Source: Deltaproteobacteria bacterium (GTDB lineage Bacteria > Desulfobacterota > Dissulfuribacteria > Dissulfuribacterales > QOAL01). From it: a stretch of 64,000 nt of DNA. The translations under genes and the position numbers were made by a program. Location: positions 23,916-87,915 of the forward strand of contig JALWNK010000062.1 in assembly GCA_026995935.1 (NCBI GenBank). Direction: 5' to 3'. Positions 1-64,000 of the stretch are shown here, in pieces (position 1 is the first letter of the stretch; each line of letters begins with the position of its first letter). The notes beneath the pieces were generated by a model. That model had not been told where the DNA came from. It was given only the letters and a program-made list of their open reading frames with translations, and ran no database searches.

Positions 1-293
1 GACTCAGCTGCACGGCACGGCGGGGTTTTTGGTTGCTATAACCCCGTCTGGGTCTTTATATAAACGGATACTGGTGAGATCAAACCTTGAATTTTAAACT
101 CTGCGGCAGCAGATCTGTATATATGCATGAGCAGTTAGTTATTTATTGGTGTTTTGATAAAACAGCTTGCCTCGGTGCAAAGGGTTCACTGGCTCATGGC
201 AAGTTAGAATCCTGCCTCAAATCTCAACAGATATCCGTTTCTAGAAAATAATTGGATGGGGTGTGGCACTAGAATCCGGTATGGAGGCCACAC

Positions 294-1856
294 ATGATTA
301 ACCTGACCACAATATTTCTATTGGTGCTTTTCATGGCCATTGGTGGGGCCATTGGCTTTGGAGTCGCCAGGTTCCTTTTTTCAAAAAGACATCATCAGGA
401 TGTGGAAGAGGCCTCGCGACTGCGCAAGGAGGCAGAGGCAGAAGCAAGGCGTCTTCTTAAGGAGGCCGAGGTCCAGGCTAAGGAGGAGGCCCTTCAGTTA
501 AAGAAAGAGGCGGAGCGTGAGGTTGCCGAACGTCAGGGTGAGCTTAGGAGTCGCGAGAAGAGGCTTCTTCAACGAGAGCAGCAGATCGAAAAGAAAAAGG
601 AACTTGTTGATTCGAAAGAAATTGAGCTCCTTGAAAAAGAAAAGAGGATTCAGGCCACCGAAAACAGATTGAGGAATAGAGAAAAGGAGATAGAATCTCT
701 TATCACTGCCCAAAGGGAAAAACTTGAGCAAATTTCCGGCATGTCCAAAGAGGAGGCAAAGGAACAACTGCTCAAGAGCTTTGAAGCAGAGGTCAGACAG
801 GACGCAGGAAAGCTTCTCAGAAAAATTGAAACCGAAACCAAGGATCTGGCTGATAAAAAGGCCAGGGAGATAATCGCTCTGGCCATTGCCCGATATGCAG
901 GCGAATATGTTGCTGAACGTACCGTTTCCGTGGTGGCTCTTCCAAATGAAGAGATGAAGGGAAGGATAATTGGCCGTGAAGGACGAAACATAAAGGCCAT
1001 AGAGGCCGCCACAGGAATCGATATCATAATTGATGACACGCCTGAGGCCGTGCTGCTCTCTGGATTTAATCCGGTGAGAAGAGAGGTGGCGCGGGTCGCC
1101 CTTGAAAGGCTTGTCCTGGATGGCCGAATTCATCCGGCACGAATAGAAGAGGTTGTCCGCAAGGTCGAGAAGGAGATAGACGCTGCCATTAGAGAGGCAG
1201 GGGAGCAGGCCACCTTTGACGTCGGCGTCTATGGAATCCATCCAGAACTTGTAAAACTTCTTGGGAAGCTCAAGTTCCGGACCAGCTATGCACAAAATGT
1301 CCTTCAGCACTCGGTTGAGGTGGCGTTTTTGTGCGGGATCATGGCTGCAGAGCTTGGGGTGGATGTCAAGAAGGCAAAAAGGGCTGGTCTTCTCCATGAC
1401 ATAGGAAAGGCGGTTGATCACGAGGTGGAGGGCTCACATGCCATTATTGGGGCTGATCTTGCCAAGAAGTATGGTGAGCCAAGGGACGTCATTCATGCCA
1501 TCGCTGCCCATCACGAAGACGTAAAGCCAGAGTCGGTGCTTGCCGTGCTGGTACAGGCGGCAGACGCCCTGTCCGGCGCAAGGCCAGGGGCAAGGCGAGA
1601 GATGCTGGAAAGTTATGTCAAGCGTCTTGAAGACCTTGAGCGTATTGCCACATCCTTCAAGGGCGTTGAAAAGTCATTTGCCATCCAGGCCGGCCGCGAA
1701 ATAAGAATAGTGGTGAACAGCGACTCCATAACGGATGCTGACGCTGCTATGCTTTGCAGGGATATAACCAAAAAAATCGAGAGCGAGCTCACCTACCCAG
1801 GACAGATAAAGGTGACGGTCATCAGGGAAACAAGGGCCGTAGATTACGCGAAATAG
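294..1856 (+). CDS. rny: Ribonuclease Y
   Basis: 520 aa ORF: N-terminal TM helix, long charged coiled coil, KH domain ([31 protein letters not shown]) and HD domain ([32 protein letters not shown]). Confidence 0.97.
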
Positions 1857-1865
1857 CGCATTAAG

Positions 1866-3086
1866 GTGTGGAATATGGAAACGGATATTGAAAAATCATT
1901 GGAGCTGATAAGAAGGGGTTCCGTTGAAATCATCTCGGAAGAGGAACTCAAAAAGAAGCTGGAAAAGGCCATAAAAGAAAAAAGACCCCTCAGAGTGAAG
2001 GCTGGTTTTGACCCAACTGCTCCTGATCTTCATCTTGGTCATACGGTGCTTATCCAGAAGATGCGTCATTTTCAGGAACTTGGCCATCAGGTCATATTTT
2101 TGATCGGTGACTTCACAGGCCTTATAGGTGATCCCACTGGAAAATCAGAGACCAGGCCGCCCCTGACCCCTGAGCAGGTGCAAGAAAATGCAGCCACCTA
2201 CAAGGAACAAATCTTTAAGATACTTGACGAGGACAAGACAGAAATTGCCTTTAACAGCAAGTGGATGAACAAGATGGCCTCCATAGACATGATACGCCTT
2301 TGTGCAAAGTACACGGTGGCCAGAATGCTTGAACGGGAAGACTTCAAACAGAGATTCCAGCAGCAAAGGCCCATTGCCATCCACGAATTCATATACCCTC
2401 TCATACAGGGCTACGATTCAGTGGCCTTGGAGGCAGACGTAGAGCTTGGGGGAACTGATCAGACCTTTAACCTCCTTGTGGGCAGACACATCCAAAAGGA
2501 ATACGGCCAGGAACCACAGGTGGTAATCACCATGCCCCTTCTCGAAGGACTTGACGGAATAAACAAGATGAGCAAATCCCTTGGCAACTATGTCGGGATT
2601 ACAGAGGAGCCGGATTCCATGTTTGGGAAGCTCATGTCCATATCCGATGAGCTGATGTTTCGCTACTACGAGCTCCTGAGTTCCAGGTCACTGGATGAGA
2701 TAGAGCAGCTTAAACGTGGTGTAGAAAAGGGATCCGTGCACCCCAAGGATGCCAAGGCACAGCTGGCCTACGAGCTTGTGGCCAGATATCACGGAGAAGA
2801 GGCGGCCAAAAAGGCCAGGGAGAGGTTTGAGGCCCAGTTTTCAAAGGGTCAGGTGCCGGAAGACGTTCCAGAACATCCCTTACCAACGGACTCGGAACAG
2901 AAGATTTTTCTTCCCAGGCTCTTAAAAGAGGCAGGTCTTGTAAAAAGTACCTCTGAGGCGAGACGGCTTATAAAACAGGGTGCAGTAAGTCTCAATGGTA
3001 CCAAGTTAAGGCAGGAAGAGATAGACAGACCCGGGTCTGGTGCCATTTTGAAAGTGGGTAAGAGACGTTACTTGAGGCTCGTTTGA
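1866..3086 (+). CDS. tyrS: Tyrosyl-tRNA synthetase
   Basis: HLGH motif ([19 protein letters not shown]), KMSKS ([14 protein letters not shown]) and C-terminal S4 domain. Confidence 0.97.
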
Positions 3087-3157
3087 CGAATCTCCATTTC
3101 CGGCAAGGAAAGGGTCTCTATTCAGCTGCCATACTGTAAGGAGAGTTAAAACAAAAG

Positions 3158-3574
3158 ATGAATCAATGGCTGGGAAATGCTCTTGCCGCAATGTTGTGTT
3201 GGGGCCTGTGGGCATTTTTCCCAAAGCTGTCTCTTGCCAGGATATCACCAGCAAGCTCGGTCTTTTTTGAGGCATGTGGTGTCATGCTTACCAGCATAGT
3301 AGTGGTCTTCCTTCTCGGCCCAGGATTGGATAGTGACCTAGAGGGCAGTTTCTATGCGATATTAACAGGTATTTTCGGGACGGTAGGCCTCTATTTCTTC
3401 TTTTGCGCAGTCAAGACAGGCCCCATCTCTGTTATCTCCGCCCTTACCGCCCTATATCCCGTGGTCACCGTGGTACTCGCCGTTATTGTTCTCCATGAAA
3501 GACTGGAATTGAGACAGGTTCTGGGCGTGCTTCTTGCTTTTGCCGCTGCGGTACTTCTTTCCACTAAAAGTTGA
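3158..3574 (+). CDS. EamA/DMT-family small membrane transporter
   Basis: 138 aa hydrophobic ORF with EamA-like repeat (GPISVISALTALYPVVTVVLAVIVLHERLELRQVLGVLLAFAAAVLLS). Confidence 0.75.
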   Translation: MNQWLGNALAAMLCWGLWAFFPKLSLARISPASSVFFEACGVMLTSIVVVFLLGPGLDSDLEGSFYAILTGIFGTVGLYFFFCAVKTGPISVISALTALYPVVTVVLAVIVLHERLELRQVLGVLLAFAAAVLLSTKS

Positions 3575-3744
3575 ATGGGGGAAATAATTGTCGTTGAACA
3601 GCCCCTAGGATCAACCCTCCAACAAAGTTGACAATACACCATTCCTGCAAGCAGAGACAAGGTGAAGGCGTGGGAATAAGAAAGCAGGTATTTCTCGCAA
3701 CCGCTTCAAAGTTAGGCGGGTCTTTAGCAAGAATTAGAAAAAAT

Positions 3745-3770
3745 GAAAGGCCCGGTTATTCGGGCCTTTC
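3745..3770 (-). terminator. Rho-independent terminator of the PEP-CTERM gene
   Basis: GAAAGGCCCG-GTTATT-CGGGCCTTTC perfect 10-bp stem, followed on the minus strand by a T-rich tract (CATTTTTTCTAATTC). Confidence 0.7.
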
Positions 3771-3815
3771 AACAGGACTCTATACCTCTAAGGGAATTTT
3801 CAAAAAATCAAACTG

Positions 3816-4526
3816 TTAAGACTTCTTTACTTTCTTGCGGGCAAAGCCTGCAAGACCGATCAGCCCTGTACCAAAAAGGAGAATGGTTGCAGGTTCGGGA
3901 ACAGGGGCAAGTTTGCCTGATACATTGACCTTGTAGTCATAGTCTGTAGGGACATTCGTTAAGTCATAAACAACATCCCAAGTGATAAGTTGGGATTTAT
4001 CTGTTGGTTGCACTGCATCCCGAAATTGTTCCATAAAATGAGAGTCATCCGTATGATAGAAAGTATGATTAATCAAAACTGCACTAATTCTATATTCCCT
4101 GAACCTCAATTTTTGAACTTTGATGTTTGTAGCTGAAGCAGTTAGAAACGGATCTCGATTCGGATTTGTACTATTTCCACCAATTCTAAAGCCTGCCGTT
4201 GCATTTGGATCAACATTTAAGGAATCATTTTGCCAATCGTAATTAAAACCGACGAAACTAAACCCCCAGATTAGCTGACCCAAAATAGGATCATTTGGGG
4301 CTACGAGGCTACTATCTAATCCGTCTTTGTCGGTATAACTGGTGACTTTGACCGTATTCAAAGGATTCGGAGATGTAGGCTGGGAATCCAAATCTATATA
4401 CACACTACCCTGAAAGTCAAGGGATGGTAACGGCAGCGCCCAACCCTGCGTAACCAACCCTCCTAGAACCATGAACAGACATCCAATGATGGACATCGCT
4501 ACCTTGTTGTAAAGCGTTTTTTTCAT
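3816..4526 (-). CDS. PEP-CTERM sorting-domain exported protein
   Basis: N-terminal signal peptide; C-terminus VPEPATILLFGTGLIGLAGFARKKVKKS matches the PEP-CTERM layout (PEP motif, TM helix, basic tail). Confidence 0.88.
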   Translation of the reverse strand: MKKTLYNKVAMSIIGCLFMVLGGLVTQGWALPLPSLDFQGSVYIDLDSQPTSPNPLNTVKVTSYTDKDGLDSSLVAPNDPILGQLIWGFSFVGFNYDWQNDSLNVDPNATAGFRIGGNSTNPNRDPFLTASATNIKVQKLRFREYRISAVLINHTFYHTDDSHFMEQFRDAVQPTDKSQLITWDVVYDLTNVPTDYDYKVNVSGKLAPVPEPATILLFGTGLIGLAGFARKKVKKS

Positions 4527-4684
4527 ACTACCTCCTCATCTATTTTCATTAATTCAATTTCAAAAACATTAGCTTCTCTAGTCTCTAAATCTTTACCATC
4601 CTTCTGCTTATTTTTTTCTCCGTACCTATATTGCACCCCCTTCTCCCAAATTTTTTTGCAAAACAATTTAAATACCTACTTTTC

Positions 4685-4700
4685 TGCATTGGCCGTGCCA
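4685..4700 (-). promoter_or_regulatory. Candidate sigma54 (-24/-12) promoter upstream of the PEP-CTERM gene
   Basis: Minus-strand sequence TGGCACGGCCAATGCA: TGGCAC-N5-(A)TGCA against consensus TGGCAC-N5-TTGCW. Confidence 0.6.
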
Positions 4701-4704
4701 GCTG

Positions 4705-4737
4705 TTTCACACTTTTTTATCCAAAAAGGGTGTGAAA
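4705..4737. promoter_or_regulatory. Dyad abutting the sigma54-type promoter
   Basis: TTTCACAC-N17-GTGTGAAA, with partial continuation of the stem in the T/A tracts inside. Confidence 0.5.
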
Positions 4738-4974
4738 ATAGAGGTTAAATTAACTGCGATATTTTTCAGTGGAAAAGTTTTGCCATTTGTGGAACTTTTT
4801 TTCCGGAAAAATGAATTCCCATTTTTTTTCCACTTCCATTTTTTTATAGAATCTTCAAAAGGGGCCTTTGGTTCATTTCTACGTTTCTGTCAGCCACCTG
4901 AAATGAAATAGAGTTTTTTTCGCCTCGGCCATTCCTTGCTGCCTTTAACGCACTTTCGTGGTAATATTTCCCCC

Positions 4975-5400
4975 ATGGAAGCGACGGTTTTCTCCCAGAT
5001 ATTAGAGGTATCCCTGGATACAGGCCCTGATATCAAGGACATCACAAGGGCTGCCGAAAAAGTAATAAGGAGTTCCGGGGTCAAAGAGGGCATCATCCAG
5101 ATGAACGTAATTGGTTCAACTGGCTCACTTACCACCATTGAGTTTGAGCCAGGGGTGGTGGAGGATCTTAAGGATGCCATAGAGCGGATGGCCCCTAAAG
5201 ACTTGGTTTACAAGCACGAACTTGCCTGGCACGACGGAAACGGCCACAGCCACGTGCAGGCGGCCCTTCTCGGCCCTTCCATTTCCTTATCCCTAATGGA
5301 TGGAAGGCTTGTGCTCGGTACATGGCAGCAGATAGTTGTAATCAACCACGACAACAAACCTAGAAAGAGGAAGATCGCCTGTACGGTGATTGGAATATAG
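4975..5400 (+). CDS. YjbQ family protein (UPF0047)
   Basis: Family-typical GSTGSLTTIEFEPGVVEDLKDAIERMAP..WHDGNGHSHVQAALLGPS. ATG at 4975 preferred over the tool start. Confidence 0.85.
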   Translation: MEATVFSQILEVSLDTGPDIKDITRAAEKVIRSSGVKEGIIQMNVIGSTGSLTTIEFEPGVVEDLKDAIERMAPKDLVYKHELAWHDGNGHSHVQAALLGPSISLSLMDGRLVLGTWQQIVVINHDNKPRKRKIACTVIGI

Positions 5401-5415
5401 GAATTCCCAACTCTT

Positions 5416-6633
5416 ATGAACGAAGGCGTTAACGAAGCAATAAAAGAAAAAGGATCATCCAGTACAGACTCAAATAATGTCACAAGGGTTTCTGTATTAG
5501 GAAAGGAAATCATCCTTGTGGGCACCGCCCACATCTCCAGGGAGTCGGTGGAGCTCGTAAAGAGGGTGATCCACGAGGAAAGGCCGGACGTTGTATGTGT
5601 AGAGCTTGATGAAAAGCGCTACAAAGCCATCTCGCAAAAGGAGCGTTTTGAACAGCTTGATATCAAGAAGATCATTAAGAGCAAGCAGCTCACCACCCTT
5701 ATGGCAAACCTGATCCTTTCTTCCTATCAGAAAAAGCTTGGCGAAAAAATAGGAGTCATGCCTGGAAGCGAGCTCATAGAGGCCACAAGATGTGCTGAAG
5801 AGCTTGGCATACCCATAAGGCTTTGCGACAGGGATGTGCGCACCACGCTCCTTCGGGCCTGGAGGCTCACTCCCTTGTGGAAGAAGGGGAAGCTTCTTTC
5901 AAGCCTGATCTTAAGCCTTTTTGACGATACTGAGGTGACTGAGGAAAAGCTTAGGGAGCTGAAGCAGTCAGACGTGATCTCAGAGCTTATGCAGGAGCTT
6001 GGTGATGCCATGCCCGAGCTCAAAAAGGTCTTGATTGACGAAAGAGATACCTACCTTTCAGAGAAGATAAAGGAGGCCGATGGTAAAAAGATAGTTGCAG
6101 TAGTGGGGGCTGGCCACGTTCAAGGCATCAAGAAGGCCCTCCTGGAGGACAGGAGCCGCGAGATGGAGGAGATATCCGCTGTTCCGCCCCTTTCCCCCCT
6201 TTGGAAGGCGGCAGGATGGGCAATACCTGTCCTCATTGTCGGAGCGGTCATTTTCTCTGCATGGCAGAAGGGGGCAGTGGTTGCAGGTGATAACGTGACC
6301 TACTGGGTGCTTGCAAATGGCATTGCCTGCGCCATTGGTGCCGCGGTTGCCATGTGCCACCCTTACACCATAGCCGCAGCCTTTGCGGCAGCTCCCATTA
6401 CGAGCCTTACTCCGGTGATAGGTGCAGGTTACGTGACCGCCTTTGTTCAGGCAGTTGTAAGGCCCCCGGTGGTAAAGGAGATACAGAATGCCTCAAAGGA
6501 CATTGCCTCTTTAAGGGGCTGGTGGTCCAATAAGCTCCTTAGGGTCTTTCTTGCATTCCTTTTGCCAGGGGTGGGAAGCATGGTTGGAACCTGGCTCGGT
6601 GGTTACAGGATCTTTAGCAGCCTTTTCAGCTGA
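5416..6633 (+). CDS. TraB/PrgY (GumN-related) family membrane protein
   Basis: N-terminal LVGTAHISRESVELVKRVIHEERPDVVCVELDEKRY and C-terminal TM segments. Confidence 0.85.
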   Translation: MNEGVNEAIKEKGSSSTDSNNVTRVSVLGKEIILVGTAHISRESVELVKRVIHEERPDVVCVELDEKRYKAISQKERFEQLDIKKIIKSKQLTTLMANLILSSYQKKLGEKIGVMPGSELIEATRCAEELGIPIRLCDRDVRTTLLRAWRLTPLWKKGKLLSSLILSLFDDTEVTEEKLRELKQSDVISELMQELGDAMPELKKVLIDERDTYLSEKIKEADGKKIVAVVGAGHVQGIKKALLEDRSREMEEISAVPPLSPLWKAAGWAIPVLIVGAVIFSAWQKGAVVAGDNVTYWVLANGIACAIGAAVAMCHPYTIAAAFAAAPITSLTPVIGAGYVTAFVQAVVRPPVVKEIQNASKDIASLRGWWSNKLLRVFLAFLLPGVGSMVGTWLGGYRIFSSLFS

Positions 6634-6727
6634 TAGAATTTCCCGGCCCAAAAACAATAAAGTTTCCTAAAAACTCGGCTCATGAGGGTTACTTTGTGCT
6701 TGAGATGCCATGACCGGAGGTTTTTTT

Positions 6728-6997
6728 ATGAATATTTCAAATGACATAAAATCAATAAGTTATTTGAAATCCAAGGCTGCAGATCTTCTTAAATATATTA
6801 ATGAGACGCACCGTCCTGTTATTATTACGCAAAATGGTGAGCCAAAGGCAGTACTCCAGGATCCAAAAAGTTTTCAAGATATGCGAAATGCCATTGGTAT
6901 TTTAAAGATTTTGTCCTTAGCTGAAAACGATATAAAAACAAAACATTGCGTGTCAAATGAAGAAGTTATGAAAATCATTGAAAATAAGTTGGGATGA
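6728..6997 (+). CDS. Phd/YefM-family antitoxin
   Basis: MNISNDIKSISYLKSKAADLLKYINETHRPVIITQNGEPKAVLQDPKSFQDM is a typical Phd/YefM N-terminus. Confidence 0.75.
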   Translation: MNISNDIKSISYLKSKAADLLKYINETHRPVIITQNGEPKAVLQDPKSFQDMRNAIGILKILSLAENDIKTKHCVSNEEVMKIIENKLG

Positions 6998-7209
6998 CGG
7001 GTGGAATCCGAGTTTGAGGTTAGTGGGGGAATTATAATTGTCGCTGACCACGCTGAAACCGTCAAACCTTTTGAAGATAGGTTTTCTAAAGGCAAATCGT
7101 TGGTCTTCCTCTCCATAGAGACACCTGACTCTGGATTTTGGGCCTCTAAATCAAGTGCGCCGTGGGATTTTTTCTTGATCTTTGTATATTCTGTTCATAT
7201 ACTAAAATC

Positions 7210-7518
7210 ATGGACGCGGAATCAAAGAAGCTCTTGCAGGAGTGTACCGGGTTTGAATGGGATGATGGCAACAAAAATAAGAACTGGATTAAACACAAAG
7301 TAAGTAATAGCGAATGCGAACAGATTTTTTTCAATCATCCTCTTATTGTTTCCGTTGATGCTAAACATTCAAATCTTGAAGAGGGATATTATGCATTAGG
7401 TACTACCGACTTGGGCAGAAAGCTATTTGTTGTATTTACCATTCGGAACAAAAAAATACGGATTATTTCAGCAAGAGATATGAGTCGAAAAGAAAGAAGG
7501 ATTTACGAGGAAATATGA
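7210..7518 (+). CDS. brnT: BrnT-family toxin
   Basis: FEWDDGNKNKNWIKHKVSNSECEQIFF..RKLFVVFTIRNKKIRIISARDMSRKERRIYEE. Overlaps the downstream CopG-like antitoxin. Confidence 0.85.
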   Translation: MDAESKKLLQECTGFEWDDGNKNKNWIKHKVSNSECEQIFFNHPLIVSVDAKHSNLEEGYYALGTTDLGRKLFVVFTIRNKKIRIISARDMSRKERRIYEEI

Positions 7519-7826
7519 TGAAGAAAAAATTACCTAAATTTAAAGATGAAGATCAGGAGAGGGAATTTTGGTCCACGCATGACTCAACAGAATATATTGA
7601 TTGGGATAGCGCTGAAGAGCTCATACTTCCCAACTTGAAGCCATCTTTAAAAACCATCTCATTACGTTTACCTGAGCATCTTTTGAACGAGCTCAAATTT
7701 CTGGCCAACAAAAAGGATGTACCTTATCAGTCATTATTAAAGATGTTTTTGGCAGAGAGGGTTCAGGCTGAAATTAGTAAACTAGGTCGTAATACCTTGA
7801 AAGTTAAGGAAAAAGTAACCCAATAA
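7515..7826 (+). CDS. brnA: BrnA/CopG-family antitoxin
   Basis: PKFKDEDQEREFWSTHDSTEYIDW..KTISLRLPEHLLNELKFLANKKDVPYQSLLKMFLAERV. Start overlaps the brnT stop. Confidence 0.85.
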   Translation: MMKKKLPKFKDEDQEREFWSTHDSTEYIDWDSAEELILPNLKPSLKTISLRLPEHLLNELKFLANKKDVPYQSLLKMFLAERVQAEISKLGRNTLKVKEKVTQ

Positions 7827-8093
7827 AAGGGTACACCTGACCGCTGTTCCGTTGCGTCCGGGCTAGTGGTTTTGTCGGCTTCCTAGCTTCATTGTTAGCC
7901 TGGCGAAGAAAATGCAACGGTTTTTCCCCCTTTTGCCGCGCCGAGCACGGAAGTGACAGGCCCGGTCAGGCCCCGAAGGGGTGGCGGCATGGACGCCGCC
8001 ATGGGCTGACGGCCAGGATGGCCCTTTCAGCCCACCAGGGCCAGTTGCTTCCGCGCGCAGGATTAAAGCGGCAACGGGGCGCCGTTTTCTTTG

Positions 8094-8125
8094 GTTCTTT
8101 CTTTTGGGCGAGCAAAAGAAAGAAC
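8094..8125. repeat. Long intergenic hairpin, likely member of a dispersed repeat
   Basis: GTTCTTTCTTTT-GGGCGAGC-AAAAGAAAGAAC, perfect 12-bp arms in a GC-rich noncoding stretch (about 7830-8220). Confidence 0.6.
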
Positions 8126-8228
8126 AATTCTCCGCCTTGTATCTACGACACCTGTAAGCAAATACGAATTGGCATGCTATACATTCCCTGCCGCTGATCA
8201 TGTCTTTTTTTGGGGGGGGACTAGGCCA

Positions 8229-8594
8229 TTAGTGGGGCTTGGGCATCTGCCCAGTAAGCATCAGATACCCTTCATGAAAAAACTGGCTTACTGCAAAGAT
8301 GGCGGCAAGGGCAAAGGCCCATTTGACTATGTGTACCCTGGTAGGATTGTACTTGAACATCTTTTTGGTAAGACCAATAAAAAGAAAGACGGTTCCAAAG
8401 CCATAAAACACACTCACAAAGACCTGCCTGAGGGTGGCCCAAAGGGCTCCTGGGAAGTCCCCTCCCCTTAAGGAAAATCCAATGGTTACCACTGTCATGG
8501 CAATTAAAAATTTTACGTCCTCCCATGTAAATCTCGGTTTTTCCTGCTGAGACTCCCTGTTCTTGTCAGGGCCTTTTCCCTGGTCTTCTTCCAA
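8229..8594 (-). CDS. Hypothetical small membrane protein
   Basis: 121 aa ORF with several hydrophobic segments directly upstream of priA on the same strand; no family recognised. Confidence 0.6.
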   Translation of the reverse strand: MEEDQGKGPDKNRESQQEKPRFTWEDVKFLIAMTVVTIGFSLRGGDFPGALWATLRQVFVSVFYGFGTVFLFIGLTKKMFKYNPTRVHIVKWAFALAAIFAVSQFFHEGYLMLTGQMPKPH

Positions 8595-8620
8595 TTTTCC
8601 GTCCCTTTAAAATTTTCTAG

Positions 8621-10756
8621 TCACATGAAGTTTATTGGATCAACATCAATTTCAAGGCGTACGCCTCCAGGTAACAGGCTTTGGGAAGCCTTGTCAACTG
8701 CGGCGGTAAGGTTGCGTATTTGGGAAAGTTTTCCCTTTAGGAGAAGCTGGTACCTGTATCGCGATTTGATCCGTCCCTTGGGGCACGGAACCGGACCCAG
8801 GATGGAGAAGCTTGAACCGCTTCCTGAAAGGCCCTTGAGAAATTTCAAGGTTTTTTCAGCAGCCAGTTCTACGTTGCTTTTCTTTCTGCCGCTGAACTTG
8901 AGGTTTATGAGCCTTGAAAATGGGGGATATCCAAGTTTCTCCCTGAGTTCCACTTCCCTTAAATAAAATCCTTCAAAGTCGTGGGTTGCTGCCTTTTGGA
9001 TGCTGTAATGGCTGGGCATATAGGTCTGGATAAGGACCCTGCCAGGCTTTTTTGCCCTTCCGGCCCTTCCTGCCACCTGGGAAAGGATATGGAAGGTGCG
9101 CTCTGAAGCATTAAATTCCGGCACGTTCAAGGACATGTCTGCCCATATTACACCTACAAGGGTAAGGTTTGGAAAGTCGTGCCCCTTGGTGACCATCTGG
9201 GTGCCTACAAGACAGTCTATCCTTCCGCTTCTAAAGGCCCTAAGCACCCCCTCCATTTTCTTTCTGCTTGTTAGGGTATCCCGGTCCATGCGCGCAACCG
9301 TTATTCCTGCAAAGGCCTGAACCAGGTCTTCTGCAACCTTTTCCGTGCCAAAGCCAGAGGTCTTAACGGTGGGGTTTTTGCATTTTGGGCACACGGGAAG
9401 TGCAGGAAGTGCCTTTCCGCAGTAGTGGCAGGCCAAAAGCCCTGGGCCTGCTCTCCCGCTGTCTTCCTCTACCTTTTTTCTGAAAACGGCCCTGTTCCGT
9501 CTGTGCCAGGTGAGGATAACGTCACATTCGTCGCACTTAAACACATATCCGCAGGCCGGGCAGAAGACGTAGGTTGCAAGGCCGCGCCTGTTCAAAAATA
9601 AAAGTACCTGTTCACCCCTTGAAAGGGTCTCCTCCACTGCGTTTCTAAGCTCCTGGCTAAGCCACTTTGGCTCATCCCTTTCCTTCTTATTGGCAGCAGG
9701 GCCTTTTCCTTTCCGGCCTCTTCTGTCAACGATCTCCACTGCCGGAAGAACAGCCCCGGAGGGCCTTTGGGTAAGCTCAAGTAGCCTGTATCGGCCGCTT
9801 TTTGCATTAAAAAAACTTGCAACCGAAGGGGTGCCAGAGCCAAGGACAACAGTTGCACCTTCCATCTTTGCCCTCATCACTGCAAGGTCCCTGGCGTTGT
9901 AGCGAAACCGCTCCTCCTGTTTGTAGGATGGATCATGCTCCTCGTCCACCACGATGAGTCCAAGGTCGTTAATGGGGCAAAAGATGGCAGATCGTGTGCC
10001 AAGGGCCACCTTGCATTTGCCCATTCTTAGCCTCCACCACTGATCTCTGCGCTGTGCAGGGGTAAGGCCGCTGTGAAGGATTGCAACATTTTCTCCAAAG
10101 GCCTTTGTAAACCGGGAGGCAAGCTGGGCAGTCATGGCAATCTCAGGGACCATCACAAGGCAGCCTCTACCTTCCTTAAGGGCGCTTTTGCATGCCTCTA
10201 TGTAAACGGCAGTCTTTCCGCTGCCTGTGACCCCAAAAAGTAAAATGGGTGAAAACGCCCTGGAAGAGATATCCTTGGAGATTACAGAAATTGCCCTGTC
10301 CTGCTCTGGAGTAAACCTGGTTATCCTGGCCTCTTCCCAAGCAAGAAGCTCAAGCCTTGACCTTCCAGGCCCTGCCTTGGCCCTGGCGATCCTTTTTGCA
10401 CCCTTTGCTCTTGCGCTTATGAGTTCGGACGGCAGGGCCTCGCCCATGGCCTGGCCAAGGGGGTAAAAATAGTAGGATGAGGCCCAGGCTATGAACCGGG
10501 TAAGTTTTTCAGTAAGTAACGGGGTTTCGTCAAGGACTTTTGCCACCTCTCTGTATCTGATGCCCTCCTTGGGGCTATCATCAATGCCCCAGGAAATACC
10601 GATTATCTGCCTGTTTTTAAGGGGAAGAAGAAGCCTGGTGCCCCGTTTCGGAGGCTCCTTATCATAGGGCCAGATGTATGTAAGGGGCCCAGGCATGTGA
10701 AGAGGCAGGAGAGCCTTGATATAGGTGGTCTCTGCCTTTTGGTTTTTATCCTTCAA
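8621..10756 (-). CDS. priA: Primosomal protein N' (replication restart helicase)
   Basis: Walker A GVTGSGKTAVY, DEEH box, zinc-binding Cys clusters (CPACGYVFKCDECD..CHYCG..CPKC), QVAGRAGR. Confidence 0.97.
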   Translation of the reverse strand: MKDKNQKAETTYIKALLPLHMPGPLTYIWPYDKEPPKRGTRLLLPLKNRQIIGISWGIDDSPKEGIRYREVAKVLDETPLLTEKLTRFIAWASSYYFYPLGQAMGEALPSELISARAKGAKRIARAKAGPGRSRLELLAWEEARITRFTPEQDRAISVISKDISSRAFSPILLFGVTGSGKTAVYIEACKSALKEGRGCLVMVPEIAMTAQLASRFTKAFGENVAILHSGLTPAQRRDQWWRLRMGKCKVALGTRSAIFCPINDLGLIVVDEEHDPSYKQEERFRYNARDLAVMRAKMEGATVVLGSGTPSVASFFNAKSGRYRLLELTQRPSGAVLPAVEIVDRRGRKGKGPAANKKERDEPKWLSQELRNAVEETLSRGEQVLLFLNRRGLATYVFCPACGYVFKCDECDVILTWHRRNRAVFRKKVEEDSGRAGPGLLACHYCGKALPALPVCPKCKNPTVKTSGFGTEKVAEDLVQAFAGITVARMDRDTLTSRKKMEGVLRAFRSGRIDCLVGTQMVTKGHDFPNLTLVGVIWADMSLNVPEFNASERTFHILSQVAGRAGRAKKPGRVLIQTYMPSHYSIQKAATHDFEGFYLREVELREKLGYPPFSRLINLKFSGRKKSNVELAAEKTLKFLKGLSGSGSSFSILGPVPCPKGRIKSRYRYQLLLKGKLSQIRNLTAAVDKASQSLLPGGVRLEIDVDPINFM

Positions 10757-10758
10757 GT

Positions 10759-11631
10759 TCAGTCTAGCTGCCTTGCAATCTCCTTGAGATATTCCCTGAA
10801 CTGGCCTCCAAGCTCCGGATGGTCAAGGGCGTAGTGGACTGTGGCCTGCAAAAAGCCCAGCTTGTCTCCGGCATCGAACCTGCGTCCCTTGAATTTATAG
10901 GCGTATAGCCCCCGTTCCTTCCTCAGTATGTCAAGGGCATCTGTAAGCTGAATCTCGCCGCCAACACCTGGAAGTGTGCGAGAGAGGCAGTCATATATCT
11001 CTGGTCTCAGGATGTAACGCCCAATAACTGCAAGGCGGGAGCTGGTGGTACCGGGCTTTGGCTTTTCAACCAGTCTTTTTACCCTGTAAACGCCAGGCTC
11101 CACCTCTTCTCCCTCTGCTATGCCGTAGCGCTCCACCTCTTCCTCTGCCACCTCCTGTACGGCAACAACCGCCTCCTGGTACTTTTCAAAGACCTTGAGC
11201 ATCTGGTAGACACAGGGTTCCTCCGCCTCAACAAGGTCATCTCCGAGACAGACCACAAAGGGCTGATCTCCCACCACCTGCTCGGTTACGTGTACGGCAT
11301 GTCCCAGGCCAAGGGGCCTTTTCTGGCGCACTGAAACCACTTCTATCAGGTTTGATATCTGGCGCACCTGGTTCAAAAGGTCAAGCTTGCCCTTTTGGGC
11401 CAGGAAGGTCTCAAGCTCGAAGGAGTAGTCAAAGTGATCCTCTATGGCGGACTTTCCAGAGGCGGTGACCAGCACCACCTCCTTTATTCCAGAGGCCACC
11501 ACTTCCTCTACTATGTACTGTATGGTTGGCCTGTCCACCACGGTAAGCATTTCCTTGGGAATGACCTTTGTTGCAGGAAGAAACCTGGTTCCAAGGCCTG
11601 CAACGGGAATTACTGCCTTCTTTGGGAGCAT
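10759..11631 (-). CDS. galU: UTP-glucose-1-phosphate uridylyltransferase
   Basis: KAVIPVAGLGTRFLPATKVIPKEMLTVVDRPTIQYIVEE is diagnostic of GalU. Confidence 0.96.
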   Translation of the reverse strand: MLPKKAVIPVAGLGTRFLPATKVIPKEMLTVVDRPTIQYIVEEVVASGIKEVVLVTASGKSAIEDHFDYSFELETFLAQKGKLDLLNQVRQISNLIEVVSVRQKRPLGLGHAVHVTEQVVGDQPFVVCLGDDLVEAEEPCVYQMLKVFEKYQEAVVAVQEVAEEEVERYGIAEGEEVEPGVYRVKRLVEKPKPGTTSSRLAVIGRYILRPEIYDCLSRTLPGVGGEIQLTDALDILRKERGLYAYKFKGRRFDAGDKLGFLQATVHYALDHPELGGQFREYLKEIARQLD

Positions 11632-11646
11632 GAGACCTCCTTTCTT

Positions 11647-13548
11647 CTAGTCTTCCAGGGTGGAAGTGTCTCCAAGTTCAAGCCCAAGCTCCTGGGCCTT
11701 GAGCAGCCTTCTCATTATCTTGCCTGACCGGGTCTTTGGAAGCTTGTCCGTGAATTCCACCTCTTTGGGTGTTGCAATGGGGCCAAGCTCGTGGCGCACG
11801 TGCTGGATTATGGTCTTTTTAAGGCCTTCTGACGGGTCCTTCCCGGCCCTTAAAACTACGAAGACCTTTATGTTTTCTCCCTTAATGGGGTCGGGAAGGC
11901 CAATGGCAGCCGCCTCGGCAACGGCCGGATGGCTCACCAGGGCATTTTCCACGTCTGCAGTGCCTATCCTGTGGCCGGCAACGTTCAGCACGTCATCGGA
12001 ACGCCCAAGGACCGAGAAGTACCCCTCCTCGTCGCATACTGCCACGTCACCTGTAAAATAGGTACCAGGGATGATGTTCCATATCTCCTCGTACCTTTTC
12101 TTGTCTCCATAGATGGTCCTCATCATGTAGGGAAGAGGCTGACGAAGAATGAGGTTTCCGCCCTTTCCAGCAGGTACGGGGTTGCCCTTCTCATCAACCA
12201 CGTCTGCAACCACGCCGGGCATGGGCTTTCCGCACCTTCCAGGCTTGTTGGCCATGGAAGGCATGGTTCCAAGAATGGGGGAGGCCACCTCGGTTTGCCA
12301 GAAGTTGTCTATGCAGTGGCCGTTGTTGTTGAGTATCACCTCTTGGGCAAAGCTCCATGCCTCGGGGTTCAGGGGCTCTCCTGCACAGGCGATTATCCTG
12401 AGGGTTGAGCGGTCAAACTTTTCTATGTGCTCCTTGCCAAAACGCATGAACATCCTGAGTGCCGTTGGCGCCGTAAACATGACCGAAACACCATACTTTT
12501 GCACCTTCTCCCAGATTACACCCGGGTGTGGATAGTCTGGTGCGCCCTCCCTCATAAGCACCGTGGCCCCTGCAACCAGAGGGCCGTAGACAATATAGGA
12601 ATGGCCAACTATCCAGCCTATGTCTGACGTGGACCAGTAAACGTCCTTGTCCTTTACGTCAAAAAAGGCCCTTGTGAGATAGTAGGTGCCCACCATGAAG
12701 CCCCCATGAACGTGAACCACGCCCTTAGGCTTGCCGGTTGTGCCTGAAGTGTAGAGGATGAAGAGCGGGTCTTCAGAGTCCATTATCTCAGGCGCACAGT
12801 GGTGGCTCTGGGCTGTGAGAAGCTCCCAGAAGTCATCCTCCCATTCACTGAGCTCGATCTTTGGTTCCTGGCGCCTTAGCACTATTACGCTTTCTACGTA
12901 TTCAAGCCCCTGCAGGGCATCATCCACCACGGCCTTAAGGCGCACCACCTTTCCGCGGCGAAAGCCCACGTCTGCGCACACCACTGCCTTGGCCTTGCAG
13001 TCCTCAATGCGGGAGCGAAGGGCCCCGGCCCCCATTCCTGCATACACCACAGAGTGTATGGCCCCAATCCTTGCACATGCAAGCATGGCTATTGCCCCTT
13101 CGATGGTCAGGGGCATGTAGATGACTACCCTGTCGCCCTTTTTTACGCCCTTTGACTTGAGCCCGTTGGCAAACTGGTTGACCCTGTCCCTGAGCTGGCC
13201 GTAGGTGGCCGTCAGCTCCTCTCCCTCCTCGGAAAGCCAGATGAAGGCCACCTTGTTGCGCCTCCACGACTCGGCGTGGCGGTCAAGGGCGTTCAATGTG
13301 ATATTGGTCTTACCATCCACGAACCACCTGTGGTTTGGGATGTCTATCTCCCGAACCTTGGTCCAGGGCTCAAACCACTGGAGTTCGGATGCTATCTGTC
13401 CCCAGAAGCCCTCAGGGTCCCTGATGGAGTATGCATATACAGAGTCGTAGTCCTTTATAAAGGCCTCGTCCTTAACTCGCTGGGGTGGCTCTATCTTCTG
13501 GCTTATCTTGGTTAGTGCCTGGATCTGGGAATCAAAACCGGTTGACAC
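11647..13548 (-). CDS. acs: Acetyl-CoA synthetase (AMP-forming)
   Basis: YTSGTTGKPKGVVH, DVYWSTSDIGWIVGHSYIVYGPL, C-terminal KTRSGKIMRRLL lysine motif. Confidence 0.95.
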   Translation of the reverse strand: MSTGFDSQIQALTKISQKIEPPQRVKDEAFIKDYDSVYAYSIRDPEGFWGQIASELQWFEPWTKVREIDIPNHRWFVDGKTNITLNALDRHAESWRRNKVAFIWLSEEGEELTATYGQLRDRVNQFANGLKSKGVKKGDRVVIYMPLTIEGAIAMLACARIGAIHSVVYAGMGAGALRSRIEDCKAKAVVCADVGFRRGKVVRLKAVVDDALQGLEYVESVIVLRRQEPKIELSEWEDDFWELLTAQSHHCAPEIMDSEDPLFILYTSGTTGKPKGVVHVHGGFMVGTYYLTRAFFDVKDKDVYWSTSDIGWIVGHSYIVYGPLVAGATVLMREGAPDYPHPGVIWEKVQKYGVSVMFTAPTALRMFMRFGKEHIEKFDRSTLRIIACAGEPLNPEAWSFAQEVILNNNGHCIDNFWQTEVASPILGTMPSMANKPGRCGKPMPGVVADVVDEKGNPVPAGKGGNLILRQPLPYMMRTIYGDKKRYEEIWNIIPGTYFTGDVAVCDEEGYFSVLGRSDDVLNVAGHRIGTADVENALVSHPAVAEAAAIGLPDPIKGENIKVFVVLRAGKDPSEGLKKTIIQHVRHELGPIATPKEVEFTDKLPKTRSGKIMRRLLKAQELGLELGDTSTLED

Positions 13549-13738
13549 GTCCTCTTCCTCCTTTCAGAATGTGCGTGATAGACTGGTACTGAAAATCAAC
13601 AAAAGTTTATTACCAAGAAAGGCCCAATACAAGCATTTTAGCCTCTTTTGATCTCCTATGCCAAATATATTGCCTTGACTTTTCCCCAATAAGTCGCACT
13701 ATTATGGTCGTTTAAACCGAAACATCAGGAGAGATTAT

Positions 13739-14572
13739 ATGTCTGAAAGCAAGTGCAGCAGTTGCAACGTGGAAGGGTGCAAATCCAGGGGTAATCCTGA
13801 GGCAGAAAAGGTCTGTCTGGACCATATCAAGAACAAGCTGGTAATCCTTTCTGGTAAGGGAGGAGTTGGAAAGAGCACCGTTGCCGCAAACCTGGCCATC
13901 GCCCTGGCAGAAAAAGGCAAGAAGGTTGGGCTTCTGGATGTGGATGTCCACGGCCCGAGTATTCCAAGGATCATGGGTCTTAAGGGCCAGAAGGCAAAGC
14001 TCAAGCCTCCCTGGCTGATACCGGTAAAATGGAGCGAGAACCTCAAGGTTATCTCACTGGGCTTTCTTCTTCCAGACGACAACGAGGCCGTGATATGGAG
14101 GGGGCCTGTCAAGGGCAGCCTCATCAAGCAGTTCATTGAAGAGGTTGCATGGGGAAACCTGGATTATCTTGTGGTTGACTGCCCTCCAGGCACAGGTGAT
14201 GAGCCCCTTTCCGTGCTCCAGATACTGGGGGAGGACGCCAAGGCGGTTATTGTGACCACGCCCCAGGCCGTCTCCATTGACGATGTCAGAAGGTCTATAA
14301 CCTTTTGCAACAAGGTGGGTAATCCCGTTGCAGGCATCATAGAAAACATGAGTGGTTTCGTGTGTCCAAAGTGCTCTGAAACCGTGGATATCTTTGGAAG
14401 CGGAACCGGAGAGAAGCTCGCCCGCGAAACAGGCATACCCTACCTCGGTGCCATTCCCTTGAGCAAGGATATAGCCCAGTCTGGGGACGTGGGAAAGGCC
14501 CTTAGTGAGCTCCCAGAGGATCATCCTGTCAAAAAGGAGCTAGGCAAGATAGTGGAAAGGCTTCTTTCCTGA
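13739..14572 (+). CDS. mrp: Mrp/NBP35 (ApbC) family Fe-S carrier P-loop ATPase
   Basis: GKGGVGKSTVAANLA deviant Walker A, VVDCPPGTGDEPLSV, CPKC motif. Confidence 0.93.
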   Translation: MSESKCSSCNVEGCKSRGNPEAEKVCLDHIKNKLVILSGKGGVGKSTVAANLAIALAEKGKKVGLLDVDVHGPSIPRIMGLKGQKAKLKPPWLIPVKWSENLKVISLGFLLPDDNEAVIWRGPVKGSLIKQFIEEVAWGNLDYLVVDCPPGTGDEPLSVLQILGEDAKAVIVTTPQAVSIDDVRRSITFCNKVGNPVAGIIENMSGFVCPKCSETVDIFGSGTGEKLARETGIPYLGAIPLSKDIAQSGDVGKALSELPEDHPVKKELGKIVERLLS

Positions 14573-14594
14573 GTTTTCCAGGGAGGTTTTTGAA

Positions 14595-15341
14595 ATAAGG
14601 CTCCAGAAATTCCTTGCCCATGCAGGGGTCTGTTCCCGCAGAAAGGCAGAGCAGTACATCAGGGAAGGCAGGGTCGCTGTGGATGGCAAGGTGGTTACAG
14701 AACTTGGGACTAGGATTGACCCTGAAAAAAACCAGGTAACCTTTGATGGCCATCCGGTTGCCCTTTCAGAAGGGCATACCTATCTCATGCTCAATAAGCC
14801 CCCAGGTTTCTTGACCACCCTTTCCGACCCATACGGACGTCCAACCATCAAAGACCTGATCAAAGGCCAGGTAAGAAAGAGGGTGTATCCAGTGGGAAGG
14901 CTTGACAGGGACAGCCAGGGGCTCCTTCTTCTTACTGACGACGGTGAGCTGTCCCACAGGCTTCTTCATCCAAGATACAAGGTATCCAAGAAGTACATGG
15001 TAACCGTGCAGGGGCACCCTTCAAGGGATGTGATCAAAAGGATGGAAAAGGGCGTGGAGATCGCTCCCGGCCAGGTTACCCAGCCCTGCAAGGTCAGGCA
15101 GGTGGGAAAGAGGAAGAGGCAGGCCATTTTTGAAATTGTCTTAAAGGAGGGAAGGAAGAGGCAGATAAGGTACATGTTCAGGGCCATGGGATACCGGGTG
15201 GATCGGCTCGTAAGGACGGAAATGGGTCCACTCAGGCTTGGCGATCTTGAAAGTGGAAGGGTAAGGAGCCTTACGCCACAGGAGGTGTCTGCCCTTAGAC
15301 AGGCCGCAGGTCTGGATAGTGAAAAAGCGTTAGCCACTTGA
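14595..15341 (+). CDS. 16S/23S rRNA pseudouridine synthase (RsuA/RluB family)
   Basis: Continuous S4 domain upstream of the tool start (RLQKFLAHAGVCSRRKAEQYIREGRVAVDGKVV) and VGRLDRDSQGLLLLTDDGEL catalytic motif. Likely start ATA 14595 with AGGGAGG upstream. Confidence 0.85.
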   Translation: MRLQKFLAHAGVCSRRKAEQYIREGRVAVDGKVVTELGTRIDPEKNQVTFDGHPVALSEGHTYLMLNKPPGFLTTLSDPYGRPTIKDLIKGQVRKRVYPVGRLDRDSQGLLLLTDDGELSHRLLHPRYKVSKKYMVTVQGHPSRDVIKRMEKGVEIAPGQVTQPCKVRQVGKRKRQAIFEIVLKEGRKRQIRYMFRAMGYRVDRLVRTEMGPLRLGDLESGRVRSLTPQEVSALRQAAGLDSEKALAT

Positions 15342-15461
15342 GTTACAGTCATTTGATGCAAAAAAATCTTCTCTACAGCCTCCAGACGTAGTATAAAAAA
15401 GGTTTATTTTTGGGCTTTCAGGGTGTTTTTTCTGCCAAGGCAGGCCTGTTTTTCATAAATA

Positions 15462-15473
15462 ATTTGATCAAAT
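15462..15473. promoter_or_regulatory. 12-bp perfect palindrome upstream of the ATP-grasp operon
   Basis: ATTTGATCAAAT, followed by another TTTGAT half-site (AATTTGATTAT). Confidence 0.35.
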
Positions 15474-15500
15474 GAATTTGATTATGTTTTGGGACTCAGC

Positions 15501-16397
15501 ATGACAAAAAAGACGATACTAGGGATCTTTCGGGAAAGGTCCCATTCGCCCCAAAGGGAGTTTGACGACGAGGCCATACTCAAGGAGACGGCAAGGGGGC
15601 TTTGTTCCAGGCTCGGCCTTGAAATCCCCCTTCTTCATCCAGAGGAATTTCTTGAAACGGGCCTTGACGTCAAACCCGACCTCATCTTTTTCATGTGCGA
15701 GGAAGAGCCGTGCCTTAACAAACTGAGACATATACAGGAAACCATGGGATGCACCCTCGTTAACACGGTTAGGGCCGTGGAGAATACCTTCCGGCAAAGA
15801 ATGCTCGAGATACTCTCCAAAGAGGATTTTTTCCCAGAAAGTCAGATAGTTTGCACCATGGATGCGGCCCTGGAAGATATTTATGGGGAAGTCTGGATAA
15901 AGCGAGGAGACTTTCATGCCATAGAGGAAGATGACGTGATATTTGCCAGGGATAAGGATCATGTGAGGACGGCCCTTGAGAGATTTTCAGGCCGCGGCAT
16001 AAAAAATGTGGTTATTCAAAAGCACGTTCCCGGGGACATTATCAAGTTTTATTCGGTAACTGGCGTTGAGGATGACAGAGAGTACTGGTTTAAGTGGTTC
16101 TATCACAAGGATCAGGACCTTAAAGGTTATGAGTTTTCAAAGGATGAGCTTCGAAACAAGTGCCTAAGGGCGGGAAGGCTCATGGAGCTTGAAATCTATG
16201 GCGGCGATGCCATCGTCCGTCCCGATGGCAGGATATACGTGATTGATGTTAACGCATGGCCAAGCTTCGCCCTTTTCAGGAAGGAGGCTGCCGAGGCCAT
16301 TTGCTCTCTTATAGAAGACAGGCTTTTTGCCAGAGGCAGCGCCTTTTCACAGGAGAGGGCCAGCCAGGAGGCGGGTGTCTTCAGCCCTACACCATGA
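15501..16397 (+). CDS. ATP-grasp domain protein
   Basis: ATP-grasp-like layout: VWIKRGDFHAIEEDDV..VVIQKHVPGDIIKFYSV..IYVIDVNAWPSF. ATG at 15501 preferred. Confidence 0.75.
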   Translation: MTKKTILGIFRERSHSPQREFDDEAILKETARGLCSRLGLEIPLLHPEEFLETGLDVKPDLIFFMCEEEPCLNKLRHIQETMGCTLVNTVRAVENTFRQRMLEILSKEDFFPESQIVCTMDAALEDIYGEVWIKRGDFHAIEEDDVIFARDKDHVRTALERFSGRGIKNVVIQKHVPGDIIKFYSVTGVEDDREYWFKWFYHKDQDLKGYEFSKDELRNKCLRAGRLMELEIYGGDAIVRPDGRIYVIDVNAWPSFALFRKEAAEAICSLIEDRLFARGSAFSQERASQEAGVFSPTP

Positions 16398-16416
16398 GTG
16401 AAAGGAGATCTGGACA

Positions 16417-17745
16417 GTGTCCTTAGATTTTAGTCAGTTCAGGGTTCCTGGGCCAATTTCCAAGGAGCTTTTTGAAAAGGAGTCTCGTTACATGGCCTCA
16501 GGTCTCCAGTCAATTGGCCTTTTTTCCAGGATCGTTGTTAAGCAGGCAAAGGGTGTATGGGTGGAGGATGTGGACGGAAACAGGTACATAGACTTTACTG
16601 CAGGCATAGGTGTGGGAAGTCTTGGCCATGCACATCCCCACTATGTAAAGGTCCTGTGTGATCAGGTGGCAAGGGCAAATTTTGGAAGCTTTTCAAGCGA
16701 AAACAGGGTGGAATTTTTGAGCCTTCTAGCATCCATCACCCCAGAGGGCCTTGATGCTGCGCAGATGTATTCAGGGGGGGCCGAGGCGGTTGAGGCCGCC
16801 CTGAGGCTTGCCAAGTCTGTTACCCATAAGTACGAGTTTTGTGCCTTCTGGGGAGGTTTTCACGGAAAGACAGGGGGCGTCCTGGGCCTCCTTGGGGACA
16901 CAAGTTTCAAGAGGGGGCTTGGCCCCATGATGCCGGGGCTCTACCTTCCGGGCCCATACGCCTACTGTTACAGGTGCAGCCTTGGCCTGAAGTATCCCGA
17001 GTGCGGCTTCGGCTGCCTCGAATTTTTCCGTGAGGGCATTCGGAGGCAGACCTGCCAAAACATTGCGGCCATACTGGTTGAGCCAATCCAGGGTACTGCT
17101 GGTAACGTGGTTCCTCCGCCAGGTTTTATAGAGGCGGTTTCAGAGCTTGCCAGGGAGTTTGACGCCCTTTTGATAGCAGACGAGATGATAACTGGTTTTG
17201 GACGTACAGGAAGGATGTGGGGAGTGGAACGGGATGGAATCATTCCAGACGTTATGACCCTAGGAAAGGGAATTGGAAGCGGCTTTCCCCTAAGTGTGCT
17301 TGTAAGCTCCATGGAGATGGCAAGAGCAAAGCCCTTTGGAAATCCAAGTGGCAGTTCATCCTCCTACGGCGGAAACCCCATGGCTGCTGCAGCAGGAAGG
17401 GCCGTCATCGAGGTGATTTTAAAAGAAAATCTTGTTGAAAATGCAAGACGCATCGGGGCCCTAATGAAGAAGAGGCTTCTTGAGCTTAAGGAGGAAAGCC
17501 CCTATGTGGGAGACGTTCGCGGAGAAGGTCTCATGATAGGTGTTGAGCTTGTGGCGGACAAAAGGACAAAGGAGCCCCTTTCAAAGGAAAAGACCAGGAG
17601 GCTCTTTCACGATTGCCTTGACCGGGGGCTGATATCCATGTGTTACACCCACAACATAAGGATAAATCCGCCCCTAATCATTAACGAAGACGAGGCCATG
17701 GAAGGGTGTGAAATCCTGAAAGATGCCCTCAAATCCCTGGAGTAA
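16417..17745 (+). CDS. Class III PLP-dependent aminotransferase
   Basis: GTG start. VWVEDVDGNRYIDFTAGIGVGSLGHAHP, LLIADEMITGFGRTGRMWGVE, TLGKGIGSGFPLS (PLP Lys). Confidence 0.93.
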   Translation: MSLDFSQFRVPGPISKELFEKESRYMASGLQSIGLFSRIVVKQAKGVWVEDVDGNRYIDFTAGIGVGSLGHAHPHYVKVLCDQVARANFGSFSSENRVEFLSLLASITPEGLDAAQMYSGGAEAVEAALRLAKSVTHKYEFCAFWGGFHGKTGGVLGLLGDTSFKRGLGPMMPGLYLPGPYAYCYRCSLGLKYPECGFGCLEFFREGIRRQTCQNIAAILVEPIQGTAGNVVPPPGFIEAVSELAREFDALLIADEMITGFGRTGRMWGVERDGIIPDVMTLGKGIGSGFPLSVLVSSMEMARAKPFGNPSGSSSSYGGNPMAAAAGRAVIEVILKENLVENARRIGALMKKRLLELKEESPYVGDVRGEGLMIGVELVADKRTKEPLSKEKTRRLFHDCLDRGLISMCYTHNIRINPPLIINEDEAMEGCEILKDALKSLE

Positions 17746-17773
17746 AGGTTTAAGCCAAATTCATATTGGTTTT

Positions 17774-18814
17774 ATGGTCTTAAAAGGTGCAATAATAGGT
17801 TTTGGCCACATTGCGGCAAACGGCCATGTTCCTGCATACAAAAACTGCAGTGACGTGGAAATTTGTGCCGTCTGTGACAGCTGTGTTGAGAGACGCTCAA
17901 TAAATGACAGGCTTTTAAATGGCAGCAGGTTCTACACCTCTATTCAAGAGCTATTTGAAAAGGAATCCATTGATTTCGTTGATGTTGCCACTCCCCCTGC
18001 CATGCACTCTGGTTTTATCCTGGAGGCCCTTTCACGGAAAAAGCATGTACTTTGTGAAAAGCCATTGGTTCTTGGCTCAAAAGAGCTTGTTCAGATTCGG
18101 GAAAAGATAGAGGAAAGCCATTGCCAGGTGGTTACCGTGCATAACTGGCGATATTCCCCAATCATGCAGGAGATATCCCGTGTGGTAAGGGGAGGGAGGC
18201 TTGGGGAACCCCTTGAGGTAGAGTATCTGGTTACCAGGGTGAAACCATCCATTGCCGTATCGGAAGGGGATGATGAAAACAACTGGAGGCTTGACCCTAA
18301 GGTTGCAGGTGGAGGAATCCTGGTTGATCATGGCTGGCATGCCTTTTACCTGGTGAACGAATGGGTTGGAGAGGAGCCGGTTGCCCTTGAGTGCAGGCTG
18401 GAGAACAGGAAATTTCACCAGATACCTGTAGAGGATACGGCAGAGGTTCTCCTTTTTTACGCTTCTGGCGCAAGGGCAAGACTCTTTTTTACCTGGGCCG
18501 GAAAGAGGCGGGAAAATGTGGTGAAGATTCGGGGAGAGCTTGGAAGCCTTATCTGCCCGGACAGGAGCATACAGGTAGAAAACGGCTCAGGTTCATACTC
18601 TGTAAAATTTGAAGAGGCCCTGTCCGAAGGGTCCCACCATCCAGAATGGTATTCAGGTGTGCTTGAAGAGTTCCTGAGGGAGGTCAGGCAAGAATCCTTT
18701 GCAGGACGAAACTTCAAGGAGGCTGCCTCCTGCCTGAACATACTTGAGCACTGCAAGAAGGCCTACAAACAGGGAGGGCGCGTTGATATCCTGCCCATTT
18801 TTCAGGAAAACTAA
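17774..18814 (+). CDS. Gfo/Idh/MocA family oxidoreductase
   Basis: GAIIGFGHIAANGHVPAYKNCSDVEICAVCD Rossmann start, HVLCEKPLVL motif. ATG at 17774 preferred. Confidence 0.9.
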   Translation: MVLKGAIIGFGHIAANGHVPAYKNCSDVEICAVCDSCVERRSINDRLLNGSRFYTSIQELFEKESIDFVDVATPPAMHSGFILEALSRKKHVLCEKPLVLGSKELVQIREKIEESHCQVVTVHNWRYSPIMQEISRVVRGGRLGEPLEVEYLVTRVKPSIAVSEGDDENNWRLDPKVAGGGILVDHGWHAFYLVNEWVGEEPVALECRLENRKFHQIPVEDTAEVLLFYASGARARLFFTWAGKRRENVVKIRGELGSLICPDRSIQVENGSGSYSVKFEEALSEGSHHPEWYSGVLEEFLREVRQESFAGRNFKEAASCLNILEHCKKAYKQGGRVDILPIFQEN

Positions 18815-18820
18815 GGTGAG

Positions 18821-19978
18821 ATGAAGGTCCTTTTTTGTGTTCCTGCACAAGATCAGGAAGGGCTTCTAAAGGCGAAGCTCGCAGGCCTTCACCTTTGGGA
18901 AAGGCTTTATCACCATGCAAAAAAGGCAGGCATGCACCCTGTGTTTGTCATTAGAAAAGAAAGTGCACTTACCAGGGCGATACCGCCTGACTCAGTGGCC
19001 ACAAATTTTAATGACCTTCCCTGCCAGTCCACTGAGAGGGTCGTGGTTTTAGACCCGTCCTTTCTTCCAACAGTTGATTGCCTAAAGAGACTTTCTCAAA
19101 AGTCCGTTTCAGAAGCGGAGTTTATGGACCTTGGAGGGTGTGTCCTTTTCCTTCCGTCTAAAGGCTGTTTTGAGCTTGAAAGGCTTTTTGGAGCAGAGGG
19201 GTTTCAACGGCTCAAGGACTTTCTGTCCACTTTTCTAAGGCCAGTAAGGGCAAGGTGTGAAAAGGGGGAGCTTTTGCCAGTAGGGACGGAAAAGGAGAGA
19301 AAAAAGACGCAGAAGCTTCTCTTTAAGGCCCTTATCAAGGAGACAGAGGGCTTCATGTCAAGGTATGTTGAAAGGCCCATATCCCTTTTTATTTCAAAAA
19401 GGCTTGCCGAAACCTCCATTACCCCCAATCAGATAACTGTCATCTCCACCATCATAGGGCTTGTGGGCGCCTTTTTCATCTCCTTGGGCCAGGGATTCTG
19501 GCAGGTTGCCGGAGCACTTCTTTTCCTTGCACATTCCATCATAGACGGATGCGACGGGGAGATAGCCAGGATAAAATTCATGGAAAGCAAGTTGGGCGGG
19601 GTCCTTGATTTTTGGGGAGACAACCTTGTTCACGCCGCGGTCTTCTGGGCCATTGGCCTTGAGTGGGCCATGAGAACAGGCTCCACCTATCCCCTGTATC
19701 TTGGCGCGGCAGCCGTTTTTGGAACGTTACTGTCTGCATCCATTGTCTACTTCTCCACCATGACCAAGGCCAAGGAGGGGCCTCTGTACACGTCGGTTTC
19801 AGACTCTTCCAAAAAGGGCAGGGTGGTAAAGATAGCCGATTTTCTTTCCAGAAGGGATTTTATATATCTCGTGGTTATACTGGCCTTTTTCAATCACCTG
19901 GACTGGTTTTTGGTGGCCGCGTCCATTGGAAGCATCATTTTTGCTGGGGTTCTGCTGTGGATAAGGCTCAGGGGTTGA
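18821..19978 (+). CDS. CDP-alcohol phosphatidyltransferase with degenerate nucleotidyltransferase-like N-terminus
   Basis: CDP-OH-P motif HSIIDGCDGEIARIKFMESKLGGVLDFWGDNLVH plus several TM segments. Confidence 0.85.
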   Translation: MKVLFCVPAQDQEGLLKAKLAGLHLWERLYHHAKKAGMHPVFVIRKESALTRAIPPDSVATNFNDLPCQSTERVVVLDPSFLPTVDCLKRLSQKSVSEAEFMDLGGCVLFLPSKGCFELERLFGAEGFQRLKDFLSTFLRPVRARCEKGELLPVGTEKERKKTQKLLFKALIKETEGFMSRYVERPISLFISKRLAETSITPNQITVISTIIGLVGAFFISLGQGFWQVAGALLFLAHSIIDGCDGEIARIKFMESKLGGVLDFWGDNLVHAAVFWAIGLEWAMRTGSTYPLYLGAAAVFGTLLSASIVYFSTMTKAKEGPLYTSVSDSSKKGRVVKIADFLSRRDFIYLVVILAFFNHLDWFLVAASIGSIIFAGVLLWIRLRG

Positions 19979-20252
19979 AGTCCTGGTCTTCCTTCCCGTC
20001 CAGGTCTCTTTCAATGACCTTTCCGGTTTCCTGATCCCGCATGAGGACCTTGACCCGTTCCTCTGCAGCCTCAAGGATTTTTGCACATTTTCTCGATAGC
20101 TCCATGCCCTCTTCAAAGAGGTTAACTGCCTCTTCCAGGGGGATATCCTGTCTTTCCAGTTTTTCAACCAGCTCCTGGAGCCTTTTGATACCCGTTTCAA
20201 AATCCAGTTTTTTGTCGTCTCTATCCCTTTTGTTTTCTTCCATGGCAGACAA
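19968..20252 (-). CDS. xseB: Exodeoxyribonuclease VII small subunit
   Basis: DFETGIKRLQELVEKLERQDIPLEEAVNLFEEGMELSRKCAKILEAAEERV is a typical XseB sequence. Confidence 0.92.
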   Translation of the reverse strand: MSAMEENKRDRDDKKLDFETGIKRLQELVEKLERQDIPLEEAVNLFEEGMELSRKCAKILEAAEERVKVLMRDQETGKVIERDLDGKEDQDFNP

Positions 20253-20802
20253 TGGCTTCCCTTTCCGTCACTATGTAATCCATAAATTGGTCGTGTGGAG
20301 CAACCGGTATCTCATTATCAAGGACCTGGAAGGAAAAGGCAAGTGCTATGCGCACAGCCTTAGGGGCATCCTTTGAAAGGAAACGGTCGTAAAACCCTCC
20401 GCCATAGCCGAATCTCCCCCCTCTCCTGTCAAAGACGCTTCCTGGCACTATGACAACATCCAATTTTTCAGGCTTAACCCTATGACACCTGGCTGGATCA
20501 GGCTCCATTATGGAAAATGCTCCGGGAATGAGTTGCTCAAAGGATTCAACAAGATAACATTCAAGTTTTTTCCGGGCTACCAGGGTCCGGGGCAGGGCTA
20601 CTGGTTCACCCGCATCCAAACGTCTTTTTATCAAGGAGTGTGTGCCTACCTCGCTTCTAAAGGAATAGAAGAGAAGCGGAAGCCTTGAGCCAGAGTAAGG
20701 AGGCAAGGTCAGGAGCTTTTCGTGGACCTTCTTGCTAAGATTCTTGATTTCGGCAGGAGAAAGGAGGTCCCTTTTTTTAAGGATTTCCTTTCTGAGATCC
20801 AA
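20221..20802 (-). CDS. 5-formyltetrahydrofolate cyclo-ligase
   Basis: VIVPGSVFDRRGGRFGYGGGFYDRFL motif of the 5-FTHF cyclo-ligase family. Confidence 0.92.
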   Translation of the reverse strand: MDLRKEILKKRDLLSPAEIKNLSKKVHEKLLTLPPYSGSRLPLLFYSFRSEVGTHSLIKRRLDAGEPVALPRTLVARKKLECYLVESFEQLIPGAFSIMEPDPARCHRVKPEKLDVVIVPGSVFDRRGGRFGYGGGFYDRFLSKDAPKAVRIALAFSFQVLDNEIPVAPHDQFMDYIVTEREAIVCHGRKQKG

Positions 20803-20830
20803 TGTGAATGTCCCTGGCTGGTGCAGTAAA

Positions 20831-21313
20831 CTAAAGGCTTTGGCCAGGAACGAAGAATATTCGCATGCAGGAAGAGCGTTTTATGGTCCTTCTGCTCCAG
20901 ACGGGTCTGCAGTTCTTGTCACGGAATTGGATGTTTCTGCCACTTGGGAGTGATTTCACCGATCTGGCAACAAGATAAAGGCCACCGTCAGTGCCATAAA
21001 ATTTTGAACCAACAACACGAACCGTCATGCCAGGGGAGAGTTTCATGTGGATGCGTTCCACAAACCATCTGGGTGCTGTAATTACCCGAAATGATCTGGA
21101 ATTTGATTCCATAACAAAACACTTAAGGCCCCTGAATTCGCATCCACCGGGCTTAAGAACAGTGCCTGAAATTATTATTTCCGTATTTTCGTCATATCCT
21201 ACCATATCCTGGCCCGCATGTGCCGAACAGACTATCAAGAAAGAAGCTAGAAGTACGAATGTCACAACGTTGCCAGTCTTTTGCATAAACAGCATTCCTC
21301 TCCCTGTAGACAA
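20831..21313 (-). CDS. Hypothetical exported protein
   Basis: Signal-peptide-like N-terminus (VTFVLLASFLIVCSAHAGQ), then about 110 aa with beta-rich character. Start may be 21295. Confidence 0.6.
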   Translation of the reverse strand: MSTGRGMLFMQKTGNVVTFVLLASFLIVCSAHAGQDMVGYDENTEIIISGTVLKPGGCEFRGLKCFVMESNSRSFRVITAPRWFVERIHMKLSPGMTVRVVGSKFYGTDGGLYLVARSVKSLPSGRNIQFRDKNCRPVWSRRTIKRSSCMRIFFVPGQSL

Positions 21314-21500
21314 ATTTGTTTTAGTTATGCATCTAACGTGCCGTTGTTGGCCCTTGGTGGCCTTCTACTGTAAGGGTAACTTTATCCCATGATGAAGTAA
21401 GGCGCTGCTTTTTATTTTTTGTTCAATTTCAAACGGTTAAGGGCCGTTGGGAGCCTTTTGTCGTATTTTTAATGGCCCGCACATGGCCTCATGTGCTTTA

Positions 21501-21534
21501 TGCGCATAATTTGCACCATGTGCATAATTTACAC
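21501..21534. repeat. Tandem CRP/FNR-like operator repeat
   Basis: TGCGCATAATTTGCAC and TGTGCATAATTTACAC, 18 bp apart; the second is part of TGTG-N9-CACA. Confidence 0.4.
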
Positions 21535-21743
21535 ATTCTCTGTGTGCAAACTTTGCAGATTGTTAGAGGACCCAAGGCTCTTCGTTCGGAAGAGGGGTTG
21601 CATCCAAAGACCGGTTTTGCCGGTGGGCAGTGGATGTTTTTGTAGGAGTTTAGAGACATTTAGAAGATTTGAGACCTTCAGAAAGGGCTGGAGGCGGTGT
21701 TTTTTTAAGAGAATGCCGTTTTTTTGTTAATTTCCCCTGAAAA

Positions 21744-21790
21744 AAGACAAAAAAAGAAGGCCTTCTTCTAGGAGGTATCAGAAGGCCTTC
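21744..21790 (-). terminator. Terminator-like hairpin downstream of the NtrC-family gene
   Basis: Two copies of self-complementary GAAGGCCTTC flank a 15-nt loop; minus strand continues into CTTTTTTTGTCTTTTTTC. Confidence 0.65.
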
Positions 21791-21922
21791 GGGGAGAGGA
21801 GGGTTGGGAGGGATAGGGAGTTTTTGCTATGTTTATTTTTTATTAAGCAAACGCTGTGCCAACTTCAGGTCTTTTCTGTTTGCTCTATTTACGAGATGAT
21901 AATGCAAACAGCCTGCCACTTT

Positions 21923-23302
21923 TTATTTTCTTTTTTTATAACCATATTTTTTTATCTTATATTGCAAAGTTCTCAGGGAAATTCCAAGGATATCGGCAGT
22001 TTTTCTCCTGTGGCCGTTGGTCATTTTAAGGGTCTTCTCTATTGCCTCTCTTTCAATCTCTTCAAGTTTCTTAAGTTCAGCACCCTTGTCTCCATTGGAA
22101 GTGGTTGAAGTGGAGTCAGAACCTGCAAGATCTATAAAGGATAAGTCCTCCGGCCTCAAAAGCTCCTGTTTTTCATCTGCCAGAATTACTGCCCTTTCAA
22201 TGGCGTTGTAAAGTTCCCTGATGTTTCCTGGCCACTCATAGGACATTAAAAGCTCCAGGGCCTTGGGTGAGATTTTATCCATGCGTTTGCCCATCCTGGC
22301 GCTAATATTTTGAAGGAGGTAGTTGCCAACCGTTTCAATGGCATCCTCCCTCTTCCTTAGCGGAGGCAGTTCAATGGGGAATACGCTCAACCTGTAGTAC
22401 AGGTCCTCCCTAAAGGTCTTATCCTTGATGCGGGCCTTAAGGTCCTGGTTAGTGGCGGCGACAATTCTTGCATTGGTGGTAAGGGTAATTGTGCCGCCAA
22501 CCCGTTCAAATGCCTTTTCCTGGAGTATACGAAGAAGCTTGGCCTGGGCTGAAAGGGGCATCTCGCCTATTTCGTCAAGGAATATGGTCCCGTCCTGGGC
22601 AAGCTCAAACTTTCCCTGTTTTGTCTTTATGGCCCCTGTAAAGGCCCCTTTTTCATGGCCGAAAAGCTCTGATTCTATAAGGGTTTCTGGTATTGCAGCA
22701 CAGTTAAGCTCCACGAAGGCGCCCTTCTTGTTGCTAAGCTGGTGAATAACCTTGGCTATGAGACTCTTTCCAGTACCGCTTTCTCCATGGAGCAGTATTG
22801 TGGCCTCTGTGGCTGCAACCCTTTGTATCTGCTGCCACACGTCCTTCATACCTGCAAAGATCACGTTGGTGGGTGGAAGGCCATCGGTGAGCTGGCTCTG
22901 CCAAAGGGTGTTGCTTCTTATAAGGGTTTGTCTTTCAAGGACCTTTTCCACTGCAAGCCTGAGTTCATCCGGGTTCTTGAGGGGCTTTATCAGATAATCA
23001 AGGGCTCCGCACTTCATGGCCTCTACTGCATTTTCAACAGACGCGTAAGCGGTAAGTATGATAAAGTCTATTTCCGGGGCCTCTTTCTTCACCTTTTTTA
23101 ATAGATCAATGCCAGACATCTCTGGCATCTTCAGGTCTGAAATAATGAGATTTGGCGCAAAGTTTTTTATTATGGCCAGCGCCTCTTGACCACTATATGC
23201 CCCCTGAACCTTGTAGCCTTCTTTCTTGAGGATGCGGCTTGCAAGAAGTACCAGGGATTTTTCATCGTCAACTACCAATATTCTGAAATCTTTTTTTTCC
23301 AT
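21923..23302 (-). CDS. NtrC-family sigma54-dependent response regulator
   Basis: Receiver (ILVVDDEKSLVLLASRIL..LIISDLKMPEMSG), AAA+ (GESGTGKSLIAK, GAFTGA) and Fis-type HTH (HRRKTADILGISLRTLQYKIKKYGY). Confidence 0.95.
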   Translation of the reverse strand: MEKKDFRILVVDDEKSLVLLASRILKKEGYKVQGAYSGQEALAIIKNFAPNLIISDLKMPEMSGIDLLKKVKKEAPEIDFIILTAYASVENAVEAMKCGALDYLIKPLKNPDELRLAVEKVLERQTLIRSNTLWQSQLTDGLPPTNVIFAGMKDVWQQIQRVAATEATILLHGESGTGKSLIAKVIHQLSNKKGAFVELNCAAIPETLIESELFGHEKGAFTGAIKTKQGKFELAQDGTIFLDEIGEMPLSAQAKLLRILQEKAFERVGGTITLTTNARIVAATNQDLKARIKDKTFREDLYYRLSVFPIELPPLRKREDAIETVGNYLLQNISARMGKRMDKISPKALELLMSYEWPGNIRELYNAIERAVILADEKQELLRPEDLSFIDLAGSDSTSTTSNGDKGAELKKLEEIEREAIEKTLKMTNGHRRKTADILGISLRTLQYKIKKYGYKKRK

Positions 23303-23388
23303 GGTTTTGTCAGCCTTTTTTCAAGCCATTTTTCTGTTCTGTTAAAACTGTTTATAAATTAGTTAGCATATCTTATGCTATCAAGTTG

Positions 23389-24441
23389 ATGGATTGTATC
23401 TTCTTTGTAAATCCAAGCTCCGGCCCCGGTCAGGGAAGAAGACTTGCCGAGGAGATAGAGCAGTATGTCCTGCCTGCCGCGGTTTTCAAGCAGGTGGTTT
23501 TTACCGACCCTCGCAGGCTTCATCAGCAGGTCTACTCCTGCGCCAAGGAAAAGGATCTGATTGTAATATGTGGTGGAGACGGCACTGTCAGCTCCATCAT
23601 TGCACATTTGGTAAATATGGACAAGGTCCCTGCCCTGGCCATTATTCCCTTGGGTACAGGAAATGATGTGGCACGAAGTACGGGCTGGCTGAAAAGCTGG
23701 CACGAACTTGGTCTCGACGGCCTTTTCTATGCCATAAAGAAAGGCAAGGTGACGAGTCTGGACGTATGGCAGATGAATATAAAAAAAGGTGACATGGCCA
23801 TTTCTTATCCCTTTTGCGCCTATGTAGGGATGGGTTATGACGGACGGGTGTGCCAGGAATTTTCAAAGCTTAACCGTTTTTTTATGAAAAGGTCCGTGCC
23901 AACTGTAATGAAGAGGCTTCTATACCTGCCTGCCGGAATGAGAATTCTGTATAAAAACCTGTTATATCCTGAGCAGATAAGGTGCACCGTCTCCTATGAA
24001 GGGCCCAAGGGGGAAAGGGCAAGTTGTGACACGAGGGTTGGGCAGCTTCTTTTTTGTAACACGGGTTTTTATGCAGGTGGAAGCCTTATTTGCAAGCACT
24101 ACAGTCTGGAAGACGGGCTTTTGGAGTTTTTTGGGATAAAGGGTTACCTGAGCTACATGCAGCTTCTTTTTGAAGGAAGGTTGCCTGTTGGCAAATCGTC
24201 AATACTTCCCATAAGGGCAAGCGGTTTTGAGATAACATTTTGCAGTTCAGCCTATTTCCAGGTGGATGGGGAGCCGGCAGGGGTAATTGAAGGGGGCAGT
24301 CAAGTAAATATAGATCTGCTGAGGAGTCTTCCGGTTTTGAAGCCCCTTAAAGACAGGCGTGCAAGAAAAAGACTGAAGGACGCCTCCTTGGAAGGGATCG
24401 TGGAGAAAATTTCATCTTCTGCAAGGCCAGCGGTCACGTAA
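23389..24441 (+). CDS. Diacylglycerol/lipid kinase family protein (YegS/DagK-like)
   Basis: FVNPSSGPGQGRR..VICGGDGTVSSIIAHLV..LAIIPLGTGNDVARS. Confidence 0.93.
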   Translation: MDCIFFVNPSSGPGQGRRLAEEIEQYVLPAAVFKQVVFTDPRRLHQQVYSCAKEKDLIVICGGDGTVSSIIAHLVNMDKVPALAIIPLGTGNDVARSTGWLKSWHELGLDGLFYAIKKGKVTSLDVWQMNIKKGDMAISYPFCAYVGMGYDGRVCQEFSKLNRFFMKRSVPTVMKRLLYLPAGMRILYKNLLYPEQIRCTVSYEGPKGERASCDTRVGQLLFCNTGFYAGGSLICKHYSLEDGLLEFFGIKGYLSYMQLLFEGRLPVGKSSILPIRASGFEITFCSSAYFQVDGEPAGVIEGGSQVNIDLLRSLPVLKPLKDRRARKRLKDASLEGIVEKISSSARPAVT

Positions 24442-24508
24442 TTGGTCCTAAGTGACGATAGGTATTCAAAAGAGCTGTTGAATTTAGCGTCAGATCAGGA
24501 GTTGAAGC

Positions 24509-24904
24509 ATGGAAAGAAGAAGGTCTCCCCGCTATCCGGTGAATCTACGGGTCTATTTTCCTGAATACAGTCTTTGGGGTGCCACCAAGAATGTCTCAGT
24601 GGATGGCTGTTTTATAACAATTGACAAGAAAATAAACGAGGGTTTCCTGGCTGATATTCTCCTTGAACTTCCAATTATCGGGGTGATTGCACTTAAAGGC
24701 TACGTGCATCATACAGGGACAAGTGGTGAAGGGCTTGGAATGCAGTTTGTACAGGTGCGCTTTGCCCAGGAACAGTCTGAATACTATTCCATTTACACCG
24801 ATTACATAAACCTCCTTCCAGAACATGAAAAAATCCGCCGCAGATACCTTGAAGACGTTCAGAAAGGGCTTATCAAGCTCCAGACCTTCCCTGAAGAGGA
24901 TTAA
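24509..24904 (+). CDS. PilZ domain protein
   Basis: MERRRSPRYPVNLRVYFPE..NVSVDGCFI and the later GLGMQFV strand. Confidence 0.8.
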   Translation: MERRRSPRYPVNLRVYFPEYSLWGATKNVSVDGCFITIDKKINEGFLADILLELPIIGVIALKGYVHHTGTSGEGLGMQFVQVRFAQEQSEYYSIYTDYINLLPEHEKIRRRYLEDVQKGLIKLQTFPEED

Positions 24905-24912
24905 TAGCCGCC

Positions 24913-25716
24913 ATGCTTGAATTGCCTTCTCAGGTTCCATTGGCAGCACAGGAGCTCTTTGTCTTTCTTTTTGGGTTGTGCATTGGAAGTTTTTTGAACG
25001 TCTGCATCTGCCGATTGCCTGAAGGCGAATCCATTTTGTTTCCGCCTTCTAAATGTCCAAACTGTGGTCACCGTCTTTCATGGTGGGAGAACATCCCGTT
25101 AATCAGTTACTTGATCCTGCGGGGCAGGTGTTCAGGATGCCAAAAGGGCATATCCTTCAGGTATCCGGTTGTTGAACTTCTCACTGGGCTTGTGGCCCTT
25201 TTTCTCTGGCACAGGTTTGGCCCATCATTATCTTTTTTGATCTACTTTGTCTTTTCTTGCAGTATGATCGTTGTCACCTTTATTGATCTCGCCCACAGGA
25301 TAATTCCTGACGTAATTTCTCTTCCTGGAATCGTCTTGGGCTTTGCAAGCTCTTTTATCTTACCCAATCTGTCATGGCTTGATTCTCTCCTTGGAATAAT
25401 TGCAGGTGGAGGCATCCTTTACCTGGTAACCTGGGGGTACTATCTGATTACAAAGAAAGTTGGCATGGGAGGAGGCGATATAAAACTTCTTGCCATGATA
25501 GGCGCCTTTCTCGGGTGGCAGGCCATTCCCTTTGTAATTTTCTTGAGTGCCTTTACTGGATCGGTAATCGGGATCATTTTCATCCTCATGAAGGGGAAGG
25601 GAAGAAACTACCAGATCCCCTTTGGCCCTTTTCTGGCCATGGCTGCTGAGATCCAACTTTTTTTTGGAAAGGACATCGTCTCCCTTTACTATCACCTCTT
25701 TTCTTTCCCATCGTAA
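24913..25716 (+). CDS. pilD: Prepilin peptidase (type IV leader peptidase)
   Basis: GLCIGSFLNVCICRLP, CPNCGHRLSWWENIPLISYLILRGRCSGCQ, GMGGGDIKLLAMIGAFLGWQ. Confidence 0.95.
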   Translation: MLELPSQVPLAAQELFVFLFGLCIGSFLNVCICRLPEGESILFPPSKCPNCGHRLSWWENIPLISYLILRGRCSGCQKGISFRYPVVELLTGLVALFLWHRFGPSLSFLIYFVFSCSMIVVTFIDLAHRIIPDVISLPGIVLGFASSFILPNLSWLDSLLGIIAGGGILYLVTWGYYLITKKVGMGGGDIKLLAMIGAFLGWQAIPFVIFLSAFTGSVIGIIFILMKGKGRNYQIPFGPFLAMAAEIQLFFGKDIVSLYYHLFSFPS

Positions 25717-25773
25717 TTTCCGATAAGCATAAAAAATGACACAAGGCATTTCTTTGGGCACTAAATATTAAAA

Positions 25774-27186
25774 ATGGCCAAAAAACGAGTACTGATTATT
25801 GACGATGAATTTGAGATAAGGTCCCTTCTGGGCAAGTACCTTGAAAAGATGAAGGGCTACGAGCCAAGTCTTGCCAAAGACCTGGATGAGGGGCTTGCAC
25901 TGGCGCGCAACAACAACTTTCAGCACATCCTTTGTGATTACTACCTCAGCCCCAATGGCAATGGTACCAGTGGTAGGGAACAGACCGCCACCGAATTCAT
26001 AAGAAGGGCAAAGGCCGCCGGTATAAATTCCAATATAATTGTCATGTCGGGAAAGGCAGAGGTGGATATGGCAGTCCAGGTCACCAATATGGGTGCAGTG
26101 GACTACCTGGCAAAACCCATAACCTTTGCACAGCTGGAATTTGCCTTAAGGAGGGCAGAGGAGCGGGAAAAGCTCTACAAGGAAAACGTAAAGCTCAAGA
26201 GGCAGGTTGAGGAAAAATACTCCTTTTCAAGCATTGTTGCCAGAAGTCCGCAAATGGAGCGGATATTCAATGTTATTGAGAAGGTCAAGGATTACAAGAC
26301 AACGGTTCTTGTTACTGGGGAAAGCGGTACCGGTAAGGAGCTTGTATCCCGTGCCCTCCATTTTAACAGCATACGCAAACACGCCCCTTTTGTTGCCGTA
26401 AACTGCGGTGGCATACCGGAAAACCTCCTAGAAAGCGAGCTTTTTGGCCACGTAAAGGGCGCTTTCACAGATGCGGTGCGTTCAAAAAAAGGGCTCTTCG
26501 AGGAGGCCCAGGGTGGAACCCTGTTTCTGGATGAAATAGGAGAACTTCCCCTGAGTCTTCAAGTAAAGCTGTTGAGGGTCCTGCAGGAGCAAGAGATACG
26601 GCCAGTGGGGGATACCAGGACCATAAAGGTGGATGTGCGCATCGTGGCTGCCACAGCCCGTGACCTTGGCGAGCTTGTCAGACAGGGCAGGTTCAGGGAG
26701 GATCTTTTCTACCGCATAAACGTGCTTACCATGGTTATCCCACCTCTCAGGGAAAGACGCGAGGACATCAGGCTTCTCATAGATCACTTCATAAAAAAGT
26801 ATAATGAGGTCATAAAGCCCAAAAAGGTCACTGGGGTGAGCCCCGAGGCCATGCAGGTGCTCATGAATTACAGATGGCCTGGAAACGTCCGGGAGCTTGA
26901 AAACGTCATAGAGCGTGCCCTTGTCCTTACTGAACACGATACAATCCAGCTTGAAGACCTGCCTCTCAACCTTCATTCCATAGAGATGCCTTCCCACACG
27001 GAAGAAAAGGGAGAATTCGTACCCGAGACCCTTTCTATTAAGAAAAATGCCAAAAAGCTGGAAAGCAGGCTCATAAGTATTGCACTAGCCAAGACAAAGG
27101 GCAACAAGACCCAGGCTGCCCAACTGCTGGAGATAAGCCTTCCTGCCCTTCTTTACAAGATGAAGGAATATGGCCTAACGATGTAG
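25774..27186 (+). CDS. NtrC-family sigma54-dependent response regulator (GAFTDA variant)
   Basis: Receiver, AAA+ (GESGTGKELVSRALH; HVKGAFTDAVRSKKG), Fis HTH (NKTQAAQLLEISLPALLYKMKEYGL). Confidence 0.93.
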   Translation: MAKKRVLIIDDEFEIRSLLGKYLEKMKGYEPSLAKDLDEGLALARNNNFQHILCDYYLSPNGNGTSGREQTATEFIRRAKAAGINSNIIVMSGKAEVDMAVQVTNMGAVDYLAKPITFAQLEFALRRAEEREKLYKENVKLKRQVEEKYSFSSIVARSPQMERIFNVIEKVKDYKTTVLVTGESGTGKELVSRALHFNSIRKHAPFVAVNCGGIPENLLESELFGHVKGAFTDAVRSKKGLFEEAQGGTLFLDEIGELPLSLQVKLLRVLQEQEIRPVGDTRTIKVDVRIVAATARDLGELVRQGRFREDLFYRINVLTMVIPPLRERREDIRLLIDHFIKKYNEVIKPKKVTGVSPEAMQVLMNYRWPGNVRELENVIERALVLTEHDTIQLEDLPLNLHSIEMPSHTEEKGEFVPETLSIKKNAKKLESRLISIALAKTKGNKTQAAQLLEISLPALLYKMKEYGLTM

Positions 27187-27879
27187 GTGTGAGAGAAACC
27201 TCTCTGCCTCTTTGACGTCCTGTAACCGGTCAACGTCTATTACCTTGCCCATATCAATGCCCCTGAAGGGGATACCTGAGTCAAAGAGCCTTGCCAGGAA
27301 CCTTCTAAGGGCGGGAAACTGTTCCTTTTCTCCGATCATTCTTACCTTTGCAGGAACAAGGTAGACACCACAGGTGACTGCATCTCCGCTTTGTCCCCCA
27401 ATTTTAATTAAGCGGCCTTCTGCCCCTTCTTTAAGGGTGACAAAAAGGGGCTTTTCGTCATCCACGAACCTGGTGATACCAAGGACAACCTCGTCTTCCT
27501 GGTTCTTCGCGGCCTTTTCTGCAAAGGCCCTGAAGGCCCCATCCTGGAAGATGGAATCCACGGTTGTAATAAGGAGTTTTTCTTCAGGTTGACTTTTTTC
27601 AAGGAGGCACAGGAAGCTTTCTGCAGAGCTTTTTGTATCGCGGCAGATAATGTCAAATTCCATCTCCGGAAATTTCTTGGCGAGATAGTTTGAACATTCC
27701 CTGCAGATGGAATTTCTAAAGATAATCCTTATGCTGTTTATCCCTGCCTTTTTGAACTGGTTGACAGTTCGTCCAAGAAGCTCTTCTCCATTTATCCTTA
27801 CAAGTGGCTTCGGGCATGAAAAGCCTTCCTTTTTAAGCCTGCTTCCGTGGCCTGCTGCGATTATTCCGCCTGTTATCAT
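27175..27879 (-). CDS. NTP-transferase (MobA-like/sugar nucleotidyltransferase)
   Basis: GGIIAAGHGSRLKKEGFSCPKPLVRINGEELLGRTV. Confidence 0.85.
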   Translation of the reverse strand: MITGGIIAAGHGSRLKKEGFSCPKPLVRINGEELLGRTVNQFKKAGINSIRIIFRNSICRECSNYLAKKFPEMEFDIICRDTKSSAESFLCLLEKSQPEEKLLITTVDSIFQDGAFRAFAEKAAKNQEDEVVLGITRFVDDEKPLFVTLKEGAEGRLIKIGGQSGDAVTCGVYLVPAKVRMIGEKEQFPALRRFLARLFDSGIPFRGIDMGKVIDVDRLQDVKEAERFLSHLHR

Positions 27880-28565
27880 TGCCTGATTCCTAAAATTTCA
27901 ATAAGTTCATCAAGTTGTGAAATGACCGGAATTTCAGGCAAAGAGACGCCATCAGGAGAGATAAGGACTGCCAGCATACCAAGGTCAAGGGCCCCTTGGA
28001 TGTCCCGCCTTACGTTATCCCCAACCATGATGGATTCATGGGGCAAGACTTTGAGAGCGTCCAGGCCCCTTTGAAATATCTCGGGGTGGGGCTTTGTCTT
28101 GCCCACAAGGTTTGAGTCAACGAGACAATCCACAACGTTTAAGAGGCCGGTCTCCTTGCATATGGCCTCGAGATTTCCGTAGTTGTTTGAGATTATGCCT
28201 ATATGAAAGCGTGACTTGAGCCTCTTTAACAAAGAAATGTTCTTGGATATCTCGAAGAAGCTGTTTTTAAGAAAATCCCTGGCGATTTTTTCCTGAAGCG
28301 CTGGGCTAAAGATGTCTAGGTTTTTTAGCACCCTTGCCACCTGCTCATAAACCACCTCCGTAAGGTTCATGTGGACCGGATTTTCACTGGTAAGGGAATC
28401 ATCGGATGCATAAAAGGCCCTTGCAAATTCTTTTTCATGGACGTTGACACCGTGTTTTTTATAAATGGGGAAAAACTGCTCCTTCCAGGCCACCCCTGGG
28501 GCATCAAGTGTGCCACCGTAATCAAAGAAAATGGCCTTTACCGGCCCGGTATCAAGGCGTTTCAA
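27876..28565 (-). CDS. HAD-family hydrolase
   Basis: IFFDYGGTLDAPG, GIISNNYG, KPHPEIFQRGLDALKVLPHESIMVGDNVRRDIQGA. Confidence 0.92.
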   Translation of the reverse strand: MKRLDTGPVKAIFFDYGGTLDAPGVAWKEQFFPIYKKHGVNVHEKEFARAFYASDDSLTSENPVHMNLTEVVYEQVARVLKNLDIFSPALQEKIARDFLKNSFFEISKNISLLKRLKSRFHIGIISNNYGNLEAICKETGLLNVVDCLVDSNLVGKTKPHPEIFQRGLDALKVLPHESIMVGDNVRRDIQGALDLGMLAVLISPDGVSLPEIPVISQLDELIEILGIRQ

Positions 28566-29261
28566 CTACTTTTCCCCCTGTCTTCTGTCTCGTTTTCCAA
28601 GGCATCTGTCTGCCTGTTCATGGAGTTTTTCAATGAGCTCTGTTATGGTGTGTTTTTTCAAAAATGCATTGTAATCGGCCCGTTTAACAGAAAGGTCATT
28701 TACCCCCCTGGCTGAAACGCTTACTATCTTCCAATCCTGCCCCACCTTCCTGCATACGTATTTGAAATCTATCTTGTCACCGTTTGCCTTAATGAGAACG
28801 GCGTCGACAATGTAGTGGCCGCGGCTGTCTAGCCTTGCCCCCTGGGTTCTAAAACGCTCACCCGAGTATGAATCAAAACGTCTTGCATACGTGGCAACGG
28901 TCATGTCGGAAAAGGCCTCTATGAATTTTTTCCGAGTCTCCTTGTCCATTTTTTTCCAGTGACCTCTTCCAAGAACGATTCGGCATATGGTTGGAAAGTC
29001 AAAGCTGTTTTTTATAAAGGAGGAAAGAAACTTGAATCGCTCCTGGCAGGTGGTGTTGTCTCCCATCTTCATGGACCGGATAAGGAGCCCGTGGAGTTTT
29101 TCAATCACCTCTATGGCGGTCTCGTTACCCTGGCTCTGAATGTTTTCAACACCCTGAGTATCAAGTGAGATGGCGGGCCTGGTTGACAGAAAAATTAATG
29201 CCGCAAAGACCCCAAGAAAAAGGCCCCATCCAGAAAGGCTGCGGTTAAAAGCGTTATTCAT
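28566..29261 (-). CDS. MlaC/Ttg2D-family ABC transport substrate-binding protein (HpnM-like)
   Basis: Signal peptide; FDFPTICRIVLGRGHWKKMDKETRKKFIEAFSDMTVATYARRFDSYSGE..GQDWKIVSVSARGVNDLSVKRADYNAFL. Confidence 0.85.
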   Translation of the reverse strand: MNNAFNRSLSGWGLFLGVFAALIFLSTRPAISLDTQGVENIQSQGNETAIEVIEKLHGLLIRSMKMGDNTTCQERFKFLSSFIKNSFDFPTICRIVLGRGHWKKMDKETRKKFIEAFSDMTVATYARRFDSYSGERFRTQGARLDSRGHYIVDAVLIKANGDKIDFKYVCRKVGQDWKIVSVSARGVNDLSVKRADYNAFLKKHTITELIEKLHEQADRCLGKRDRRQGEK

Positions 29262-29265
29262 TGGT

Positions 29266-30270
29266 TTACTCCTTTTCTTTTTCCCATTTCATGCTTGATC
29301 CCTTCTTGCGGCCAAGTATAAGCCTGCCTTCCTCTATTTGCCACAAGATGAGACCTGGAATTCCAAGTGTTAGCTCCCTGAATCTTTTTGCCAAAGACAT
29401 GCCAAGGGCGATTTCAGGAGTGATGCCAATAAGGTTTCCAAGGATGACGAAGCCGCCTTCCTGTATGCCAAAGGCCCCAGGAACCAAAAAGGCCACGCCC
29501 CTGATTACCTGGCCAAGGCTTTCAAGCAGGATGGCCTCAAACACGCCCGTATGCGCTCCAAGAAACTTAAGGGCAAGCCAGACCTCAAGGGCACCCGAAA
29601 ACCACCCCACAAGGCGCCAGATGCTGGATTTTAGTATAATGGTCTTTTGTCCATAAAGCGCTGTTATGGCATCATCCAGGGCCTTTGCATCGGGAGCCAA
29701 CCCCAGGAGCCTTTCTTTGCTGAGGAAAACAGACATTATGCCTAAAAGTCTTGTCCAGATGCCCTTTTTCTGCACTGCCAAAAAGCCCATGCACCCCATA
29801 GACAGGGCAATTACAGCCATAATTGCCTGTTTTGCAAGGTGTTTGTTTCCAAGATAGATAAGGCCTGCTATGCCTACCAGGGAAAAGACAAGCTGTGTTA
29901 AAAGGGCCACGGTTATCTCTACTAGTACGCTTGCGCCTGCCTCGGAAACGCTGTAGCCGCGGACTGCAAGCATCCGTGCCCGCACAAGATCCCCTCCTAT
30001 CTGGGCGGCAGGCAGAAGGGAGTTTATGGATTCGCCAATCCATCGCGCCTTCATCAATATGGGAAGTCCCGGGATCTTTTTGCCGATAAACAAGAGCTGC
30101 CAGGCCTTTGAGTCAAGGAACAGGGGTGCAATGTGGGATGCCGCTACCAGAAAGAGCCCAAAACCCGCTGTCTCCAGGGCCTTTAAGACATCGCCAATGC
30201 CAAAATAGATCAATATCGCAATGAGAAGGCTTATGCCAAAGGCAAAGAGGATGTATCCGGTCTTTTTCAT
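29266..30270 (-). CDS. HpnL-like integral membrane protein (LPG synthase TM family)
   Basis: Multi-TM; VIRGVAFLVPGAFGIQEGGFVILGNLIGITPEIALGMSLAKRFRELTLGIPGLILWQIEEG. Confidence 0.82.
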   Translation of the reverse strand: MKKTGYILFAFGISLLIAILIYFGIGDVLKALETAGFGLFLVAASHIAPLFLDSKAWQLLFIGKKIPGLPILMKARWIGESINSLLPAAQIGGDLVRARMLAVRGYSVSEAGASVLVEITVALLTQLVFSLVGIAGLIYLGNKHLAKQAIMAVIALSMGCMGFLAVQKKGIWTRLLGIMSVFLSKERLLGLAPDAKALDDAITALYGQKTIILKSSIWRLVGWFSGALEVWLALKFLGAHTGVFEAILLESLGQVIRGVAFLVPGAFGIQEGGFVILGNLIGITPEIALGMSLAKRFRELTLGIPGLILWQIEEGRLILGRKKGSSMKWEKEKE

Positions 30271-30286
30271 GAAATATCTAAGGTGG

Positions 30287-31273
30287 TTAAATAAGCCCCT
30301 GTTCCCTGTACCACTTTATTGCATCTGCAATGGCCATCCTGGCAGGCCGATGGGTGTAGCCAAGTTCCCTTTCTGCCCTTTTACTGGTGAAAAACATCCT
30401 TTTCCTGGCAAGCTTCACACCGTCAACGGTGGCAAGGGGTTCCTTGCCTGTAATGCGGGAGATTGCCTCAAAGACAAAGGCCATGGGCAGGATGAGGTTG
30501 TGCGGAAGCCTGATGCGAGGGGGAGGCCGATTAGTAAGACTGGCGATGGTATCAAGTATCTCCTTAAGAGTCATGTTTTCAGCACCAAGGATGTACCTGC
30601 GCCCTGTCTGTCCTTTTTGGAGGGCCAGCAGGTGCCCCATGGAAACGTCGTCAACGTGTACGATGTTAAGCCCCGTGTCCACATAGGCAGGCATCTTGCC
30701 CTGGGCTGCCTCGAGAATCATCCTGCCTGTTGGGGTGGGCTTAATGTCCCTTGGGCCAACGGGTGTTGAAGGGTTTACGATAACCACATCGAGTTTCCCC
30801 GATTCTGCAAGGTTTCTCACGGCCTTCTCGGCCATGAATTTGGACCTCTTATAGTGGCCAATCATGTCCTTAAGGCTCACAGGTGTGTCTTCGTCTGCGG
30901 GTGTGCCGTCTTTTTTGAGTCCAAGGGTGGCAACGCTACTTGTATAAACCACCCTCCTTATTCCTGTCCTGATGGCCGCATCCATGATGTTTTTTGTGCC
31001 CTGGACGTTGTTTTCATATATTTCCTCTGGTCTTGGTACCCAGAGCCTGTAGTCTGCGGCAACGTGAAAGAGATAGTCGTAACCGGCAAGGGCCTTTTCC
31101 AGGGACTTCAGATCCCTTAGATCACCATAATGGAGGGATAGGTCGAGATCTTCCACGTTAACAAGGCTGCTGTTTTTTCTTGCAAGGATTCCCACTTGGA
31201 AGCCTTCCTTAAGAAGCAGCCTGACGAGACTTGAGCCGACAAAACCAGTGGCACCTGTTACAAACGCCTTCAT
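30287..31273 (-). CDS. hpnA: Hopanoid-associated sugar epimerase
   Basis: MKAFVTGATGFVGSSLVRLLL..VVYTSSVATLGLKKDGTPADEDTP..VVIVNPSTPVGPRDIKPTPTGRMILEAAQGKMPAYVDTGLNIVHVDDV. Confidence 0.92.
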   Translation of the reverse strand: MKAFVTGATGFVGSSLVRLLLKEGFQVGILARKNSSLVNVEDLDLSLHYGDLRDLKSLEKALAGYDYLFHVAADYRLWVPRPEEIYENNVQGTKNIMDAAIRTGIRRVVYTSSVATLGLKKDGTPADEDTPVSLKDMIGHYKRSKFMAEKAVRNLAESGKLDVVIVNPSTPVGPRDIKPTPTGRMILEAAQGKMPAYVDTGLNIVHVDDVSMGHLLALQKGQTGRRYILGAENMTLKEILDTIASLTNRPPPRIRLPHNLILPMAFVFEAISRITGKEPLATVDGVKLARKRMFFTSKRAERELGYTHRPARMAIADAIKWYREQGLI

Positions 31274-31338
31274 CTGTTTTTTTGCCTCCAGACAGTAAAG
31301 CACGCAGCCTGCCTGCCGATAAATGATAGTAGGGACCG

Positions 31339-31368
31339 CACGCTCTTTCCTTGTAAATAAAGAGCGTG
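31339..31368. promoter_or_regulatory. Perfect dyad in the divergent hpnA/mlaA intergenic region
   Basis: CACGCTCTTT-N10-AAAGAGCGTG. Confidence 0.5.
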
Positions 31369-31444
31369 TGTTTTATAATTTTAAATCAGCATTGCAGCTA
31401 CTTACTATCACCAGGAATTTTTGTAAACACAAGGAAGGCCTTAG

Positions 31445-32248
31445 ATGAAAAAAAACGTAGCCATTTCAGCCCCATTCGTCATTGCCATCTTTTTCGCATT
31501 GCTTCTTCTAAATCTGAGTCCTCCTGAAGTCCATGCCTCAAACGGGAATCAAACCACTTTGAAATCAGCTCAGGATACGCAGAACAACGAAGACTGGATA
31601 ATGGGCGAAGATTACCTTTCAGAGGAGACAGAAGAGGGGGCAGAAGACATTTCAGACCCCTTAGAGCCGGTCAACAGGGTCTTTTACCACTTCAATGACA
31701 AGCTCTACTTCTGGTTTATTAAGCCCGTTTGCAAGGGATACAACAAGGTGATGCCAGAGCCTGCAAGAAGAGGGATAAGGGCCTTTTTCTCAAACGCTTA
31801 CACGCCTGTGCGAGCTGCAAACTGCCTTCTTCAGGGAAAAATCGTGGGTTTCTGGAAGGAGGTGGCACGCTTCATCATAAACACCACGGCAGGGGGGCTT
31901 GGCTTTCGTGATGCAGCCCTGGAAGACTATAACGTTTCCAAAAGCACTGAGGATTTTGGCCAGACCCTTGGCTTCTATGGCATTGGCTTTGGCCCCTATC
32001 TCATGATTCCATTTATTGGCCCAAGCTCTCTCAGGGATGCGGCTGGCTCTGCGGCTGATTCCTTCATGTATCCGCCAAATTACTACATGAATACCTGGGA
32101 AAGCATGGGACGCACCGCATACAGAAAGATAAACGACGTTTCCCTTCGCCTAGGTGAGTACGAAAACTTCAAGGAAACGGCCATTGATCCCTACGTTTCC
32201 ATCAGGCAGGCCTACTATCAGTACAGGCTCAAACAGATAAAGAAGTAG
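31445..32248 (+). CDS. mlaA: MlaA/VacJ-family lipid-asymmetry lipoprotein
   Basis: SDPLEPVNRVFYHFNDKLYFWFIKPVCKGYNKVMPEPARRGIRAFFSN..GFGPYLMIPFIGPSSLRDAAG. Confidence 0.93.
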   Translation: MKKNVAISAPFVIAIFFALLLLNLSPPEVHASNGNQTTLKSAQDTQNNEDWIMGEDYLSEETEEGAEDISDPLEPVNRVFYHFNDKLYFWFIKPVCKGYNKVMPEPARRGIRAFFSNAYTPVRAANCLLQGKIVGFWKEVARFIINTTAGGLGFRDAALEDYNVSKSTEDFGQTLGFYGIGFGPYLMIPFIGPSSLRDAAGSAADSFMYPPNYYMNTWESMGRTAYRKINDVSLRLGEYENFKETAIDPYVSIRQAYYQYRLKQIKK

Positions 32249-32302
32249 CCAGATAGGGCGTCTACTCATGGAAACGTAGGCCCTCAATTTTTCTAGTACC
32301 TT

Positions 32303-33043
32303 ATGGCAAAGGTCGTAGGCGTAGCAGTTGCCCTGAAGCAGGAGGCCTTTGCACTTTTCGGGAAAAAGGGCTGGACAGATTCGGCCGGCTTCTTGACAAG
32401 GGCAGAACGGGCTGGGAAAGACCTGTTCTGGGTGGTGATTACTGGTCCAGGGCCGGAAAGGGCAAGGCTTGGGCTGGACCGACTCCTTGATTGTGGCCCT
32501 CAAGTAATATTAAATCTCGGGGTATCGGGCAGTCTGGTGGAAGACCTAAACTGTGGTGATCTTATCTGCCCAGGTTTGCTAAGGCACAAAGAGCAAGGCC
32601 TTGACATAGACTCAACGTTCAAGAAAGAGACGGACAGGGCCCTTTCTTCCTCAGGATTAAACATAAAAGGCGGAGTTCTTTACACTTCAAGCCGGGTTCT
32701 TGAAGGCCCAGAAGAAAAGAGGAGGCTTCATGAAAGAAGCCTTGCCCATGCAGTGGACATGGAGGGCTTTTTCTTGGCAAGGGGTTGTCTGGAGGCAAGG
32801 GTGCCGTTTTACTGCGTAAAGGCCATATCAGACACGGTTACTCAGAAGGTGCCAAGGGCAGTGACAGGGTGTGTAACCAGAAACGGGGGCCTCAATGTGC
32901 CCCGTCTGGTGGTCTCCATTCTTTTTGATCCCGGGCTCCTACCGCATCTTTTAAGAATGAGGGAGGGCTTTCAGAGGGCGATTTATGGCCTTGAGCTTGT
33001 AAAGGCAGCCCTTTGGGCACATCTTGCTTCTAAGGGGGCATGA
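32303..33043 (+). CDS. Nucleoside-phosphorylase-like protein (possible hopanoid-associated HpnG-type phosphorylase)
   Basis: VVITGPGPERARLGLDRLLDCGPQVILNLGVSGSLVEDLNCGDLICP..HAVDMEGFFLARGCLEARVPFYCVKAISDT. Confidence 0.75.
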   Translation: MAKVVGVAVALKQEAFALFGKKGWTDSAGFLTRAERAGKDLFWVVITGPGPERARLGLDRLLDCGPQVILNLGVSGSLVEDLNCGDLICPGLLRHKEQGLDIDSTFKKETDRALSSSGLNIKGGVLYTSSRVLEGPEEKRRLHERSLAHAVDMEGFFLARGCLEARVPFYCVKAISDTVTQKVPRAVTGCVTRNGGLNVPRLVVSILFDPGLLPHLLRMREGFQRAIYGLELVKAALWAHLASKGA

Positions 33044-33076
33044 AAGCCCATGTTTTAGCAAATTAAGAGTGTAATT

Positions 33077-34597
33077 TCACTCTCCGGCCTCAAGGCCCGT
33101 GTATTTACCTTTAAGGTATTCAATGAGGGGCAAAGCAGACGGGCGTTCACCAGTGACCTTCTCCACCAGCTCCTTTGCCCTGTATCTTTGACCATGGCAG
33201 TGGATGTTTTTCTTGAGCCAGTCTGAAAGCAAGGAAAATTCTCCCCTTTCTATCAGGGATTCCATCTGGTCCACATCCCTTCTGATGGCCTTTAAAAACA
33301 TGGCCGCATAGATGTTTCCCAGTGTGTATGTGGGAAAATATCCAAAACTTGCCCCGGACCAGTGGACATCCTGCAGGCAGCCAAGGGCATCATTTGGGAC
33401 ATCAAGTGAAAAGAGGTCCTTGAAAAGTCCATTCCAGCGCTCTGGAATGTCTTTTGGCGAAAGTTTTCCCTCAATGAGCTCCCTTTCCACAACAAAACGC
33501 AGGTAAACGTGCAGGTTGTACGTGACCTCGTCTGCCTCAACCCGGATAAAGGAGGCCTTCACCCTGTTGATGATCCTTAAAAAGTCGTCCAGGTCCATGT
33601 CCGTAAGCTCCCCAGGGAAGATTCCCCTTGAAATGGGCAGAAAATATTTCCAGAAGGGCCTGCTCCTTCCAATGATGTTTTCCCAGAATCTTGACTGTGA
33701 TTCATGGATTCCAAGGGAAACGGACTCACCAAGGGGTGTGCCGTAGTGTTCCTGGGGAAGATTCTGGCTGTAGATGGCGTGTCCTGCCTCATGAAGTACG
33801 CCAAAAAAGGCCTCTGTAAAGTCTTGTTCGTTCCACCTGGTGGTGATCCTGCAGTCTCCAGGGCCTATTTTTGTGGAAAAGGGGTGCAGAACAGTGTCGA
33901 TTCTCCCTGCACGCAGGTCATATCCCATCCTGTCCACGGCAAGCTTGGCAAGGACCTTCTGGGCCCCAATGGGAAATTTCCCTGAAAGGCCATTCTGTCT
34001 GGATGAAAAAGCCCCCTGAACCCTTGACAAAAGGGTCTTAAGGGCAGGGACAAGTTCAAGGAAGAGCTCCTCTATCTCAACAGTGGTGGCGCCGGGTTCA
34101 TACTCATCCAGAAGGGCGTCATAGGGGCTTGAGTCAAAACCAAGGCAGTCGGCCTTCTTGCGTGAAAGCTCCACAAGCCTTTGCAAAAAGGGCAAAAAGA
34201 TGGAAAGATCTGCCTCTTTTCTTGCCTGTGCCCAAGCCCTGTGGGCGAGAACGGCCTGGCGCGAAAGCTCCTGAACAAGACTTGCGGGAAGTTTCTTTTG
34301 CCTGTCAAAAAGCCTTTTCCATTCCCTTAAGCATACGAATTCATCCTTTTCCGGCCCCTTTGGCTCCACCTGTTCAAAAAGCTCCTCTATGAGTTCCCCA
34401 GTACGTGATGATGTCATTTTTTCATGTATGAGGCTTGCCAAAAGGGCTGTCTGTTCAGCCCTGTTCTGTCCCCCCTTTTGTGGCATAAAGGTTTCCTGGT
34501 CCCAGTCTAGAAGTCGCCTTATGCCTCGAAGGTGGGTTATCTCCTGGAATATGTTCTTGAGCTCCTGGAATCTTGAGGCAAAAGAGTTATTGCTCAT
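33077..34597 (-). CDS. Carboxypeptidase M32 family metallopeptidase
   Basis: GVLHEAGHAIYSQNLPQEHYGTPLGESVSLGIHESQSRFWENIIGRS. Confidence 0.94.
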   Translation of the reverse strand: MSNNSFASRFQELKNIFQEITHLRGIRRLLDWDQETFMPQKGGQNRAEQTALLASLIHEKMTSSRTGELIEELFEQVEPKGPEKDEFVCLREWKRLFDRQKKLPASLVQELSRQAVLAHRAWAQARKEADLSIFLPFLQRLVELSRKKADCLGFDSSPYDALLDEYEPGATTVEIEELFLELVPALKTLLSRVQGAFSSRQNGLSGKFPIGAQKVLAKLAVDRMGYDLRAGRIDTVLHPFSTKIGPGDCRITTRWNEQDFTEAFFGVLHEAGHAIYSQNLPQEHYGTPLGESVSLGIHESQSRFWENIIGRSRPFWKYFLPISRGIFPGELTDMDLDDFLRIINRVKASFIRVEADEVTYNLHVYLRFVVERELIEGKLSPKDIPERWNGLFKDLFSLDVPNDALGCLQDVHWSGASFGYFPTYTLGNIYAAMFLKAIRRDVDQMESLIERGEFSLLSDWLKKNIHCHGQRYRAKELVEKVTGERPSALPLIEYLKGKYTGLEAGE

Positions 34598-35510
34598 GGG
34601 TTCTTTTTTCCACTGCTGTCAAGTTTTTTTGAATCTTGGACTCATATACGTCTTCAACCCGGTCGTAACGCATCTGAGTAATCTGTTCGGAGACAAGGCC
34701 AAGCAGGAAGACCATGACGCTTACGCTCAAGAGCAGGGCAGACATGTTTGTGAACCTGTGGAAAAACGTATAGGTGTAAAGGTAGTAGAGAAGGCCAACA
34801 GAGAAGAAGAGGAATGAGATTGGCAAAAATATCCTGAGGGGTGAAAAGAGGGTGGCGATTCTGAGGATAATGAGGATGAATCTTGATCCATCCCTGAGTG
34901 TGGAGATCTTGCTCTTTCCAATACGTTTTGACACCTTGATTGGTACGTATTTTATGGTGAGCCCGCTCCTTAGGTAGGCGAGGGTGCTGGTAGTAGGGTA
35001 GGAAAATGTGTTTGGAAAAAGGTAGAGGTACCTTCTGACCGTATCCGTTTCAAAGACCCTGAAGCCAGAGGTAAGGTCCTTTATGGGGAACTTCCCCACG
35101 TAAGAGGCAAGCCTGTTGTAACACCAGTTGGCAATCCTTCTTCCAAGGCTGGCCTGACCCCTTGCGTCCCTAGCCCCAACCACCATGTCATACCTTTTCA
35201 TCTCTTCAAGGAGTCTTGGGATGTCTTCCGGGCGGTGCTGCCCGTCCCCGTCCATGAGGACCACGTATCTCCCAGCAGCGTTCCTTATGCCTGTCTTCAC
35301 TGCAGCACCGTTACCAATGTTGTACGGGTGCCTTATGACCTCTGCGCCGGCCTTGGCTGCAACCTCTGCGGTGTTGTCACTGCTGCCGTCATCCACCACT
35401 ATTATCTGAAAGTCCGGGTAGAGGCGCTTGATCTTGGCAACCGTTTCCCCAATGGCGGCCTCTTCGTTGAAGGCCGGAATGACAACGGTAACCCCTGGTT
35501 TATCCTTCAT
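34587..35510 (-). CDS. Family 2 glycosyltransferase with C-terminal TM helices
   Basis: VTVVIPAFNEEAAIGETVAKIK..IIVVDDGSSDNTAEVA..YVVLMDGDGQHRPEDIP. Second Met (35510) preferred. Confidence 0.93.
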   Translation of the reverse strand: MKDKPGVTVVIPAFNEEAAIGETVAKIKRLYPDFQIIVVDDGSSDNTAEVAAKAGAEVIRHPYNIGNGAAVKTGIRNAAGRYVVLMDGDGQHRPEDIPRLLEEMKRYDMVVGARDARGQASLGRRIANWCYNRLASYVGKFPIKDLTSGFRVFETDTVRRYLYLFPNTFSYPTTSTLAYLRSGLTIKYVPIKVSKRIGKSKISTLRDGSRFILIILRIATLFSPLRIFLPISFLFFSVGLLYYLYTYTFFHRFTNMSALLLSVSVMVFLLGLVSEQITQMRYDRVEDVYESKIQKNLTAVEKRTHEQ

Positions 35511-36006
35511 GAAGCTGTGTTTCCTCTTCCCCCTCTTTTTCCTGGGCAGGATTGATGAGGCCGTAGGCCTTTCCAATCCGGTAGACAAGGTTCATAAAGC
35601 CCTTTGGCAAGGGGACGTCCCGATCCTCAAGGAGGATGCCGTACTCCCTGGCCTGGGCCAGTATTTCAGCGCTGAGATCAGGCATACCTTCACAGTGGTT
35701 GCAAAGGAAATGTATCCTGAGTGCGTCAGTAAGTGGAATTAGCAGGTCCGGAAACTCTTCAGGCACGCGCTTCAGTTCCCTGTCAATAAGTTCCGCGTGT
35801 TCTTCAGCAAATTCCCTGTAGGGGCTTTGGGGGTTGGGAGTGCCAAAGAGGCGGTTAAGCATTGCAGCTGAAAGGAGCCTTTGAAACTCCTCATCCTTGT
35901 GGCCGTATCTGGCCTGAAGGGACTTCTTGGCCCTCATGAAAAACACCATCCTAACCACGTCCACACCTTCTCTCAGGCTCTCTATGAGGCCCCTTTGATC
36001 TTTCAT
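35500..36006 (-). CDS. Hypothetical protein
   Basis: 168 aa ORF overlapping the glycosyltransferase start on the same strand; no family recognised. Confidence 0.65.
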   Translation of the reverse strand: MKDQRGLIESLREGVDVVRMVFFMRAKKSLQARYGHKDEEFQRLLSAAMLNRLFGTPNPQSPYREFAEEHAELIDRELKRVPEEFPDLLIPLTDALRIHFLCNHCEGMPDLSAEILAQAREYGILLEDRDVPLPKGFMNLVYRIGKAYGLINPAQEKEGEEETQLHEG

Positions 36007-36162
36007 CTTTTACCCCGGCAACTGGTCTAATCAGGGTGCCAACCCTGTAAAAATACAAGGTATATCAGCCCAGGCCTTTTGTCTATCCAATTTGCTCGTT
36101 GAACTTTGGGGCGGTTCTTGTTATAAAAGCACATTTAACGTCTCGTAGGGGGAATTTTTTAA

Positions 36163-38019
36163 ATGGAAAAGGTTGCAGAAATTACGCAGGATACCAATAC
36201 CGCCGCACCAAGTGCGGAAGTGGCCGAGGAAAAGGCTGCGCATCCGGTGCAGGAAGAGCAGGGCACCGATGTTAAGGCCACTGAGGCCGATGAAGGTAAC
36301 TCCATGTCTGAAGAATCCGAAGACATGGGCCAGTTCGAAGAGCTTTTCGAACAAAGTCTCCGTTCCTTCCAGGAGGGAGAAATAATAAATGGGACAGTGG
36401 TGAGCGTTGATCACGATTATGTAATGATCGACATTGGCTACAAGTCAGAGGGCCTCATTCCCGCAAGAGAGTTCCTTGATGCAGAGGGAAACGTCACTGT
36501 GAAGCCAGGGGACACTGTAGAGGTCCTTGTGGAACGCTGGAATCCAGAGGATGGAACCCTGAGGGTCTCCCATGCCAAGGCTGTCAGAAGGAAGGTGTGG
36601 GACAAGGTCATTAAGGCATTTGAGGCAAAGGAGCCCATAGAGGTTACAGTGCTTTCCAAGGTAAAGGGCGGCCTTACTGTGCTCATTGGTGAAGGCTCAG
36701 GCGGAATAAAGGCCTTTCTCCCCTATTCCCAGGTGGATGTAAAACCCCATCCCAACCTTGACAAGTTGATTGGAGAGAAATTCAGGTGTGCAATACTTGA
36801 TTACAACAGAAAGCGCCAGAACGTGGTCGTCTCCAGAAGGGAGCTTCTTGAAAAAGAGATTGCTGAGAAAAAGAAGGAGACCCTGGCAACCCTTGAAGAG
36901 GGGCAGGTGAGGGAAGGTGTTGTGAAGAATATCACCGATTATGGCGCTTTTGTGGATCTTGGGGGCATAGATGGCCTGCTTCATGTTACTGACATCTCCT
37001 GGGGCCGTGTTGATCATCCATCCAAGGTCTTAAAGGTTGGAGACACCATTACCGTCAAGGTCCTTTCCTTTGACAGGGAAAAGGAAAAGGTGGCCCTTGG
37101 CATAAAGCAGCTTACTGAAGATCCGTGGTTGAAAGCTGCTGAGAAGTACCCTGAGGGTGAAAAGGTCTCAGGAAGGGTGGTGAACCTCACTGAGTACGGC
37201 GCCTTTGTTGAGCTTGAAGAGGGCGTTGAAGGGCTTATTCACGTCTCTGAGATGTCCTGGACCAAGAGAATCAGGCATCCAAAGCAGGTGCTTGAGGTGG
37301 GTGACCAGGTAGAGGCAGTTGTTCTAAAGGTTGACCCTGAGGCAAGAAGGATTTCCCTGGGCCTCAAGCAGGTCCAGCCCAACCCCTGGGACCTCGTAAA
37401 GGAGAAGTATCCTGAGGGCACGGTGATTGAGGGCACCGTGAAGAATATAACGGATTTTGGCCTTTTTATCGGCATAGAAGAGGGCATAGACGGCCTTGTG
37501 CACGTCTCCGACCTGTCCTGGAGCAAGAGGGTGAAACACCCTTCTGAGCTTTTCAAGAAGGGGGACAAGATACAGGCCGTTGTTCTCAACATTGACAAGG
37601 AAAAGGAGAGGTTCTCTCTGGGAGTAAAACAGCTCCAGCCCGATCCTTGGGAATCTGCACCTGAACGTTTTCCAGTAGGCAGCAAGGTCACAGGCAAGAT
37701 CACCAACGTCACAGACTTTGGAATATTTGTTGAGCTTGAAGAGGGCATAGAAGGGCTTATCCACGTTTCTGAGATAGCACCTGGAAGGCCAAAGAGCCCA
37801 GTTGGAAAGTACGAGGTGGGAAGTGAGATCACTGCCAAGGTGATAAATGTCTCTCCAAAGGACAGGCGCATAGGTCTTTCCATAAAGAAGATGATGGAGG
37901 ATGAGGAGCGCTCCTTCTACTCGGAATACAGCTCCTCCCAGGCCGCGCCTACCACCCTGGGGCTGCTTTTGCAGGAAGAGCTAGTCAAGGACAAGTCAGA
38001 CTCTGGCGACAAGTCTTGA
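36163..38019 (+). CDS. rpsA: 30S ribosomal protein S1
   Basis: Multiple S1 repeats (GAFVDLGGIDGLLHVTDISWGRVDHPSKVLKVGD etc.). Confidence 0.96.
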   Translation: MEKVAEITQDTNTAAPSAEVAEEKAAHPVQEEQGTDVKATEADEGNSMSEESEDMGQFEELFEQSLRSFQEGEIINGTVVSVDHDYVMIDIGYKSEGLIPAREFLDAEGNVTVKPGDTVEVLVERWNPEDGTLRVSHAKAVRRKVWDKVIKAFEAKEPIEVTVLSKVKGGLTVLIGEGSGGIKAFLPYSQVDVKPHPNLDKLIGEKFRCAILDYNRKRQNVVVSRRELLEKEIAEKKKETLATLEEGQVREGVVKNITDYGAFVDLGGIDGLLHVTDISWGRVDHPSKVLKVGDTITVKVLSFDREKEKVALGIKQLTEDPWLKAAEKYPEGEKVSGRVVNLTEYGAFVELEEGVEGLIHVSEMSWTKRIRHPKQVLEVGDQVEAVVLKVDPEARRISLGLKQVQPNPWDLVKEKYPEGTVIEGTVKNITDFGLFIGIEEGIDGLVHVSDLSWSKRVKHPSELFKKGDKIQAVVLNIDKEKERFSLGVKQLQPDPWESAPERFPVGSKVTGKITNVTDFGIFVELEEGIEGLIHVSEIAPGRPKSPVGKYEVGSEITAKVINVSPKDRRIGLSIKKMMEDEERSFYSEYSSSQAAPTTLGLLLQEELVKDKSDSGDKS

Positions 38020-38036
38020 GCCAGCGGGAAGGCTAA

Positions 38037-38963
38037 ATGACAGATAAAGAGCAAAGGGGAGGCCGTACCAGGGCCTTCCTCATAGTGCTTGCAACAATAG
38101 GAGGGCTTGCCCTCCTTACTTTTTTTGCCTTTGTTCTGCTCATTGGCTCCCTGTTCCTTAAAAGCGGTGTTGCTCCCTCGTCACTTGCTCCAGAGGCGGA
38201 AGGGGTTGGCATAGTAAGGCTGGAAGGGGTAATAGTTACTCCTGAAAAGGTGCTAAAGGACCTTAGAAACTTCAGGGAAAACGACCGTGTCAAGGCCATA
38301 GTTCTAAGAATAGACAGCCCCGGAGGGGCAGTTGGGGCAAGCCAGGAGCTTTACCAGGCCATCAGGCAGGTGGACAAGGAAAAGCCCGTGGTTGCCTCCC
38401 TTGTAAACACGGCTGCCTCCGGCGCCTTTTATGCTGCTTGCGCCTCCCGCTGGATAGTTTCAGACCCAGGCACCATTACCGGAAGTATCGGCGTCATAAT
38501 GAAGCTTCCAAACATCTCAGGCCTTCTTCAAAGGCTTGGCATAAAAACCACGGTCATAAAGAGCGGAAAACTGAAGGACCTGGCCTCTATCACAAGGGAT
38601 CTGACCCCTGAAGAGAGGCAGGTGCTAAAGGGGGTCATGGACGATATCCACAACCAGTTTATACAGGATGTTGCCAAGGGCAGAAATCTTCCCGTGGAGG
38701 ATGTCTCAAGGGTTGCGGATGGAAGGATATTTTCCGGAAGGCAGGCCCTGGCCCTCCACTTTGTGGATGAGCTTGGTAACTTCTCAACTGCAGTAAAGAA
38801 GGCTGCGGAGCTTGGAAAGATAAAGGGTAAGCCTGCCCTTATATACCCCCAGAAGGATAAGATAACGGCATTAAAGGAAATCCTGGAGGATTCCGGAGCA
38901 AGGTCCATGCTCAAGTTTCTAAACCTGTTGTTTCTTAACGACTCTTCTGGAGTTCCGCACTAA
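38037..38963 (+). CDS. sppA: Signal peptide peptidase SppA
   Basis: TM segment, IDSPGGAVGASQELYQAI, AASGAFYAACASRWIVSDPGTITGSIGVIM. Confidence 0.94.
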   Translation: MTDKEQRGGRTRAFLIVLATIGGLALLTFFAFVLLIGSLFLKSGVAPSSLAPEAEGVGIVRLEGVIVTPEKVLKDLRNFRENDRVKAIVLRIDSPGGAVGASQELYQAIRQVDKEKPVVASLVNTAASGAFYAACASRWIVSDPGTITGSIGVIMKLPNISGLLQRLGIKTTVIKSGKLKDLASITRDLTPEERQVLKGVMDDIHNQFIQDVAKGRNLPVEDVSRVADGRIFSGRQALALHFVDELGNFSTAVKKAAELGKIKGKPALIYPQKDKITALKEILEDSGARSMLKFLNLLFLNDSSGVPH

Positions 38964-38975
38964 TCCTTTAACAAG

Positions 38976-39254
38976 ATGCTAAAGGCAGACCTGGTAAGAA
39001 GGCTAAAGGAGATTTACCCGGAATTTACCCAGGCAGATCTTCAGGAAATGGTGGAGCTTGTATTTGAGCAGATTGCCCAGGCCCTTCAGGAAGGAAGAAG
39101 GGTTGAGATAAGGGGCTTTGGAAGCTTCAGCCTTCACAGACAGAAAGAAAGACAATTCATAAATCCAAAGACAGGCCAAAAGACGGTCTGCCCCTCCAAT
39201 TTCAGGATAGTCTTCAGACCAAGTAACAAGTTAAAAAGGATCGATCCCCTTTAA
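38976..39254 (+). CDS. HU/IHF-family DNA-binding protein
   Basis: MLKADLVRRLKEIYP..EGRRVEIRGFGSFSLHRQKERQFINPKTGQ. Confidence 0.93.
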   Translation: MLKADLVRRLKEIYPEFTQADLQEMVELVFEQIAQALQEGRRVEIRGFGSFSLHRQKERQFINPKTGQKTVCPSNFRIVFRPSNKLKRIDPL

Positions 39255-39378
39255 GGCGCCCGATAGGCCACGGAATTACTTCCAAAATCTCCTGGATTGG
39301 TTCTCATTGCAAATGATGTGAGCGTAATTATTGTATTTTTGAGTAACTTTTTAAAAATGCAATGGGGAGCAAAATCTT

Positions 39379-41149
39379 ATGGCGAGCCAATCCAAAAAGA
39401 CAAAGATAGCCCTTCTTGATCTTGCCAGTTGCACTGGATGCGAGGTGAATCTTTTGCGGCTCGGCTCAAGGTTTCTTGAGCTTGCCGAACACTTTGAGAT
39501 CGCAGACTGGCACATGCTTCAAAGGGACAAGGATACGGACTACGATGTTGTTTTTGTCGAGGGGCTTTGTGTGCAATGAAGAGCAGGAGGAGATTTTAAG
39601 GCAGGCAAGGAGGACAAGTCAAGTGCTTGTCGCCCTGGGCGCCTGCGCCATGACCGGTAATGTTTTTTCCCAGATCAAACCAGAGAAATTCGAAGAGCTT
39701 AAATCAAGGGTCTATCCCCCTGGATACCAACCTGTAACCCACTTTGTAAAGCCCGTTTCAAAGGTGGTAGAGGTAGATCATGTGATACCTGGGTGTCCCG
39801 CAAGCAGTGAGGCGGCGGCAAAACTCTTTGAGGAGCTTAGTAAAAGACCCATAACATCTCCGCGGCTCAGGGTTCAGGAGCCTGACTTTGTATCAAGGAT
39901 AGAAGGCCATGGCAAACTCGAAGCTGATCTTGAAAAGGGCCATGCCGTTTTTGCGCCAGAAGAAGGAGAACGGTTCGTGGAGGCCCTTGCAGTTGGCAGG
40001 CCATACTGGAGCGCTCCGAAACTTCACAGCAGGATATGTGGTATCTGCCCGGCAGCGCATACACTTTGTGCCATCGAGGCTTCCGAAAGGGCCCTGGGAA
40101 TCAGGCCTTCAACACAGACCGTTTTGCTCAGAAGGCTTTTTCAGTGTGGACAGATGGTCTCAAGCCATCTTATGCATTTGTATTTAATGGTCCTGCCCTC
40201 CATTGCAGGCTTTGATTCCAGTGTGGATTTCAGCCTTGTTTATCCAGAGGAATTTAAGATATTTTTGGAGATAAAGAGGATAGCCGAGGAGATAACGGAT
40301 GCCATAGGTGGTGCTCCCCTTCATGCGGTCAGCCTAGAGCCTGGAGGTTTTACCAGGGTTCCTGATGCAAAAAGGCTTTCACAACTTGGTCGTCGTATTG
40401 AAAAGGTACTCGACGACAGCCTTGATCTTGTGCGAATACTTGGTACTTTCAGGTGGGCAGAGGCCGAAACCGTTGCCCATATGCTTTGTATACAGCCAGA
40501 AAAGGATGAATATACCTTTTATGGGATGAGCTTCATACACAATGGGCCAGAGCCCGTTTCCGGCACGGACTATCAAGATCTCATAGAGGAACACACACGA
40601 AAGGGCCAGTCAGGAAAGGTGGCCTATCTCAAGGGAAAAAGGCCTGTAAAGACAGGGGCCCTTTCACGGCTCTTTCGCTTTAACAGGTATCTAAATCCCC
40701 TAGCTTCTGTGATTTTCAAGGAACTGGACATCAATTTTCAAAATCCCTTTTACAACAACCTTTCACAGGCAGTTGAGCTCATTCACTACCTTGAGGAGGC
40801 AGGAAAGCTTCTGGCTGAGCTCGGGAAAGGGGATGTTTCAGGGGCCAAGATAGATGAAAAGAACGTGAGGGAAGAGGCGCTTTCAGGAAAAGGCCCATGG
40901 CCAAGGCGCGGGGTTGGATTAATTGAGGCGCCAAGGGGAATACTCATACATGACGTTGAAATTGACAAATCAGGCTTGGTTACCAATTACAATATCATTA
41001 CGCCAACGGCCCTTAACATTTCCGCCCTTGGCCCAGAGGCGGAGCTGTTTCTCCGAAAAAATCGGGACTTACCAAAGGAGAAGAAAAGGACGGCCCTTGA
41101 GGATCTTGTGCGGGCCTCTGACCCCTGCATTACATGTGCAGTGCACTAG
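39379..41149 (+). CDS. [NiFe]-hydrogenase small::large subunit fusion, interrupted by a +1 frameshift at 39561-39564
   Basis: Small subunit: CTGCEVNLL, LGACAMTGN, VIPGCPASSEAAAKLFEEL. Large subunit: LHSRICGICPAAHTLC and terminal DPCITCAVH-stop. Frame 1 ends at TGA 39577; frame 2 continues FVCNEEQEEILRQ. Confidence 0.85.
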
Positions 41150-41175
41150 GAAGGGCGGTCTTTATTCAGGAGTCG

Positions 41176-41781
41176 CTATTCAAAATCGGCACAGCTCCCC
41201 TTGCCGCGGCGAAGCACCTCTATTTCGTCATCCACCAGTGAAATCACACTTGAAGGCTCAGGGGTTATTATGCCTGAATCCACAATGATGGGGATCTGTT
41301 TGCCGAACCTTTTGGCCATCTCCCTTGGGTCTGAAAAGACCTCATCTGCCTGGGATACAGTGGTACTGATTATGGGGTTTCCAAGCTGCCTCACTATTTC
41401 AAGGCACACGGGATGATCGGGAATCCTTATTCCAACGGTCTTTCTCTTGGTCAACATCATCTTTGGCACCTGGCGGGAGCCTTCGAGAATGAAGGTGTAA
41501 GGCCCGGGAAGGTAACGTTTAAGTATCCTGTAGGCAAGATCAGAGACTCTTGCATACTGGCTTATGTGGCTCAAGTCTGCGCATATGAAGCTGAAGGGTT
41601 GGGTCTTGGGAATCCCTTTTATTTGGTAGACCTTTTCTATGGCCTTTTTGTTGAATATGTCAGCCCCCATTCCGTAACAGGTATCCGTGGGGTAGATTAC
41701 CACCTCTCCCTTTCTAAGGGCCTCAACTATCTGTCGAATCTTTCTGGGCACCGGTCTTTCAGGATCTAATTCCAATATCAC
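41176..41781 (-). CDS. Sua5/YciO/YrdC family (L-threonylcarbamoyladenylate synthase-like)
   Basis: ALRKGEVVIYPTDTCYGMGADIFNKKAIEKVYQIKG..PLPGPYTFIL-type region..VGIRIPDHPVCLEIVRQLGNPIISTT. Confidence 0.93.
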   Translation of the reverse strand: MILELDPERPVPRKIRQIVEALRKGEVVIYPTDTCYGMGADIFNKKAIEKVYQIKGIPKTQPFSFICADLSHISQYARVSDLAYRILKRYLPGPYTFILEGSRQVPKMMLTKRKTVGIRIPDHPVCLEIVRQLGNPIISTTVSQADEVFSDPREMAKRFGKQIPIIVDSGIITPEPSSVISLVDDEIEVLRRGKGSCADFE

Positions 41782-41958
41782 GTGACTTTATCCTCCTTGG
41801 GGATTGACAAACATCTTGTTTTCAAGGTAACAATTTTGAACTACCATTCAATTAATCAATGTACCAAGACAAGAAAGGCGTTTTTTTTGCCTGCGGCGAT
41901 TAGTTCAAAGATAATCATGCAGGTGTTTATGTGAAGAATAAAATCGAGGAGGAGTTAC

Positions 41959-43722
41959 ATGAAATTAGATCCGACCAAGATGAAAGACTGGGAAATAGCC
42001 GAGGCCGCTGCCGAACATATGAAGACGGTTTATCAGCTTGGCGAGGAGCTGGGCCTGGAGAAGGAGGAACTTCTTCCCTATGGTCATTACGTGGCAAAGA
42101 TAGATTACGCCAAGACACTAGAGCGGCTGAAGGATCGACCAGATGGCAAGTACATTGACGTTACTGCCATTACCCCTACACCCCTTGGAGAGGGGAAAAG
42201 CACCTGCGCCGTAGGCCTCATGGAGGGCCTTGGGAAAAGGGGGAAAAACGTTGTGGGAGCACTTCGCCAGCCCTCTGGAGGCCCCACCTTCAACATCAAG
42301 GGAAGCGCCGCAGGTGGTGGGCTCGCCCAGCTCATTCCCCTGGACAAGTTTTCCCTGGGGCTCACCGGTGACATAAATGCCATAATGAATGCCCACAACC
42401 TGGGTATGGTGGCCCTTACGGCCAGAATGCAGCACGAGAGCAACTACACAGATGAGCAGCTTGCCCAAAGGGGGCTTAAGCGTCTGGATGTGCATCCAAA
42501 AAGCGTTGAGTTCCGCTGGATAATAGACTTTTGTGCCCAGGCGCTCAGGAACATCACCATAGGTATTGGGGGCCGCATGGATGGTTTCACCATGCAAAGC
42601 GGCTTTAATATAGCGGTTTCCTCCGAGATCATGGCAATACTTGCCATTGCCAATGACCTTAAGGACCTGAGGGAAAGAATTGGAAAAATCGTTGTTGCCT
42701 ATGACAAGACAGGAAAGCCCATAACCACTGAGGACCTGGAGGTGGCTGGAGCCATGACGGCCTGGATGGTTGAGGCTGTGAATCCAAACCTCATGCAGAC
42801 CGTAGAGGGGCAGCCATGTCTCATACATGCAGGGCCCTTTGCCAATATCGCCATTGGTCAGTCATCGGTGATTGCCGACAAGGTGGGCCTTAAGCTTGGT
42901 GACTATCTAGTTACGGAAAGCGGTTTTGGGGCTGATATTGGTTTTGAGAAGTTTTGGAACCTCAAGTGCCGCTTTAGCGGGCTGAAACCAAACTGTGCAG
43001 TGGTTGTTGCCACCATCCGCGCACTCAAGTGCCACGGTGGCGCACCCATTCCTCGCCCAGGCCGTCCAATGCCGCCAGAGTACAGCGAGGAGCATGTTGA
43101 ATGGGTGGAAAAGGGCACGGCCAACCTGTTGCATCACATTGAAACTGTCAAGAAGGCAGGCATTAACCCGGTTGTCTGTATTAACGCCTTTTACACCGAT
43201 ACCAAGAACGAAATCGAGGCAGTGCGCAGGCTCTGTGAACAGGCAGGTGCCCGCGTTGCAGTGTCCGAACACTGGCTAAAGGGAGGCGAGGGTGCCCTTG
43301 AGTTTGCAGATGCGGTTATTGATGCATGCAACGAGGAAAATGATTTCAGGTTCCTCTACGATCTTGACACGCCGCTTCGCAAGCGCATAGAGCTGATTAC
43401 CAAGGAGGTCTACGGCGGAGACGGTGTGGATTACTCGCCAGAGGCCCTTGCCAAGGCAGAAAAGATCGAGAATGATCCAGAGCTTTCAAAGCTTGGTACT
43501 TGCATGGTCAAGACACATCTAAGCCTTTCAGACAACCCCAACCTCAAAGGCGTTCCCAAGGGCTGGAGGCTTTTTGTCCGCGACATCCTTACATACAAGG
43601 GCGCAGGCTTTGTGGTACCAGTGGCCGGAGCCATAAGTCTCATGCCAGGAACCGGCTCCGATCCGGCCTACAGGCGTATCGACGTGGATGTTGAGACTGG
43701 AAAGGTAAAGGGTCTGTTCTAG
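41959..43722 (+). CDS. fhs: Formate-tetrahydrofolate ligase
   Basis: [63 protein letters not shown] upstream. Confidence 0.97.
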
Positions 43723-43749
43723 GATTTGCCCTCCTTTTGTTCTTTACTG

Positions 43750-43774
43750 GCCGCCTTCGGGCGGCCTTTTTATT
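43750..43774 (+). terminator. Rho-independent terminator after fhs
   Basis: GGCCGCC-TTCG-GGCGGCC followed by TTTTTATTT. Confidence 0.85.
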
Positions 43775-44000
43775 TGGCCGGGGGAAAAGGTACCAAGTAT
43801 GGGGTAAAAGGCCCCGCTCTTGTGGTCTTGTTATCTTTAAAAAAAAAATAACACGATAATCTCCGAATAATGGCAGCTATATCAGGTGATTATCCTACCG
43901 TCGGCTAAGGTTGGACAATTTTTGTCATATGGTCTAAACTTTGCTTATAGTAAGAGGTCTATTATATGAATTTGCATTCAGTAAAAGAGCAGGAGGAGTC

Positions 44001-44888
44001 ATGTCAGCAAAAATCATCAGTGGCGTTGAGATAGCAAAGCAGATCAGGCAAGAGCTCAAGGACGAGGTAAAGGAGCTCAAGGAGAAGCATGGAGTGATCC
44101 CCGGTCTTGTTACCATCCTTGTTGGGGAAAATCCTGCTTCGGTCTCCTATGTAACAGCCAAGCAGCGCACAGCCCACGAACTGGGCTTTCATTCCATCCA
44201 GGATAACCAGCCTGAAGAGATCTCTGAAGACGAACTTCTCAAGCTCATAGACAAGTACAACAACGACGAAAGTATTCACGGCATTTTGGTACAGTTACCC
44301 CTTCCCAAGCACATTGACGAGAGCAAGGTGCTTTATGCCATCTCACCTGACAAGGACGTGGACGGATTCCATCCGGTGAACGTGGGCAAGATGGTCATAG
44401 GCGAGCCCTGTTTTCTCCCCTGTACCCCGCACGGTATTCTGGAGATGCTCATCCGTACTGATGTTGAAACAAGTGGTGCCGAGGTGGTGGTTGTTGGCCG
44501 AAGCAACATTGTCGGAAAGCCCATTGCCAATCTCATGCTGCAAAAACGCCCAGGAGGTAACGCCACTGTTACGATATGCCATACAAGGACGAGGGATATG
44601 GCCTTTCATACCAAAAGGGCCGATATCCTCATAGTTGCCGCAGGCAGGCCCAAGGTCATAACGGCAGACATGGTAAAAGACGGGGTCGTTGTCATTGACG
44701 TTGGAGTAAACCGCATTGGAAAGACCCCGGAAGGCAAGGCCATTTTGTGTGGTGACGTGGATTTTGATGCAATAAAGGAAAAGGCTGCTGCAATTACACC
44801 TGTGCCGGGCGGTGTTGGGCCGATGACCATTACCATGCTCATGAAGAATACGGTCCAGGCTGCCAAACAGTTTGCTGGACTGGCCTAA
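44001..44888 (+). CDS. folD: Methylenetetrahydrofolate dehydrogenase/methenyl-THF cyclohydrolase
   Basis: GLVTILVGENPASVSYVTAKQRTAHELGF..VQLPLPKHIDE..KDVDGFHPVNVG..VVVGRSNIVGKPIANLML. AGGAGGAG RBS before ATG 44001. Confidence 0.96.
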   Translation: MSAKIISGVEIAKQIRQELKDEVKELKEKHGVIPGLVTILVGENPASVSYVTAKQRTAHELGFHSIQDNQPEEISEDELLKLIDKYNNDESIHGILVQLPLPKHIDESKVLYAISPDKDVDGFHPVNVGKMVIGEPCFLPCTPHGILEMLIRTDVETSGAEVVVVGRSNIVGKPIANLMLQKRPGGNATVTICHTRTRDMAFHTKRADILIVAAGRPKVITADMVKDGVVVIDVGVNRIGKTPEGKAILCGDVDFDAIKEKAAAITPVPGGVGPMTITMLMKNTVQAAKQFAGLA

Positions 44889-44918
44889 GGCCGGTTTAAA
44901 TCATTAAGGAGAATTTTT

Positions 44919-46916
44919 ATGGACACCAGCAAGAGATTCAAAAAAGGAAACGGTGGATGTCCCAGCATCCAGTGCGAGGCCAACAGAGAGGTCCTTTGCA
45001 ATGAATGTGCATCTGGAGTCATTACTGCTGCCCACAGGGTGCAAAACAGGAGTGTTGAGCCCTGTCTTTTCGGTAAGGGAGGCACATGCTGCAGAAACTG
45101 CAACATGGGCCCATGTCAGATAATAGAAGGCGTCGATACCATGGTGGGCATCTGCGGGGCCGATGCCCCAACAGTTGTGGCAAGGAATTTTGCCAGGATT
45201 GTTGCAGCTGGTGCTGCTGCCCACATGGATCATGGAAGAGGTGTGGCCCTGGCCTTTCTGCAGACGGCCAAGGGAGAGACCCCCTACGAGATAAAGGACG
45301 GGATAAAGCTTAGGGAAACAGCACTCAGGCTGGGCATTGACCCGGGTGAGAAGTCCAAGACGGATCTCGCCATTGAGGTGGGTGAAAAGCTTGTCAGCGA
45401 GTTTGGCCAGCAGGAAGGCGTCATTTCCTTTATAAAAAGAGCACCTCAGCCAAGGCAGGAGCTTTGGCAGAAGCTGGGTGTAACTCCCAGGGGGGTTGAC
45501 CGTGAGGTCGTTGAGATGATGCACAGGACCCACATGGGTGTTGACCAGAACTACGAAAGCATCCTGCTCCAGGCGGCAAGGTGCGCCCTTGCAGACGGCT
45601 GGGGTGCCTCCATGATAGCTACTGAGCTTTCAGACATCATGTTTGGAACTCCGGTGCCCATCCGTACCAAGGTCAACATCGGTGTGCTTAAAAAGGACGA
45701 AGTCAACGTGACCGTGCACGGGCATGAGCCTGTCCTGGCGGAGGCTCTGGCCATGGTGGCCAACGATCCAGAGATCGTTGCCGAGTGCAAGAAGGTGGGT
45801 GCAAAGGGTGTGAACCTGGCAGGTGTGTGTTGTACTGGTAATGAAATCCTCATGAGAAGGGGGCTTCCCATTGCAGGAAGCTTTGTGCAACAGGAAGTTG
45901 TCCTTGCAACAGGCGCTGTGGAGGCCATGGTAGTGGATGTACAGTGCATCATGCAGGGTGTCTCCCCTGTGTCCAAGAATTACCACACCCAGCTCATAAC
46001 CACCTCAGAAAAGGCCAAGATAACCGGTGCAAAGCACGTACAGTTCCATGAAGACAAGGCCCTGGACGTGGCAAAGGAAATCATCAAGATGGCCATTGCC
46101 AAGTTCCCTGAGCGTGGCAAATACTGCATACCAAAACATGAGATGGACGTTGTAGCAGGCTTCAGTCACGAGACAATAAACTACATCCTTGGTGGACGCT
46201 TCCGGGCATCCTACAAACCACTTAACGACAACATTGTTAACGGAAGGATCCGTGGAGTTGCTGCAATAGTTGGCTGTGACAACTACCGCGTCATGGACGA
46301 GGTGCATGTTGAGCTTGCAAAGGAGCTCATCGCAAATGACGTGCTTGTGCTGGTGACGGGATGTGCTGCAACAGGAATAGGAAGGGCCGGGCTCCTTTCC
46401 CCTGAGGCCATGGAGATGGCAGGAGACGGGCTCAAGGAGGTCCTTGAGGCGGTTGGCTGCCCACCGGTTCTCCACATGGGTTCCTGTGTGGATAACAGCA
46501 GGCTTCTTATTGCTGCAACTGAAATGGTACATACTGGAGGTCTTGGTAACGACATTAGCGATATTCCAGTTGTGGGTTGCGCTCCCCAGTGGATGAGTGA
46601 GAAGGCCGTATCCATTGGCCAATACTTTGTCTCAAGCGGGGCCTACGTTGTGTTCGGCCCGAGCTTCCCAACAACTGGCTCACAGGTTGTTACGGACTTT
46701 TGTTTTAAGCAGATGAATGACATCTACGGTGGCTGCTGGGATCTTGCCCAGGGCGCCAACGAGTTCGCAGACAAGATGATCGACAAGATTAATGAAAGAA
46801 GAAAGGCCCTTGGCCTTGACAAGAAGAAAGAGCGCGTGCTCTTTGACATGGCCATGAGGCGTGAGCTTGGCTCTGGCATACCTGGAATGGGTTGCTCACC
46901 AGGAGGCCACAGCTGA
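44919..46916 (+). CDS. cooS: Anaerobic carbon monoxide dehydrogenase catalytic subunit
   Basis: CNECASG..CLFGKGGTCCRNCNMGPCQ cluster motifs; NLAGVCCTGNEILMRRG; VGCDNYRVMDEVHVELAKELIANDVLVLVTGCAATGIGRAGL. Confidence 0.97.
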   Translation: MDTSKRFKKGNGGCPSIQCEANREVLCNECASGVITAAHRVQNRSVEPCLFGKGGTCCRNCNMGPCQIIEGVDTMVGICGADAPTVVARNFARIVAAGAAAHMDHGRGVALAFLQTAKGETPYEIKDGIKLRETALRLGIDPGEKSKTDLAIEVGEKLVSEFGQQEGVISFIKRAPQPRQELWQKLGVTPRGVDREVVEMMHRTHMGVDQNYESILLQAARCALADGWGASMIATELSDIMFGTPVPIRTKVNIGVLKKDEVNVTVHGHEPVLAEALAMVANDPEIVAECKKVGAKGVNLAGVCCTGNEILMRRGLPIAGSFVQQEVVLATGAVEAMVVDVQCIMQGVSPVSKNYHTQLITTSEKAKITGAKHVQFHEDKALDVAKEIIKMAIAKFPERGKYCIPKHEMDVVAGFSHETINYILGGRFRASYKPLNDNIVNGRIRGVAAIVGCDNYRVMDEVHVELAKELIANDVLVLVTGCAATGIGRAGLLSPEAMEMAGDGLKEVLEAVGCPPVLHMGSCVDNSRLLIAATEMVHTGGLGNDISDIPVVGCAPQWMSEKAVSIGQYFVSSGAYVVFGPSFPTTGSQVVTDFCFKQMNDIYGGCWDLAQGANEFADKMIDKINERRKALGLDKKKERVLFDMAMRRELGSGIPGMGCSPGGHS

Positions 46917-46929
46917 TTTAATATTGGTG

Positions 46930-46954
46930 CCGGTAGGCTCACAGGGCCTGCCGG
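46930..46954 (+). terminator. Intercistronic hairpin between cooS and hdrA (attenuator/processing candidate)
   Basis: CCGGTAGGC-N7-GCCTGCCGG followed by TCTGCTTTTA. Confidence 0.45.
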
Positions 46955-46998
46955 TCTGCTTTTATGAATAAATTTTTTAAGGACTTGGAGTTGAGATA

Positions 46999-49900
46999 AT
47001 GGCAAAAAGCGGTTCAATATTGGTCCTTGGAGGAGGCGTAGCTGGTGTTCAGACTGCGCTGGACCTTTCCGAGCTTGGCTATTACGTCTACCTTGTGGAG
47101 AAAAAGGCGTCCATTGGCGGGGTCATGGCCCAGTTGGACAAGACCTTTCCCACAAACGACTGTTCGTTGTGAATTTTAGCTCCCAAGCTTGTTGAGGCCG
47201 GTCGGTCTCCAAATATCGAAATACTCACAAATGCCAAGTTAGAGGCCCTTGAGGGAAAGCCTGGTAGCTTTACTGCAAAGATTTATCAGGAACCCAGATA
47301 CATCAACGATGATCTGTGCACTGCCTGCGGCATGTGCACCATGTACTGTCCAAGGCCCGTGGTGGACACCTACAACGAGCGCCTCGACATTACAAGGGCC
47401 CCTCACATAGATTACGCTCAGGCGATTCCATCCAGCTACTACATTGATGCAAAGGCGTGTCTCAGGGTGAACTATGAGACGTGTAACCTCTGTGCCCAGA
47501 CCTGTACTGCAGGGGCCATAGACTTTACACAGCAGCCAAAGGAACTGGATCTGAGTGTGGGTGCCGTGGTGCTGGCCCCTGGATTTGGCCGGGTCGACGA
47601 AAAGGTGCTGGAGAAGTTCGGTTACGGACGCTATCCGGACGTACTCACTTCCTTTGAGTTTGAAAGGCTGACCTGTGCCTCCGGGCCAAGCGAGGGTCAC
47701 ATTGTTCGTCCTTCCGACAACAAGCCTCCCAAAAGGATCGCCTTTCTCCAGTGCATCGGTTCAAGGGATGAGACCTGCGGAAACGGTTACTGTTCCTCTG
47801 TATGTTGCATGTATGCAATAAAGGAGGCCTCGGTTGCCAAGGAGCACGAGCCTGATCTGGATATATCCATCTTTTTCATGGACGTGCGTACCATGGGAAA
47901 GGGCTTTGACGATGCCAGGAAGCGAGCCCAGGAGAAATACGGCATAAATGTCATACGGGCGAGGGTTCCCAGGGTGGACCAGGTGGATGGAAAGCTTGCC
48001 CTTACTTGGACAACAGGTGACGGGGAGCACCACTCCGGCCTTTTTGACATGGTTGTTCTCTCCGTTGGGCTTGAATCTCCAGAGGATGCCGATCTCATCT
48101 CCCGGGTGGCAGACATAGAACTCAATCATTACAACTTCTGCCGTACCTCAGTGGATGCGCCCCTTGTTTCCTCCAGAAACGGGGTGTTGGTGGCTGGTGC
48201 CTTCCAGGGTCCTAAGGACATCCCTGAATCCGTAACCCAGGCATCGGGTGCAGCTGCCATAGCCTCGGAACTGCTGGCAGATGCACGAAACAGCCAGACC
48301 GTAACGGTGACATATCCGGATGAGGACAAGGCACTTGAGGAGGAAGAGCCGCGCATCGGTGTCTTTGTCTGTCACTGTGGTGTGAATATCGCTGGAGTGG
48401 TGGATGTAAAGGCAGTGCGCGACTACGCAGGCACCCTTCCTGGGGTGGTGCTTTATGAGGACACCCTTTACTCCTGCTCACAGGATGCACTTAAATCAAT
48501 AGCTGAGAAGATTAAGGAGAACAGGCTCAACAGGGTGGTCATATCCGCCTGTTCCCCAAGGACCCACGAGCCGCTCTTCCAGGAGACGCTTCGCTCCATA
48601 GGTCTTAATCCTGCCCTTGTGGAGATGGCCAACATCAGGGACCAGTGTGCATGGGTCCATGCCCAGGAGCCTGAAAAGGCCACGGAGAAGGCCAAGGACC
48701 TTGTTCGTATGGCCGTTGCAAAGGCACGGCTCCTTGCCCCCCTTGAACAGCCCACTGTTGATGTGACACCATCTGCCCTTGTAATCGGTGGAGGCGCTGC
48801 AGGAATGTCTGCGGCCCTTTCCATAGCGGACCAGGGTTACAAGGTGGTGCTCGTGGAAAAGGGAAGATCCCTTGGCGGAAATCTAAAGAGGCTTACCTGG
48901 ACACTGGATGGACAGGACGCCTCCAGGGTCTTAAAAGACATGGTCAAGAAGGTAAAGGCCCACAAGAATATAGAGGTGCTAACCTCGGCTCAGGTGGAGT
49001 CTGTTTCAGGATACGTTGGGAACTTTACCAGCACCATAAGCAAGGGCAGTAAGACCCAGATGATAAACCACGGCGTCATTGTGCTTGCAACTGGCGGCCG
49101 TGAGTACAAGCCAAAGGGCTATGCCTACGGGGACAGCACCAGGGTCGTGACCCAGCTTGAGCTGGAGGAAAAGCTCTCCAGGGGTAAGGGCTTTTTAAGA
49201 AATGCCAAGAATGTTGTGATGATTCAGTGTGTCGGCTCCCGTGGAGACGACATGACCCACTGCAGCCGGCTTTGCTGCACCCAGGCCGTTAAAAACGCCT
49301 TAAAGCTCAAGGAGGCAAAGCCTGAGGTCAACGTCTTTGTATTCTACCGGGACATGAGGACATACGGCTTTTATGAGGATCTCTACAGGGAGGCAAGGAA
49401 GAAGGGTGTAAAGTTCATTCGTTATACCCCCGACAGGAAGCCCGAGGTAATAAAGCTTTCCCGAGGTATAAAGGTAAGGGCCCATGATGAACTAATTGGC
49501 GATGACATAGAGATACCAGCAAGCCTTGTTGTCCTTTCAACAGGAATTGAACCCGGGGATAACGAGGAGCTTTCAAAGATTATCAAGGCACCCCTTACCT
49601 CGGATGGATTCTTCCTTGAGGCCCACGCAAAGCTCAGGCCTGTGGAGGTGGCCGTTGACGGTGTGTACCTTTGCGGACTTGCCCACGGACCCAAGAGCCT
49701 TGAGGAGTCGGTGGCACAGGCCAAGGCGGCCGCAGCCAAGGCAACCATTCCCCTTGCCAAGGGAAAGGTGGCTGTTGCCCCCATTGTATCAAAGGTAAAT
49801 CAGGACCTTTGCATAGGCTGCGGTATCTGCGAAAGCCTCTGTCCCTTCAACGCCATAACCCTCGAAAAGGTTGGAAAGAGGAAAAAGGCTCACACCATCA

Positions 49901-50034
49901 CGGCCTCTTGCAAGGGTTGTGGTATCTGTGCCTCCCACTGTCCCACCATTGCCATATCCATGGGGGGCTTTACGGATGAGGCCATCATGGCCCAGATCCA
50001 TGCCTTTTCGCCAGAAGGATGCGAGGAGGAATAG
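46999..50034 (+). CDS. hdrA: Tandem-HdrA heterodisulfide reductase subunit A-like selenoprotein (Sec at TGA 47170-47172)
   Basis: ATG 46999 ..[43 protein letters not shown]..; second FAD module [31 protein letters not shown]-terminal ferredoxin domain. Frame is continuous across the single TGA. Confidence 0.93.
47170..47212 (+). promoter_or_regulatory. bSECIS-like hairpin of hdrA
   Basis: TTGAGGCC-GGTC-GGTCTCCAA (47192-47212) with one bulged C; loop about 30 nt from the TGA. Confidence 0.55.
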
Positions 50035-50037
50035 GGT

Positions 50038-50841
50038 ATGGCGCAGGAAAACGTTTTGGAAAAGGAGAACGAGATGGCCCAGGAGGGTTTTGAACCGAGG
50101 ATATTGGGTTTTTTCTGCCACTGGTGCTGTTACGCTGCTGCAGATTCAGCCGGTGTTTCAAGATACCAGTACCCCCCGAACGTGCGTGTCATAAGGGTCA
50201 TGTGCACAGGCAGGATAGACACACGTTTTATCCTTGAGGCCTTCAGGTGCGGAGCAGACGGGGTCTTTACCGGCGGCTGACACCTCGGCGAATGTCATTA
50301 CCAGTCTGGTAATTACGAGGCAATGATAGTGGCAGAAACCTGCAAGCAGTTCCTTGCAGACTGCGGAATCAACCCTGACCGTCTTACCTTAGAGTGGGCA
50401 TCGGCAGCAGAGGCGCCCCGTTTTGTGGAACTGATTACCGGTTACGTAAACAGAATCAAGGAAAAGGGCGAGACAGGCACTGCGGAAGGGGAGGCCGACT
50501 CCGCCACCATCAGGCGCAGGCTCAAGGCTGCAGTCAAGGCTGCAGAGGCAAGAAAGCCAAGGAGTGCCCTTGGCATGCTGGCCAAGAAGCTTCACAAAGA
50601 TGGAGAATATACAAAGGAGGCCATAGCCAAGGGTGTTTCCTCAAAGATCGTTCCTGCCCTCCGTGCAGAAAGGATTAAGGAGGAGATAATGCTTCTCCTT
50701 AAAGAGGGGCCCATGGATATTGATGCACTCTGTAGTGCCCTTTCTGCAAAGAAAGAGGAGGTGGAAAAGCCCCTTTCACAGCTGCAGAAAAAGGGTGTTG
50801 TTGAGGAGCAGGACGGAAAGTTCAAACTGAAAGGCAAATAA
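50038..50841 (+). CDS. mvhD: MvhD-family hydrogenase iron-sulfur subunit selenoprotein (Sec at TGA 50278-50280) with C-terminal winged-helix-like extension
   Basis: [69 protein letters not shown]; same frame on both sides of the TGA. Confidence 0.93.
50278..50320 (+). promoter_or_regulatory. bSECIS-like hairpin of mvhD
   Basis: TGA then outer stem CCTCG(50283-50287)/CGAGG(50316-50320), inner perfect stem ATTACC(50297-50302)-AGTCT-GGTAAT(50308-50313). Confidence 0.75.
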
Positions 50842-50863
50842 TATTCGGTGACAGGAAAAAAAC

Positions 50864-51415
50864 ATGACTGTTCAAGCCGCTAAACTAAACAGTGATTTTA
50901 TCAAGGACATTGCTGCCCATGAAGGGTGTGAAACCGCGGCCATGTGTTTTTCATGTGGCTCCTGTAGTGGCGTATGTCCTGTAGAAAAGGTGGTGGATGA
51001 TTTTGATCCGCGAAAGATCGTCCATATGGTCGGTCTTGGCATGGAGGATTCCTTGATTTCTGGCGAGACCATCTGGGCATGTTCTCAGTGTCAGAGCTGC
51101 ATACCCGTATGTCCTCAGAATGTTAGGTGCGCAGACATCATAAAGGCCCTAAGGGACGAGGCCCTTAAGCGAAAGAGCGTTGACCGGGAGCGTCTTAAGG
51201 CTCTTGGTCTCTTTGCAGTGGTGGATCCTGGAAAGTGCGTGGCCTGTCTCACCTGCGTAAGGCTTTGCCCCTTTGGGGCACCCTCCATGACCGGGGAGGG
51301 TTATGCCGTTATAGAACCGGGTCTTTGCCATGCCTGTGGAATATGTGTGCTTGACTGTCCGGCCCAGGCGATTTCGCTTGCGCCGTCACTTGAGGCAAAG
51401 GGGGCACAACAATGA
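50864..51415 (+). CDS. HdrC-like subunit fused to a 2[4Fe-4S] ferredoxin domain
   Basis: CFSCGSCSGVCPVEKVV..ACSQCQSCIPVCPQNV, then CVACLTCVRLCPFGAP..CHACGICVLDCPAQAI. Confidence 0.88.
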   Translation: MTVQAAKLNSDFIKDIAAHEGCETAAMCFSCGSCSGVCPVEKVVDDFDPRKIVHMVGLGMEDSLISGETIWACSQCQSCIPVCPQNVRCADIIKALRDEALKRKSVDRERLKALGLFAVVDPGKCVACLTCVRLCPFGAPSMTGEGYAVIEPGLCHACGICVLDCPAQAISLAPSLEAKGAQQ

Positions 51416-51777
51416 GCAAGATAAAGGGCTTTTGCTGTAACTATACCCTGAGCGTTGAGGTGGATGCTCTCAAAGAGGAGGGCCTTGTGCCAGAGGATCT
51501 TGAGATAGAAAGGCTCCCGTGCACCGGGAGGCTCGAGGTTCCTGAGATACTGGATGCCTTCACTAAGGGGGCTGAGGCGGTCTTTGTTGTAGGATGCCAG
51601 GTGGATAAGTGTCATAATCTTTCAGGCAGTTACCGCGCATCCAAAAGGGTTAAGTATGCAAAGAAGATCCTTGAGGAACTTGATATGAATCCAGACCTTG
51701 TGGAGATGTTCTTTGCAGGGCGAGGAGAGACAGAGCCAGTGGTAGAGGCTGCTAGAACCATGGCATCCAGGGCCTAG
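51412..51777 (+). CDS. Second MvhD-family iron-sulfur subunit (Cys form)
   Basis: IKGFCCNYTLSVEVDALKEEG..IERLPCTGRLEVPEILDAFTKGAEAVFVVGCQVDKCHNLSGSYRASKRV. Confidence 0.88.
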   Translation: MSKIKGFCCNYTLSVEVDALKEEGLVPEDLEIERLPCTGRLEVPEILDAFTKGAEAVFVVGCQVDKCHNLSGSYRASKRVKYAKKILEELDMNPDLVEMFFAGRGETEPVVEAARTMASRA

Positions 51778-51829
51778 GCCGGATGCCTTCAGGAATTAAA
51801 AGCACTTTGGCTTTTTGGAGTAAGGTCAC

Positions 51830-52498
51830 ATGATAATAGCAGAAAGAAAACCCATGAAGGAGCTGCTGGAGATGGTTTCCGACGTAAAGAGGCTCCTCAT
51901 TGTAGGCTGCCGCGGTTGTGTGGCAGTCTGCTCTGCAGGAGGCGACAAGGAGGTCAGCATCCTTTCAGCGGCATTGAGGCTTGGAGTTAAGAGGGCCGGT
52001 GGTGAAATAGATATCCATGAGGATACCCTGGTTCGTCAGTGTGATCCAGAATACATCGAACCATTGAATGATAAGGGGGCAAAGTACGACGCCGTCCTTT
52101 CAATGGCGTGCGGCGTTGGGGTCAATTTTGTTGCTGACAGGTGCCCGGACGTAAACGTGCTGCCTGCGCTAAACACCACCTTTTACGGAGCAAATCTTTC
52201 AAGCGGTGAGTGGAAAGAGATGTGTGCGGGCTGTGGGGCCTGCGTCCTTCACCTGACAGGAGGTCTTTGCCCTGTGGCCAGGTGTGCAAAAAGCCTATCC
52301 AATGGCCCGTGCGGCGGTTCCCAAGGAGGAAGATGTGAGATCAATCCGGATGTGGACTGTATATGGCAACAGATTTACGACAAACTATCCAGCATGAACC
52401 GGAAAGAGGAGCTCAGGCAGATTATGCCCATCAGGGACTGGACTACTGCTGGACATGGGGGACCACGTCGGAGAATAAGGGAGGACTTGCTACCGTGA
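51830..52498 (+). CDS. metV: MetV, methylene-THF reductase Fe-S partner subunit
   Basis: LLIVGCRGCVAVCSAGGDKEV..CAGCGACVLHLTGGLCPVARCAKSLSNGPCGGSQGGRCEINPDVDCIWQQIYDKL. Confidence 0.92.
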   Translation: MIIAERKPMKELLEMVSDVKRLLIVGCRGCVAVCSAGGDKEVSILSAALRLGVKRAGGEIDIHEDTLVRQCDPEYIEPLNDKGAKYDAVLSMACGVGVNFVADRCPDVNVLPALNTTFYGANLSSGEWKEMCAGCGACVLHLTGGLCPVARCAKSLSNGPCGGSQGGRCEINPDVDCIWQQIYDKLSSMNRKEELRQIMPIRDWTTAGHGGPRRRIREDLLP

Positions 52499-55400
52499 TG
52501 TCTGGAAGCAATCTTGAAAACGTACTTCGCTCTGGAACCTTTGCAGTCACAGGCGAACTGGGGCCGCCCAAAAGCGGCGATATGGAAGTTGTCAGGAAAA
52601 AGGCCAGGATTCTCAAGGGCCATGTGGATGCCGTAAACATTACGGACTGTCAGACGGCCATAGTGCGGATGTCGAGCCTTACAGCAGGTCTTATTGCCCT
52701 GTCTGAAGGGGTGGAGCCAGTTATGCAGATGACCTGCCGTGATCGTAACAGAATCGGTATGCAGGCGGACATTCTTGGCGCCTCTGCCCTTGGAATAAAG
52801 AACCTCCTGTGTCTTACAGGCGATCATCAGAAGTTTGGAAATCATCCCCAGGCCAAGGGTGTCTTTGATATGGACTCCATCCAGCTCCTCCAGATGGTCA
52901 AGGGCATGAGGGATGAAAAACGGTTTCAGTGCGGCGAGGAGATCAAGAAGGCAGAGCCAAGACTCTTCCTGGGGTGTGCGGCAAATCCCTTTGCGGATCC
53001 CTTTGAATTCAGACCAGTCAGGCTTGCAAAGAAGGTGGAGGCAGGGGCAGACTTTGTCCAGACCCAGATCATATATAATGTTGAAAAGTTCAAGAAGTTC
53101 ATGGAAATTGCCAGGGACCTTGGTATCCATGAAAAGTGCTTCATACTTGCAGGTGTGACACCTCCAAAGTCCCTGGGTATGGCCAGGTACATGAAGAAGT
53201 TCGTTCCAGGGCTGGATGTTACAGACGATGTAATTCAACGTCTTCAGGATGCCAAGGATCAGAAGGAAGAGGGCATTGACATCTGTGTAGACATTATCAA
53301 GCAGGTTCAGGACATACCAGGGGTTTCGGGTGTCCATGTAATGGCCATTGAGTGGGAGGAGGCCGTACCGGAGATAGTAAAGAGGGCAGGACTTTCACAA
53401 AGGCCGGAACCAAAGGGCATAGAGCCTGTCCTTTCGAGCAGTGGTGCCATTGACGAGGCAGTTGAAAAGGCCCGCAGGGAGGCCAGGCTTGAGCTTGAGG
53501 GCGAGCTTAAAAAGGTAAAGGCCGAGGCAGATGCCTCAAGAGATCTGCTGGCAAAGGAGAAGGAGAAAGTTGCCTCTGAGATTTCAGGTCTCAAGAAGCA
53601 GGTAGAGGAGGCAAAGAGCATGGTAAGCCGCAAGGAGGCTGAAATACAAAAACTTACTGAGGAATTACAGAAGGCAAAAGAGGCGGTTTCAGGCACGGCT
53701 GCCCCGGCGCCTGTAGCCTCTAAGGAGGCAGTGGCCGGAGTACAGGAGGCCACCGTTACGGTTTCTTCTGGTGCCTTGAGTGCCAGGGAACAGCAGGTGC
53801 TCAGTTCGCTAAACAAGGGGCTTGTTGCCCTTAAGGAGGTCCTGGGCCTGAATGACGCACAGTTTGAGGCTATGAGGCGGTTTCTTGAGGCGGAGTTCAT
53901 GCTCCAGCTTGGAACTGCAGTAAGGGAAACTGCACAGGTTACGGAGGCTCCCCAGGTACAGGCTGAGGCGCCACCTGCTGCGGTTACACCGGCCCCAGCT
54001 GCGGAACCAGTGGAGGAAGAACGGCCAGCCGAAGAAGAAAAGCCCCAAAGGCCCAAGGAAGTTGTGAATCTGGTTGCCCAGGGTAACGTTGCCCTTCATG
54101 CCAAGGATTTCAAGAAGGCGGTTGAGCTTTTTAAGAAGGCCCTTGAGATTTCCCCCGAGGATGAGAAGGCAAAGGAGGGGCTTGAAGAGGCAAGAAAGGC
54201 CCTTTTAGAGGAAAAAGAGGCAGCAGATAAGGCAGTGAAAATCAAGGAGGTGGAAGGTCTTCCTCCCTGCCCCGACGAGATAGACCCGGATGAGTGGAAG
54301 CGCAAGTGGGTAGTACGTTTTACAGCCCGCGGAAACGTTGCCCTTATGAAGGGGGACTTTGAAACTGCAAAGAAGGAGTTTCAGAAGGCCCTTGATCTTG
54401 ATCCAGATTATGAAAAGGCAAAGGATGGCCTTGCCAGGGCTGAAAAGGGCGAGGACATATTCATACCTGACGTGAAGCCAGGCGAGGTTGAGGCTGCAGC
54501 TCCTGCCCCTGAAGAGAAAAAGATAGAGAAAGAGGCTGCAGAGGCAAAAGAGGAAAAGCCTGCTAAAGAGGAAGCTGTCCAGGAAAAGCCGGCTCCGCCT
54601 GAAGAGGCAAAGGAAGAGGCAGTAAAAGAGGCCCCAAAGCCCAAGGCAAAGGTTGAGATAAGTGCTCCGGCCGGAGAAGGCGTCGGAGAGCTGGAGGTGG
54701 CTCCGCTTCCAAAGGATGAGCCACCACTGGAAGAACGCGCCAAGGGTATTCCTGAGGAGGTTTACAAGGAGCCGTGCACCGGAGTTATACAGAGCGTGAC
54801 TATAGGCGATGGTGACAAGGCCATTACAGTGGGAGGAGAGACTGCCCTTCCCTTCCACGCCTTTGAAGGTGAAATCCCAAATCTTCCTAGGACGGCCTTT
54901 GAGGTGCTTGACTCCCCACCAGAGGAATGGCCGGAAGTGCTGCTAAAGTACTATTCCGACGTTGTAAACGATTCGGCGGCCTGGGCCAGGAAGTGTGTCA
55001 ACGAGTTTGGTGCCCAGGCAATATGCCTGTCTCTTGATTCAACAGATCCCAATGGTGCCAACGTATCATCTGCAGATGCCGCCCAGGTGGCCAAAAAGGT
55101 CATTGAGGCCGTGGATGTTCCAATAATCCTGTGGGGCTGTGGTAATGCGGAAAAGGATACTGAGACCCTGCGTGAGATAACAGGACTCGTCGAAAACAGA
55201 AACGTTTGCATTGGTCCTTTGACCGACGCCAACTACCGCACCCTGGGGGCAACTGCCATGGCATTTCAGTATCCTGTTGTGGCCTCTACCCCCATTGATG
55301 TTAACCTTGCAAAACAGCTGAATATTCTACTTGAAAATCTGGGTGTTCACCTGGACCATATCCTTATGGATCCGTCTATTGGTGCTGTGGGATACGGGCT

Positions 55401-55683
55401 GGAGTATACCTATTCCGTAATGGAGCGAATAAGGCTTGCCGCACTTACCCAGCAGGACGAGAAACTGTCACCGCCCATTATATGTAACCTTGGAAGAGAG
55501 GTGTGGAAGGCAAAGGAAACAAGGCTTCCAACTGATGCCGAGCTTGGCGACCAGGAGAAAAGGGGCGTGCTCATGGAGGCAATTACCGCATCTACCCTTC
55601 TTCTTGCAGGAGGAGAGCTGACTGTTATGCGGCATCCAAAGGCCATAAACCTTACAAACGTCCTGGTTGAAGGGATGTTGTAA
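52498..55683 (+). CDS. MetF - coiled coil - TPR - acidic linker - AcsD/CdhD (corrinoid Fe-S protein small subunit) fusion
   Basis: TGATG overlap with metV. MetF: FAVTGELGPPKSGDMEVVRKKARILKGHVDAVNITD..; CdhD: VYKEPCTGVIQSVTIG..VGGETALPFHAFEGEIPNLPRTAFEVLD..ILMDPSIGAVGYGLEYTYSVMERIRLAAL. One uninterrupted 1061-aa frame. Confidence 0.93.
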   Translation: MSGSNLENVLRSGTFAVTGELGPPKSGDMEVVRKKARILKGHVDAVNITDCQTAIVRMSSLTAGLIALSEGVEPVMQMTCRDRNRIGMQADILGASALGIKNLLCLTGDHQKFGNHPQAKGVFDMDSIQLLQMVKGMRDEKRFQCGEEIKKAEPRLFLGCAANPFADPFEFRPVRLAKKVEAGADFVQTQIIYNVEKFKKFMEIARDLGIHEKCFILAGVTPPKSLGMARYMKKFVPGLDVTDDVIQRLQDAKDQKEEGIDICVDIIKQVQDIPGVSGVHVMAIEWEEAVPEIVKRAGLSQRPEPKGIEPVLSSSGAIDEAVEKARREARLELEGELKKVKAEADASRDLLAKEKEKVASEISGLKKQVEEAKSMVSRKEAEIQKLTEELQKAKEAVSGTAAPAPVASKEAVAGVQEATVTVSSGALSAREQQVLSSLNKGLVALKEVLGLNDAQFEAMRRFLEAEFMLQLGTAVRETAQVTEAPQVQAEAPPAAVTPAPAAEPVEEERPAEEEKPQRPKEVVNLVAQGNVALHAKDFKKAVELFKKALEISPEDEKAKEGLEEARKALLEEKEAADKAVKIKEVEGLPPCPDEIDPDEWKRKWVVRFTARGNVALMKGDFETAKKEFQKALDLDPDYEKAKDGLARAEKGEDIFIPDVKPGEVEAAAPAPEEKKIEKEAAEAKEEKPAKEEAVQEKPAPPEEAKEEAVKEAPKPKAKVEISAPAGEGVGELEVAPLPKDEPPLEERAKGIPEEVYKEPCTGVIQSVTIGDGDKAITVGGETALPFHAFEGEIPNLPRTAFEVLDSPPEEWPEVLLKYYSDVVNDSAAWARKCVNEFGAQAICLSLDSTDPNGANVSSADAAQVAKKVIEAVDVPIILWGCGNAEKDTETLREITGLVENRNVCIGPLTDANYRTLGATAMAFQYPVVASTPIDVNLAKQLNILLENLGVHLDHILMDPSIGAVGYGLEYTYSVMERIRLAALTQQDEKLSPPIICNLGREVWKAKETRLPTDAELGDQEKRGVLMEAITASTLLLAGGELTVMRHPKAINLTNVLVEGML

Positions 55684-55738
55684 AAGGTCTTGTATATAAA
55701 GACGAAAATTTTTGTACATAATTTAGAGAGGGAAAAAT

Positions 55739-57946
55739 ATGTCCAAGATTATCTGTTCAGCAGCAATAAGAGGTGCCCACAAGATTGTGGATATGGCCGA
55801 AGAAAAGTACGAGGAGGCCCTAAAAAAGTATGGGCCTGAGCAGGAGGTGGCCTTTCCAAACACGGCCTACTACCTGCCAATCATATACAGCATGCTTGGC
55901 GCGCCGGTTAAGCAGCTTGGGGATATGAAAGAGATATTCCAGGAGTGTAGGAAGCTTCTTCCTCCCCCTGTAAGCGACCATGTTTGGCTGCCATATCTTG
56001 CGCCAGCACTTGACGCCGGTATGGCAACCTTCTTTGCTGAGGAGATGTTTGAGGCCATAAGATACATAGATGACCCACAGTTTTATACCAAGACAGAGGA
56101 CCCCCCTGCCAGTGGCAACTACTGGCTTGGGGCCGCCGACGATATCATCTTCAGGAAAAGGGGTGTGGAGTTCGTTGACGGAACGGCCCCAGGCTTTGCT
56201 GCGATTCTTGGTTCACCCTCTGATGCTGAAGAGGCAGAGAAGATAGCAACGGAGCTCCAGGAGAAGAACCTCTACGTCTTTCTACACGATCAGACAGATG
56301 GAATCTATTTTCCTGATCAGCTTCTTAAGAGAAACATCCAGATTGGATGGTCTACAAGGCTGGTTCCCTTTGGGCCCACCTATTCTTCTGCAGTTTTCGC
56401 CATTGGCTTTGCATGCCGTGTTGCCCTGGCCTTTGGTGGAATTCAGCCAGGTGATTACAAGGCAAATCTCCTGTACAACAAGGATCGTACATTTGCCTTT
56501 GTTATAGCATTTGGGCCTGTTTCCGATGAATGGTACGCCAATGCGGCAGGCGCCATAAACTGGGGCTTCCCAACCATATCAGATTGGGATATCCCTGAGG
56601 TGCTTCCCACTGGAATATGTACCTACGAGCACGTAGTAAGCAAGGTGCCCCATGACGAGATCGTGCAGAAGGCCATTGAGGTCAGGGGTCTTAAGGTTAC
56701 GGTTTCAAAGATCGACATCCCTGTATCCTATGGCCCTGCATTTGAGGGTGAACGAGTACGTAAGGACGATCTCTATCTGGAATGCGGTGGCGGCCGTACC
56801 CTGGGCGTTGAGGTCCTGGTGTCAAAGGATATGGACGAGGTGGAAGACGGCAAGGTGATAGTGGAAGGTCCAGAGATGGACGAAGTTGAAGAAGGTGCCA
56901 AGCTTCCCCTTGCCATATTGGTTGAGGTTGCAGGAAGGCAGATGCAGCCAGACTTTGAGCCCATACTTGAGCGCCAGTTCCACCACCTTATCAATTATGC
57001 CCAGGGCATAATGCACATTGGCCAGAGAAACATCATGTGGCTTAGGGTTGGTAAGAGCGCCATTGAAAAAGGGTTCAAGTTCGAGCACATTGGCAGAATA
57101 CTTCACGGCAAGCTTCACCAGGATTTTGGCGCCATTGTGGACAAGGTCCAGGTAAAGATCTACACAGAGGAAGAGAAGGTCAAAGAGGTGCTTGAGCTTG
57201 CCAAGCAGGTTTACGCTGCCAGGGATGAACGTCTTGGCTCCATGACAGATGAAAGCGAGGAGATATTCTACTCCTGCACTTTGTGTCAGTCCTTTGCACC
57301 GAGCCATGTGTGCGTCATCACACCTGAGCGCGTTGGAATGTGCGGCGCCTATAACTGGCTAGATGGAAAGGCCTCCTACGAGATAAACCCCACGGGTCCA
57401 AACCAGCCCATTGAAAAGGGCAAGTGCATTGACGAAAAGCTTGGCCAGTGGGAGGGTATAAACGAGTTCGTGAAACAGGCATCCCGTGGAAAGGTGGAAA
57501 GGGTCAGCGCCTACTCCCTCATGGTAGACCCAATGACTGCCTGTGGATGCTTTGAGTGTATTGCAACCATGCTTCCTATGTGTAACGGTATCATGATTGT
57601 AAACCGTGACTACATGGGCATGACACCCAGCGGAATGAAGTTTACCACGCTGGCAGGAATGGTTGGTGGCGGCCAGGTTACCCCCGGATTTCTCGGTGTT
57701 TCCAAGCACTACATCTGTTCAAGGAAGTTCATGAATGCAGAAGGGGGGCTTAAGAGGGTGGTCTGGATGCCAAAGATGCTCAAGGAGGAGTTGAGGGAGC
57801 GTCTCCAGGAAAGGGCAGAGGAGATTGGCATCCCCGATCTTCTTGACCTGATAGCAGATGAGGAAGTGGGTGTATCCGAGGACGAGGTCTTGAAGTACCT
57901 GCAGGAAAAGGGTCATCCGGCACTTTCCATGGAAAGCGTTGTTTAA
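55739..57946 (+). CDS. acsB: CO-methylating acetyl-CoA synthase (A-cluster subunit)
   Basis: 735 aa; ICSAAIRGAHKIVDMAEEKYEEALKKYG..YSCTLCQSFAPSHVCVITPERVGMCGAYNWLDGKA..PMTACGCFECIATMLPMCNGIMIVNRD. Confidence 0.97.
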   Translation: MSKIICSAAIRGAHKIVDMAEEKYEEALKKYGPEQEVAFPNTAYYLPIIYSMLGAPVKQLGDMKEIFQECRKLLPPPVSDHVWLPYLAPALDAGMATFFAEEMFEAIRYIDDPQFYTKTEDPPASGNYWLGAADDIIFRKRGVEFVDGTAPGFAAILGSPSDAEEAEKIATELQEKNLYVFLHDQTDGIYFPDQLLKRNIQIGWSTRLVPFGPTYSSAVFAIGFACRVALAFGGIQPGDYKANLLYNKDRTFAFVIAFGPVSDEWYANAAGAINWGFPTISDWDIPEVLPTGICTYEHVVSKVPHDEIVQKAIEVRGLKVTVSKIDIPVSYGPAFEGERVRKDDLYLECGGGRTLGVEVLVSKDMDEVEDGKVIVEGPEMDEVEEGAKLPLAILVEVAGRQMQPDFEPILERQFHHLINYAQGIMHIGQRNIMWLRVGKSAIEKGFKFEHIGRILHGKLHQDFGAIVDKVQVKIYTEEEKVKEVLELAKQVYAARDERLGSMTDESEEIFYSCTLCQSFAPSHVCVITPERVGMCGAYNWLDGKASYEINPTGPNQPIEKGKCIDEKLGQWEGINEFVKQASRGKVERVSAYSLMVDPMTACGCFECIATMLPMCNGIMIVNRDYMGMTPSGMKFTTLAGMVGGGQVTPGFLGVSKHYICSRKFMNAEGGLKRVVWMPKMLKEELRERLQERAEEIGIPDLLDLIADEEVGVSEDEVLKYLQEKGHPALSMESVV

Positions 57947-57961
57947 GAGGAGAAAAGGATC

Positions 57962-59317
57962 ATGGGTCTTACAGGGATAGAAATCCTGAAAATGCTCCCC
58001 AAGAAAAACTGCGGGGAGTGCGGTGTGCCTACGTGTCTGGCCTTTGCCATGAAGGTTGCAGCAGGGCAGGAGGATATTGGTGCATGTCCCTACGTTTCCG
58101 ACGAGGTCAAGGAGAAGGTGGGTGAGGCCAGTGCCCCGCCTATCCGCACCGTTGTCCTTGGTAGTGGGGACCACAAGTTCGAAGTTGGAGGAGAGACCTG
58201 TCTTTACAGGCACGAAAAGCGCTTTGAACATCCAACCGGGCTGGCTGTCCTGGTTACCACACAGATGGATGATGAAGCGGTATCCCAGCGGCTTGCCAGG
58301 TTCAATGCCCTTCGTTACGACAGGGTCGGCGTTGAGTTAAGGGCAGACCTTGTTGCAGTAAAGGACCAGGGCGGGGATGAGGCGGCCTTTAAGGCCCTTG
58401 TGGAAAAGGTCAGGCAGGATTGCCCAGATGCGGCCATCATTCTCATGAGCGAAAATCCCCAGACCATAAAGGGCGGTGCTGAGGTTTGCGGAGAGCACAA
58501 GCCCCTCCTTTACGCAGCCACCCCATCCAATGTGGATGATATGGTTACGGTTGCAAAGGAGACCGAGTGCCCTCTTGCCGTAAAGGGAGCCAATATCGGG
58601 GAGACTGCGGAGCTTTCAGAAAAGATTCAGGGCGAGGGGTTAAAGGATCTCGTTATCGATACTGGCGCAAGGACCATCAAGGCCGTCTTTGAGGATCAGG
58701 TTGTGTGCAGGAGGGCTGCCATAAAGCACAAGTATAAACCTCTGGGTTTTCCCACAATCACCTTTCCGTGCGAGATGACAAAAGATGCCCTTACAGAGGC
58801 CATGTTGACCTCAGTGCTTATTGCAAAGTACGCAGGCATCTGTGTGCTTTCAGATATCCAGGGGGATACGCTCTTTCCACTCCTGCTTGAGCGGCTCAAT
58901 ATCTTCACTGACCCGCAAAGGCCAATGGTTGTCCAGGAGGATATCTACCCAATTAACGGACCTGATGAAAATTCACCGGTTCTCATCACCTGTAACTTTT
59001 CACTCACCTACTTCATCGTTTCTGGTGAAATCGAGGGTTCCAAGGTGCCTGCTTGGCTCCTAATCAAGGACACGGAAGGCCTGTCGGTTCTTACCGCCTG
59101 GGCTGCCGGAAAGTTCAGCGCTGACCTCATTGCCCAGTTTGTCAAAAAGAGCGGCATAGAGGAGAAGGTGAAACACAGGAGCCTGATAATTCCCGGTTAC
59201 CTTGCCTCCATTAAGGGAGAGCTGGAAGAGGAACTTCCCGACTGGAAGATCCAGATCGGGCCTAGGGAGGCAAGCCATCTGCCTCCATATCTGAAGAGCT
59301 GGCAGCCTGAGGGCTGA
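57962..59317 (+). CDS. acsC: Corrinoid iron-sulfur protein large subunit
   Basis: MGLTGIEILKMLPKKNCGECGVPTCLAFAMKVAAGQEDIGACPYVSDEVKEKVGEASAPPIRTV. Confidence 0.96.
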   Translation: MGLTGIEILKMLPKKNCGECGVPTCLAFAMKVAAGQEDIGACPYVSDEVKEKVGEASAPPIRTVVLGSGDHKFEVGGETCLYRHEKRFEHPTGLAVLVTTQMDDEAVSQRLARFNALRYDRVGVELRADLVAVKDQGGDEAAFKALVEKVRQDCPDAAIILMSENPQTIKGGAEVCGEHKPLLYAATPSNVDDMVTVAKETECPLAVKGANIGETAELSEKIQGEGLKDLVIDTGARTIKAVFEDQVVCRRAAIKHKYKPLGFPTITFPCEMTKDALTEAMLTSVLIAKYAGICVLSDIQGDTLFPLLLERLNIFTDPQRPMVVQEDIYPINGPDENSPVLITCNFSLTYFIVSGEIEGSKVPAWLLIKDTEGLSVLTAWAAGKFSADLIAQFVKKSGIEEKVKHRSLIIPGYLASIKGELEEELPDWKIQIGPREASHLPPYLKSWQPEG

Positions 59318-59349
59318 TAACTTATCAAAATCGAGGATGAGGAAGAGAC

Positions 59350-60240
59350 ATGTACGTTCAATGTATAGCTGAAAGCATCAACATAATGGGAAAGCGTACA
59401 GGTGGGGCCATGAGGGCCAGGGATCCCAGGCCCATTGTGGAAATGGCCCATGAGGAGGTAGCCTTTGGCGGGGATTACCTTGACCTGAATATCGGGCCTG
59501 CCAGGAAGGACGGAACCGAACTCATGCCGTGGATAGTGCGCGTTGTAGAGGAGGTTACAGACTGTCCGCTCTCTCTTGACACGACAAATGCAGATGCACT
59601 GATAGCTGGTATGAAGGTGGCTAAGAACCCAAAGCAACACGTTATGAACTCCATATCCCTTCAGCCTGAAAGGATGAAGAAACTTATCCCGGTTGCCGCC
59701 GAGACGGGCTGCTATGTGGTGGGGCTCCTGTGGGGGGTAGACGGAATGCCAAGGGATTCCAACGAACGGGCCGCCATGACAGTGGATCTTACAATGGCAA
59801 TGAATGAGGCGGGAATTCCCAATGAAAAGATACTCATAGACCCAATTGCAACTCCCATCACACTGGGTTCCGAGCAGGTCATGAGCGGATTAGAGTTCAT
59901 GGCCATGCTGCCGGATATTGCCCCTGGGGTTAAAAGCACCGTGGGCCTTTCCAATGTCTCAAACGGGGTCGAGGCACACCTTCGTCCCTATCTCAACAGG
60001 GCCTATCTTGCCATGCTCATGAAGGTTGGTATCTGGTCTGCAATAGTTGACGCCTACGACCAGGAACTTATTGAGCTTGCCCACGGGGAGCGTCCGGAAT
60101 TGCTGAAGCTTGTCCATGATATAATGGATGGTAACGAACCTGATCCTTCAACCCTTTCCGACAAGGAAATGGAGTACTACAAGACAACACGGGTTCTCAT
60201 GGGAAAGACCATTTTCTCAGAATCCTGGTTGGAACTTTAA
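59350..60240 (+). CDS. acsE: Methyltetrahydrofolate:corrinoid protein methyltransferase
   Basis: Pterin-binding TIM barrel: DYLDLNIGPARKDG..CPLSLDTTNADALIAGMKVAKNPKQHVMNSISLQPERM..STVGLSNVSNG. Confidence 0.94.
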   Translation: MYVQCIAESINIMGKRTGGAMRARDPRPIVEMAHEEVAFGGDYLDLNIGPARKDGTELMPWIVRVVEEVTDCPLSLDTTNADALIAGMKVAKNPKQHVMNSISLQPERMKKLIPVAAETGCYVVGLLWGVDGMPRDSNERAAMTVDLTMAMNEAGIPNEKILIDPIATPITLGSEQVMSGLEFMAMLPDIAPGVKSTVGLSNVSNGVEAHLRPYLNRAYLAMLMKVGIWSAIVDAYDQELIELAHGERPELLKLVHDIMDGNEPDPSTLSDKEMEYYKTTRVLMGKTIFSESWLEL

Positions 60241-60265
60241 AAATAAGGACTCAAAAGGTATTATA

Positions 60266-60292
60266 AAATGGTGGGTCATTCCCACCATTTTT
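60266..60292 (+). terminator. Intercistronic terminator/attenuator between acsE and fdhA
   Basis: AAATGGTGGG-TCATT-CCCACCATTT-TT, perfect 10-bp stem. Confidence 0.65.
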
Positions 60293-60309
60293 GTATGGAA
60301 AGGTTGCAA

Positions 60310-63300
60310 ATGGCTGAATCAATCAAAATCACGTTAGACGGCAAGGAGATCAAGGCTCAAAAGGGCCAGACGATCCTTCAGGCTGCAAGGGAGGCGGGAG
60401 TCAAGATTCCCAGCCTTTGTCATCTTGAAGGAGGAAGTGACTCTGAACGGCCCTGTCTCCTGTGCATGGTTGAGGTGGAAGGAACAGGCAGGGTCAGGGC
60501 ATGTAATACCTTGGCTGAGGATGGACAGGTCATTACGGTCCACTCCAAGGACCTGGATGCCTTCAGAAAGGAGAGGCTCACAAATCTTGCGGAGAGCCAC
60601 TACGGCGACTGCCGGGCTCCTTGTAACCTTACCTGCCCAGGCGGCATAAACGTCCAGGGATATGTAAACCTCATAGCCAAGGGTGAATACAAGGCCGCCC
60701 TCATGCTCATAAAGGAGAAAAATCCCTTGCCCATCTCCGTTGGCAGGGTCTGCCCCAGGTTTTGCGAAACGAGGTGCAGGAGGATACTTCTTGATGAGCC
60801 CATAGCCATAAACCACTTGAAGCGTTTTGTTGCAGATTATGCCTCTGAGACAGGTATCAGGGATGATGTTGTAGGGAAACCTACAGGGAAGAAGGTGGCC
60901 ATAATTGGTGGAGGCCCTGCAGGCCTTTCCTGTGCCTACTTCCTTAGAAAGCAGGGGCATGACGTCACCATTTTTGAGGCAGAGGAGAAGCTAGGAGGGC
61001 TATTAAGGTACGGCATACCTGGTTATAAGCTCCCCAATAAGGAGGTGGACAAAGAGGTCCAAAATATCCTGAACCTTGGTGTCCACGTAAAACTTCAAAA
61101 AAGATGGGGACAGGATTTTACCATCCAGGACCTTAAAGATCAGGGCTACGGGGCGGTCTTCATCGCCACGGGGCTGTCAAGGCAGAAAAAGCTTGAGATA
61201 GAGGGAGCAGAGCTTGCCATTTCTGGCCTCAAGTTTCTGAAAGAAGTGAACAAGGGCCGCGCCCCTTCGGTTGGAGAACAGGTCCTGGTGGTTGGAGGCG
61301 GTGATATAGCGGTTGACGCTGCAAGAAGCGCAAGGCGACTTGGCGCAAGAAGTGTAACTGTCATATACCCTCGTTCCAGGGTTGAGCTTCCAGCCCATCA
61401 GAGGGAGATTGAGGAGGCGGAAAAGGAAGGGGTCCAGTTCTTTCTCATGGCAACTCCACTCAAAATCAGCGAAGAAGATGATAAACTAAAGGTGGAGATG
61501 GCCCGTACAATCCTGGATGAGCCTGATGAAAGGGGAATCAGGCACCCAATTCCCATGCCTGGTTCGCGTCTTTACTGGACAGGAGATACCATCATTTCAG
61601 CATTGGGCCAGGAGGGGGATCCAACATTTCAAAGCTTTGGTGAGATCGAGGCCTCCATAAAGCTTACTCCAAGAAAGACCATTAAGACCCATCCAAGCAC
61701 CATGAAGACCAGTGTGGATGGCATTTTCGCAGGAGGCGATGCAGCTACCGGTTCAAGGACGGTTATACAGGCCGTTGCCGGAGGAAGAAGGGCTGCCGAA
61801 TCCATCCACGAATATCTCATGAAGGAGAAGGCCGGGATAGCCGAGGCGAGATTCAACTTCACCAAGGGAAAGCGCTTTGAAGATGTGGACATGCACAATT
61901 TCGACGGCTATTCCATTCAACTAAACGAGGTGATGCCTGCCAGGCCTCCTGAAAGACGGATAGGCGACTTTGACGAGGCTAACCTTGGTTTTTCAGAAGA
62001 GATGGCGGTTCGCGAGGCCAAAAGGTGCCTGCAGTGCGGATGCCTTGGGCTTTCAAAGTGTACCTACAGGGAGCTTTGCGTTGATTACAAGGTGAAGGCA
62101 AATGTTGCCCGCACAAGGCTTAAATATCCTGTTGACAGGAGCCATCCCTTTATTGTCATTGATGCAAATAAATGCATAGGCTGCACAAGATGCCTGAGAA
62201 GCTGTAAATATGGCGCCCTGGAACTGGAAGTCAAATGGGATGACAAGGCCGAGGTGATCCAGGATGTATCCATCAGGCTTAATGAAAAATGCGTATCATG
62301 CGGGGCCTGTGTAGACGCCTGCCCAACAGGAACCCTTTCCAAGAATGATCTTGTGATCCCGCTTTTTCCAGAACAGGTAACAAAGGTAAAGAGCGTTTGT
62401 ACCTACTGCGGCACAGGTTGCAGTCTGGACGTGGTCTCCAAGTATGGGGCCATTCTGGAGGTGAAAGCGGATTCGTCAAGACCGCCAAACTGGGGGCAGC
62501 TCTGTGTCAAGGGCAGGTTCGGTTATACCTTTTACAGGCATGAGGAGAGGCTCAGAAGGCCCCTTGTAAGGGACAACATTGATGAGCCCTTCAGGGAAGT
62601 GGACTGGGACGAGGCCCTTCGGGTGCTGGCTGCCCGTCTAAATGCCATTCGGGACAACTTCGGCTCTGATAGCGTTGGAGTCCTTGCCTCATCAAGGTGC
62701 ACCAACGAAGAGAACTACCTTCTCCAGAAGCTTGCCCGTGCGGCCTGGGGCACAAATAACGTGGATAACTGTGCCCGGGTCTGACACGCTCCCTCTGTCA
62801 GCGGTCTGCTGGCAACACTGGGAAGCGGGGCAGCAACTACACCCTTCGAGCAGATAATAGGCACGGACTGTCTCCTTATCTGCGGCTCAAACACCACAGA
62901 GGCACATCCCATAGTTGGGCTAAAGGTGAAAGAGGCGGCAAGGACAGGAACAGACCTCATAGTCATAGATCCAAGACGAACAGAGGTTGCAGCCATTGCC
63001 GAAGAACAGCCAGGGGGCCTGTGGCTGAGGGTGGCGCCTGGAGGAAACATCCCCCTTCTTAACTCCATCTTGTACTGCATCATTGAAGAGGGGCTTATAA
63101 ACGAGGATTTCATATCAAAGCGTACCGAGCAGTTTGAGGCCATAAGGAAACATGTAAAGGATTACCCGCCTGAAAAGGTGTATCAGATAACGGATGTTGA
63201 CCCGGAACTTGTGAGGGCTGCTGCGCGGAAGTATGCCTCCTCCAAAAATTCCCTTATCCTCTATGGTCTTGGAGTTGCCGAGCACAAGGGAGGCACAGCC

Positions 63301-64000
63301 GGGGTGATCGCCCTGGCAAATCTTGTTCTGGCAACGGGTCAGGTGGGCAAGCCCCACAGCGGCATAAATCCGCTAAGGGGTCAGAACAACGTTCAGGGCG
63401 CCTGTGACATGGGAACCTTGCCTTACACCTTCCCGGGTTACCAGCCAACGGATGATCCAAAGGTGCTGGAGAAATTTGCCAGTGCCTGGGGAGTGAACAG
63501 CCTTCCGGTGTCAGACGGGCTTCTTGAGCCCCAGATGTACGATGCCGCCCTTGAGGGCCGGTTCAAGGCACTTTACTGTGTCGGTTATGATCCTGCCCAG
63601 ACCCAGTCCAACATTGGCAAGGTGCACGAGGCGCTAAAGGCCATGGATCTTGTGGTGGTTCAGGACCTATTCCTCACGGAAACGGCCAGGTTTGCCCATG
63701 TTGTCCTGCCATCTGCCTGTTTCTATGAAAAGGACGGCACCTTTACAAGTGGTGAGCGCCGGGTAAGACGTGTCACCAAGGTAATAGATCCGCCGGGGAA
63801 GGCAAAGGCAGATTGGGAGATCATTTGTCTCGTTTCCCAGGCCACTGGATACCCCATGTTTTATACTGGGCCCGAGCAGATAATGGCAGAGATAGCAAGG
63901 GTGACTCCGGCCTATGCAGGTATCAGCTACGACAGGCTTGGGGACAAGGGAATGGTCTGGCCATGTCCCTCTTCCGACCATCCTGGAACTCCCCTTCTCC
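60310..64000 (+). CDS. fdhA: Formate dehydrogenase catalytic selenoprotein with N-terminal [2Fe-2S] and GltD-like flavoprotein modules (Sec at TGA 62782-62784); truncated by the window end
   Basis: [2Fe-2S] N-terminus; GltD-like KVAIIGGGPAGLSCAYFLRKQGHDVTIFEA; 2[4Fe-4S]; CTYCGTGCSLDV; NNVDNCARV-U-HAPSVSGLLATLGSGAATTPFEQIIGTDCLLICGSNTTEAHP continues to the window edge. Confidence 0.94.
62782..62813 (+). promoter_or_regulatory. bSECIS hairpin of fdhA
   Basis: GTCAGC(62797-62802)-GGTCT-GCTGGC(62808-62813), 6-bp stem with GGUCU apical loop, as in the E. coli fdhF SECIS. Confidence 0.8.

Follow-up and report, generated by a model that had tools for sequence, protein, structure and literature searches.

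A single gene of a Dissulfuribacterales bacterium joins MetF, a methylene-tetrahydrofolate (methylene-THF) reductase (MTHFR) subunit, to AcsD (CdhD), the small subunit of the corrinoid iron–sulfur protein (CFeSP). The gene lies on the forward strand at positions 52498-55683 of the window, i.e., the whole 64,000-nucleotide stretch of DNA that was analyzed. The fusion is a real, conserved and clade-wide trait, and there is a strong case that two functions reside on one protein. In the ancient Wood–Ljungdahl route of CO2 fixation, MetFV makes methyl-THF, and AcsE transfers the methyl group to the cobalt of the CFeSP (AcsC plus AcsD), which delivers it to AcsB. The fusion is probably a bifunctional 115-kDa chain, in which the MetF of a MetFV-type reductase is flexibly tethered to the CFeSP small subunit, aiding co-assembly and local hand-over of the methyl group.

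An earlier note on this DNA had described one uninterrupted frame, and translation bears this out: 1061 codons are followed by a stop, with no internal stops. The predicted mass of the 1061-residue protein is 115 kDa, and it is made up of the following parts:

52498..53397, + strand: MetF (methylene-THF reductase) TIM-barrel domain, residues 1–300 (PF02219; fold match to MTHFRs)
53440..53688, + strand: single long charged helix/coiled coil, residues 315–397 (83 residues; AlphaFold model)
53782..53907, + strand: conserved helical hairpin, residues 429–470, SAREQQVLSSLNKGLVALKEVLGLNDAQFEAMRRFLEAEFML (AlphaFold model, hhalign)
54055..54228, + strand: TPR unit 1, three-helix, residues 520–577 (Pfam, AlphaFold model)
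54286..54447, + strand: TPR unit 2, three-helix, residues 597–650 (Pfam, AlphaFold model)
54448..54726, + strand: disordered acidic Ala/Glu/Pro/Lys linker, residues 651–743 (pLDDT about 30; composition)
54727..54756, + strand: conserved LxERA motif before the CdhD domain, with L744 and R747 invariant
54757..55680, + strand: AcsD/CdhD CFeSP small-subunit domain, residues 754–1061 (PF03599, NF003376)

The MetF domain is a full-length MTHFR barrel: residues 6–298 match positions 2–287 of the 287 in Pfam model PF02219, above the cut-off (E = 1.5e-39). At the other end, Pfam PF03599 matches from residue 767 and the AcsD-type NCBIfam subfamily model NF003376 from 754 to 1060, both above cut-off. The fusion scores 307.8 bits against the NCBIfam exception model WLP_AcsD, below its cut-off of 430 bits, this being a narrow model that does not define the AcsD family. 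By Foldseek, the second barrel matches the Carboxydothermus hydrogenoformans CFeSP small subunit (2h9a_B) with a TMt of 0.94, and the first matches MTHFRs with a TMt of up to about 0.79, part of this barrel being modeled at low confidence. The CdhD domain is about 50% identical to 2h9a_B/4c1n_B, the C. hydrogenoformans protein being aligned over 297 residues. Pfam, NCBIfam and Foldseek thus agree with the earlier reading of a MetF start and a complete AcsD/CdhD end. Residues E20, D109, Q188 and Q190 of the MetF domain are invariant among 42 aligned fused members; we take E20, D109 and Q190, matched by motif, to be Glu28, Asp120 and Gln183 of E. coli MTHFR. Long invariant stretches of the CdhD domain are likewise kept in 42/42.

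In the AlphaFold model, for which 42 relatives were used (mean pLDDT 71), the MetF barrel, long helix, hairpin, two TPR units and CdhD barrel follow one another in that order, with disordered stretches between them; the pTM of 0.43 means that the relative placement of the domains is not meaningful. The coiled coil, two TPR units (Pfam matches at residues of about 529–555 and 610–638) and Ala/Glu/Lys/Pro linker had all been recognized before, and the model, Pfam and composition uphold them. A conserved PPCPxExxxEEW motif stands ahead of TPR unit 2 in the alignment of fused members. The conserved hairpin between the coiled coil and the TPRs is absent from the earlier note.

The gene is embedded in a cluster for the same pathway, which also includes a formate dehydrogenase frame downstream of the fusion:

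41959 (start), + strand: fhs, upstream of the fusion
43941 (start), + strand: folD, upstream of the fusion, assigned by reading the sequence
44919..46916, + strand: cooS/acsA, CO dehydrogenase (CODH) catalytic subunit (TIGR01702, above cut-off)
47332..50034, + strand: HdrA-like flavoprotein, from sequence reading and its conserved position beside other Hdr genes
50038..50841, + strand: MvhD-like protein; its in-frame TGA probably encodes selenocysteine (selB is in the genome)
50864..51415, + strand: HdrC-like 4Fe-4S protein (Pfam/NCBIfam)
51412..51777, + strand: MvhD-like protein (PF02662)
51830..52498, + strand: metV, MTHFR partner subunit (PF12225)
55739..57946, + strand: acsB, acetyl-CoA synthase (NF040764, above cut-off)
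57962..59317, + strand: acsC, CFeSP large subunit, partner of the CdhD domain (NF003195, above cut-off)
59350..60240, + strand: acsE, methyl-THF:CFeSP methyltransferase (PF00809; best NCBIfam match, NF005719, below cut-off)

The gene order is therefore metV, fusion, acsB, acsC, acsE. The metV stop and the fusion start overlap as TGATG, which suggests translational coupling of MetV with MetF. No second cdhD was found elsewhere in the genome, and since the fusion is the sole cdhD, its CdhD domain must serve the CODH/acetyl-CoA synthase of the same cluster, if the pathway runs. Two further frames with an MTHFR domain (633 and 529 aa) are present in the genome. With the sole cdhD sitting between metV and acsB-acsC-acsE, it is reasonable to see the protein, as proposed earlier, as a physical link from methyl-THF formation to the corrinoid acceptor. 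Plasmid records yielded only separate MTHFR matches.

In the proposed mechanism, the N-terminal barrel would act as the MetF subunit and pair with the MetV encoded just upstream by the overlapping gene, its electrons probably supplied by the adjacent HdrA/HdrC/MvhD proteins, and the C-terminal barrel would act as AcsD/CdhD and pair with AcsC. The roughly 450-residue linker, with its long helix, hairpin, TPR units and disordered stretches, would serve as a flexible tether with docking surfaces. Such a tether could hold the site that makes methyl-THF near the AcsE-CFeSP-AcsB machinery that uses it and fix a 1:1 ratio of MetF to AcsD, while leaving the CFeSP free to move between AcsE and AcsB. 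Both domains would then be active in one uncleaved chain in complex with MetV and AcsC, and methyl transfer might be channeled or accelerated through the tether. MetV is stand-alone in 16/16 genomes tested, and AcsE is present in all 16, also stand-alone except in genome G138, where it is joined to AcsC. As MetV and AcsE are unfused, channeling would still depend on other contacts. The bifunctional tether fits the unbroken reading frame, the conservation of both domains, their single evolutionary origin, the selection acting on the linker, the lack of a second cdhD in the genome and the gene context.

The earlier note implied a one-off, but both domains occur in one frame at 101 loci, some of them on single-contig genomes. 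A scan of genome contigs gave 80 loci, and 101 carry both domains once those from genome searches are included; some genomes were counted twice, from two collections, so there are fewer than 101 independent genomes. The carriers belong to the Dissulfuribacterales (the window's order), the Desulfobulbales and Thermodesulfobacteriales-type families, and include Desulfocapsa, Desulfurivibrionaceae, Caldimicrobium and Seep-SRB2 strain E20, which a published paper places in the Dissulfuribacterales. Among 60 related genomes, the fusion was found throughout the window's order; most exceptions reflect genes truncated where a contig ends, and the fusion is missing from a few genomes. Among 296 genomes drawn from the Desulfobacterota, fused frames occur in the window's order and in five families (f39, f71, f72, f81 and f95). 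In other matching Desulfobacterota families, the matches listed have separate MetF, at about 60% identity, and CdhD, at about 50–57%, and in 27/28 unfused genomes checked, CdhD has its own locus, unlinked to MetF. Neither these hundred or so other fused loci nor the confinement of the TPRs to one order had figured in the earlier note.

The fused forms make up one clade in each domain tree, with SH-aLRT values of 99 for CdhD and 98 for MetF by a quick tree method. As both halves are monophyletic, a single fusion event accounts for the data, whether it took place in a common ancestor or was spread by an early transfer; several independent fusions are not supported. In G138, one TAA, followed by a start site, separates metF from linker-cdhD, and the genes are still adjacent. 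This split form nests inside the fused Thermodesulfobacteria-type clade (SH-aLRT 93, CdhD tree, quick method), which suggests that the split came later and disfavors an ancestral split state. In the one lineage that has re-split the gene (L160), the covalent tether can thus be dispensed with.

The linker varies considerably. It is 369–460 aa long in the window's order, 223–302 in Desulfobulbales types and 205–258 in most Thermodesulfobacteria types, and shortest, about 105 aa counted from the sequence, in lineage L161. The shortened linker of L161 and the split gene of L160 indicate that there is no strict requirement for the TPRs or for the covalent link. Of the 42 fused members, 28 have scoring TPRs, all of the window's type, against 0/13 of the Desulfobulbales- and Thermodesulfobacteria-type members tested. 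Because they are confined to the window's order, the TPRs are a later addition rather than the fusion's core, and an essential role for them is rejected. The hairpin is homologous between the fusions of the window's order and of the Desulfobulbales (hhalign 99%, E = 6e-18) and weakly similar in Thermodesulfobacteria types (35%). Outside the fusion, no convincing E-value for it was found among the other proteins of seven genomes. A shared origin with the C-terminal tails of unfused AcsD proteins is unsupported (hhalign 0.2–4%).

Among near relatives, dN/dS is 0.02–0.03 for MetF and 0–0.06 for CdhD. Where estimable, many distant comparisons being saturated, it is about 0.02–0.2 for the hairpin and TPR segments and 0.12–0.27 for the coiled coil and C-terminal linker. 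These values indicate in-frame translation of the linker and strong constraint on part of it. They bear on a possible, though rather unlikely, alternative in which the fusion serves stoichiometry and co-assembly only: neighboring metF and acsD would have lost the stop between them, leaving a mostly passive linker and a hand-over no better than that between separate proteins. The relaxed outer linker segments fit this explanation. So do the fourfold variation in linker length (from about 105 to 460 aa) and G138, where the covalent link was lost and metF and cdhD stay adjacent; these last two also count against a tether. However, the hairpin and TPRs are strongly constrained and two orders share a conserved hairpin, neither of which a passive linker would require. 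The re-split gene of G138, the differences in linker length and the restriction of the TPRs to one lineage together suggest that the covalent link is helpful but not essential.

A bolder and more doubtful extension of the tether would be a clade-wide covalent methyl-branch metabolon, in which the hairpin and TPRs form a docking module that recruits AcsE, AcsC and AcsB, and methyl-THF is handed over without being released. The earlier note suggested that the linker and TPRs could scaffold MetF, AcsC, AcsE and AcsB; for the TPRs, which are missing from the 13 members of other orders tested and were added later, such a role is speculative.

It is improbable that two proteins are made from the one frame, whether through internal initiation or through protease cleavage within the disordered linker. 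The in-frame ATG at 53620 has a good Shine–Dalgarno sequence and could allow a separate linker-CdhD product, which would count against the tether, and the long disordered stretches are predicted to be protease-sensitive. However, GAGGAG is expected anyway in Glu-rich coding sequence, this Met is not kept in all relatives, and close to the CdhD domain there is no good start, the in-frame candidates being GTGs with weak Shine–Dalgarno matches. Moreover, one frame maintained through 101 loci would be unnecessary. A sequencing or assembly artefact joining two genes has virtually nothing to recommend it, as it is refuted by the 101 loci from many projects, the single-contig genomes, the in-frame conservation and the purifying selection on the linker, and nothing was found in its favor.

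The tethered MetF-AcsD chain resembles several known systems. In MetFV-HdrABC-MvhD of Moorella thermoacetica and MetFV of Clostridium ljungdahlii, a MetF barrel is accompanied by an adjacent, separate MetV, as here, and acetogen MetF-MetV systems likewise have HdrA/HdrC/MvhD-like genes alongside. To our knowledge, the MetFs of known MetF-MetV reductases are stand-alone proteins, whereas the MetF of this fusion has AcsD attached to it covalently. The fusion shares the whole barrel with CFeSP small subunits (2h9a_B, 4djd_D, 9fzy_E), with acsC and acsE nearby, but, unlike stand-alone AcsD/CdhD, it carries about 750 further residues at its N-terminus, which comprise MetF, the helix, the hairpin and the TPRs. 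The bifunctional homocysteine methyltransferase/MTHFR (NF006396) also fuses an MTHFR barrel to a user of the methyl group, although the partner is homocysteine methyltransferase rather than AcsD; at another location, this genome has a separate gene of comparable size, the 633-aa frame.

Wood–Ljungdahl pathway proteins are repeatedly stitched together in the Desulfobacterota. AcsC::AcsE fusions occur in lineages L107 and L160, and an AcsD::CODH fusion in L211, which has a second, unfused acsD on the same contig. Like MetF-AcsD, these join successive methyl- or carbonyl-transfer partners through Ala/Glu/Lys/Pro linkers, which favors the tether reading, but they involve other partners, lack MetF and are found in few genomes. 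Many unfused AcsD proteins of Desulfobacterota carry Ala/Glu/Lys tails.

The earlier note stated that MetF and AcsD are normally separate, and no mention of a MetF-AcsD fusion was found in the open-access literature. A 2026 study of the Wood–Ljungdahl pathway in Desulfobacterota mentions neither the fusion nor MetF, and genome papers on Dissulfurimicrobium and Thermosulfurimonas name MTHFR genes but do not comment on them. The fusion is thus apparently undescribed, although the architecture may sit in databases without comment. Automated annotation can mask one of its two functions, and the fusion may explain genome reports that list no acsD in these groups; the paper on the epibiont Ca. Desulfobulbus rimicarensis, for example, lists acsABC but no acsD (PMC7117923).

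The fusion is a clean marker uniting three orders of sulfur-cycling bacteria. It represents a natural covalent link from the last reductase of the methyl branch to the corrinoid carrier, one that three orders have retained and a single lineage has split. A comparison of the fused, cut and naturally split forms thereby makes it testable whether the enzymes of the Wood–Ljungdahl pathway act freely or within a coupled assembly. If the metabolon were true, the same channeling pressure in low-energy autotrophs would lie behind the repeated, independent AcsC::AcsE and AcsD::CODH fusions.

The fusion of MetF with AcsD/CdhD, the small subunit of the corrinoid iron-sulfur protein (CFeSP), is naturally split in one related genome (G138), where it is interrupted by a single TAA, beyond which cdhD retains the linker and has acquired a new start. 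The same locus (L160) and two others (L107 and L211) encode further fusions in this pathway, listed here with the split itself and an unfused acsD:

L160, 8680-10824, minus strand: split MetF and linker-cdhD
L160, 3961-6363, minus strand: AcsC::AcsE fusion
L107, 12941-15271, plus strand: AcsC::AcsE fusion
L211, 5925-9374, minus strand: AcsD::CODH fusion, 1150 aa
L212, 2931-4265, same contig as L211: second acsD, unfused

In AcsC::AcsE, the methyltransferase AcsE is covalently attached to its own CFeSP large subunit. Unfused AcsD proteins from other Desulfobacterota carry C-terminal extensions of 130-220 aa, many of them Ala/Glu/Lys-rich (loci L154, L184, L186-L188, L192-L194, L198, L200, L201, L203 and L204).

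At five Desulfobulbales loci (L067, L080, L085, L094 and L163), metV and acsE are missing from the acs cluster, and both genes are found outside it in the Desulfobulbales-type genomes tested. Two public MAGs titled Desulfobulbus propionicus (L049 and L062) have fusions of the TPR type, which cluster with those of Dissulfuribacterales, and these titles may be wrong. The Rnf and Qrc complexes are reported to be absent from Desulfobulbales, Thermodesulfobacteriales and Dissulfuribacterales (PMC10553843), the same three orders that bear the fusion.

Three other frames in the window were also noted:

39476-41149: partial NiFe hydrogenase small subunit (Oxidored_q6), then large subunit, in a single frame
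50038-50841: MvhD-like gene, in-frame TGA (GVFTGG-U-HLGECHY)
60268-63999: formate dehydrogenase frame, in-frame TGA (NNVDNCARV-U-HAPSVSGL)

Since the hydrogenase frame starts with TTG, it may represent either a fusion or a small-subunit gene that has been damaged. The genome carries a selB gene scoring above the cut-off, and the TGA codons of the MvhD-like gene and the formate dehydrogenase frame are probably read as selenocysteine.
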